This document shows positions 1 through 39,126 of a DNA stretch of 39,126 nt, one piece after another. Source of the stretch: an uncultured Cellvibrionales bacterium (GTDB lineage Bacteria; Pseudomonadota; Gammaproteobacteria; Pseudomonadales; Porticoccaceae). Position numbers and translations under genes: made by a program. The DNA is taken from assembly GCA_913031645.1 (NCBI GenBank), contig CAJWFB010000008.1, positions 1 through 39,126 on the forward strand, written 5' to 3'. The first letter of the stretch is position 1, and each line of letters begins with the position of its first letter. The notes under the pieces were generated by a model. That model was not told where the DNA came from. It worked only from the letters and a program-made list of their open reading frames with translations, and searched no databases.

Positions 1-496
1 CGCCGCCGACACTAAAGCCCTCGACGGTGTAGTTCATTAAATCGCCACCGGCACTTTCTACAAGGTGTACAAAGGGCAATTTTTGTTCCAGAGAGATTTG
101 CTCAGCACGACGGATCCTGTAACCCCCCGCAGTGGTTAAAGAGCCCGCTAAAATTCCGCTATCATCGACAACCACCACGCAGCGCACTCCGGAAATGAAG
201 CCAATACCCGATATAACCGTTGATCCAGGGATAGATTTTTCTTCTTTCTTAGTGTCGACCATGTAACCGGCGATGTTACCGATTTCTAAAAACGGCATAC
301 CCGGGTCGAGCAGACGGGCTAAACGCTCGCGTGGTGTTAGCTGTCCACGGGCATCAAAACGTGGTTTGCGCTTCTCCGAAATTGCTCGGCCTCGGCCATT
401 GAGCTCGTTAAGCCTATCCACCAGCTCCAGCATTTCTTTGCGCTGCCGCAAAAAGGTCTCTGAACTGGTATTTATTTTTGAGGCAAATACTGCCAT
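1..496 (-). CDS. Acyl-CoA carboxylase, carboxyltransferase (beta) subunit, N-terminal 165 residues (cut by window edge)
   Basis: The visible part is the N-terminal half of a biotin-dependent acyl-CoA carboxylase carboxyltransferase, the subunit that moves CO2 from carboxybiotin to an acyl-CoA. The reading frame is open from the ATG at 496 to the edge. It shows the family's start (an LRQRKEMLELVDRLNELNG-like helix), then RFDARGQLTPRERLARLLDPG, IPGSTVISGIGFISGVRC and LVESAGGDLM, as in methylcrotonyl-, geranyl- and propionyl-CoA carboxylase beta subunits. A GGAGA ribosome site lies 7 bases before the ATG. It follows the AtuA-like gene by 34 bases, so the two are probably co-transcribed. In Pseudomonas the acyclic-terpene pathway pairs atuA with the geranyl-CoA carboxylase genes. 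That pairing favours a branched or isoprenoid acyl-CoA substrate here, but the exact substrate cannot be read from this fragment. Confidence 0.9.
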   Translation of the reverse strand, partial: MAVFASKINTSSETFLRQRKEMLELVDRLNELNGRGRAISEKRKPRFDARGQLTPRERLARLLDPGMPFLEIGNIAGYMVDTKKEEKSIPGSTVISGIGFISGVRCVVVVDDSGILAGSLTTAGGYRIRRAEQISLEQKLPFVHLVESAGGDLMNYTVEGFSVGG

Positions 497-530
497 GGGG
501 CTGTCTCCATCTATCTTTTAAGGTAATTTT

Positions 531-2351
531 TTAGGCGTTAACTTCAGCGGCAATAGCCGCACTGACTGGGATTGAAGCATCCAACATTAATTGACCGAAA
601 CCTTTGCCTTGAGCGTCATTGCGAATGCTCGCCATACCCCCACCACCCAAAACATCGTGGATTAAAAAGTTAATGGCGTTGGTACCCGGCATCAGGTAGC
701 GCTCGACGTAACACAGACTATTTTGCGCGGCACCCTCGGGTAAAAAATGTGCAAAGCGCTCAGCCACGGCCTGCTCGTTCAAGGCGGCATAAATGTAAGG
801 AAGATACTCAGGCTGGCGAGCAATAATGCCGACATTGGCCTTGTTGCCTTTGTCACCGCTACGAGCCAGTGCCAGCTTAATCAGGGACACATTCACGGTA
901 TTGCTATCTAGAGACGCGTTGGGCGCCTGTGGCCGCTCAATGAGGTCGCGATTTAGCGGAGCTCCCAGAGCGTCTGGGCAATCAATGTAGGTACCATCCA
1001 TTTCGATTTGAATCTTTGTAGAGCCTTTGGGAAGTACAAATGAAAACAACCTCACCACAGGCGATGGCTTAGGCCGCGCGCCAGCAAATCCCGACAACCC
1101 TGGCGGTGTGGCCAGACCAAGGCCCACACATTCTTTTAGGAGTATTCCAATACCCGCCGGATCTGAATGTTTTACAGCAATCTTCATGGACAGTTCACGG
1201 CAGTTAGCGACAGCAGCATTAACACCATACTGGCTCTCTGCGCCAATTAGCTCAACACTGGTTTCAGTGTAATCAGGCAAGCCCACCATCTTAAGTGTTC
1301 TGCGTGATGCAGTGAAAATAGCGGCGGCAAGCTTGTTGGCTTTCTTATCGGCATCAAACCCATAGAATGTCATGGTAGTGCCGCCGCGGAATTGATCGGC
1401 ATACGTAGTGCATACCTTATAACTATCTGGCGCGGTCAAACCCGTGGCGCCCTTCACTTCCACCAGATTTTTTCCGACCTCAGTCAGTGTTACCTTGGAG
1501 AAGTCACAGACCACATCGGGAAGGATATAGGCTTGAGGATCACCGATTTCGTAAACCATTTGCTCGGCGATCGTACCTACTGAGACAAGACCACCGGTTC
1601 CCTCGGGCTTAGAGCAAACAAAGCTGCCATCGGCTTTAATAGCCGCAATGGGGTAACCGATGTTTTCAAGGTTATGTGATAGCTCCCAATCGGTGAAGTT
1701 ACCCCCAGTTGCCTGAGGTCCGCATTCTAAAATGTGTCCTGCAAGAGAGCCCATGGCCAGCTGATCGAGATCATCCCGACCCCAGCCAAAGGCGTTAATG
1801 CAGGCGCCCAACGTCACAGCACTGTCGACACAACGCCCAGTAACAACGATGTCTGCGCCCTCTTGCAGCGCTCTTGCCACGGGAAAAGCACCCAAATAAG
1901 CATTGATACTCGCCACTTTGTCCACCGTAGGGAAATCATCACCCGAGAACATTTCTTTGTAGCCATGGGCAGCAATTTGATCACGCTGGCTAATCATGTC
2001 ATCCCCCAACACACAAGCGACTTTGAGATTAAGGCCCAGTTCAGCAATGACCGCGCGCAGCGCATTGGCGCAGGCCTGAGGATTAACACCCCCAGCGTTA
2101 GACACAATGCGTACACCCTGACGGGCAATTTCTTTAAGGTTGGGTTTCATCGCGGCACTGACAAAATCTAAGGCATAGCCAGTGTCTGGGTTTTTAGCCC
2201 TAGCGCGGGCCATAATCGACATAGTGATTTCGGCGAGGTAGTCATAGACAATAAAGTCTATGTTTTCATCTTTTAGCAATTGCGGTGTCGCTCGGACAGC
2301 ATCACCCCAAAAACCACTGGCACCTGCAATACGAATCGTCTTGTCACTCAT
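531..2351 (-). CDS. AtuA-like acyclic terpene utilisation family protein (DUF1446 plus C-terminal AtuA-type domain)
   Basis: A 606-residue protein with two parts. Residues 1 to about 450 are the DUF1446/AtuA core, starting RIAGASGFWGDAVRATPQLL and including a VVTGRCVDSAVTLG stretch. Residues about 490 to 595 are the small C-terminal domain, marked by LARSGDKGNKANVGI. Separate and fused versions of these domains sit beside acyl-CoA carboxylases in citronellol/geraniol (Atu), leucine and related pathways. The biochemical role of the family is not firmly known. The start is supported by a GGGAG site before ATG 2351. The carboxyltransferase gene follows in the same direction, and a direct-repeat promoter module (2398-2463) precedes it. 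The likely role is a step in catabolism of a carboxylated branched acyl-CoA. Family call is firm; function is inference. Confidence 0.85.
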   Translation of the reverse strand: MSDKTIRIAGASGFWGDAVRATPQLLKDENIDFIVYDYLAEITMSIMARARAKNPDTGYALDFVSAAMKPNLKEIARQGVRIVSNAGGVNPQACANALRAVIAELGLNLKVACVLGDDMISQRDQIAAHGYKEMFSGDDFPTVDKVASINAYLGAFPVARALQEGADIVVTGRCVDSAVTLGACINAFGWGRDDLDQLAMGSLAGHILECGPQATGGNFTDWELSHNLENIGYPIAAIKADGSFVCSKPEGTGGLVSVGTIAEQMVYEIGDPQAYILPDVVCDFSKVTLTEVGKNLVEVKGATGLTAPDSYKVCTTYADQFRGGTTMTFYGFDADKKANKLAAAIFTASRRTLKMVGLPDYTETSVELIGAESQYGVNAAVANCRELSMKIAVKHSDPAGIGILLKECVGLGLATPPGLSGFAGARPKPSPVVRLFSFVLPKGSTKIQIEMDGTYIDCPDALGAPLNRDLIERPQAPNASLDSNTVNVSLIKLALARSGDKGNKANVGIIARQPEYLPYIYAALNEQAVAERFAHFLPEGAAQNSLCYVERYLMPGTNAINFLIHDVLGGGGMASIRNDAQGKGFGQLMLDASIPVSAAIAAEVNA

Positions 2352-2397
2352 GGTGATTACTCCCTGAAATAGTCCAGACCGGCATTCAATGGTTTAA

Positions 2398-2463
2398 ATA
2401 GTACGTTGCCATGACTATTTAATCATTGGATTGTATGCCATCAACATGAGAGCTTATGCCAAT
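2398..2463 (-). promoter_or_regulatory. Promoter module A: 21-bp-spaced direct repeats with GATTA and TACTAT -10, upstream of the AtuA-like gene
   Basis: Read on the minus strand, the box TTGGCATAA (distal, 2455-2460 core) and the box GATGGCATA (proximal, 2434-2439 core) are direct repeats exactly 21 bp apart, two helical turns. GATTA follows at 2424-2420, and a TACTAT -10 candidate lies at 2403-2398. Transcription would start about 40 bases before the ATG at 2351. By hand alignment, 52 of 66 positions match the module upstream of the acyl-CoA synthetase (13036-13101). The third copy is at 6854-6919. The arrangement fits an AraC-family activator site overlapping or abutting a weak -35. Confidence 0.65.
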
Positions 2464-2465
2464 CT

Positions 2466-3782
2466 CTATTTAACCAATCCCGGCGTTAACAGCTTAGATT
2501 TAGCTCTTTCCAGATAGATTGAGGCCATTATAAAGCTCGCGGGAGCGCCCCAGGCAATAATATCCGCGGTTAGTAGCGCCTTGGTGAGGGGCTCAAAAAC
2601 CGAGTTAGCGGAAAAGACATCGCTGAGAACACCCGTCATCAGAGCCCCTATACCGAGCCCAAGAAGGTTACAGGCGACCAGTAGCAAACCGGTCATAACC
2701 CCTCGCAATCGCACCGGAGTCAGGTCTTGTACGGTTGAAAATGCCGGGCCATAAAACGAGCTTACGCTGAACATACCCGCCGCCATACCAATATAAAATA
2801 ACGAAGATGTGGGCGAAACAAAGCGAAAAGAAATGAGTAATGGCGTTATGCAGAGCATTAGGTAGGCAAGGAATCTGACTCTTCCACCCTTATAGCGGGA
2901 CTGATACCAGTCACTGAGCATACCGCCTAAAAAAGTACCCGCGGTACCAAATGTAATATAGATGAGTCCATAGGTGGCACTGATTTCACCAATGCCAAAA
3001 CCTCTCTCTCGCTCAAGCCAGACAATGGCAAACTGGCCGGCACCCATAGGAATATGTAAAAATACAGCCCCAATCATGGTCCAGGCCAAGGCTGGCGTCG
3101 ATTTAATCGTCGAGATCACTTCTGACACAACGCGTCGCCAATTGCCGGTCATCAAGTCTGCTTGGCCCTCTTCCTCTGCATTTGCAGCCTTTTCTTCCAT
3201 GGCCCCGCGTTTTGGGTCCTTCAAAAACAACAAACCCAACGCCAACACTAACCCTGTAGCACCCAATACGAAAAAGCAATTGCGCCAGCCAATCATCGGA
3301 CCAAGAATACCGGCAACAATAAAGCTACCCCCAGCGCCCAAAGGTACACCCAGATAGTAAATGCCCGTGGCAGTCCCCCGGTTGGCCTTAGGAAACAGAT
3401 CGGCAATCATTGAGATAGCTGAGGGTGCCATCACCGACTCGCCAACACCGATAAATAGGCGCGCCACACCAATCTGTATAAAGCTTTTCGCCATACCTGA
3501 TAAGGCGGTTAGAACGCTCCACAGCACAAGCCCTGCGGCTATGAGCTTTGGACGATGTACTCGATCAGCCAGGGCACCCATAAACAGACCCATAATAGAG
3601 TAAAAAAATACGAAAACTGGGCCTGTCAGCAAGCCAAACTGCGAGTCACTTAAGTTGAGATCGCTAATAATAGATGTGCCAAAACTGACAATAAGTGTTC
3701 GATCTACCATATTGAGGATATTCAGAATTAATAAAAATACCAATATTCCCCTAGCACCCTTTGGTGACCGTACCGTTTCCAT
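2466..3782 (-). CDS. MFS transporter (spinster/phthalate-permease-like)
   Basis: A twelve-helix major facilitator superfamily permease of the inner membrane, 438 residues from the chosen start. The N-terminus enters the membrane with ILVFLLILNILNMVDRTL. The loop between helices 2 and 3 carries the MFS signature GALADRVHRPKLI, and GVGESVMAPSAISMIADLFP resembles the helix 4-5 motif of organic-acid permeases. The ATG at 3782 is preferred over the one at 3788 because an AAGGG site lies 8 bases before the former but only 2 before the latter. It lies downstream of the phosphotransferase gene with a 32-base gap and is probably co-transcribed with it. Location among acyl-CoA genes suggests uptake or export of a hydrophobic carboxylate, but the substrate is unknown. 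Confidence 0.85.
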   Translation of the reverse strand: METVRSPKGARGILVFLLILNILNMVDRTLIVSFGTSIISDLNLSDSQFGLLTGPVFVFFYSIMGLFMGALADRVHRPKLIAAGLVLWSVLTALSGMAKSFIQIGVARLFIGVGESVMAPSAISMIADLFPKANRGTATGIYYLGVPLGAGGSFIVAGILGPMIGWRNCFFVLGATGLVLALGLLFLKDPKRGAMEEKAANAEEEGQADLMTGNWRRVVSEVISTIKSTPALAWTMIGAVFLHIPMGAGQFAIVWLERERGFGIGEISATYGLIYITFGTAGTFLGGMLSDWYQSRYKGGRVRFLAYLMLCITPLLISFRFVSPTSSLFYIGMAAGMFSVSSFYGPAFSTVQDLTPVRLRGVMTGLLLVACNLLGLGIGALMTGVLSDVFSANSVFEPLTKALLTADIIAWGAPASFIMASIYLERAKSKLLTPGLVK

Positions 3783-3820
3783 ATTCATGACCCTTGGTTT
3801 ACTCTTTTTTATAATGTTTT

Positions 3821-4897
3821 TTATAATTCTGATTTAGCAATCAATGAACGGCAGTACTCACCCAGTTGGGTAGTCGCTTGCCCATAATTGGTAAAACGCT
3901 GATCTTGAGTCAGCTTGTTCACATAGCGGTAGTACAACTGCTGCAGAATACCAATCAGCCGCCAGTAGCCGTAAACCTCATAAAAATCCCAGTTAGACAC
4001 GTCAAAACCGGTTCTTTCACCATAGTAAGCGATAATCTCCTCCCGTCGCATCATACCCGGAGCGTCTGATGGCTGCTTTAAAATAGCTTTTAACGCCACT
4101 GGGTCGTCGCTGTGTACCCAATAAGCCAACGCATTAGACAAATCCATTAGCGGATCACCCAAAGCTGCCATTTCCCAGTCCAGTACTGCCACTACATTAA
4201 ACGGATCACTGGGATCCAGCATGACGTTGTCAATACGGTAATCCCCATGGATAACCGCGGCAGGTAATGTGCTGTTGGTTGCATTGGGAATATTAGCCAC
4301 TAGCCATTCGCGCACATCTTCAAAATCAGGAACATCTGGCGTTTGAGCATTGGCAAAGCGTTTATTCCATCCCCGTATCTGACGCTCGGCATACCCCTGT
4401 GGCTTGCCAAATTCACTGAGGCCTGCCACTTTAATATTAACCGTATGCAGCTCAATCAATTTATCGAAAATCACCTTACTAAACCGGTTGTGGTCGCTTT
4501 CTGAGAAACGCCAAGCAGCCGGGATTTTGTCTTTTACCAAGACTCCGTCTATTTTCTCCATCAAATAGAACTCGGAACCTAGCATGGACTCATCGTCGGT
4601 ATAAAAAAACGCTTTGGGAACCGCCGGATAGGCCTTTTCTAGTGCACTAATCACTCGATACTCACGAATCATCGAATGTGCGCTGGCGGCCTTGGCGCCT
4701 GGTGGTGGCCTGCGCAAAACCAACTCACGATTATCATAACCAATTAGGTAGGTTAAGTTAGACGCTCCTGAGGGAAACTGCTTAATGATAGGCTCGCCTT
4801 GCAAGCCCGGCACTACTGTTTTGAGCACGTTATCTAGCTGCTTAGCATCAAGCTCCTCACCTTGGCGAACATCGATGGTCGGGTTAGATGAGTCCAT
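3821..4897 (-). CDS. APH-type phosphotransferase family protein (ACAD10-like kinase)
   Basis: A 358-residue protein of the aminoglycoside-phosphotransferase-like fold. It has an N-terminal lobe with FPSGASNLTYLIGY and LVLRRPPPGAKAASAHSM, as in the ACAD10/ACAD11 kinase domain. The catalytic loop VIHGDYRIDNVML supplies Asp and Asn, and VLDWEMAALGDPLMDL is the metal-binding segment. These bacterial relatives usually sit next to acyl-CoA dehydrogenases and appear to act on hydroxylated acyl substrates rather than antibiotics. The ACAD10/11 kinase domain phosphorylates 4-hydroxyacyl-CoA in lactone/4-hydroxyacid breakdown. Here the dehydrogenase is encoded separately at 5636-6808. The MFS gene follows on the same strand. 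No clear Shine-Dalgarno site precedes ATG 4897. I infer a role in acyl-CoA catabolism, not drug resistance. Confidence 0.85.
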   Translation of the reverse strand: MDSSNPTIDVRQGEELDAKQLDNVLKTVVPGLQGEPIIKQFPSGASNLTYLIGYDNRELVLRRPPPGAKAASAHSMIREYRVISALEKAYPAVPKAFFYTDDESMLGSEFYLMEKIDGVLVKDKIPAAWRFSESDHNRFSKVIFDKLIELHTVNIKVAGLSEFGKPQGYAERQIRGWNKRFANAQTPDVPDFEDVREWLVANIPNATNSTLPAAVIHGDYRIDNVMLDPSDPFNVVAVLDWEMAALGDPLMDLSNALAYWVHSDDPVALKAILKQPSDAPGMMRREEIIAYYGERTGFDVSNWDFYEVYGYWRLIGILQQLYYRYVNKLTQDQRFTNYGQATTQLGEYCRSLIAKSEL

Positions 4898-5216
4898 ATC
4901 TTCATTTCAAAACAATTTTGATGGGGTATTATGGGGATTGATTACCCATTTGCCTAGCAAGATTATATAAAGACAGAGTATGCCGATTAGTCATCTCATT
5001 TATGATAGGTCTCAACGATCAAACAAAAGGCAATAACGGCGCTCTCTGAAACATAATCTAGTTATTTAAAATCAGACTCATACCTTTAGGCGAAAATTAT
5101 TTTATGACCGTTAATGCTCTTGATTTCTTAGGCATAGGTTAATAGAGTAAACGGCATAAACAGGTATAGGCAGTTCAGGTAATCGTGCGTCACTAACATT
5201 TAAGAGGAAACTAGGT
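4898..5216. other. Divergent intergenic region between the phosphotransferase and SCP2 genes
   Basis: These 319 bases separate two divergent genes and must contain both promoters. On the plus strand GGCATA occurs at 5131-5136 and 5153-5158, a direct repeat with 22-base spacing that recalls the 21-bp modules elsewhere. It lacks their GATTA and -10 blocks, so I do not count it as a copy. I see no convincing -35/-10 pair, small gene or RNA here. Confidence 0.5.
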
Positions 5217-5516
5217 ATGTCATTGGAATTAGTAACAGCAGGTCTAAAAGAGAAAGTGGGTGAAGATTGCGGACTTGGCGCAAAGCTAAAGTTTGATTTT
5301 GGCGATGATGGCGTAATGGTTTTAGATGCCACTCAAGTGCCTAACACGGTCAGCAATGAAGATAGCGATGCTCAGTGCACTATGGCGCTCAGCATAGAGA
5401 ACTTTATGGAAATGGCTGAAGGCAAACTGGACGGCACTGCTGCCTTTATGTCTGGGAAGCTAAAGATCCAGGGAGATATGAGTATCGCCATGAAACTAGG
5501 GCCGATCCTAGCTTAA
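5217..5516 (+). CDS. SCP2 sterol-binding domain protein
   Basis: A stand-alone 99-residue sterol carrier protein 2 domain, the usual length for the bacterial single-domain form. It shows the fold's diagnostic middle (KLKFDFGDDGVMVLDATQ, then DAQCTMALSIENFMEMAEGKLD) and the C-terminal strand-helix segment GTAAFMSGKLKIQGDMSIAMKL. SCP2 domains bind fatty acyl-CoAs, sterols or other lipids in a hydrophobic tunnel and are cytosolic in bacteria. An AGAGGA site lies 10 bases before the ATG. A strong terminator follows immediately, so the gene is transcribed alone. Its position between lipid-catabolic genes suggests carriage of the same class of substrate. The ligand cannot be inferred. Confidence 0.9.
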   Translation: MSLELVTAGLKEKVGEDCGLGAKLKFDFGDDGVMVLDATQVPNTVSNEDSDAQCTMALSIENFMEMAEGKLDGTAAFMSGKLKIQGDMSIAMKLGPILA

Positions 5517-5537
5517 TAAAAAAATTTAAATTGTATT

Positions 5538-5575
5538 AAAACGCCCCGCTATTTGTGTAATGGGGCGTTTTTTTA
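5538..5575 (+). terminator. Rho-independent terminator of the SCP2 gene
   Basis: A 10-bp stem pairs AAAACGCCCC (5538-5547) with GGGGCGTTTT (5562-5571), followed by more T. The flanking A-run means it could also serve the convergent acyl-CoA dehydrogenase gene from the other strand. Confidence 0.88.
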
Positions 5576-5635
5576 TTTTCGCTTTGACTTAGGAGTCTTG
5601 AGCATAAGCCTCTCAATTGTTGCTGATGCTCTGTA

Positions 5636-6808
5636 TCAAAGCCCGAATTGGCGCGCGGCTAAATCGCGCATGATTTCCTCAGAACCACCACCAATGGCAT
5701 TAACTCTGACCTCACGGTAAATTCGCTCTACTCTGTTGCCACGCATATACCCTATGCCGCCAAGAATTTGCATCGCTTCTCGAGCACAAAACTCCATGGT
5801 CTGACTGCACTGGACTTTTAGTAAGGCAATGTCACCTGCATTCTCATTACCCGCTTCCACCTCTTGGCACACAAGTTGAAGATAGGCTTGGGTAGCATTA
5901 AGTCGCATTTTCATCTCCGCAATTTTATGCCTAATCACCTGATGATCTGCCAGCCGCTGACCAAAGGTTGTGCGCTCTCGGGCCCAGGCGACCGCGTCTT
6001 CTAGGCAAACGCGTGAGAACCCTTCCATCGCCGCAGCCATCGCTAAACGCTCCGCATTAAAATTATTCATAATGACACTGAAGCCTTTATTTTCTTGGCC
6101 AATCAGGTTGCCAACAGGGACACGCACGTTGTCAAAATAAATGGTTGCGGTATCTGAACACCACCACCCCTGCTTTTTGTCTAAGGCAGTACGCGAGACA
6201 CCCTCAGCATCTGCTGGAATTAATAGGGCAGACACGCCCCCAGCGCCCTCGCCTCCAGTTCTAACCGCCGTGGTGAACCAATTAGCATTCATACCTCCGG
6301 TGATATAGGTCTTAGAGCCGTTGACCACATAATGGTCGCCGTCTAATCGCGCGGTGGTTGTTAAATGCGCCACGTCCGATCCAGCGCCAGGCTCTGTAAT
6401 ACCGAGTGAAATACGTTTAGTGCCGGCCAATACAGGCGGCGCTACCATTTGTTTAATCGCTTCGCTACCAAAGTTAATCACCGGCGGCAATGCAATGCCA
6501 TGTACCAGTAAGGTTGCACTGACTCCACCCACAGCAATACGGGCCATTTCTTCATTGAGAATAATGCTGTACCAGATATCAATCCCTTCTGTGACGCCAC
6601 CAAACTCTTCTGGATAGCCCAACCCGAGAATGCCAACCGCCGCTGATTTAGGCCATAGCTCATCTGGAATACGGCCATCTTCATCCCATTGTGCGGCGTA
6701 AGGAATCACTTCACGATCAAAGAAACGCCGCAGCTGTGCTCGCCATTCATGATGTTCGGGTTTCAAGAAAGAGTTAGGTAGTCGAGCGCTATCAAAATCT
6801 AATGACAT
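5636..6808 (-). CDS. Acyl-CoA dehydrogenase
   Basis: An FAD-dependent acyl-CoA dehydrogenase of 390 residues, normal for the family. It would oxidise an acyl-CoA to the trans-2-enoyl-CoA and pass electrons to ETF in the cytosol. Visible motifs are ISLGITEPGAGSDVAHL (the family's first signature, flavin and substrate contact), GSKTYITGGMNANWF, and the C-terminal QILGGIGYMRGNRVERIYRE with GGGSEEIM, the segment that usually carries the catalytic Glu. Two ATGs lie six bases apart (6814 and 6808). The GGTGAGGA site is almost touching the first and 8 bases from the second, so I use 6808 (MSLDFD). Promoter module C lies directly upstream. Chain-length preference is not predictable; short-chain or branched substrates are plausible. 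Confidence 0.93.
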   Translation of the reverse strand: MSLDFDSARLPNSFLKPEHHEWRAQLRRFFDREVIPYAAQWDEDGRIPDELWPKSAAVGILGLGYPEEFGGVTEGIDIWYSIILNEEMARIAVGGVSATLLVHGIALPPVINFGSEAIKQMVAPPVLAGTKRISLGITEPGAGSDVAHLTTTARLDGDHYVVNGSKTYITGGMNANWFTTAVRTGGEGAGGVSALLIPADAEGVSRTALDKKQGWWCSDTATIYFDNVRVPVGNLIGQENKGFSVIMNNFNAERLAMAAAMEGFSRVCLEDAVAWARERTTFGQRLADHQVIRHKIAEMKMRLNATQAYLQLVCQEVEAGNENAGDIALLKVQCSQTMEFCAREAMQILGGIGYMRGNRVERIYREVRVNAIGGGSEEIMRDLAARQFGL

Positions 6809-6853
6809 AATCATTCCTCACCGAGTCGTAGACAGAATTTTGTAAAGATAATG

Positions 6854-6919
6854 ATACTAGGCAGAGTCTATTGTGTAATCAAGCTAATGAGCGCCAATTT
6901 ATTGGGATTAAACGCCAAC
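6854..6919 (-). promoter_or_regulatory. Promoter module C: 21-bp-spaced TTGGCG direct repeats with TTGATTA and TAGTAT -10, upstream of acyl-CoA dehydrogenase
   Basis: On the minus strand TTGGCG occurs twice exactly 21 bp apart (plus-strand complements at 6913-6918 and 6892-6897). TTGATTA follows, then a TAGTAT -10 at 6859-6854. GATTA and TAsTAT sit at the same distances from the proximal box as in modules A and B, although the box sequence differs (GGCG instead of GGCATA). TTGATT to TAGTAT has a 17-base spacer, a good sigma-70 promoter. Transcription would begin about 40 bases before ATG 6808. Confidence 0.6.
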
Positions 6920-6927
6920 AAAAGTCT

Positions 6928-7962
6928 TTATTTACGGCGGTAATCTCGCGGTGAAACACCATGCCAGCTTTTAAATGCACTAGAAAAAGACCCCTGATCG
7001 GCATAGCCGAGTAGAAACGCTATTTCGGTAATTCCAAGACGCCCATCTGCTAGATAACGCAGTGCAATTCGCGATCGAACTTCTTGTAAGATATTTAAAA
7101 AATTTGTATCTCGATCTGACAGGCGACGCTGCAAGGTCCGGCGGGAAACATTTAGTTTACTGGCCAGTTTATCGATAGTGACCTCTCCCTCTGGCAAGTA
7201 TTGAGCAATCGATTGCCTGAGACTAAGCAGTAACTCATCGGATGGGTCTTCATCCTCAAAAAAATCTCGAAACGGATGACTATGATCGGGCCCCTCTTGG
7301 TAGTCCTGCTTTAGCATGGGCAGGTGGAGCGCATCTCTATGAAAGAAAATACTACTATGAGGCTGATCAAAACTAAGGTTATTGCCAAACAGTATCTCCA
7401 AATTAACCAGATTTGTAGGCTTTGAATAACTAAAACTGGCTTTAGCAACGTTGACTGGCATGATACAGATGGAGTTAATGATTCTTACCGAGGCAGACAA
7501 CATTTCATCTGACAAAAAGCGTTTTCGCTGGGTACTTAATAATAGAGGCTCCCACCGTAACTCTACGAGATCGCCATCACGATGAGCCCGAATCTCACCA
7601 AGGTCACCGCGCAATTTTAGGGTACTAGGCATGAGGTTTAGATAATCTCTAAAGGACTTACATACCGTTGCCATGTACAGCTGGAAATTTAATCCCTTAA
7701 GATAACCAATCCTACCCACGATTAAGCCTATATCTGGATCGTTTGACGCAAGGGCAACCGCTTGATAGAGACGGTAATAGACCATTACTGGAAATCTGCG
7801 ATCTGGAATGCTGAGATCTTTTACATCTAACCCCACCTCGTTCAACAAAACCTTTTGGTCCACATCCAACTGCTCTGCCACTTGCAACAGCGTAATCAAT
7901 GGTGCCGCATAAACGGACCATGAGGGGTCAATAATCTGATCTACTGGCTCAGGTTTAGACAT
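6928..7962 (-). CDS. AraC-family transcriptional regulator (Arabinose_bd-type N-terminus)
   Basis: A 344-residue DNA-binding regulator. The N-terminal two-thirds (about residues 10-230) is the PF12625-like ligand/dimer domain of the OruR/ArgR-type AraC subfamily, with LLQVAEQLDVDQKVLLNEVGL and LPMLKQDY-type segments. The C-terminal about 100 residues are the double helix-turn-helix: IDKLASKLNVSRRTLQRRLS and ITEIAFLLGYADQGSFSSAF with GVSPRDYRR. The ATG at 7962 is used rather than the in-frame TTG at 7965. It lies directly upstream of the acyl-CoA dehydrogenase and of module C. AraC proteins bind direct repeats spaced by about 21 bp, so this is the obvious candidate to act at modules A, B and C. 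That link is inference. Inducers in the subfamily are amino acids, aromatics or lipids. Confidence 0.9.
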   Translation of the reverse strand: MSKPEPVDQIIDPSWSVYAAPLITLLQVAEQLDVDQKVLLNEVGLDVKDLSIPDRRFPVMVYYRLYQAVALASNDPDIGLIVGRIGYLKGLNFQLYMATVCKSFRDYLNLMPSTLKLRGDLGEIRAHRDGDLVELRWEPLLLSTQRKRFLSDEMLSASVRIINSICIMPVNVAKASFSYSKPTNLVNLEILFGNNLSFDQPHSSIFFHRDALHLPMLKQDYQEGPDHSHPFRDFFEDEDPSDELLLSLRQSIAQYLPEGEVTIDKLASKLNVSRRTLQRRLSDRDTNFLNILQEVRSRIALRYLADGRLGITEIAFLLGYADQGSFSSAFKSWHGVSPRDYRRK

Positions 7963-8000
7963 CAAATGCAGCTATTCAAATGTTTTTAATGATTAGTCAG

Positions 8001-8018
8001 TTTAGCACTCGCGCTAAA
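8001..8018. promoter_or_regulatory. Operator-like inverted repeat TTTAGC-N6-GCTAAA between the araC-type gene and imuA
   Basis: Perfect 6-bp arms (8001-8006 and 8013-8018) are separated by six bases, 39 bases upstream of the regulator's ATG and about 105 bases upstream of the imuA SOS box. The size suits a dimeric repressor or an autoregulatory site for the minus-strand gene. There is no T-run, so it is not a terminator. The protein that binds is unknown. Confidence 0.3.
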
Positions 8019-8122
8019 TTGGATACAACGATTCCCAGTACCAACTTATTAACGACTTAATAAAAAAATCTACTTTTTCTACCCTGTATTTCTATTGACT
8101 TATCGACTGAAAAATATCAATA

Positions 8123-8142
8123 TACTGTATATATAACCAGTA
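8123..8142 (+). promoter_or_regulatory. LexA (SOS) box of imuA-imuB
   Basis: The 20-mer TACTGTATATATAACCAGTA has the CTG-N10-CAG core of gammaproteobacterial LexA sites with an alternating AT centre and symmetrical TA ends. It lies 26 bases before the imuA ATG and downstream of a TTGACT (8095-8100) that could be the -35, so LexA binding would cover the -10. Confidence 0.9.
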
Positions 8143-8168
8143 TTAACTTATCTATCAGTTATTAAAAA

Positions 8169-8906
8169 ATGTCCAGTGAACCATTATTAGACAGTCTCCT
8201 TTTACGTCATGACACTTGGCGAGGACGCAATCGATCACTGCGTAAGCATGTGGTTGCTACCGGCAATAACAGTCTGGATGGCTTGTTACTCGGCGGCTGG
8301 CCAGTGTCGGCTCTTACAGAGCTGGTGACGCAACAAGACGGCATAGGTGAATTGAGCATACTGTTGCCCACGATCAAACATTACACTAGTGAAGATAAAT
8401 TGTGTGTATGGCTGGACCCACCTTATCAACCCTATGCACCAAGCCTGGTCAATGCCGGAATTCCTCTTGATAAACTGTTAATTGTACGCAGTAAAAACAG
8501 TAAGGAATGGCTGTGGGCAGCGGAGCAATCTATTCGCGGCAAGGCGCTACTTTTCGCTTGGTCCAATAAAGCACAACCACGCTATTCTGCACTTAGAAAA
8601 TTGCAGTTAGCCGCCACAGAAAGTTTGGCCCCTGCTTTTTTATTTAGTCCTCATAACGCACTTAAGACTCACTCTCCCGCCCTATTACGCATAGAACTTG
8701 AAAGTCTAGAGCCTAATGCTTTGTCCATTACTCTACACAAGCTGAGAGGAAAAATGCCTGGTGCAAAAATACAGATCTCTGTTGGGGATGTAATGGCAGA
8801 GCGCATGCTACTCGACAAGTTACCGGTTAATATTCATTACCCAAAATCACAACAGTCAGGTTACCCACTATCGAAAAAAGATGATCTTCAATCTCTAAAT
8901 ACTTAG
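8169..8906 (+). CDS. imuA: ImuA, SOS mutagenesis cassette protein (RecA/SulA-like)
   Basis: A 245-residue ImuA, the RecA-like accessory factor of the ImuA-ImuB-DnaE2 translesion mutasome. The conserved entry segment TGNNSLDGLLLGGWPVSALTELV matches the family's LPGGGWPxGALTEL-type motif. VWLDPPYQPYAPSLVNAGI and the KALLFAWSNKAQPRYSALRKLQLAA segment are also typical. It has no complete Walker A motif, as is usual. It is preceded by a near-perfect LexA box and followed by imuB after 3 bases, so the two form an SOS-induced operon. No Shine-Dalgarno site is visible before the ATG. The cassette's polymerase gene dnaE2 is not adjacent but lies at 15507. Confidence 0.92.
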   Translation: MSSEPLLDSLLLRHDTWRGRNRSLRKHVVATGNNSLDGLLLGGWPVSALTELVTQQDGIGELSILLPTIKHYTSEDKLCVWLDPPYQPYAPSLVNAGIPLDKLLIVRSKNSKEWLWAAEQSIRGKALLFAWSNKAQPRYSALRKLQLAATESLAPAFLFSPHNALKTHSPALLRIELESLEPNALSITLHKLRGKMPGAKIQISVGDVMAERMLLDKLPVNIHYPKSQQSGYPLSKKDDLQSLNT

Positions 8907-8909
8907 CCG

Positions 8910-10406
8910 ATGAAGAAACTGCCAATAACAATGCAAACAGCGCCTCATCAAATAGATCAGAATATTTGGCTATATATAAAATTACCTCAACTGGCCATTG
9001 AAGCAGTGACAACTAACACTGCTATCCTTTTAAAAGAGGTGCCAGTTGCGGTTGCTTACTCACACAAAAATGCCCAATGTATCGATTGCTGTAATCAATC
9101 TGCCAAGGCTTGGGGTGTCGATCCTCTGATGTCAGTTTCTACCGCTCTGGCTATTTGCCCTGATTTAACCGTGCTGACAAAAAACGTACAGCAAGAACAA
9201 CAGCTACTGCAACAATTGGCACTGATCGCCTACCGCTTTAGCCCTGAGATTATTATTGATACTGATGGCTTATGGTTAGATCTGTCAGGCTGCGCCCAGC
9301 TTTTTAATGGCTATAACAGGCTGCTAAAAAAACTTTACACCCAACTATGTCGACAATCTGTTAACGCCACTAGCGGCGTTGGGAAAAGCCCTATGGCGGC
9401 GAAATTACTCTGCAGTACTAAATTTCACCAGTATTTACCCGACAGCGGTGAAATACAGTGTGCTCTAATGACAACTGCACTGAACACACTACCGAGTACA
9501 AACAAGCAACAGCAGAATTTTAAGCAGTTGGGATTAACCACCATTGGTGATTTACTGGCCCTCCCTCGGTCAGCCTTAAGCCAGCGCTTTAATAGTGAAT
9601 TAATGGATACTCTGCAACAACTCCAGGGTGACAAGCCCTGCTTATTAACACGTTTCAAACCTGCCAATGAATTTCACAGTGCAGTTCAGAACCCTCAGGG
9701 GTTGTATAGCAAAGAGAGCTTATTGTTTCCCATGAAGACTCTCTTACAGCGCCTGTACCAATACTTAATGGCCAGACAATGTTATAGCCGTAAATTAGTA
9801 TGGCGATTTGAACCCTTACTGGGCAAGCATCAGTTCATGACCGTTAGGTTATCTGGTAGCAACCATAGCGGGTCAAGTTTGTTGAGCCTGAGTCGAATAC
9901 AATTAGAGCGTTTAGAGCTGCCGAGTAGTATTGAGCAGGTGTCACTTTTCTGTGATCAATTTACAGCTATGCCCGGGCTTAGTTTTGATTTGTTTGGTGA
10001 TCAAATGTCTCTACAAGAAAATACAGCTGAGTTAATTGACAACCTCAATGCTCGATTGGGCGCTGAGGCCTTATCAAGACCTACTATAAATACTGAGCAC
10101 TTGCCCGAATTGGCTGGCAACATAGGCGCTATTGATCAATCAAGCGACCCCGAGCAACAACCTGGTCAGACACAGAAACCATTGTGGTTACTCCCTAAGC
10201 CAGCGCCTATTAAGTTGCATAATCAACAGCTGTATTGGCGCAAACCACTAACAATTGTCAGTGGCCCAGAACGACTGTGCGGTAACTGGTGGCAGTCCGA
10301 GCAACAGCGCGATTACTATCTTGCTTGTGACAGTAAAGGTGCTCGTTACTGGATATTTAGAGAGTCCACAAACAAACGGTGGTTTGTCCATGGGATCTTC
10401 GCTTGA
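8910..10406 (+). CDS. imuB: ImuB, Y-family polymerase-like protein of the SOS mutasome
   Basis: A 498-residue Y-family-like protein. In ImuB the polymerase fold is kept, but catalysis is lost and the protein works as a hub joining the beta clamp, ImuA and DnaE2. Here the first catalytic Asp of the DinB start motif is replaced in LYIKLPQLAIEA. The second site reads TDGLWLDLSGCAQLFNG, where DinB has a D-E pair followed by a similar strand, so the Glu is gone. GVGKSPMAAKLLC and the helix-hairpin-helix region LGLTTIGDLLALPRSAL fit the family. LSFDLFGDQMSL near residue 360 lies where ImuB proteins carry a clamp-binding peptide, but I cannot confirm it. It follows imuA by 3 bases and shares its SOS promoter. 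Confidence 0.92.
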   Translation: MKKLPITMQTAPHQIDQNIWLYIKLPQLAIEAVTTNTAILLKEVPVAVAYSHKNAQCIDCCNQSAKAWGVDPLMSVSTALAICPDLTVLTKNVQQEQQLLQQLALIAYRFSPEIIIDTDGLWLDLSGCAQLFNGYNRLLKKLYTQLCRQSVNATSGVGKSPMAAKLLCSTKFHQYLPDSGEIQCALMTTALNTLPSTNKQQQNFKQLGLTTIGDLLALPRSALSQRFNSELMDTLQQLQGDKPCLLTRFKPANEFHSAVQNPQGLYSKESLLFPMKTLLQRLYQYLMARQCYSRKLVWRFEPLLGKHQFMTVRLSGSNHSGSSLLSLSRIQLERLELPSSIEQVSLFCDQFTAMPGLSFDLFGDQMSLQENTAELIDNLNARLGAEALSRPTINTEHLPELAGNIGAIDQSSDPEQQPGQTQKPLWLLPKPAPIKLHNQQLYWRKPLTIVSGPERLCGNWWQSEQQRDYYLACDSKGARYWIFRESTNKRWFVHGIFA

Positions 10407-10508
10407 TTCACCGCTTATTAGCGTAATCTCCAGGGCCTAAATCTTTGATCTATACTAATGTGACACATTTATCATTCAACTACAGATAATCTTATCAAGG
10501 AGAAGTTT

Positions 10509-11357
10509 ATGAGACGTTTTATTATTATTTGCTCGGCATTACTCACAATAGCGGGGTGTGCACAGGATAGAGTCGAGGTTAAACCAGTCGAGGCGGCACC
10601 AGAGCCAACGATGACTGAGATAGCCGAGTCCAATCCTAGCTATTGGGGATATATTGATTACCTATGGGCCGAGAATGGAGATTCATTCTCTGAAGAGGGG
10701 TTCGCCGCTTTTCTGAGCGACTGGATTGTCGAAGCCAATAAGACCGGCGTCTCATATACTAGCTTTGGTTATGTACCTAAAGAGTCAACCGAAAATTTTG
10801 ACGGAATTTGGGCTGTAGCCTGGAAAAGCAAGGCTCTTCGAGACGAAGCTTGGGAGAAATGGATAGCCAATAAGTCCGCCGAAAATCTTTCGGAAAATCA
10901 CTCTGAAACAATAACATTAGGCGGCGAAGATTATAAAAACGTGTTTGGTTTTTATGCCTTTCGACCACGTGAAATGTCAAATCCGTGGAATGATATAGGG
11001 CCAGAACAAGAGCCTTATAATGTGGACGTTATGTTCTGTAGCTTCAATGAAGGTCAAGGCGCTGATCAGTTAAAAAGTACTATTTCGAGTGAATTTAGTC
11101 CTTGGCTCGATGCTTATCAAGAGGAAAATCCCGAAGCATCCTATAATTTCAGCATCGAAGTACCATCATATGATCCTGATCCCGACTTCGATTATCTTTG
11201 GAAGAATATCCACCGAAATGAAGCACAAGCTAATGCAGGCAATGCGGCATGGGCTGAAACTGGTGGAGAGATACAAAAGAAATTTGACACTATCGCCACC
11301 TGCCAGCCACCTGTTAGGTTTGCGGGCTATTCTTTTGTCGATTATGACGAAGCATAA
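10509..11357 (+). CDS. Uncharacterised lipoprotein with an apparent internal duplication
   Basis: I do not recognise this 282-residue protein. It starts with a lipoprotein signal peptide (MRRFIIICSALLTIAGC), so Cys17 would be acylated and the protein anchored to a membrane in the envelope. The mature part is rich in Trp and acidic residues. Two halves look related. One has WAENGDSFSEEG, an FL-x-x-W helix, VSYTSFGYVP and FDGIWAVAW. The other has FNEGQGADQ, a WLDAY helix, ASYNFSIEVP and FDYLWKNIH. Both then lead to an AW helix. This suggests a tandem pair of small alpha/beta units, possibly of dimeric-barrel type. AAGGAGA precedes the ATG by 6 bases. It lies between imuB and a convergent gene, and a stem-loop follows its stop. 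Confidence 0.75.
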   Translation: MRRFIIICSALLTIAGCAQDRVEVKPVEAAPEPTMTEIAESNPSYWGYIDYLWAENGDSFSEEGFAAFLSDWIVEANKTGVSYTSFGYVPKESTENFDGIWAVAWKSKALRDEAWEKWIANKSAENLSENHSETITLGGEDYKNVFGFYAFRPREMSNPWNDIGPEQEPYNVDVMFCSFNEGQGADQLKSTISSEFSPWLDAYQEENPEASYNFSIEVPSYDPDPDFDYLWKNIHRNEAQANAGNAAWAETGGEIQKKFDTIATCQPPVRFAGYSFVDYDEA

Positions 11358-11365
11358 TGAAGATA

Positions 11366-11396
11366 AGAACCCACGAATATCATATTCGTGGGTTCT
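11366..11396. terminator. Perfect 15-bp stem-loop between convergent genes
   Basis: AGAACCCACGAATAT (11366-11380) is followed by one base and its exact reverse complement (11382-11396). It lies 9 bases after the lipoprotein stop and 12 bases beyond the stop of the convergent acyl-CoA synthetase gene. Neither strand has a T-run after the stem. It may therefore act as a Rho-assisted terminator or as a 3'-end stabiliser for both transcripts. Confidence 0.6.
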
Positions 11397-11408
11397 CCAG
11401 TTCTAAAA

Positions 11409-12941
11409 TCAAGATGTAAATTCATCTTTTAGTTTAAACTTTTGAACCTTACCTGCGGGATTGCGCGGTAAAACATCAATAAAGCGCAATTCACTGGGTA
11501 GTTTATAGCGGGCCAGCGACTCTCCGGCAAAGGCTCTCAATCCTTCAAGGTCGAGACTCGCGCCCTCCTCAAGAACGGCAATAGCCGTAACGGCTTCGCC
11601 CCACTTGTCGTCCGGCAAGCCAATAACCGCAACCTCAACAATGGCTGGGTGACCGTAAAGAATGCTCTCCACTTCGGCGGGATAAACATTTTCGCCACCA
11701 GTGATGATCATGTCCTTGACTCGATCGCACAAGAACAAAAAGTCTTCGTCATCCAGATAACCAATATCACCGCTGTGGAACCAACCCAACTCATCAATGG
11801 CCTCTGCGGTTGCTTCGGGGCGATTCCAATAGCCCTTCATGACATTCGGTCCTTTAATACAAACTTCACCATGCACACCAGCCGCAACCGGATTATTGTC
11901 GCCATCAACAATCTGTACTTCAGTGTACATAGGTGCTTTGCCCGCTGAACCCACTTTAAGCATGGCTAAATCACTGCTCAATAGACTAGCAAATGGCGCC
12001 GTTTCTGTTAACCCATAACCCTGACAGAAACTTACGCCTCTCTCACCATAGGTCTTGATTAATGGCACCGGCACCGGCGCTCCGCCACAGATCAAGGCAG
12101 TGACACTGGATAGGTCTGTGCTGGCAAAGTTGTCATGTTGTGCCATCATCAAGAACATAGTCGGCGCACCAAACATACTACCGACCTTGTGCTCTTCGAT
12201 AAGAGCTAGCACTTCTCCTGCTTCAAAACTACGCAGTAAAATGACCTCAATACCTTTGGCCAACGATAACAGTGTGGTTACGTTGAGTCCTCCAATATGA
12301 AATAAGGGTGCACAAGTTAGCGTTGTGGAGGTCATTGTGTCTTCGCCAAAGCAGACGTTAATACTGTTCCAGAACACATTGCCATGGGTTAGCATAGCGC
12401 CTTTGGGAAGCCCGGTGGTACCCGAGGTATACATGATAAAGGCGATATCATCAGCCTCTACATTTTCACTGCCGTGCGCTGGTTTAGCCTCAGCCATGAG
12501 TGGCGCCAAAGATTCCCAACCATCCGCATCTGACTCTATGGTGAGATAGCGTGTGCAATTCAGATTGGCCTTTTCTGAATCAATCAAAGGACGCAACATA
12601 TCATCAGCAAACATCACGGTGATGTCTGCATCGTTAGTAATAAACCGAACTTCAGGGCCCGTCAAACGGAAATTAAGAGGTACAAAAACTGCGCCTAAGC
12701 AGCCACAGGCATAGAGTAACTCAAGGAATGCTGGATGATTAAGTCCTATATAACCAACACGATCGCCCTTTGAAACACCGCCATCTCGAAGAATAGTTGT
12801 TAGTCGCCTCACTTGATCACCTAACTCTGCACAGGTCAACGTCTGACCCTCAAATGTGAGTGCTCTGGCGTTTGGTGTTAACAATGCACGACGTAAAATA
12901 GTGTGGCCTAAACCAATATTTGCTGCTTGTGAATTTGACAT
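11409..12941 (-). CDS. Acyl-CoA synthetase (AMP-dependent ligase, FadD3/long-chain-like)
   Basis: A 510-residue acyl-adenylate/CoA ligase that would activate a fatty or other carboxylic acid with ATP and CoA. It has the P-loop-like motif IMYTSGTTGLPKGAMLTHGNV, the YGLTETAPF adenine-binding segment, GWFHSGDIGYLDDEDFLFLCDR with the ribose-binding Asp, the GGENVYPAEVE hinge and the C-terminal NPAGKVQKFKL with the catalytic Lys. AAAGGAA lies 6 bases before the ATG. Promoter module B upstream (13036-13101) ties it to the AtuA-like operon and acyl-CoA dehydrogenase, for which it could supply the first step. The substrate is not predictable; the closest general types are medium or long-chain and cyclic-acid ligases. 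Confidence 0.93.
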   Translation of the reverse strand: MSNSQAANIGLGHTILRRALLTPNARALTFEGQTLTCAELGDQVRRLTTILRDGGVSKGDRVGYIGLNHPAFLELLYACGCLGAVFVPLNFRLTGPEVRFITNDADITVMFADDMLRPLIDSEKANLNCTRYLTIESDADGWESLAPLMAEAKPAHGSENVEADDIAFIMYTSGTTGLPKGAMLTHGNVFWNSINVCFGEDTMTSTTLTCAPLFHIGGLNVTTLLSLAKGIEVILLRSFEAGEVLALIEEHKVGSMFGAPTMFLMMAQHDNFASTDLSSVTALICGGAPVPVPLIKTYGERGVSFCQGYGLTETAPFASLLSSDLAMLKVGSAGKAPMYTEVQIVDGDNNPVAAGVHGEVCIKGPNVMKGYWNRPEATAEAIDELGWFHSGDIGYLDDEDFLFLCDRVKDMIITGGENVYPAEVESILYGHPAIVEVAVIGLPDDKWGEAVTAIAVLEEGASLDLEGLRAFAGESLARYKLPSELRFIDVLPRNPAGKVQKFKLKDEFTS

Positions 12942-13035
12942 GAAAATTTCCTTTGTAGTTTTTATTGCACCGACGATTTTTTCACATCAGCGCCCCTCTC
13001 TGCATTCCTCTCATTTAACGGTCATAATCAGACAC

Positions 13036-13101
13036 ATAGTACGTTTCTATGCTTGTCTAATCTTTGGTTTATATGCCATCAACCATAGCGTTTATGCCAA
13101 T
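13036..13101 (-). promoter_or_regulatory. Promoter module B: 21-bp-spaced direct repeats with GATTA and TACTAT -10, upstream of acyl-CoA synthetase
   Basis: On the minus strand TTGGCATAA and GATGGCATA repeat with 21-bp spacing (plus-strand core complements at 13093-13098 and 13072-13077). GATTA follows nine bases after the proximal box, and TACTAT lies at 13041-13036. ATTGGCATAA, TTGATGGCATA and AACGTACTAT are identical to module A. The 5' leader would be about 88 bases, longer than for the other two copies. Confidence 0.65.
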
Positions 13102-13330
13102 TAGTACTCATTCAAATAACTGATACAAAAAAGACAGGCGCAATTTTTAACAACAAACCACTGCGCAACCCCCTCCAGCGAACCGCAATTATAATTGTCT
13201 AAAAACACCTGTCAAAAGTAGCGCTTCAAACAAGATAATGATCCCGATGTCTATCGTCGTGGAGATTACTTTGGGTCAAAGTGACGAGCCCTATTCAGAA
13301 TAGCTTTAAGAATATAATAAACCGATCTAA

Positions 13331-13368
13331 GAGTGCTTTAACACTCGTGATTCTCTGTACTCTATAAT
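13331..13368 (+). promoter_or_regulatory. Probable metY promoter with an inverted repeat over the -35
   Basis: A consensus -10 TATAAT lies at 13363-13368, 31 bases before the ATG. The best -35 is weak (TTAACA, 13338-13343, spacer 19). GAGTG (13331-13335) and CACTC (13342-13346) form an inverted repeat across the -35, which could be an operator. The regulator is unknown. Confidence 0.4.
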
Positions 13369-13399
13369 AGGGCCAAATCACTAATAAGGACATTGCTCC

Positions 13400-14671
13400 A
13401 TGAAAATTGAAACTCAAGCCATCCATGCCGGATTTGAAGATGACCCAACAACGCGTGCCGTTGCTGTCCCTATCTATCAAACAACTTCCTATAGTTTTCG
13501 GGATACACAGCATGGTGCGGATCTATTCAACCTGGCAGAACCGGGCAATATTTACACGCGCATTATGAACCCCACTAACGATGTCCTAGAGCAGCGTATG
13601 GCACAACTAGAAGGTGGTGTTGGCGCGCTGGCTGTCGCATCGGGCATGGCCGCAATCACAGCAGCTATTCAAACTGTTGCTCGTGCCGGAGACAATATTG
13701 TCAGTGTCAGTCAACTGTATGGTGGCACCTACAACTTTTTCGCGCACTCTCTGCCCAACCAAGGCATTGAAGCTCGCATGGCCTCCGGTGATGATATCGA
13801 TGCACTAGAGGCATTAATTGATGACAATACTAAAGCGCTGTTCTGTGAATCGATCGGTAACCCAGCTGGCAATATCGTTGACATTAGGGCTCTATCAGAT
13901 ATGGCGCACAAGCATGGTGTTCCGGTGATTGTCGATAACACGGTTGCCACACCGATACTGTGCCGACCCTTTGAACAAGGCGCTGATATCGTCATTCACT
14001 CGCTCACTAAATACATTGGAGGGCATGGTACCTCGGTGGGCGGTGTGATTATTGATTCAGGTAATTTCCCCTGGAAGGATCACCCTCGTTTCCCTGCATT
14101 TAATGAGCCAGATCCGTCTTATCATGGTGTGGTTTATGCGGATGCATTGGGCGAAGCCGCCTTTATTGGCCGTGCACGCGTTGTGCCTCTGCGCAACATG
14201 GGTGCCGCTATTTCACCCTTTAATTCGTTCTTGATTTTGCAAGGTTTAGAGACCTTGGCCTTACGCATGGAGCGACATACTGAGAATGCTCTTGCTGTTG
14301 CTAAATACCTGTCCGCACATGACGTGGTTGACTGGGTCAATTATGCAGGCCTTGAAACTGACAAGTACTATGAATTGGCAAAGACCGTAGTCAGTGGCAA
14401 GCCATCAGCTATTTTGAGCTTTGGTATCAAGGGTGGCGAAGCCGCCGGCGCTAAGTTCATTGATGCATTACAATTGGTTAAGCGGCTGGTCAATATTGGT
14501 GATGCAAAGTCTTTAGCCTGTCATCCCGCCAGCACCACTCATCGTCAGTTAAATGATGAAGAACTGAAAGCAGCAGGCACTAGTCGTGAGATGGTTCGCA
14601 TCTCTGTAGGGATAGAGCATATCGACGATATTATCGCTGATATAACGCAAGCATTGGACGCAGCAAAGTAA
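13400..14671 (+). CDS. metY: O-acetylhomoserine sulfhydrylase (aminocarboxypropyltransferase)
   Basis: A 423-residue PLP enzyme of the Cys/Met metabolism family that makes homocysteine from O-acetylhomoserine and sulfide. It starts IETQAIHAGFEDDPTTRAVAVPIYQTTSY, typical of the MetY branch. It carries YTRIMNPTNDVLEQRMAQLEGG, ASGMAAI for phosphate binding, and HSLTKYIGGHGTSVGGV with the PLP lysine at residue 204. Length and the PRFPAFNEPDPSYHG segment fit MetY rather than the shorter MetB/MetZ. AAGGA precedes the ATG by about 8 bases. It is a single-gene unit with its own promoter and a strong terminator. It splits the SOS mutasome genes, with which it has no known functional link. Confidence 0.93.
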   Translation: MKIETQAIHAGFEDDPTTRAVAVPIYQTTSYSFRDTQHGADLFNLAEPGNIYTRIMNPTNDVLEQRMAQLEGGVGALAVASGMAAITAAIQTVARAGDNIVSVSQLYGGTYNFFAHSLPNQGIEARMASGDDIDALEALIDDNTKALFCESIGNPAGNIVDIRALSDMAHKHGVPVIVDNTVATPILCRPFEQGADIVIHSLTKYIGGHGTSVGGVIIDSGNFPWKDHPRFPAFNEPDPSYHGVVYADALGEAAFIGRARVVPLRNMGAAISPFNSFLILQGLETLALRMERHTENALAVAKYLSAHDVVDWVNYAGLETDKYYELAKTVVSGKPSAILSFGIKGGEAAGAKFIDALQLVKRLVNIGDAKSLACHPASTTHRQLNDEELKAAGTSREMVRISVGIEHIDDIIADITQALDAAK

Positions 14672-14694
14672 TTTTCCAGTGTTACGAGAACAAA

Positions 14695-14724
14695 AAAACG
14701 GCACCCTTAGGTGCCGTTTCTGTT
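14695..14724 (+). terminator. Rho-independent terminator of metY
   Basis: ACGGCACC (14698-14705) pairs with GGTGCCGT (14710-14717) around a four-base loop, flanked by an A-run before and a T-rich stretch after. The A-run could make it work from the minus strand as well. Confidence 0.88.
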
Positions 14725-14772
14725 TTAGAACACGCTATAGTTGAGCCTCTACATCACTCTTCTCAACTGACC

Positions 14773-15078
14773 TTAAAGGATCTTGTGCTTGCCGGCTAAT
14801 ATCTCAATATACATTTTATGATCACCTACAAAGCTATATAAAGGATATTTAAACGTAGCCGGCTTATTATGCTCGACAAAAAAATGAGCGACCCACGCAA
14901 ACCCATATCCAGAAAGTAATGAGTAGAGTAAATAGAAATAGTCGAAGGTCATAAAGAACCGTACATAAAAATATATGGCGATGGTTGTACCAATGAAATG
15001 CAGCAATTTTGTGTGCTTATTGTCATGCTCACTTAAATAATAAGGGTAAAAATCTTTAAACGTTGTATATCGATTCAT
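14773..15078 (-). CDS. DUF962/Mpo1-like membrane protein
   Basis: A 101-residue small membrane protein of the DUF962/Mpo1 family. Yeast Mpo1 is an Fe(II)-dependent dioxygenase acting on 2-hydroxy fatty acids; most bacterial members are untested. The family's His pattern is present: EHDNKHTKLLHFIGT near the N-terminus and HFFVEHNKPATF plus LYSFVGDHKMY near the C-terminus. Hydrophobic helices run between them (IAIYFYVRFF, YFYLLYSLLSGYGFAWVA). AGGAG precedes ATG 15078. The small lipoprotein gene lies 60 bases upstream on the same strand. A role in lipid turnover would suit the surrounding lipid genes, but this is inference. Confidence 0.85.
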   Translation of the reverse strand: MNRYTTFKDFYPYYLSEHDNKHTKLLHFIGTTIAIYFYVRFFMTFDYFYLLYSLLSGYGFAWVAHFFVEHNKPATFKYPLYSFVGDHKMYIEILAGKHKIL

Positions 15079-15138
15079 ACTGATTACTCCTACCTGAACC
15101 TTATAATCTGGGGCTTTTTCAGCCTACTGCCGAACGAC

Positions 15139-15330
15139 TTACTCAAGGGCTCCCGAGTCTTCACTATCGTCATCATCGTCACCGGATACTGCATCGACAA
15201 CTGCCACGCCCACTTTAATCGGCGCCGTTACCACAGCAATCGCAACATCAGTAACACCCTCAACCACAGCTACCGCCAAACAGCCCGTTTGAGACGCGCA
15301 TAGCAGTAGTAAAATCAGTATCTTTTTCAT
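15139..15330 (-). CDS. Small acidic lipoprotein of unknown function
   Basis: A 63-residue protein. It has a clear lipoprotein signal, MKKILILLLLCASQTGC, with Cys17 as the predicted acylated residue. A short Val/Ala-rich segment follows (AVAVVEGVTDVAIAVVTAP), then a tail with five consecutive Asp and further acidic residues. Small Val/Ala-rich lipoproteins of this shape are common in gammaproteobacteria and have no known role. AAAGGA precedes the ATG by about 7 bases. It may be co-transcribed with the DUF962 gene 60 bases downstream, but a separate unit is equally possible. Confidence 0.75.
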   Translation of the reverse strand: MKKILILLLLCASQTGCLAVAVVEGVTDVAIAVVTAPIKVGVAVVDAVSGDDDDDSEDSGALE

Positions 15331-15438
15331 TCAATATTCCTTTACAAATAGTGCGAGTATTATGCATTTTGGGACTGCCATTGGGTAGCCTAAAGCCACT
15401 TGTATCGTCATTATTTTTAAACTCACTCATTAAAAAAG

Positions 15439-15458
15439 TTCTGCATGCATAACCAGAT
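15439..15458 (+). promoter_or_regulatory. Second, degenerate LexA-like box upstream of dnaE2
   Basis: The sequence at 15439-15458 has the CTG-N10-CAG core with a CATGCATAAC centre. It starts 30 bp before the main SOS box start and lies on nearly the same helical face. The right half (ATAACCAG) matches the imuA box. The outer bases deviate (TT and AT), so it would be a weaker site. Confidence 0.45.
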
Positions 15459-15468
15459 CATTTTATGG

Positions 15469-15488
15469 TACTGTATATATATACAGTT
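15469..15488 (+). promoter_or_regulatory. LexA (SOS) box of dnaE2
   Basis: TACTGTATATATATACAGTT is a near-perfect LexA site with an uninterrupted alternating TA core between CTG and CAG. It ends 18 bases before the chosen dnaE2 ATG. An upstream in-frame ATG at 15465 would put the box inside the coding region, which is one reason to reject that start. Confidence 0.93.
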
Positions 15489-15506
15489 ATTAAAGTCAGA
15501 GTGATC

Positions 15507-18500
15507 ATGCAATATGCAGAACTTCACTGCGTCAGCAATTTTACATTTTTGCGCGGTGCCTCCCATCCTCAGGAATTGATTCATACCGCATCAACTCTTG
15601 GCTATCAAGCACTTGCCATTACAGATGAGTGCTCATTAGCGGGTGTGGTAAAAGCGCATGTGGCCGCACGTGAGTGTGGGCTGTCACTCATTATTGGTAG
15701 TGAGTTCATCATTGATGAGCAAAAATTAGTCGCCTTGGTAACCAATCGACAGTCTTATTCTGAATTGTCTGGACTCATCACGTTAGCCCGACGCCGCAGC
15801 AACAAGGGCGAATATCGACTGGAGTGGTCGGACCTGAGTAATAACTTACCCAATGCCCTACTTATTTGGTTGCCCTCAGGTAAAGCTGATGCTGATAACG
15901 CCATAGGATACCAATTAAGCAACTGGTTTAACGATCGGTTATGGGTTGGCGTTGAACACCTACTTGATGGTGATGAAACTAACCAATATTACTATCGTCG
16001 CAATTTAGCGGCGCTGTGGGAAGTGCCTATGGTGGCCTGTGGCGATGTCCACATACACGTCAAAGAGCGCCAAAACCTACAGGATACATTGACCGCCATA
16101 CGCTATAACTGCTCGGTAATGTCTCTCGGAAAACGCCGCTTTGCCAATGCGGAGCGACGCCTGCGCAGTCTATCTTATCTCGAAAGACTATATCCGCCTG
16201 CACTGATAGCGGAAACTATTGCGATTGCTAAACGCTGCCGGTTTTCGCTTGAAGAACTGCGCTATGAATATCCCTCTGAAGTGGTGCCTGATCACCTAAC
16301 CGCCGCCGAACAGCTATGTTATCTGGTTGACGAAGGTATTAAGAAACGTTGGCCTGAAGGCCCCTCAAAACACGTTATCGATCAAATTAGTTATGAGCTA
16401 AAGGTCATTGCTGAACTCAATTACGAGAGCTATTTCCTCACAGTGCATGACATTGTCGCCTTTGCTCGCAGTCGTCATATTCTTTGCCAGGGGCGAGGCT
16501 CAGCGGCCAATTCCGTTGTTTGCTACTGTTTATTTATTACCGAGGTTTCCCCCGATCAAATTTCGCTGCTGTTTGAGCGCTTTATTTCTAAGGAGCGCAA
16601 CGAACCACCGGATATTGATGTCGACTTTGAGCATGAACGGCGCGAAGAGGTTATTCAATATATTTACAAACGCTATAGCCGTGAACGCGCGGCCATAGCC
16701 GCTACGGTGATTACCTACAAGCCCCGCAGTGCTGTACGTGATGTCGGAAAAGCGCTTGGTCTTGACCCCCTGTTTATTGAACAGCTAAGTCAGTCTCTAT
16801 CCTGGTGGGATCGACGCGCTGATCTTGAAAAACAGTTTAACGATCAAAGCAATAGCGCTGTCTCTAACAACAATATACTGATCGACCACTTTTATAATTT
16901 GCTACAAGAAATCATGGGCTTTCCCAGGCATTTATCGCAGCACGTTGGCGGCTTTATTATCACACGCAGTCCTATTAGTACTCTAGTGCCCGTAGAGAAT
17001 GCCAGCATGCCTGAACGCACCGTTATTCAATGGGATAAGACCGATATAGAGGCCCTGGGTCTATTGAAAATAGATATTCTTGCACTGGGCATGCTGTCGG
17101 CCATTCATCGCTGTTTTGATCTTATTCAGCAGCATCATGACCAACAACTAACCATGCAAGCCATCCCCAAAAATGATACCGATACCTACGATATGCTGTG
17201 TAAAGCCGATAGTGTTGGCGTATTTCAAATAGAGTCTCGCGCTCAGATGGCCATGCTGCCGCGACTCAAACCGCGTTGTTTTTATGATCTGGTCATAGAA
17301 ATTGCTATTGTGCGACCCGGGCCCATACAAGGCGGCATGGTACATCCCTATTTAAAACGCCGCCAAGGCTTGGAAACGGCGAACTACCCTAGCCCTGCAA
17401 TCAAAACCGTATTAGAGCGTACCCTGGGTATTCCCGTGTTCCAAGAACAGGTGATTCGCCTAGCCATGGTTGCTGCGGGTTTTTCAGGCGGAGAAGCTGA
17501 CCAACTACGTCGTGCTATGGCCAGCTGGAGTAACAAGGGTGGTGGCAGTAATCAGCTGGCTAAATTTGAGTATAAACTCACCGAAGGAATGCTTAAGCAA
17601 GGCTATAACTTGGACTTTGCTCAGCGCTTATTCAAACAAATTCAGGGCTTTGGGGTCTATGGTTTTCCTGAATCTCACTCCGCCAGCTTTGCACTTCTTG
17701 CCTATGTGTCGGCCTGGTTAAAGTGCCATTATCCGGCCGCTTTTTGCTGCGCCATTATGAACAGCCAGCCCATGGGTTTTTACTCACCCTCGCAATTAGT
17801 TCAAGATGCACAACGCCATAACATTAGCGTAAACCCCATCGATATCAACCATAGCTTCTGGGATCATAGCCTTGAAAATAAACTCGAAAATAAATTAGAT
17901 AAAAATTATAAGCCAATGATTAGGCTAGGCTTTAGATTAATAAAAGGATTAAATCATAAAGCAGTATTAAACATTATCAATGCTAAAAGGCCCTTTAAAA
18001 GCCTCAGTGATCTAACCCTTCGCACCGGCCTCTCCAAGGCCAACCTAAGCCTTTTAAGTAGCGCTGGAGCACTACAATCTATCACCCTTAATCGCCGCCA
18101 GGCACACTGGCAAACACTGGCAATCCATAGCGACGGGCCACTGCTAGAAAACTCAATGCCAGCCCTAAACACACAGCTCAACCCACCCAGCGAAAGCGAC
18201 AATATTTACGCTGACTACAACAATACTGGTCTGACACTGGGCCGCCATCCAATGAGTATTCTTCGTGAGCAATTTCCGCTTTTTCGGCAGTGTAAACGCC
18301 ACAGCGATTTGGCTGAAATGGGTCATCAGCGATTTGTTCGCATGGCCGGCATAGTCACTGGAAAACAGCGCCCTGGGACAGCATCTGGCGTGGTTTTTTT
18401 GACCTTAGAGGATGAAACCGGCAACAGTAACATCGTTATATGGAAAAGCGTTCAGGAGCGCTGTCGTCAAGCACTACTTAAAGCACAATTACTAATGATT

Positions 18501-18611
18501 AAAGGCGTCATCGAAACCGATGGTGCCGTAGTGCATGTGATTGCACAAGAACTCACAGATTGCAGTGAATTGCTCTATCAAACTAATATCAGATCTCGAA
18601 ACTTTAGGTGA
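15507..18611 (+). CDS. dnaE2: Error-prone DNA polymerase DnaE2 (ImuC)
   Basis: A 1034-residue C-family polymerase that performs the actual synthesis in SOS translesion mutagenesis with ImuA and ImuB. The N-terminal PHP domain begins HCVSNFTFLRGASHPQEL with ALAITDECSLAGVV. The active-site acidic residues are present: DIDVDFEH (Asp369, Asp371) and KIDILALGML (Asp523). RPGPIQGGMVHPYLKRR and FPESHSASFALLAYVSAWLK are family hallmarks. The C-terminus has an OB-fold region (RFVRMAGIVTGKQRPGTASG, then FLTLEDETGN). The ATG at 15507 is chosen because the SOS box lies over the upstream one at 15465 and homologues begin xYAELHCxSNFSFLRGAS. A short imperfect tandem repeat (LENKLENKLDKN) near residue 790 looks like a lineage insertion in a linker. 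Confidence 0.95.
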   Translation: MQYAELHCVSNFTFLRGASHPQELIHTASTLGYQALAITDECSLAGVVKAHVAARECGLSLIIGSEFIIDEQKLVALVTNRQSYSELSGLITLARRRSNKGEYRLEWSDLSNNLPNALLIWLPSGKADADNAIGYQLSNWFNDRLWVGVEHLLDGDETNQYYYRRNLAALWEVPMVACGDVHIHVKERQNLQDTLTAIRYNCSVMSLGKRRFANAERRLRSLSYLERLYPPALIAETIAIAKRCRFSLEELRYEYPSEVVPDHLTAAEQLCYLVDEGIKKRWPEGPSKHVIDQISYELKVIAELNYESYFLTVHDIVAFARSRHILCQGRGSAANSVVCYCLFITEVSPDQISLLFERFISKERNEPPDIDVDFEHERREEVIQYIYKRYSRERAAIAATVITYKPRSAVRDVGKALGLDPLFIEQLSQSLSWWDRRADLEKQFNDQSNSAVSNNNILIDHFYNLLQEIMGFPRHLSQHVGGFIITRSPISTLVPVENASMPERTVIQWDKTDIEALGLLKIDILALGMLSAIHRCFDLIQQHHDQQLTMQAIPKNDTDTYDMLCKADSVGVFQIESRAQMAMLPRLKPRCFYDLVIEIAIVRPGPIQGGMVHPYLKRRQGLETANYPSPAIKTVLERTLGIPVFQEQVIRLAMVAAGFSGGEADQLRRAMASWSNKGGGSNQLAKFEYKLTEGMLKQGYNLDFAQRLFKQIQGFGVYGFPESHSASFALLAYVSAWLKCHYPAAFCCAIMNSQPMGFYSPSQLVQDAQRHNISVNPIDINHSFWDHSLENKLENKLDKNYKPMIRLGFRLIKGLNHKAVLNIINAKRPFKSLSDLTLRTGLSKANLSLLSSAGALQSITLNRRQAHWQTLAIHSDGPLLENSMPALNTQLNPPSESDNIYADYNNTGLTLGRHPMSILREQFPLFRQCKRHSDLAEMGHQRFVRMAGIVTGKQRPGTASGVVFLTLEDETGNSNIVIWKSVQERCRQALLKAQLLMIKGVIETDGAVVHVIAQELTDCSELLYQTNIRSRNFR

Positions 18612-18777
18612 TTAAAACACGTATTGACACCATAAATGCCATCTCATACAGTGGCCCTTGGAATTTGCGCGGCTACCCACTATATTGACCCTTAAAGAGC
18701 CCTATCTTGACCGCAATTGAATCCCAATGCTCGCTTAAAACTCTTACAATATTGTTTAGGAAAAGGATCCGGCATTT

Positions 18778-19668
18778 ATGAAGTCATTCTCCAAGAAAGT
18801 TGCTGTTATTACCGGCGCCGGATCAGGTATGGGCCGTTACCTTGCTGTATTGCTGGCTAAAGCAGGTGCTAATGTTGCGATCTGTGAAATCAACTCAACA
18901 ACGCTGGCCGAGACCGAGGCCATGCTAAAAGATTACACTGTCAAGGTAACAAGCCATATTGTTGACGTTGCAGACAAAGCGGCCATCGACGCACTGCCCG
19001 CTCAAGTCATGGAGCTACACGGTCATGTAGATATGGTATTCAACAATGCTGGCGTTACCGTCGACTGTAGCTTTGAGGATATGTCCGAAACTGACTGGGA
19101 TTGGGTAATGAATATAAACCTGCATGGGGTTATCAATGGTACCCGTGCATTCTTACCACATTTGCAAAAACGACCCGAAGCTGCGCTGATCAATGTTTCC
19201 TCTATTTTTGGAATGATCACTGTGCCCAACCAGTCGGTCTATCATGTCGCAAAGTTTGCGGTTCGTGGCTTTACTGAATGCCTCGCCAAGGAACTTAAAG
19301 ATAGTAAGGTTCAGGTCCACTGTGTGCACCCAGGCCATATCGGGACGAATATTGTTACCAATGCTCGAATGAATGTTCGTAAAGATACTGTCAACCCAAT
19401 GCAAGCAATGATGGGCAAACTTATCGGCATAGGCTCTACCCAAGAAGAGATGGCTGATTTCTTCCGCAATAATGGCATGCACCCAAGTCGAGCATCAAAC
19501 ATTATTCTTAACGGTGTGCTTAAAAACCGTAAACGTATTTTTGTTGGTGCAGATGCCAAACTGATGGATTTGTCACAACGACTATTTCCTATGAACTATG
19601 ATCGGGTATTTCCACTCTTTACTATGCCGCTGACACTATTGAGAAACAAAAAACCTTTAAACTATTAA
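18778..19668 (+). CDS. Short-chain dehydrogenase/reductase (SDR)
   Basis: A 296-residue NAD(P)-dependent SDR oxidoreductase. The Rossmann motif is VITGAGSGMGRYLAV with a GANVAICEI second strand, and NNAGVT follows. The catalytic set is Ser141/Ser142 (NVSSIFG), Tyr155 and Lys159 (YHVAK). The acidic residue after the second strand (Glu) suggests a preference for NAD(H). A C-terminal extension beyond residue 230 is as in other long SDRs found beside flavin monooxygenases. AAGGA lies 11 bases before ATG. The monooxygenase gene follows after 28 bases, so both are probably one operon. A likely role is oxidation of an alcohol to the ketone used by the downstream enzyme, or the reverse. The substrate is unknown. 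Confidence 0.9.
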   Translation: MKSFSKKVAVITGAGSGMGRYLAVLLAKAGANVAICEINSTTLAETEAMLKDYTVKVTSHIVDVADKAAIDALPAQVMELHGHVDMVFNNAGVTVDCSFEDMSETDWDWVMNINLHGVINGTRAFLPHLQKRPEAALINVSSIFGMITVPNQSVYHVAKFAVRGFTECLAKELKDSKVQVHCVHPGHIGTNIVTNARMNVRKDTVNPMQAMMGKLIGIGSTQEEMADFFRNNGMHPSRASNIILNGVLKNRKRIFVGADAKLMDLSQRLFPMNYDRVFPLFTMPLTLLRNKKPLNY

Positions 19669-19696
19669 TGCTAACTATTAAGAGATAACTATAAAA

Positions 19697-21187
19697 ATGC
19701 AAATAGAGCATACGGATATAGTCATTGTTGGCGCTGGCCTTTCAGGCATTGGCGCGGCTTATCACCTCACTAAGCAGTGCCCCGACCATCAGTATCTAAT
19801 TTTAGAGAGCCGTGGCGCTATTGGCGGCACTTGGGATCTTTTTCGTTATCCTGGCATTCGCTCAGACAGTGACATGCATACGTTAGGCTACAATTTCAAA
19901 CCGTGGAATAGCGCTAAAGCAATTGCCGATGGTCCTTCGATTCTTAGCTATGTGCGCGAGACCGCCACTGAAAACAATATTGAAGAGAAGATTCGCTATA
20001 GCTGTAAATTAACTAATGCCAACTGGGACAGTGAAACCAGCCTTTGGACGTTGACCGTCGCTCAGACAGATACCGGTGAGAACGTCCAAATTAGCTGTAA
20101 CTTTTTGCACATGTGCGCCGGTTATTACAGCTATGAGCAGGCTCATGACCCCAAATTTCCATCCGTTGCCGCCTTTAAGGGCAAGCTGATACATCCTCAG
20201 TTTTGGCCAGAAGATTTAAACTATGAAGACAAAAAAGTCGTGGTCATCGGCTCAGGAGCAACAGCGGTTACTCTAGTACCCTCAATGGCAGAAAAAGCCG
20301 CTAGTGTGACCATGCTACAACGCTCACCCACCTATGTAATTTCGCGCCCCTCAGAGGACTGGTTTGCCAATGGATTGCGCAAATTGTTGCCCCACACGTG
20401 GGCCTATGCCCTAACACGCCTGCGCAACACACGATTTCAAGAACTTCTTTACAAACAGACACGCAAGAGACCAGAGAAAGTTAAAAAGACCATACTTGAC
20501 ATGGTACGCAAAGAACTTGGTCCCGACTATGACGTAGATAAACATTTTACTCCTAGCTACAACCCTTGGGACCAAAGACTATGCCTAGTGCCTGACAGCG
20601 ATCTGTTCACCGCTATTAAGAATGGCAGCGCTACGGTGGTCACTGATCACATCGATAGCTTTACTGAGAAGGGTATTCAGCTTAAATCGGGTGAGCACCT
20701 AGAGGCTGACATCATTGTCAGTGCCACTGGCTTGGAACTGGTCATGATGGGTGGCGCCGAGATAGCGGTGGATGGAGAAATTGTGGACTTCGCCAACCTC
20801 TGGACCTATAAAGGCCTGATGGTCTCTGATGTACCCAACATGGTATCCACCTTTGGTTACATTAACGCGTCCTGGACCCTGCGCGCAGACTTAACAGCAG
20901 AATGGGTGTGCAGAACGCTCAATCATATGGCCGATACTGACACCACCAGTGTTGTACCAGTGGTGCCCGAAGACTTACACGACATGCCAGTAAGAAATTG
21001 GATTGCTGACTTCCCTGCGGGTTATATGCAGCGCATGATGCATCGATTCCCTAAACAGGGTGATCAGGAGCCATGGATTAACACTCAAGATTTTCGTAGA
21101 GACCGCTCACTCTTTAATCAACCATTGGCCAGTGATGGCGCGCTGAAATTCAGCTCATCTGCAGTACCGGCGGCCAAAAGCGCTTAA
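19697..21187 (+). CDS. Flavin-containing (Baeyer-Villiger-type) monooxygenase
   Basis: A 496-residue FAD and NADPH-dependent monooxygenase of the EthA/BVMO group. The FAD motif is IVGAGLSGIGAAYHL. The BVMO-associated GGTWDLFRYPGIRSDSDMHT segment follows near residue 43. The second nucleotide motif is VVVIGSGATAVTLVPSMA. The type I Baeyer-Villiger fingerprint FxGxxxHxxxWP is exact (FKGKLIHPQFWP, residues 160-171). Such enzymes insert oxygen next to a carbonyl to give esters or lactones, or oxidise sulfur. Together with the upstream SDR it suggests degradation of an alcohol or ketone. A lactone product would yield a hydroxy acid, suitable for the acyl-CoA genes elsewhere in the window, which is inference. 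Confidence 0.92.
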   Translation: MQIEHTDIVIVGAGLSGIGAAYHLTKQCPDHQYLILESRGAIGGTWDLFRYPGIRSDSDMHTLGYNFKPWNSAKAIADGPSILSYVRETATENNIEEKIRYSCKLTNANWDSETSLWTLTVAQTDTGENVQISCNFLHMCAGYYSYEQAHDPKFPSVAAFKGKLIHPQFWPEDLNYEDKKVVVIGSGATAVTLVPSMAEKAASVTMLQRSPTYVISRPSEDWFANGLRKLLPHTWAYALTRLRNTRFQELLYKQTRKRPEKVKKTILDMVRKELGPDYDVDKHFTPSYNPWDQRLCLVPDSDLFTAIKNGSATVVTDHIDSFTEKGIQLKSGEHLEADIIVSATGLELVMMGGAEIAVDGEIVDFANLWTYKGLMVSDVPNMVSTFGYINASWTLRADLTAEWVCRTLNHMADTDTTSVVPVVPEDLHDMPVRNWIADFPAGYMQRMMHRFPKQGDQEPWINTQDFRRDRSLFNQPLASDGALKFSSSAVPAAKSA

Positions 21188-21222
21188 CACTCTACCTGAG
21201 AAAGGGTCATTTGTTGAGGCCC

Positions 21223-21254
21223 TTGACTCTGGTCTATACTCCAGACTTTATAGT
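21223..21254 (+). promoter_or_regulatory. MerR/ZntR-type promoter with operator in a 20-bp spacer
   Basis: TTGACT (-35, 21223-21228) and TATAGT (-10, 21249-21254) are separated by 20 bp, the overlong spacer that MerR-family activators untwist. An imperfect dyad, ACTCTGG at 21226 to CCAGACT at 21247, fills the spacer and closely resembles the E. coli zntA operator arrangement. The start of transcription would fall at about 21261, so this promoter serves the regulator gene itself and the permease behind it. Confidence 0.85.
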
Positions 21255-21275
21255 AAGTTTATGGAGCTAAATATT

Positions 21276-21683
21276 ATGCTTAAAATTGGCGAACTGGCAC
21301 AGCGTGCAGGTATTTCCCGCGACGCCCTGCGCTTCTATGAAAAGCATGGGCTAATTACCCCAAGTAACCGCACTGATTCTGGGTATCGCCTGTACTCTAA
21401 GTCTGATGTGCTGCGCATTAGCTTTATTCTTAGCGCTAAAGAAGTTGGTTTTACGCTCAATGAAATACATCAGCTGTTGGAACTGGAAGTCACCAAAGAT
21501 AAAAAATCTTGTCAAGATGTAAAGGAATTCGTGGACAACAAAATACAAGTGGTTAATCAGCGCCTAATTGAAATGAAAAAGATTAAGCAGTCATTAAAAA
21601 CCCTCAGCAACGCCTGCTGTGGCGGTGATGAACCTGCCACTCAATGCACCATTTTGGGTGCTTTAAGTACTGATAATAGGTAG
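21276..21683 (+). CDS. MerR-family Zn/Cd/Pb-type metal-responsive regulator (ZntR-like)
   Basis: A 135-residue MerR-family metal sensor. The winged-helix start LKIGELAQRAGISRDALRFYEKHGLI is typical, followed by a long dimerisation helix and a short C-terminal metal loop. Numbered from ATG 21276, the cysteines fall at 79, 114, 115 and 124, the same positions as in E. coli ZntR. Residue 119, His in ZntR, is Glu here. ATG 21276 is chosen over 21261 because GGAG lies 9 bases before it, the promoter would start transcripts at about 21261, and the ZntR numbering then matches exactly. It lies 6 bases before the permease gene. It should activate the operon when Zn, Cd or Pb is in excess; the exact metal is uncertain. 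Confidence 0.88.
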   Translation: MLKIGELAQRAGISRDALRFYEKHGLITPSNRTDSGYRLYSKSDVLRISFILSAKEVGFTLNEIHQLLELEVTKDKKSCQDVKEFVDNKIQVVNQRLIEMKKIKQSLKTLSNACCGGDEPATQCTILGALSTDNR

Positions 21684-21689
21684 TAACGC

Positions 21690-22778
21690 ATGTCTTTAAT
21701 TGAAAATTTTGTTGGTCTCTTTATTGAGTCAGCACCCTGGCTGATCATGGGCTTTACCGTTGCAGGGCTCATGAAGGCTTTTGTACCCAGTGAACTTCTT
21801 GCCAAACATCTTGGTGAACCCGGGTTAATGGCCACGGTTAAAGCGGCTCTTCTGGGCGCACCCCTGCCCCTGTGCTCCTGCGGAGTAATTCCAGCGGCCC
21901 TTGGGCTGCGCCGCAGCGGAGCCTCTAAGGCCGCCACCACCTCTTTCTTGATATCCACACCAGAGACAGGCGTTGACTCCGTAACGGTCTCTTACGCCAT
22001 GTTAGGGCCGTTTATGGCCGTTATTCGGCCTATTGCCGCCATATCTACCGCAATCACTGCTGGTGTGCTGGTGGGTGCCGATAAAGACGAGCCTGCGTTA
22101 ACCACTTCAGAGCCTGTTCAATCGTGCTGTGCCAGTAAAACACCTGAACCCGAACCAAGCTGCTGTAGTCAACTCAATACCGAAACAAGCGCACCTGAAA
22201 CCCTAGCCACGCGACTGAAAGACAGCATGACATTCACCTTTGTCGATCTCATCAAAGATATTAGCCTATGGCTGCTGATTGGATTGGGTATTGCCGCTAT
22301 GGTCAAAACCTATGTGCCCACTGAGTTTTTAGCCCAGTGGGGTGATGGCTTTATGGCGTTTGTAGTCATGGCTGTCATTGGTGTACCCATGTACATCTGT
22401 GCCCTAGCCTCAACGCCTATTGCCGCTGGATTGTTATTTTCTGGCGTATCCCCGGGTGCGACGTTAGTGTTCATGCTGGTTGGACCTGCTACTAATATCG
22501 CCACCATGGGTTTGGTCAAGCGGGAATTAGGCAATCGTGCTCTTGCGGCCTACCTGGCTAGTGTTATTGGGGTTGGCTTTGCCTTTGGCTATTTGACCAA
22601 TTACCTTGCTGCCCAATGGAACATCGACTTTTTAGCTCAAACTCAGACCGCGCACGCCATGGTAAATACACCCATTGCAACAGCCTCAGCAATAATGCTC
22701 GCCGGGTTAATGATTTATGCCTTGGGATCCAAGTACCTCACCAACTTGAAACCAAACACGCCCGCCACTCGTTCATAA
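21690..22778 (+). CDS. SO_0444-type Cu/Zn efflux permease (DUF318/ArsP_1 family)
   Basis: A 362-residue membrane permease of the DUF318 family, closest in pattern to the Shewanella SO_0444 type of metal efflux protein, which also sits next to a MerR-type gene. It has two homologous blocks of helices. PLPLCSCGVIPAALGLRRSG carries Cys62 and Cys64 within the first, and ISTPETGVDSVTVSYAMLGP follows. The second block reads GVPMYICALASTPIAAGLLFSGVSPGA and FMLVGPATNIATMGL. The cytoplasmic linker contains two vicinal Cys pairs (146-147 and 158-159) that could capture metal. It is co-transcribed with the ZntR-like regulator. Export of Zn, Cu or a related ion is likely; the metal is inferred from the regulator. 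Confidence 0.87.
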   Translation: MSLIENFVGLFIESAPWLIMGFTVAGLMKAFVPSELLAKHLGEPGLMATVKAALLGAPLPLCSCGVIPAALGLRRSGASKAATTSFLISTPETGVDSVTVSYAMLGPFMAVIRPIAAISTAITAGVLVGADKDEPALTTSEPVQSCCASKTPEPEPSCCSQLNTETSAPETLATRLKDSMTFTFVDLIKDISLWLLIGLGIAAMVKTYVPTEFLAQWGDGFMAFVVMAVIGVPMYICALASTPIAAGLLFSGVSPGATLVFMLVGPATNIATMGLVKRELGNRALAAYLASVIGVGFAFGYLTNYLAAQWNIDFLAQTQTAHAMVNTPIATASAIMLAGLMIYALGSKYLTNLKPNTPATRS

Positions 22779-22802
22779 GCAATACCATAAAGGCCTTTTT
22801 TA

Positions 22803-23336
22803 ATGCAGATTAATAGAGATAATTTAATGGTTGGCTTAGGCCTACTACTTATTTGTCTGGGCGCTATGGTTAGCATTGACTTGCCATGGAAAGACAACGG
22901 AATACCCATCACAGGGCAAAGCCTTGCCGTGCTGATTGTAGGATTTGTACTTGGACCTAAACGAGGACTGCTGGTCATCGCTATTTATCTGATTGCAGGT
23001 TTAGCTGGCTTGCCTGTGTTTGCCAAAGGTGCATCTGGAATAGATACATTGATGGGCGGCAGTGGCGGCTTTTTATATGGGTTTTTAGTTGGTGGTTATG
23101 TCTGTGGCGCACTACAAGAGAACGGTTTTGGGGATAGCTTTGCCGAGTGTTTAACCGCCATGACAATTGGCACTGCACTGATTTTAGTCTGTGGTATTGC
23201 TCAACTGACTTATCTATATGGGCTTGATAAGGCATTAGAGTATGGATTTTGGCCATTTTGGCCAGGCGCGATCATGAAAATTATCTTAGGTGCCGTGATT
23301 GTTTATTACATTCCAACAGAACGATATTTGGGCTAG
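22803..23336 (+). CDS. bioY: Biotin transporter BioY (S component)
   Basis: A 177-residue, six-helix BioY protein, the substrate-binding S component of ECF-type biotin uptake that can also work alone in some bacteria. The family core is present: PITGQSLAVLIVGFVLGPKRGLL, IYLIAGLAGLPVFAKGASG and MGGSGGFLYGFLVGGYV. No bioM or bioN gene follows; a terminator comes directly after. It starts 24 bases after the metal permease and may be read from the same metal-controlled promoter, which is an unusual pairing. Biotin supply would serve the acyl-CoA carboxylase at the left end of the window. Confidence 0.9.
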   Translation: MQINRDNLMVGLGLLLICLGAMVSIDLPWKDNGIPITGQSLAVLIVGFVLGPKRGLLVIAIYLIAGLAGLPVFAKGASGIDTLMGGSGGFLYGFLVGGYVCGALQENGFGDSFAECLTAMTIGTALILVCGIAQLTYLYGLDKALEYGFWPFWPGAIMKIILGAVIVYYIPTERYLG

Positions 23337-23361
23337 CAGGACTTATAGCATGTGGCTCAAT

Positions 23362-23390
23362 AAAAAAGCGGCCCACGGGCCGCTTTTTTT
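23362..23390. terminator. Bidirectional terminator between bioY and sucD
   Basis: GCGGCCC (23368-23374) pairs with GGGCCGC (23377-23383), flanked by an A-run on the left and a T-run on the right. It therefore works for bioY and for the convergent suc operon, ending 23 bases beyond the sucD stop. Confidence 0.9.
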
Positions 23391-23413
23391 AACCAATTAA
23401 CCGCTAAACAACC

Positions 23414-24286
23414 TTACCAACCAGTAATCTCTTTTAAGCCATTACCAATCTCAGCAAGACTGCGCACGGTTTTAACACCGGCATCTTCTAGGGCTGCAAA
23501 CTTTTCATCTGCTGTGCCTTTACCACCTGAAACGATAGCGCCAGCATGACCCATGCGCTTGCCTGCTGGGGCTGTTACACCAGCAATATAGGAAACAACA
23601 GGCTTAGTGACATTGGCTTTGATGTAAGCTGCCGCTTCTTCTTCTGCGGTACCACCAATTTCGCCGATCATAACGACAGCTTCGGTGGCTGGATCTTTTT
23701 CAAACAGCTCTAAAATATCAATAAAGCTTGAACCCGGAATGGGGTCGCCACCAATACCAACACAAGTAGACTGACCAAAACCATAATCTGTGGTTTGCTT
23801 GACTGCTTCGTAGGTCAATGTACCTGAGCGAGATACGATACCGACTTTGCCGGGTAGGTGAATGTGGCCGGGCATAATACCGATTTTACATTCGCCAGGC
23901 GTGATCACACCAGGACAGTTAGGCCCTATTAAAGTAACCCCCAATGAGTCACATACCACTTTGCAATCGAGCATATCTTGTGTCGGTATACCTTCGGTAA
24001 TACAAACTACCAGCTTGAGCCCTGAATATGCCGCTTCGAGAATAGAGTCTTTACAAAAGGGCGCTGGAACGTAAATAACCGAGGCTTCTGCCCCTGTTTC
24101 TGCAACGGCCTCCGCTACAGTATTGAACACAGGAAGCCCAAGGTGGGTTGTACCACCTTTGCCCGGTGTAACACCACCAACCATTTTTGTGCCGTATTCA
24201 ATCGCTTGCTCCGAATGAAAGGTGCCCTGCCCACCAGTAAAGCCCTGACAGATAACTTTTGTGTCGCTGTTAATTAAGATAGACAT
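23414..24286 (-). CDS. sucD: Succinyl-CoA synthetase, alpha subunit
   Basis: A 290-residue alpha subunit of succinyl-CoA synthetase (TCA cycle, substrate-level phosphorylation). It shows the CoA-binding start [39 protein letters not shown], and the active-site [18 protein letters not shown] with the phosphorylated His247. It follows sucC with a two-base gap, so the two are translated together. It is the last gene of the long sdh-suc operon. Confidence 0.97.
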
Positions 24287-24288
24287 GT

Positions 24289-25455
24289 TTAGTTACCCCC
24301 TGTGGCTTTAACAACCTGTTGTGCCGCATCAGTTAAACTAGTAGCAGCAATGATAGCAAGACCAGATTCGGCCAATTTTTTAGTTCCAAGCTCTGCATTG
24401 TTGCCCTCTAGACGCACAACCACTGGAATAGTCACACCGACCTCCTCTACAGCGCCAATTACGCCTTCGGCAATCAAATCACAGCGAACGATACCGCCGA
24501 AGATATTGATCAACACAGCCTTAACATTGGTGTCAGAAAGAATAATTTTAAACGCTTCAACCACACGCTCTTTAGTCGCGCCGCCCCCAACATCAAGGAA
24601 GTTAGCTGGGGATCCACCATGAAGGTTAACGATATCCATAGTGCCCATAGCAAGACCAGCGCCATTAACCATACAACCAATGTCACCATCAAGTGCTACG
24701 TAATTTAAATCCCAAGCTGATGCATGGGCTTCACGAGCATCCTCCTGTGAAGGATCGTGCATTTCTTTAATCTGCGGCTGACGATACAGCGCGTTACCAT
24801 CAATAATAACCTTGGCATCTAGGCAGTGAAGGTTTCCTTCATCAGTGATAACCAATGGGTTCACTTCTAATAGCTCAAGGTCTTTCTCTTTAAACAATTT
24901 AGCCAAACCCATAAAAATGCTGACAAATTGCTTAACTTGAACCCCTTTGAGCCCTAATTTAAACGCAAGGTCACGTCCCTGATAGGGCTGAGCACCCGTT
25001 AGAGGGTCTATAACGGCTTTTAGGATCTTTTCTGGGGTTTCGTGCGCAACCTTTTCAATCTCAACACCGCCTTCAGTAGAGGCCATGAAGATGATACGGC
25101 GTGTTCCACGATCTACCACGGCACCAAGATACAATTCTTGATCAATATCGGTGCAGGTTTCAACCAAAATACGGCTGACTGGCTGGCCTTTGACATCGGT
25201 TTGGTAGGTGACTAAGTTTTGACCCAGCCATTGGCGAGAAAACGCTTCAATTTCAGCTTTTGAGCTAACTAACTTAACGCCACCGGCTTTGCCGCGTCCA
25301 CCAGCATGAACCTGGGCTTTAACCACCCAGCGCTCACCACCAATGATATCGGCCGCCGCAATGGCCTCCTGAACTGTCTCTGCGGCAATGCCCTTGGATA
25401 CTGGCAGTCCGTATTCGGCAAACAATTGCTTACCTTGATATTCGTGCAGGTTCAT
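24289..25455 (-). CDS. sucC: Succinyl-CoA synthetase, beta subunit
   Basis: A 388-residue beta subunit with an ATP-grasp domain. [22 protein letters not shown] is the canonical start. [16 protein letters not shown] is the nucleotide-binding loop, [13 protein letters not shown] and [13 protein letters not shown] follow, and the C-terminal CoA-ligase part includes [19 protein letters not shown]. Length is standard. It pairs with sucD immediately downstream and lies 81 bases after lpd. Confidence 0.97.
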
Positions 25456-25536
25456 ACTCGGTTTCCTGTTAGTGTTTACGTTGTATTGTACTCTAGGCTA
25501 TTCAATAAATAGCCCAGAGTAAAAAGAGATTACTTT

Positions 25537-26976
<1,440 letters not shown>

Positions 26977-27007
26977 TTAAATACCTTTTAAATCAATAAT
27001 TTGACGA

Positions 27008-28207
27008 TTAAATCTCAAGTAAAATCTTAGCAGGATCTTCAATTAACTCCTTGATTGCCACCAAGAATTGTACCGCGTCCTTGCCATCGATTAGACGATG
27101 GTCATAGGACAAGGCTAAATACATCATTGGCCGAATTACCACCTGACCATCAACCGCCATAGGACGCTGTTGAATCTTGTGCATGCCCAAAATAGCCGAC
27201 TGTGGTGGGTTTAAAATTGGCGTTGAAAGTAGCGAACCGTAGACACCACCATTAGTAATAGTGAAGGTACCGCCCGTCATTTCATCAATGGTTAATTTGC
27301 CATCACGCGCTTTTCCGGCGTAGCTACTAATAGCGTTCTCAACAGTGGCAATACTCATATTTTCGGCATTGCGCAACACAGGTACCACTAATCCACGCTC
27401 CGTAGATACTGCGACACCGATGTCTTGGTAGCCGTGATAAACGATATCGGTACCGTCAATTGAGGCATTGACCAGAGGGAAGCGTTTTAGCGCCTCTACC
27501 GCGGCCTTAACGAACATACCCATGAAGCCCAACCGAGTACCGTTGTGTATCTTGGTAAATTCATCTTGGTACTGCTTGCGCAGCCCCATCATGGCGGTCA
27601 TGTCGACTTCGTTAAATGTTGTCAGCATGGCGCTAGTCTGGGTAACGCTGAGCAGTCGCTCTGCAATGCGCGAGCGCATGCGTGTCATGGCAACACGACG
27701 CTCTACACGATCCCCACCCTGCAAGATTTCTTCTGCTGCAGCGGATGCTTTTGTTACTGGCGCGGGAACCGCAGCAGGCGCCGCGGCAGCTGGTGTGAAG
27801 TTAACCACGTCCTCTTTAGTGATACGTCCACCTTTGCCGGTGCCCGCAACCTGAGAAAGATCAATATTGCGCTCATCGGCTAGTTTCTTAGCCGCTGGAT
27901 TCACTAGCGAGCCACCCACTTCTGTGTCGGGCTCTACTTTAGCCAAGGCTGGTGAGGCCGATTCAGCTACACCCTCTTCAATACGCGCTAAAACTTCATT
28001 ACTGAGGACAATGTCACCCTCTGCCTTGAATACTTCTACCAAGGTGCCAGAGGCTGGAGCCACAACTTCAAGAACAACTTTGTCAGTCTCAATGTCGACA
28101 ATCAGTTCGTCGCGACTAACGCTATCACCGGCATGTTTATACCAGGTTGCCAAGGTGCCTTCTTGCACTGATTCTGGGTATGTAGGTGCCTTAATTTCTA
28201 TGGCCAT
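27008..28207 (-). CDS. sucB: Dihydrolipoyl succinyltransferase (E2 of 2-oxoglutarate dehydrogenase)
   Basis: A 399-residue E2 core protein. Residues 1-76 form the lipoyl domain with the lipoylated Lys in [10 protein letters not shown]. An Ala/Pro-rich linker leads to the E3-binding domain ([22 protein letters not shown]), then a second linker and the catalytic domain from about residue 170. This ends with the active-site [20 protein letters not shown] 28207 is used; an in-frame TTG lies just before it. It is separated from sucA by 15 bases. The product transfers the succinyl group to CoA. Confidence 0.97.
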
Positions 28208-28222
28208 CAATCTATTCCTAGT

Positions 28223-31099
28223 TTAAGAGTCGAATGTTAATGCTTCATCAATAAATTTCTTCTGCTCATCAAGATGAACAGACATATAACCGCTTGCCGG
28301 TGCCGCTGATGCAATCCTTCCGGCAAAGGACAACTGTACTTTCGGGTCAAGGCGCTGAATGGCATTGCGCATATGGTGCTGACTACTGTACCAAGCGCCC
28401 TGATTCATTGGCTCTTCCTGACACCAAACTGCATCTTTTAACTGAGTATACTCCGCCAAAATAGCATCGAGCTCTTTATCAGGGAATGGATAAAGCTGTT
28501 CAAGGCGGATTAACCCAATATCATTGATACCACGGGCATCGCGCTCTTCTAAAAGATGATAATACACCTTCCCCGAGCACAAAATAATGCGTTTTGCCGC
28601 GGCAGGATTAATCCTGGGGTCAACCATCGCATTATTGAAGTGACCATGACTTAGCTCTTCGAGCGATGAGGTTGCTAATTTATGCCGCAGAATCCACTTG
28701 GGACTCATAATGACCAACGGACGACGCATAGGTCTGATTGCTTGCCGCCGCAACAGGTGGAAAATTTGTGCCGGCGTGGTGGGGTTACATATCTGCATGT
28801 TGTGTTCAGCACACAACTGCAAGAACCGCTCAAGTCGCGCTGATGAGTGCTCTGGGCCCTGACCTTCGAAACCATGGGGCAGCATCATGGTCAAGCCACA
28901 CAAACGGCCCCACTTATGCTCGCCGCTGGCGATGAACTGGTCAATAACTACCTGCGCACCGTTGGCAAAATCACCAAACTGGGCTTCCCAGATAATCAAT
29001 CCTTTAGGTGCCGTGGTTGCGTAGCCGTATTCAAAGGCTAGCACGGCTTCTTCGGACAACACAGAGTCATAAATATCAAAACGTGGCTGCTCGTCATACA
29101 TATTTGCCAGTGGCAAATAGGCCTCACCGTCTTTTTGGTTAAAGACCACCGCGTGACGGTGTGAGAAAGTACCGCGACGGATATCTTGGCCGGTAAACCG
29201 AATCGGGAAGCCCTCTTTGAGCAGAGTGCCATAGGCCAATAGCTCAGCCATTCCCCAATTGAGCGGCAATGCACCACCCGCCATCTTGCGACGGTCGTCA
29301 TAAATTTTAGCGACTTGACGCTGCACCACGATACCATCAGGGACTGTAGTGATCTTGGTGGCAACTTCTTGCAAGTGCTTTAGTTCTATCCCAGTGTTAC
29401 CCTCGGTCCGCCAATCGTGCCCCAAATAGGGCTCCCAATCAACAAACAAGCTAGTATCTGGTTCACGCACCAGGTTGTGTACGACAAACTCGCCATTATC
29501 AAGGCTAGCGCGATAGATATTAGCCATTTCGTTAGCTTGATTCTCTTCCACCACCCCTTCAGCAATCAATTTGTGGGCATAGAGGGTTCGTGTTGTAGAG
29601 TGCTTGCGAATAACGTCGTACATGAGTGGCTGAGTCGATGATGGTTCATCAGTCTCGTTGTGACCTCGGCGACGGTAACAGACCAAGTCAATGACCACAT
29701 CTTTACCAAATTCGTAGCGGTAATCGGTTGCCAACATGGCTGCAAACATCACTGCATCTGGATTGTCGCCATTGACATGAAGAATCGGTGCACCGACCAT
29801 TTTCGCTACATCAGTGCAGTATTCACTTGAGCGGGCATCGTCCTGCCTACTTGTGGTGAAGCCAACCTGGTTGTTAATAACGATATGAATGGTGCCACCA
29901 GTCTTATAAGCACGAGTCTGAGAGAGCTGAAATGTCTCCATGACCACGCCCTGACCGGCAAAAGCTGCGTCGCCATGCATTAGTATTGGCACAACTTTCT
30001 GACCAGTGGGGTCGTTGCGTCGATCTTGACGTGCGCGGCCTGAGCCAACTACCACTGGGCAAGATATCTCAAGGTGTGATGGGTTAAAACCCAAGGCCAT
30101 ATGAACTTCACCACCAGGGGTCATCACATTCGAGGAGAAACCTTGATGGTATTTAACATCACCCGAGGTATTAACCAGACGCTTGCCTTCAAACTCTTCA
30201 AACATCTCTGCAGGATTCTTACCGAGAATGTTAACCAGTACGTTGAGGCGACCGCGGTGAGCCATCGCCATGACAATTTCTTTAGCGCCATATTCGCCGG
30301 AACGTCGCACTAAGCAGTCCAGCAGAGGAATGAGGCTCTCGCCACCTTCCAGACCGAAACGCTTGGTCCCTGGGTATTTGGAATCTAGATGCTTCTCTAA
30401 GCCCTCAGCCGCCGTTAACCGATTAAGCACGTCAATTCGCGCCTCATCGCCGTAGGTTGGCTTAGAGCGCACGCTCTCAAATCGCTGAGCTAACCACTGT
30501 TTCTCGGCAAAGGAGGTAATGTGCATAAATTCCGGGCCCAGATCGCCACAGTAAGTCTCTTCCAGAGCCTCAATAATCTCCCGTAAAGGCGCCTCTTGCT
30601 TGCCGATATAGAGCGGGCTTGTCTGAAAGGTTGTATCAAGATCAGCCTGGGTCAACCCATGAAAATGCAACTGCAGATCAGCAACATCCTCTCGAATCAT
30701 GATACCCAGTGGATCTAACCTAGCTTGCTGGTGACCCCGAAACCGGTACGAACTTATTAACTGAACAACCTTAACCTGCTTACGTTCATGCTCAAGATGG
30801 ATACCGCCAGACCCTGGAGCAGGCGTTGGCCGGGCTTGACGCCGCCCAAGCAACTCAAAGTGCTGAATAATAGTGTCGTGAGAGATGTCCGGCGCGATTG
30901 ACCCGTTGGTCCGCGGTAGAGAGTCGAAAAAACTACTCCATTCCTCCGGCACACCATTTGGATCGTGCAGGTAGGTTTCGTAGAGACCTTCAATGTAGGC
31001 TGCGTTTCCACCAGAGTAGTGGGAGGAGCTGAGGAGTTGCTCCATTAGGCCCTCAGGCATTGATGATATTTCCTTTTTGACATCAGATTTTGCCGCCAT
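28223..31099 (-). CDS. sucA: 2-Oxoglutarate dehydrogenase, E1 component
   Basis: A thiamine-diphosphate enzyme of 958 residues that decarboxylates 2-oxoglutarate and loads the succinyl group onto SucB. Motifs include the N-terminal SGGNAAYIEGLYETYLHDP E2-contact region, MAHRGRLNVL, the TPP-binding GDAAFAGQGVVMET, YRRRGHNETDEPSSTQP and the C-terminal VWCQEEPMNQGAW. A second in-frame ATG at 31060 (MPEGLMEQLL) gives an N-terminus the same length as Pseudomonas SucA and has AAGGA 10 bases before it. It may be the true start, giving 945 residues. The longer form has a weaker AGGG at 7 bases. The gene lies between sdhB and sucB in the same operon. Confidence 0.96.
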   Translation of the reverse strand: MAAKSDVKKEISSMPEGLMEQLLSSSHYSGGNAAYIEGLYETYLHDPNGVPEEWSSFFDSLPRTNGSIAPDISHDTIIQHFELLGRRQARPTPAPGSGGIHLEHERKQVKVVQLISSYRFRGHQQARLDPLGIMIREDVADLQLHFHGLTQADLDTTFQTSPLYIGKQEAPLREIIEALEETYCGDLGPEFMHITSFAEKQWLAQRFESVRSKPTYGDEARIDVLNRLTAAEGLEKHLDSKYPGTKRFGLEGGESLIPLLDCLVRRSGEYGAKEIVMAMAHRGRLNVLVNILGKNPAEMFEEFEGKRLVNTSGDVKYHQGFSSNVMTPGGEVHMALGFNPSHLEISCPVVVGSGRARQDRRNDPTGQKVVPILMHGDAAFAGQGVVMETFQLSQTRAYKTGGTIHIVINNQVGFTTSRQDDARSSEYCTDVAKMVGAPILHVNGDNPDAVMFAAMLATDYRYEFGKDVVIDLVCYRRRGHNETDEPSSTQPLMYDVIRKHSTTRTLYAHKLIAEGVVEENQANEMANIYRASLDNGEFVVHNLVREPDTSLFVDWEPYLGHDWRTEGNTGIELKHLQEVATKITTVPDGIVVQRQVAKIYDDRRKMAGGALPLNWGMAELLAYGTLLKEGFPIRFTGQDIRRGTFSHRHAVVFNQKDGEAYLPLANMYDEQPRFDIYDSVLSEEAVLAFEYGYATTAPKGLIIWEAQFGDFANGAQVVIDQFIASGEHKWGRLCGLTMMLPHGFEGQGPEHSSARLERFLQLCAEHNMQICNPTTPAQIFHLLRRQAIRPMRRPLVIMSPKWILRHKLATSSLEELSHGHFNNAMVDPRINPAAAKRIILCSGKVYYHLLEERDARGINDIGLIRLEQLYPFPDKELDAILAEYTQLKDAVWCQEEPMNQGAWYSSQHHMRNAIQRLDPKVQLSFAGRIASAAPASGYMSVHLDEQKKFIDEALTFDS

Positions 31100-31170
31100 T
31101 TTAAAGCCCTAAGCGACCTACGGCTAGTAAAATATCGGCAAAACTACACTTTTATAGTGAACTGAGTCTT

Positions 31171-31875
31171 TTAAGCGGTACCGCGAATCAACATATTGCG
31201 AATATGCCCAATTGCCTTAGTCGGATTTAGCCCCTTAGGACAAACTTGGACACAATTCATGATGCCATGACAGCGAAACACGCTAAAAGGGTCGTCAAGA
31301 TTCGCCAGGCGCTCCTCGGTGGCAGTATCTCTGCTGTCTGCCAAAAAGCGGTATGCCTGCAGCAAACCCGATGGGCCTATGAACTTTTCAGGATTCCACC
31401 AGAACGATGGGCAAGCGGTAGAACAACAGGCGCAAAGAATACATTCATAGAGACCATCGAGCTTTTTACGCTCTTCGGGGCTTTGCAGTCGCTCAATAGC
31501 GGGAGGCGGAGAATTATTGATCATGTAGGGTTGAATTTTCTCGTATTGAGCATAGAACTGACTCATATCGATCACCAAATCGCGAATGACTGGTAAGCCT
31601 GGGAGCGGGCGAACCACCAACTTGTCCCCTTTAACACATTCAGACAGCGGCGTTATGCATGCCAAACCGTTTTTTCCTGAAATATTTACCCCATCAGAGC
31701 CGCAGACACCTTCGCGACAAGAACGCCTAAATACCAGAGACGGATCCTGAATCTTAAGCTTCTCCAAAACGTCGAGTACCATCAGGTCTTTACCTTGAGT
31801 ATCAAACTCAAAGTCCTGCATGTAGGGCTCAGCATCAACTTCCGGGTTATAGCGGTAAATACTTACGTTCAACAT
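31171..31875 (-). CDS. sdhB: Succinate dehydrogenase iron-sulfur subunit
   Basis: A 234-residue SdhB that passes electrons from SdhA to quinone through three clusters. The 2Fe-2S ligands are in CREGVCGSDGVNISGKNGLAC, with Asp as the usual third ligand as in E. coli. The 4Fe-4S and 3Fe-4S ligands are in CILCACCSTACP and CHGIMNCVQVCPKG. SFWWNPEKFIGP lies near the quinone site. It follows sdhA after 25 bases and precedes sucA. Confidence 0.97.
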   Translation of the reverse strand: MLNVSIYRYNPEVDAEPYMQDFEFDTQGKDLMVLDVLEKLKIQDPSLVFRRSCREGVCGSDGVNISGKNGLACITPLSECVKGDKLVVRPLPGLPVIRDLVIDMSQFYAQYEKIQPYMINNSPPPAIERLQSPEERKKLDGLYECILCACCSTACPSFWWNPEKFIGPSGLLQAYRFLADSRDTATEERLANLDDPFSVFRCHGIMNCVQVCPKGLNPTKAIGHIRNMLIRGTA

Positions 31876-31900
31876 AAATCTAAACTCTCATCTCGCGATA

Positions 31901-33673
31901 TTAATAGGTACGAATTTTTGGCTCAAAGGGTTCACGGGTTTTCAAGGTGAAGTTAACCGGCCGCTTGCCAATTTTTTTGCTCTTTGGAAAATAAACTGAG
32001 TGACACAACCAGTTTTTATCATCACGCTCCTGGAAGTCTTCTCTTGCGTGAGCACCCCTGCTTTCGGTGCGTCCTTCAGCAGAAATAGCTGTGGCATAGG
32101 CTGTTTCGAATAAATTCTGCAGCTCGAGAGCCTCAAGCCTGGCTGTATTAAACGCATTGCTCTTATCGTCAAGATAGACGTTTTCAACCCGCACACGCAA
32201 CTCATCGAGCTTTTCAACGCCCTTCTTCATATAATCGCCACGCCGGAATACACCGAAATAGTTCTGCATAATCGTTTGTAACTCAGCGCGTAAAACCGCC
32301 GCGTTTTCACCATCAGCAGACTGGTTAATTCTGTTCAAGCCAACCAAAGCCCGCTGAATATCTTCCTCAGTAGCCTCTTTAAGAGCTATACCTTCACTCA
32401 GCTGCTTCTCAATAAAGATTCCTGATGCACGGCCAAAGACCACCAGATCAAGCAGTGAATTACCGCCCAGACGGTTAGCACCATGCACGGACACACAGGC
32501 CGCTTCACCACAGGCATAGAAGCCATCAATAACTTGGTCATTACCCTCGCGATCAATCGTTAGAGCTTGACCGTCAACGTTAGTCGGAATTCCACCCATC
32601 ATGTAGTGACAGGTAGGTACAACAGGAATAGGTTCTTTGACTGGATCTGCATGAGCAAAGGTGCGTGAAAGCTCAAGAATACCGGGTAGTTTTGCATTAA
32701 GCATCTCTTCACCGAGATGGTCTAGTTTGAGGTAAACGTGATCGCCATCTGGGCCACAGCCACGACCTTCAAGAATCTCTAACACCATTGAGCGAGCCAC
32801 GACATCTCGACCGGCGAGATCCTTGGCATTTGGTGCATAGCGCTCCATAAACCGCTCGCCATCTTTATTGATGAGGTAGCCACCTTCTCCACGACAACCC
32901 TCTGTAACTAACGTCCCAGCACCATGAATTCCGGTGGGATGAAACTGCCACATCTCAATATCTTGGACTGGGAAACCCGCACGCAATGCCATGCCAACGC
33001 CGTCACCAGTGCAAATATGTGCATTGGTGGTTGATGCATAAATTCGACCCGCGCCACCAGTAGCAAACACTGTAGCCTTTGACTCTACAAAAACGGTCTC
33101 TCCGGTTTCAATATCGATTGCAACCACACCAACGACAGCGCCATCGGCATTTTTAACGATATCAACGGCAAACCACTCATTCAGAAAGACAGTTTTGTTC
33201 TTCAAATTCCCCTGATACAGAGTGTGTAATAAGGCGTGGCCGGTTCTGTCCGCAGCTGCGCATGTTCGCGCTGCCTGTCCACCGGCACCGTAATCCTTTG
33301 ACTGACCACCAAAGGGACGCTGATAAATCCGTCCTTCTTGGGTTCGTGAAAATGGCAGACCCATATGCTCAAGCTCAAAAATCGCCTCAGGACCGGTCTG
33401 ACACATATATTCTATGGCCTCTTGATCACCGATGTAATCTGACCCTTTTATGGTGTCATACATATGCCACTGCCACTGATCATTTGGATCATCGCTGGCT
33501 ATGGCGCAGGTAATGCCACCTTGAGCGGATACCGTGTGAGATCGCGTGGGGAATACCTTGGTAATTACTGCTGTTTTGTAACCTGATTGCGCCAACTGGA
33601 GAGCTGCACGCATGCCTGACCCGCCGCCACCAACAATGACCGCGTCAAAACTCATTTTTCTTAAACTACCCAT
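31901..33673 (-). CDS. sdhA: Succinate dehydrogenase flavoprotein subunit
   Basis: The 590-residue catalytic subunit of complex II. It has the FAD motif [21 protein letters not shown], the FAD-attachment His in [11 protein letters not shown], the substrate-site segment [17 protein letters not shown] and [20 protein letters not shown] 33673 (MGSLRK) lies four bases after the sdhD stop, has GGGGAC 8 bases ahead and gives the same N-terminal length as Pseudomonas SdhA. The internal Met at 33655 is therefore not preferred. Confidence 0.97.
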
Positions 33674-33677
33674 TCAA

Positions 33678-34046
33678 TTAAAGTCCCCAGAGAATTTTGA
33701 TCGTCCACAGTAAATAACATAGAAGCATGAACGCTAAACCTAACTGCAAAGTGTTACGGAGCCCATTGGCTTTTGGCCCTATCAATCTGACTGTAATGTA
33801 GTCAGTGAAAACGCATCGCATACCTATCCATGCATGAAAGGCTACCGCAGCAACAACAAGTAGTGTAAATACACGCATCGGCAAAAGACTATTGAGTTCT
33901 GACCATTGATCGTAGGTCAAAGCCGGGTTGGTCATTAAGTAACCAACAATAAAAAACAGGTAGACCGCCATCAAAATCGAGGTGATACGCTGAATTTTCC
34001 AGTTGCTAGGCCCTGTGAAAGCAAATCGAGCAAAAAATGACATCAT
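33678..34046 (-). CDS. sdhD: Succinate dehydrogenase membrane anchor, cytochrome b556 subunit D
   Basis: A 122-residue three-helix membrane anchor. The conserved WKIQRITSILMAVYLFF start and FHAWIGMRCVFTDYI, with the probable haem-ligand His, identify it. It overlaps the sdhC stop by four bases (ATGA), so translation is coupled. A second ATG directly follows the first. With SdhC it carries haem b and the quinone site of complex II in the inner membrane. Confidence 0.93.
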   Translation of the reverse strand: MMSFFARFAFTGPSNWKIQRITSILMAVYLFFIVGYLMTNPALTYDQWSELNSLLPMRVFTLLVVAAVAFHAWIGMRCVFTDYITVRLIGPKANGLRNTLQLGLAFMLLCYLLWTIKILWGL

Positions 34047-34426
34047 AAGATTACCCAGCCAGTTAGTGCTGCGATTAAGACAACCGCGACCCCGATCGCG
34101 ATCCAGGCAGTTGCTCTGCCGCTGTTAAAGCTTTCTTCTCCAACCCCAAGATCCATGATCAGATGCCGGATGCCAGCAACCGTGTGGTAGATAAGAGCGG
34201 CGAGGCTACCCCATATCAAAAACTGCGCTAGTGGCGAGGACATTATATTCGACGTTGCTTCAAAGCTTTGCTCTGACGCTAGACTTTGATCAAAAAGCCA
34301 CAGGAGGATCGCCAGCGCGAAGAGAGTAGCTACCCCTGAAACCCTGTGCAAAATAGATACGTAAGCGGTAATTGGAAGTTTCATTGTTCCAATATCGAGA
34401 TTAACTGGTCTTTTTTTATCTACCAC
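34043..34426 (-). CDS. sdhC: Succinate dehydrogenase cytochrome b556 subunit C
   Basis: A 127-residue three-helix membrane subunit. KRPVNLDIGTMKLPITAYVSILHRVSG matches the SdhC start, and YHTVAGIRHLIMD includes the haem-ligand His. The start is a GTG at 34426: the nearby ATG at 34430 is out of frame, and AAAGGTGA lies just before it. An internal Met would remove the conserved RPVNLD segment. It is the first gene of the sdh-suc operon and diverges from gltA over a 424-base gap. Confidence 0.92.
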   Translation of the reverse strand: MVDKKRPVNLDIGTMKLPITAYVSILHRVSGVATLFALAILLWLFDQSLASEQSFEATSNIMSSPLAQFLIWGSLAALIYHTVAGIRHLIMDLGVGEESFNSGRATAWIAIGVAVVLIAALTGWVIL

Positions 34427-34706
34427 GCATCACCTTTTGCTGTTCACCGAAGTAAAGCAACTCTGTCATTGATTTTAGCCTAAAATTGAGTATCTAGCGG
34501 GTTCGTCCTACGAGTGCGGAGTGCCCGTCTTTGATGCGCCGCAGTATAATGTCAAGGGGATTCAATTTCAAATACCTTTGGCACCTGCCAGACTCAAAGT
34601 TATGCTTCAACATATGATCACCTAAAATGCCATTTACAGTTATACTCTGTGTTCCGGTCTTTTGAGGCACTTTAGCCGACAAGATCATTCAAACAGTGAA
34701 TATTGG

Positions 34707-34715
34707 TTATCCACA
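34707..34715 (+). promoter_or_regulatory. Consensus DnaA box (single)
   Basis: TTATCCACA is an exact match to the strong DnaA box. It stands alone, about 145 bases before the gltA ATG. With no neighbouring boxes or AT-rich unwinding region, this is not an origin. It could be a chance match or a DnaA titration/regulatory site. Confidence 0.35.
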
Positions 34716-34741
34716 GCGCCCAACCTACCTTACTTTAGTGG

Positions 34742-34755
34742 GGTGAGCACTCACC
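34742..34755. promoter_or_regulatory. Palindrome GGTGAG-CA-CTCACC upstream of the gltA -35
   Basis: Perfect 6-bp arms with a two-base centre end 18 bases before the -35 of gltA. It resembles a dimeric regulator site placed for activation of gltA or for repression of the divergent sdh operon. The cognate factor is unknown. Confidence 0.35.
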
Positions 34756-34773
34756 AGACCCTGTCGCATTTGG

Positions 34774-34801
34774 TTGACAATTTCCACTGAACAACTATAG
34801 T
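34774..34801 (+). promoter_or_regulatory. gltA sigma-70 promoter
   Basis: A consensus TTGACA (34774-34779) lies 16 bases before TATAGT (34796-34801). Transcription would start at about 34808, giving a leader of about 43 bases that contains GAGGAG just before the gltA ATG. Confidence 0.8.
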
Positions 34802-34850
34802 TGCAGGCCGAGTTTTTGACCAAACTAATACGTTTTTTTGAGGAGTAAGT

Positions 34851-36146
34851 ATGACGGATCGCAAAGCTACCCTGACAATTGATGGCGAGACCCCGATTGA
34901 GTTGCCCGTTCTCAAAGGCACAATAGGGCAAGATGTCATTGATATCGGATCTCTGGGCAGCCATGGGTACTTTACTTATGATCCGAGTTTCACTGCGACA
35001 GCGTCCTGCCAGTCTGATATTACTTATATTGACGGTGAAAAAGGGATCCTTCTTCATCGCGGCTATCCGATTGAAGTGCTTGCCGACAAGTCGGACTACA
35101 TCGAAGCCTGCTACCTGCTCCTGGAGGGTGCCCTGCCTAACGCTGAGCAAAAAGCAAAATTTGAACATACCATTAAATACCATACTATGGTGAATCGCTC
35201 AATTGAGCATTTCATCAGCGGCTTTAGATATGATGCCCATCCAATGGCGATGTTGTGTGGCATGGTGGGGGCAATGTCATCTTTTTACCATGATTCTCTG
35301 GACATCACTGACCAAGAGCACCGAACAATTTCAGCGCATCGTCTAATTGCAAAGATGCCGACGATCGCCGCCATGTGTTACAAGCACTTTATTGGACAGC
35401 CCTTTGTCTACCCTGACAATACACTCTCCTACTCAGAGAACTTCCTACATATGATGTTTGGAACGCCCTGTGAGAAGTATGAATGCCACCCTGCCCTTGC
35501 TAAGGCAATGGACAGAATTTTCTTATTGCATGCCGATCATGAGCAAAATGCGTCGACATCGACCGTTCGTATGGCGGGCTCATCAGGCGCTAATCCGTTC
35601 GCGTGTATTGCAGCTGGTATCGCCGCTCTCTGGGGGCCTGCGCATGGAGGGGCTAACGAAGCGGTTCTGAGTATGCTCGATGAGATTGGCCATGAAGATA
35701 ATATCGAAGAATATATTGCTAAAGCCAAAGACAAAAATGATCCGTTCCGCTTGATGGGCTTTGGTCATCGCGTCTATAAGAATTACGATCCTCGAGCTAC
35801 GGTTATGCGTCAAACCTGTGATGAGGTTCTTGAAGTACTTGGCGTAGAGAATGATCCGTTGTTTAGACTGGCCAAGAAGCTCGAAAAGATTGCTCTTGAA
35901 GATGACTACTTTGTCAGTAAAAAGCTCTACCCAAATGTCGATTTCTACTCAGGCATTATCCTTAAGGCCATGGGTATTCCTGAGGAAATGTTTACCGTGA
36001 TTTTTGCTACTGGCCGCACGGTTGGCTGGATCTCACACTGGAATGAAATGATTACTCACCCCTACCGAATTGCTCGTCCGCGCCAGCTCTATACTGGATC
36101 AGATGTCCGTGAATACGCACCAATTGACGAGCGTCAATCGAGCTGA
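34851..36146 (+). CDS. gltA: Citrate synthase (type II, hexameric class)
   Basis: A 431-residue citrate synthase that condenses acetyl-CoA and oxaloacetate. The N-terminal small domain ([29 protein letters not shown]) is that of the Gram-negative NADH-sensitive type. The catalytic residues are His265 in [12 protein letters not shown] and His306 in [14 protein letters not shown], matching His264 and His305 of E. coli, and the final Asp lies in the segment [16 protein letters not shown] lies 6 bases before the ATG. It has its own promoter and terminator. It faces the sdh-suc operon, so entry and later steps of the TCA cycle share one intergenic control region. Confidence 0.97.
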
Positions 36147-36166
36147 GACGTTCTGTTGAATAATCG

Positions 36167-36200
36167 AAAAGAGAGGCAGCCATGGCTGCCTCTCTTTTTA
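36167..36200 (+). terminator. Rho-independent terminator of gltA (bidirectional form)
   Basis: AAAAGAGAGGCAGCC (36167-36181) pairs perfectly over 15 bp with GGCTGCCTCTCTTTT (36184-36198). A T-run on each strand makes it usable for gltA and for the convergent miaE. Confidence 0.93.
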
Positions 36201-36232
36201 TGCCCTCTAATTTACTGTAATCCGCGAATCAA

Positions 36233-36838
36233 TTAAACGATCGGGCCTGAATGAAAGCGAAACTCCGTGTCAGGCGCCTGAATCAGTTTTTGCTCACATG
36301 CAGAGATATCAGTAATACGCTGATCAATAGATTCATTGTCCGCGGCTTTCGTGGCTAAGGCTAGATAGTCTTGGTAGTGACGCGCTTCAGATTTAAGCAA
36401 CGACTGATAAAACGCCTTTAGCTCGCTGTCTAAATGGGGCGCAATTTTAGCAAACCGCTCGCAAGACCGCGCTTCAATAAACGCGCCAACGATAAGCACA
36501 TCCACGAGTCGACCAGGATCGTCTTTGCGTACCACCTCTCGAAGGCCCGCAGCGTAGCGAGATGCGGAAATGTGCTGATAGGGAATATTGCGCTGTGTCA
36601 TGATTTTGATCACTTGTTCGAAATGGCGCATTTCTTCTCGCACCAATCGTGACATTTTATTCAACAGCTCAAAGTTATCGGTATAGCGATAGATCAAATT
36701 GAGGGCAGTACTCGCGGCCTTTTTCTCACAATTAGCGTGATCGATCAACATAACTGTTTGATTATTTAGCGCATTTTCCAACCATAGATCGGGCGTAGGG
36801 CAAGGCAAAAAAGCCTCAATATGTTGAATATCAGTCAT
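36233..36838 (-). CDS. miaE: tRNA-(ms2io6A37) hydroxylase MiaE
   Basis: A 201-residue diiron monooxygenase that hydroxylates the isopentenyl group of ms2i6A37 in tRNAs reading U-starting codons. The ferritin-like iron ligands are seen in LIDHANCEKKAAS, EEMRHFEQV (ExxH), AFIEARSCERF and SEARHYQDY (ExxH). Length matches the family. It stands alone with the opposite orientation to gltA. Its oxygen-dependent reaction suggests an aerobic organism and an i6A pathway (MiaA, MiaB) elsewhere. Confidence 0.93.
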   Translation of the reverse strand: MTDIQHIEAFLPCPTPDLWLENALNNQTVMLIDHANCEKKAASTALNLIYRYTDNFELLNKMSRLVREEMRHFEQVIKIMTQRNIPYQHISASRYAAGLREVVRKDDPGRLVDVLIVGAFIEARSCERFAKIAPHLDSELKAFYQSLLKSEARHYQDYLALATKAADNESIDQRITDISACEQKLIQAPDTEFRFHSGPIV

Positions 36839-36973
36839 AATTGATTGTCTTAGTAGTAACCTTTAAGGATGATTTAACCTGAACGAAGGGTCGGCCGGAA
36901 CCGTCATTTTGTCAAGTAGCACTTCGTCTTGTCAATTTGATCTTCATTTTATTCTAGCCGCAATATCACTGCT

Positions 36974-37663
36974 CTAAATATTGCTGATTGAGGCCAGTAA
37001 CGTCTCATAACTACTAATAATAGGTTGGTACTGCGCTGGGTCGTTTTTCGCTTTTTGGCGATAGTGTCCAACGATCCGCTGCCAATATTGCTGGTGGTCT
37101 GAATCCGACCAATCCCACATTTTATTGCCAGTATTGAGTATTTCATCACCTTCGCTTTTAGACACATAAATGCCTTCATAGAAGCGATTATTTTCAAAGA
37201 TAATTCGCTCATCTTTTAGCCTAAAGCCGCTATTGATTAACGCGTCCCGAACTGAATAATTCCCATGAACACAACAAATCAACAGATCAAATGACGTATC
37301 AGGTGCAGATGCAGAAAGGCTATTAATGAATTCAATGGTTTGTCGGGCGCCAACACCCGCAATGATAAAGAGTTGAGAATTACCATTGGGTACGACAATA
37401 TTTTTGACATCATCGCAGTAGACTCGCCATGTATATTTATCGGGTGGACAATTTTTTCTTAACGCCGTTTCCAATCTTTTCATTTGCTCGGCAAGAACAT
37501 CGACAAAAATGACCTCTCCAGCACGCGCTCTCTTGAGCAGGGACATGCCAAGCAAACCATGGTCACAGCAACAATCCCAGATAACTGAGTAAGGATGCTC
37601 AAGCATACTCTCGAGCTGACTGAGTCTGCTGCCGGGCCTTAATAGTTTTTTGTTTGTACTCAT
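36974..37663 (-). CDS. trmK: tRNA (adenine22-N1)-methyltransferase TrmK
   Basis: A 229-residue SAM-dependent methyltransferase of the COG2384/TrmK family that methylates A22 in tRNA. It begins with RLSQLESMLEHPYSVIWDCCCDHGLLGMSLL, where the DxxxDHG SAM motif is typical. The next motif is VIFVDVLAEQMKRLE, and IIAGVGARQTIEFI replaces the family's usual GMGG loop. The GMGG glycine pattern being GVGA is a mild deviation. The C-terminal third is an alpha-helical tail. It is a single gene with no clear partner. The 310 bases downstream lead to miaE, another tRNA-modification gene. Confidence 0.85.
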   Translation of the reverse strand: MSTNKKLLRPGSRLSQLESMLEHPYSVIWDCCCDHGLLGMSLLKRARAGEVIFVDVLAEQMKRLETALRKNCPPDKYTWRVYCDDVKNIVVPNGNSQLFIIAGVGARQTIEFINSLSASAPDTSFDLLICCVHGNYSVRDALINSGFRLKDERIIFENNRFYEGIYVSKSEGDEILNTGNKMWDWSDSDHQQYWQRIVGHYRQKAKNDPAQYQPIISSYETLLASISNI

Positions 37664-38124
37664 AAGAAAAGCCGCGACTAAATATCGTTCAACATGAGGC
37701 GTCTTACCCCATATTTTGTTAAATCTTGTGTCTACGCGGCTAGTTAGCCCCAGATCTCAGACTTTACCCTGCAAAAAATGCTTAAAAAATCCTAAATATG
37801 TCAACCAAATATTTCCCTATTTAATCAGATAATGTCATTTTTTACCTTATGCCGCCCTGTCATGGGACGGAATTTTACTACTGCTTGCTACCAAAAAATA
37901 CAGCCATAAAAATAAGTGATTAGTTCTTGGGGAACCATACACCATGAGGCGGTTAAAAGTTGCTGATTCAACGTAACTATGCCTACAGTAACAAGCAGGA
38001 ATAATAACGGGTATATACTTTAAACCTATAAACAAACTACCGAATACCGTATAATTATCTCCCTGAACAAGAGCCATCTATGGCCTAGATTTACCACATT
38101 AATGAGAGAAAAGAAAAGCACACC
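37664..38124. other. trmK-acnB divergent intergenic region
   Basis: This stretch should contain the promoters of trmK and acnB. A consensus TATAAT lies at 38050-38055, about 100 bases before the acnB ATG, with no clear -35. GCCAT-CT-ATGGC (38073-38084) could form a small hairpin near the 5' end of the acnB mRNA. I see no gene or RNA here. Confidence 0.4.
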
Positions 38125-38157
38125 GTGCTAGAAGCCTACCGCGAGAGATTTGAATGA
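38125..38157 (+). pseudogene. Ten-codon frame (V-L-E-A-Y-R-E-R-F-E) overlapping the acnB start: possible relic of an E. coli-type acnB N-terminus or coupling leader
   Basis: GTG 38125 opens a frame reading VLEAYRERFE and ending in a TGA that overlaps the acnB ATG as ATGA. The first six residues match the canonical N-terminus of the E. coli/Pseudomonas-type AcnB (M/V-L-E-x-Y-R), often starting with GTG. The acnB that follows belongs by sequence to another lineage. The match is short and could be chance. As it stands the frame would couple translation into acnB. Confidence 0.35.
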
Positions 38158-39126
38158 GCTTATATTCAGAGTATATGGACGAAATCGCCACCCGTAAAAA
38201 GGACCTAGGATTAAATCCAAAGCCAATTGACAGCGCTGATTTGCTGGCAGAAATTATTGCCCAAATCAAAGATACGGAGAATGAGCAGCGCAAAGATTCC
38301 CTGACATTTTTCATTTATAATGCGCTACCAGGAACAACCAGCGCTGCTGGCGTGAAAGCACAGTTTCTGAAAGAAATCATTCTGGGTGAATCTGTCGTTG
38401 CAGAGATCACAGCAGAATTTGCCTTCGAACTGCTATCGCACATGAAAGGCGGCCCCTCTATTGAAGTTTTGCTCAATCTTGCTCTGTCTGACGATGCAGT
38501 CGTTGCCAAACCAGCCGCTGATGTTCTGAAAACTCAGGTATTTTTGTACGAAGCCGATACCGATCGCTTGACCGCCGCTTTTAAAGCCGGCAACGCCATT
38601 GCTAAAGAGATTCTAGGGAGCTATGCACAAGCCGAGTTCTTTACCAAACTGCCAGAAATTGATGAGACCATTGAAATCGTCACTTATATCGCCGGCGAAG
38701 GTGATATCTCCACTGACTTACTGTCTCCCGGCAATCAAGCGCACTCACGTGCCGACCGCGAACTGCATGGACAGTGTATGGTCACCCCCGAAGCCCAGCA
38801 GGAAATCGTTGATCTGCAGAAGAAACACCCGAACGCCAAAGTGATGCTAATCGCTGAGAAAGGCACTATGGGAGTGGGTTCCTCACGTATGTCCGGCGTC
38901 AATAACGTTGCCCTGTGGGCCGGTAAGCAAGCGAGCCCATATGTGCCGTTCATCAATATCGCTCCAGTTGTTGCCGGTACTAACGGTATCTCTCCAATCT
39001 TTTTGACCACCGTTGACGTCACCGGTGGCATCGGTCTCGATCTGAAAAACTGGGTTAAAAAAGTAGACGCCAAAGGCAACACCGTTTTTGACGATAATGG
39101 CGATGCCGTGCTGGAAGAGGCTTACT
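38154..39126 (+). CDS. acnB: Aconitate hydratase B (bifunctional 2-methylisocitrate dehydratase type), N-terminal 324 residues (cut by window edge)
   Basis: The N-terminal part of an AcnB-type aconitase, the TCA enzyme converting citrate to isocitrate. It starts MSLYSEYMDEIATRKKDLGLNPKPID, then KDSLTFFIYNALPGTTSAAGVKAQFLKEIILGE (a HEAT-like domain) and the swivel domain from about residue 165 (IVTYIAGEGDISTDLLSPGNQAHSR), then GTMGVGSSRMSGVNNVALW. This wording is that of the clade with a YxEYxxEIxxRK start rather than the E. coli LEEYRKHVAER clade. An in-frame TGA (38151-38153) immediately before the ATG excludes any longer start. GAGAGA lies just upstream. The Fe-S ligands are beyond the window. 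Confidence 0.93.
   Translation, partial: MSLYSEYMDEIATRKKDLGLNPKPIDSADLLAEIIAQIKDTENEQRKDSLTFFIYNALPGTTSAAGVKAQFLKEIILGESVVAEITAEFAFELLSHMKGGPSIEVLLNLALSDDAVVAKPAADVLKTQVFLYEADTDRLTAAFKAGNAIAKEILGSYAQAEFFTKLPEIDETIEIVTYIAGEGDISTDLLSPGNQAHSRADRELHGQCMVTPEAQQEIVDLQKKHPNAKVMLIAEKGTMGVGSSRMSGVNNVALWAGKQASPYVPFINIAPVVAGTNGISPIFLTTVDVTGGIGLDLKNWVKKVDAKGNTVFDDNGDAVLEEAY

Follow-up and report, generated by a model that had tools for sequence, protein, structure and literature searches.

A conserved direct-repeat promoter module and its probable AraC-family regulator in a geranyl-CoA carboxylase/AtuA-type gene cluster of SAR92-type marine bacteria

A 39,126-nucleotide stretch of DNA from an uncultured Cellvibrionales bacterium (contig CAJWFB010000008.1), referred to as the window, carries three similar minus-strand elements, each in front of a gene related to acyl-CoA metabolism, and a gene for an AraC-family protein beside one of them. 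Are these elements (modules A, B, and C) regulatory sites, which protein may read them, and how far does the regulon extend? A sequence-only reading had regarded them as promoters of one AraC regulon for lipid catabolism.

Position and architecture of the modules

The modules were confirmed on the minus strand at 2398-2463 (A), 6854-6919 (C), and 13036-13101 (B) with the sequences previously given, as was the identity between A and B at 52 of 66 positions; the corresponding values were 33 for A/C and 28 for B/C. The features concerned (the modules with one flanking base on each side) are as follows.

2397..2464, minus strand: module A, upstream of atuA; half-sites at 2462-2445 (distal) and 2441-2424 (proximal), -10 TACTAT 2403-2398
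6853..6920, minus strand: module C, lying between the stop codon of araC and the start codon of the acyl-CoA dehydrogenase gene; half-sites at 6918-6901 (distal) and 6897-6880 (proximal), -10 TAGTAT 6859-6854
13035..13102, minus strand: module B, upstream of the acyl-CoA synthetase gene; half-sites at 13100-13083 (distal) and 13079-13062 (proximal), -10 TACTAT 13041-13036
2..496, minus strand: carboxyltransferase beta subunit gene, after atuA, truncated by the contig end
531..2351, minus strand: AtuA-family gene (PF07287 and AtuA ferredoxin-like domain PF23544), putative target of module A
2466..3788, minus strand: MFS transporter gene, cluster member
3821..4897, minus strand: APH-like phosphotransferase gene, cluster member
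5636..6814, minus strand: acyl-CoA dehydrogenase gene, putative target of module C
6928..7965 (ATG start 7962), minus strand: AraC-family regulator gene, araC (Arabinose_bd N domain PF12625 and HTH_18 PF12833)
11409..12941, minus strand: AMP-forming acyl-CoA synthetase gene, putative target of module B

Modules A and C begin 2 and 8 bases, respectively, from the ends of the preceding genes (MFS and araC). A 68-column matrix was constructed from the 46 modules of the alignment that remained when the window's own were left out; this other-genome matrix was the fair test, because the model used for the genome scan (see below) contains the window modules. Scores of 57.3 (A), 53.8 (C), and 37.3 (B) were obtained, while the next-best place in the 39-kb window scored -1.2, and the top score among 20 first-order Markov sequences of window length was 4.7. 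A single degenerate pattern matched the window twice, where chance would give 0.17 matches; it missed B and is weak evidence when taken alone. TGGC-N17-TGGC has nine occurrences in the window, and six of these lie outside the modules; the spaced TGGC pair by itself is unremarkable, and it is the whole module that is special.

Forty-nine modules were aligned without gaps, and contained two copies of a half-site with the consensus tTGGCatnnattCcnaag, usually in a 21-bp register, followed by a TAsTAT -10. The GG of the first box was found in 46 distal and all 49 proximal half-sites; for the second box, TCC was present in 23 distal and 25 proximal ones. The -10 was TACTAT or TAGTAT in 37 of the 49 modules, and one of these hexamers terminated all three modules of the window, in agreement with the sequence-only reading. 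The 21-bp spacing proposed at the same time held for the TGGC boxes of A, B, and C, but not for all relatives, in some of which the register was 20 bp (the dehydrogenase modules of loci L037, L038, L039, and L110) or 22 bp (some distant loci). On the other hand, GATTA, which had been taken as part of the site, was present in A, B, and C, but was found at that place in only five of the 49 modules; what is conserved at this position is tCc-aag, with which the half-site ends.

Two direct half-sites of two boxes each, in a register of approximately 21 bp, are characteristic of AraC/XylS-type tandem direct repeats. The proximal half-site abuts or overlaps the -35 position, as judged from the -10 hexamer, the -10 is sigma-70-like, and the -35 is poor: the best candidate had at least three mismatches to TTGACA in 41 of the 49 modules. 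A proximal site by -35 is the usual place of class II activators, and the half-site register of XylS is also 21 bp. XylS half-sites are direct repeats with the arrangement box A-6 bp-box B, TGCA-6 bp-GGTA (PMC5481539). The likeness to XylS/Pm consists of two direct half-sites, each with boxes A and B (here TGGC-5 bp-TTCC, with a weak -35), whereas the box sequences and the pathway differ.

The sigma-54 consensus begins with TGGCAC. A sigma-54 promoter with TGGC as the -24 element would agree with such starts and with the TTGC also present in many C-type modules; however, the necessary GG-N10-GC spacing was found in none of the 49 proximal boxes and one of the 49 distal boxes, and the box is repeated in tandem and followed by a -10 of the sigma-70 type. 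This promoter type was rejected, and we give it almost no weight.

Extent of the regulon and copying of the module

Loss of the modules in relatives that keep the genes, named by the sequence-only reading as grounds for refutation, was looked for, and the outcome did not refute that reading. For loci with an araC of at least 60% identity, or with an araC fragment at the contig end, the matrix was built solely from modules A, B, and C: the best forward-strand site exceeded 20 region shuffles before atuA in all 20 other loci, and the same held for 26 of 27 loci at the dehydrogenase gene. HTCC2207 was the sole dehydrogenase miss, in which the repeat is present and the -10 lies one base nearer. 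A later rescan for modules covered all 68 loci.

The genome of origin comprises 1.93 Mb (88% complete). It was scanned with a sequence-only model built from the 49 modules, including the three of the window, and scores were computed for 150 of the 498 candidates from a first look. Among the scored candidates, the three window modules had E values of 5.8e-12, 1.4e-10, and 8.5e-8, and the next, after a gap, stood at 0.085; a regulon spread throughout the genome was rejected, as no further strong match appeared among them. An orthologue-first test of 30 loci revealed a further module, D, upstream of a dehydrogenase pair. It was present in 29 of them, including the genome of origin, where it is located on another contig; G078 was the locus in which it was absent. 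The half-sites of D, mostly TGGCGCC and TGGCACC, are somewhat unlike those of A and C. The proposal of one AraC regulon is supported, with the modification that the regulon extends past the window, yet looks small. An extra module was found before the MFS or APH gene in some relatives, and these genes of the window had no module above background with the other-genome matrix.

The synthetase gene was preceded by a module in three of 25 loci, plus the sister genome G090; module B was found in the window and in G090, whereas most relatives have no module at this gene. From its sequence, B probably arose by copying from a module of the A type. In MED-G170, a C-type module precedes the synthetase gene, and in both synthetase copies (the window lineage and MED-G170) similarity ends at the module edges. 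These two modules look like copies of promoter cassettes of approximately 67 bp from different donors. Furthermore, in UWMA-0313, the 3' end of araC, a module, and the first dehydrogenase codons lie together before a cytochrome P450 gene. We lean slightly toward the view that the promoter of approximately 67 bp is a cassette copied whole between pathway genes, and that the copies in the window lineage and MED-G170 arose independently.

The resemblance of B and the MED-G170 module to sequence copies would also agree with chance similarity or a dispersed repeat devoid of a regulatory role. This is very improbable, because the modules are conserved in relatives, strong matches among those scored in the genome of origin were limited to these promoters, modules were located at similar distances from start codons in dozens of loci, and an Rfam scan of 1-14000 found no family at gathering score, by which a known RNA element was also rejected.

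Association of the modules with the AraC-family gene

The protein encoded at 6928-7962 has a C-terminal double helix-turn-helix (PF12833, E 5.2e-21 at residues 266-344; PF00165, E 9.6e-10) and a separate N-terminal effector/dimerisation domain (PF12625, E 1e-21 at 35-216), and its full-length orthologues in the genus are 61-93% identical. The top family matches were QhpR (NF049968; residues 61-342, 158 bits) and GliR (NF050186; residues 21-343, 133 bits), far below their curated cut-offs of 250 and 570 bits; therefore, the regulator is outside both equivalogs. Among the papers listed on AtuA with AraC, QhpR, FeaR, and SAR92 terpene use, none evidently described this regulator. Switches of this type are already known, but the regulator and its site seem undescribed. 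Autoregulation of araC through a module was rejected, since the best score upstream of the gene was -2.7 (matrix from the window modules).

Among 50 genomes of the genus, 30 had an AraC match at E<=1e-60, and all 30 had a module at E<=1e-5, counts that are uncorrected for kinship or cluster linkage and were obtained with a model including modules from several of those genomes. Among the 20 genomes without an AraC match, a module was found in four, in which araC was cut by a contig edge, lay beyond it, or was disrupted. In G029, the regulator is more than 15 kb from the targets and the modules are still present. Modules were found directly 3' of this araC from SAR92 to Pseudoteredinibacter and Spongiibacter. 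Tandem half-sites above 200 shuffles occurred within 300 bases after araC in seven of 13 evaluable order-level homologues (39-50% identity), and no site after the gene was found in the other six; in another set of 19 loci, eight had none, and for two of these eight fewer than 100 bases were available for the search.

In two genomes of genus g10 (G060 and G051), araC is full of stops, the pathway genes are kept, and the A and C sites are degraded; in G051, two TGGC boxes remain before atuA, 19 bp apart. This degradation of araC may have been a single event. No module D site was found in either genome; g10 genomes with intact araC are without the D gene and, therefore, there is no positive control for D in g10. 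In G065, G073, and G091 (76-85% complete), module D was kept, and no AraC match exceeded approximately 24-29% identity over most of the protein; this is the main result that speaks against control by this AraC protein. G065 lacks araC at its usual place, and its missing module C may have been lost together with araC in one deletion; a clean joint loss of regulator and site was rejected because module D (score 17.2) is present.

The persistence of D in these three genomes without a detected araC orthologue, its somewhat different half-sites, and the presence of several AraC paralogues per genome (eight matches in G000) would suggest that another paralogue reads the sites, at least at module D. 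We consider this unlikely because modules directly follow this particular araC from SAR92 to Pseudoteredinibacter and Spongiibacter, and the A and C sites are degraded, with no D site found, where it is full of stops. A repressor role of the AraC protein appears slightly less probable still: the g10 genomes with a degraded regulator retain -10-like hexamers and the genes, as expected if expression were independent of the protein, but the poor -35 elements and the class II activator position of the proximal half-site, as placed from the -10 hexamer, argue against it. The AraC regulon of the sequence-only reading is supported by the conservation and position of the modules, their linkage to araC, and their degradation where araC is degraded; that this protein probably reads the sites is what we infer from them.

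Pathway and proposed regulation

The carboxyltransferase indicated the type of pathway. The beta subunit of geranyl-CoA carboxylase (GCC) has Gly162 where MCC has Phe (PMC4673880); residue 164 of the window protein is the equivalent Gly, an assignment of our own that matches Gly162 to the chain numbering with a shift of one. The closest solved structure for the H231 orthologue was GCC beta 5ikl (604 bits), followed by 9tps (labelled PCC; 443 bits) and MCC 3u9r (440 bits). In the stretch before that residue, where MCC has a three-residue insertion, the carboxylase exceeds GCC by one residue and is two residues short of MCC. Since the carboxylase resembles GCC, the substrates are more likely to be isoprenoid-type acyl-CoAs than plain lipid, and GCC/AtuA-type is a better name for the pathway than general lipid. 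The substrates are probably isoprenoid or beta-methyl-branched, terpene-like fatty acids.

The cluster resembles the Pseudomonas atu cluster in its genes for an AtuA-family protein, GCC-like carboxylase, enoyl-CoA hydratase, acyl-CoA dehydrogenase, and synthetase. AtuR belongs to the TetR family and represses through a pair of 13-bp inverted repeats, AGCAAGCGCTTGG/CCAAGCGCTTGCT, in front of atuA (PMC9973270); the window differs in its AraC-type linked regulator and direct repeats. A search of the window for AtuR-like repeats with up to three mismatches gave 20 matches, where 13.6 would be expected, the first starting at 7204; none was near atuA or module A, and an AtuR-type operator at atuA was rejected.

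Taken together, we regard A, B, and C with good confidence as promoters of the class II activator type that form one small regulon under the AraC protein of 6928-7962; from these comparisons we infer binding, activation rather than repression, the inducer, and the substrate. Two AraC monomers (or a dimer) would bind the two direct half-sites, each consisting of two recognition boxes approximately one helical turn apart, with the half-sites in 21-bp register. The proximal half-site, ending beside the -35 position, would substitute for a good -35 element, and RNA polymerase would use the TAsTAT -10 only with the regulator in place, probably after it has bound a pathway intermediate. Control is predicted for the acyl-CoA synthetase, acyl-CoA dehydrogenase, and atuA-carboxylase genes of the window and for the dehydrogenase pair carrying module D, and the controlled pathway would be of the GCC/AtuA type, acting on isoprenoid or beta-methyl-branched acyl-CoAs.

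For SAR92-type marine bacteria, this would define a regulon specific enough to be tested, in which a single regulator acts through a known site at four target promoters of this genome, with a likely class of substrate. Cultured strains probably exist, because the records of several relatives that have the system (HTCC2207, H231, H921, and MOLA455) are without the metagenome-assembled label. An AtuA/GCC-type pathway is here linked to an AraC-type regulator rather than the TetR-type AtuR, and the relatives provide natural cases in which promoter modules look copied and in which a regulator and its sites have degraded together. If the cassette view is true, this regulon grows through promoter copying, not site-by-site evolution.

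Modules in the window and their architecture

The source genome (1.93 Mb, 88% complete) contributed the window as contig C8, and the closest named relatives in the AraC search carry the labels Porticoccaceae and SAR92 clade. Minus-strand genes are ordered as acyl-CoA synthetase, the AraC-family regulator (araC), acyl-CoA dehydrogenase, APH-like, MFS, atuA and the start of carboxyltransferase beta, which is truncated at the contig end; plus-strand imuA-imuB (names that we assume) and other genes are interspersed among them.

2398-2463, minus strand: module A, before atuA
6854-6919, minus strand: module C, before the dehydrogenase gene
6928-7962, minus strand: araC
8110-10406, plus strand: mutagenesis genes, presumably imuA-imuB
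10509-11357: ORF of 282 aa resembling a lipoprotein; no Pfam match at E 0.001
13036-13101, minus strand: module B, before the synthetase gene
13188-13215, minus strand: perfect TTGACA-16-TATAAT promoter, further upstream of the synthetase gene than module B

The imuA-imuB pair adjoins araC in most relatives examined and is preceded by a TACTGTATATATAACCAGTA-like palindrome, which we take to be LexA-like; DNA polymerase IV models matched imuB below cut-off. Likenesses of the lipoprotein-like ORF occurred in L033 and G065. Among 25 synthetase loci, a promoter similar to TTGACA-16-TATAAT occurred elsewhere only in L056, and the synthetase gene of G029 appears split into two separate ORFs (L042 12713-14233).

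The sequence check confirmed the places of the three modules. A TGGC pair with module spacing is common by itself (9 occurrences in the window). A matrix derived from 46 modules of other genomes gave 57.3 for A, 53.8 for C and 37.3 for B, with a next-best window place of -1.2 and a maximum of 4.7 over 20 Markov sequences. In a genome-wide scan, A, B and C were the only strong matches to the module model (150 of 498 first-look candidates scored).

Among 49 modules alignable without gaps, the half-site consensus was tTGGCatnnattCcnaag: GG of the first box was found in 46 (distal) and 49 (proximal), and TCC of the second box in only 23 and 25, respectively. The claimed TAsTAT -10 held as TACTAT in 26/49 and TAGTAT in 11/49, but the remaining modules differed; similarly, the 21-bp spacing was usual but not exact, being 20 bp in four dehydrogenase promoters of the type of genus group g10 and, for some distant loci, 22 bp. 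The claimed GATTA element had to be abandoned (5/49 modules), and the best -35 had at least 3 mismatches in 41/49. With the -10 hexamer as reference, the proximal half-site spans approximately -50 to -33, where we infer that a class II activator would sit; this architecture is as in AraC/XylS-type promoters, on the available part of PMC5481539.

Across 32 weakly conserved columns, 16 of 18 same-genome module pairs shared 3-11, the outliers being window A/B (22) and the synthetase/dehydrogenase modules of L049 (27; 88% identity over 67 bp); both look like module copies, and in both, similarity fell to background beyond the module. The window B module was also present in G090, and, before a P450 gene of UWMA-0313, a 496-bp stretch resembles (72%) the segment running from the araC 3' end through the module into the first dehydrogenase codons.

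Conservation before orthologous genes

Using a matrix restricted to A, B and C, approximately 370 bases around the starts of orthologous genes were scanned in non-window loci with araC of at least 60% identity or an araC fragment. As the sequence-only reading expected of relatives keeping the genes, the best forward site scored above every one of 20 shuffles of the region around it in 20/20 loci for atuA and 26/27 for the dehydrogenase gene. In the sole miss, HTCC2207 (L040), the best-scoring place was on the opposite strand; the repeat is there, with the -10 one base closer. L059 has araC and the module with a different dehydrogenase behind it. In g10 loci L045, L046 and L047, this matrix found no forward site above shuffles at atuA or the dehydrogenase gene. 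Best control scores were -2.7 (imuA upstream), -2.7 (araC upstream) and -10.2 (carboxylase gene upstream); metY upstream reached 10.4 in one locus, where it is the synthetase-facing module of L049 (window: 0.7). The window MFS start scored 3.5, above its shuffles and unsupported by the larger matrix; synthetase and MFS scores with the window matrix are those among the matches listed.

A refined matrix, built from 46 modules of the A and C types with the scanned locus excluded, gave 64 matches above 8 over all 68 loci. When the genes behind these matches were checked as proposed (nearest same-strand ORF within 600 bases), they were atuA, dehydrogenase, synthetase, MFS, APH or P450 genes, except for two unannotated ORFs in L077 and L088; the site before an MFS or APH gene was an extra one in some relatives. 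Over 245 kb from 15 loci whose AraC proteins are distant, a single place exceeded 8 (9.8, L104).

A fourth module (D), before a dehydrogenase pair on contig C96 of the same genome (score 17.5; model E-value only 0.108), was first noticed in regions with weak model matches, and then tested orthologue-first from one dehydrogenase. This orthologue occurred in 32/50 genus genomes, 30 given as loci; module D lay upstream in 29/30, each above 100 shuffles and 117-213 bases away, and was absent upstream in G078. A half-site pair (19.8) 142 bases before a MaoC-SDR-thiolase set in G058 (L157 1936, minus strand; named by likeness to L149) is a possible further target. A second cluster, with dehydrogenase at 72-74% and AtuA at 34%, occurs in G068 and G087 (L197, L198); its dehydrogenase gene is directly preceded by a weak module match (E 0.019 and 0.0023, respectively).

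Co-occurrence of regulator and sites

AraC was found at E≤1e-60 in 30/50 genus genomes, and the module at E≤1e-5 in all 30 and in 4 of the 20 below the AraC cut-off (Fisher p ~1e-9, uncorrected for kinship or linkage, with a model partly from the same genomes). In these four, the araC place is past the contig edge (G069, G090), or only an edge fragment (G089) or C-terminal frame (G094) is left. In G094 (L180 13961, L181), araC seems disrupted, and the gene now found 301 bases downstream of the A-type module is GST-like, suggestive of a deletion of atuA and the carboxylase genes.

Within g10, half-sites at the atuA and dehydrogenase promoters scored 19 to 42 in the three genomes with AraC (G020, G042, G009). 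The araC remnants of G060 and G051 are full of stops, and araC of G054 is cut by the contig end; scores in these three were -4 to 9.5 at the same promoters. They ranged from -7 to -13 at the gene associated with module D, which is without a positive control because intact g10 genomes lack it. Site relics with -10-like hexamers remain at the expected place: TGGC boxes are altered in the dehydrogenase promoters of G060 and G051, and the atuA promoter retains two boxes 19 bp apart in G051 and one in G054; those still above shuffles include G060 dehydrogenase and G054 atuA. The degradation may be a single evolutionary event. Contrary to regulator-site linkage, G065, G073 and G091 kept module D, and a search for the AraC orthologue there found none.

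Beyond the genus, an AraC homologue reached E≤1e-60 in 15/194 order-level genomes. Of 13 evaluable loci, 7 had tandem half-sites above 200 shuffles in the 300 bases that follow the gene, and 6 did not (one more had only 43 bases; L237 and L243, among the 13, appear to be contigs of L081 and L083). In 11/19 AraC-relative loci, including Pseudoteredinibacter, Spongiibacter and Pseudomaricurvus, a TGGC pair followed araC within 600 bases; it was absent in L069, L077, L079, L080, L081, L089, L071 and L074, the last two ending within 72 and 2 bases after araC, with little sequence to scan.

Putative pathway

The classical atu cluster is controlled by TetR-type AtuR, according to the accessible portions of PMC9973270 and PMC4847356, and no account of this AraC-family regulator or its site was found in the open-access literature as far as its text was available. 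The window atuA product belongs to the AtuA family (PF07287), and geranyl-CoA carboxylase was the nearest match of carboxylase beta, whose residue at the selectivity position is Gly (position taken from the available part of PMC4673880). In H231, enoyl-CoA hydratase and biotin carboxylase genes adjoin the carboxylase beta gene, and the MOLA455 neighbourhood contains GST-like, FadH/OYE-like, two dehydrogenase pairs, HSL-type esterase, MaoC, SDR and thiolase genes. The substrate of the pathway is probably an isoprenoid or beta-methyl-branched acyl-CoA.
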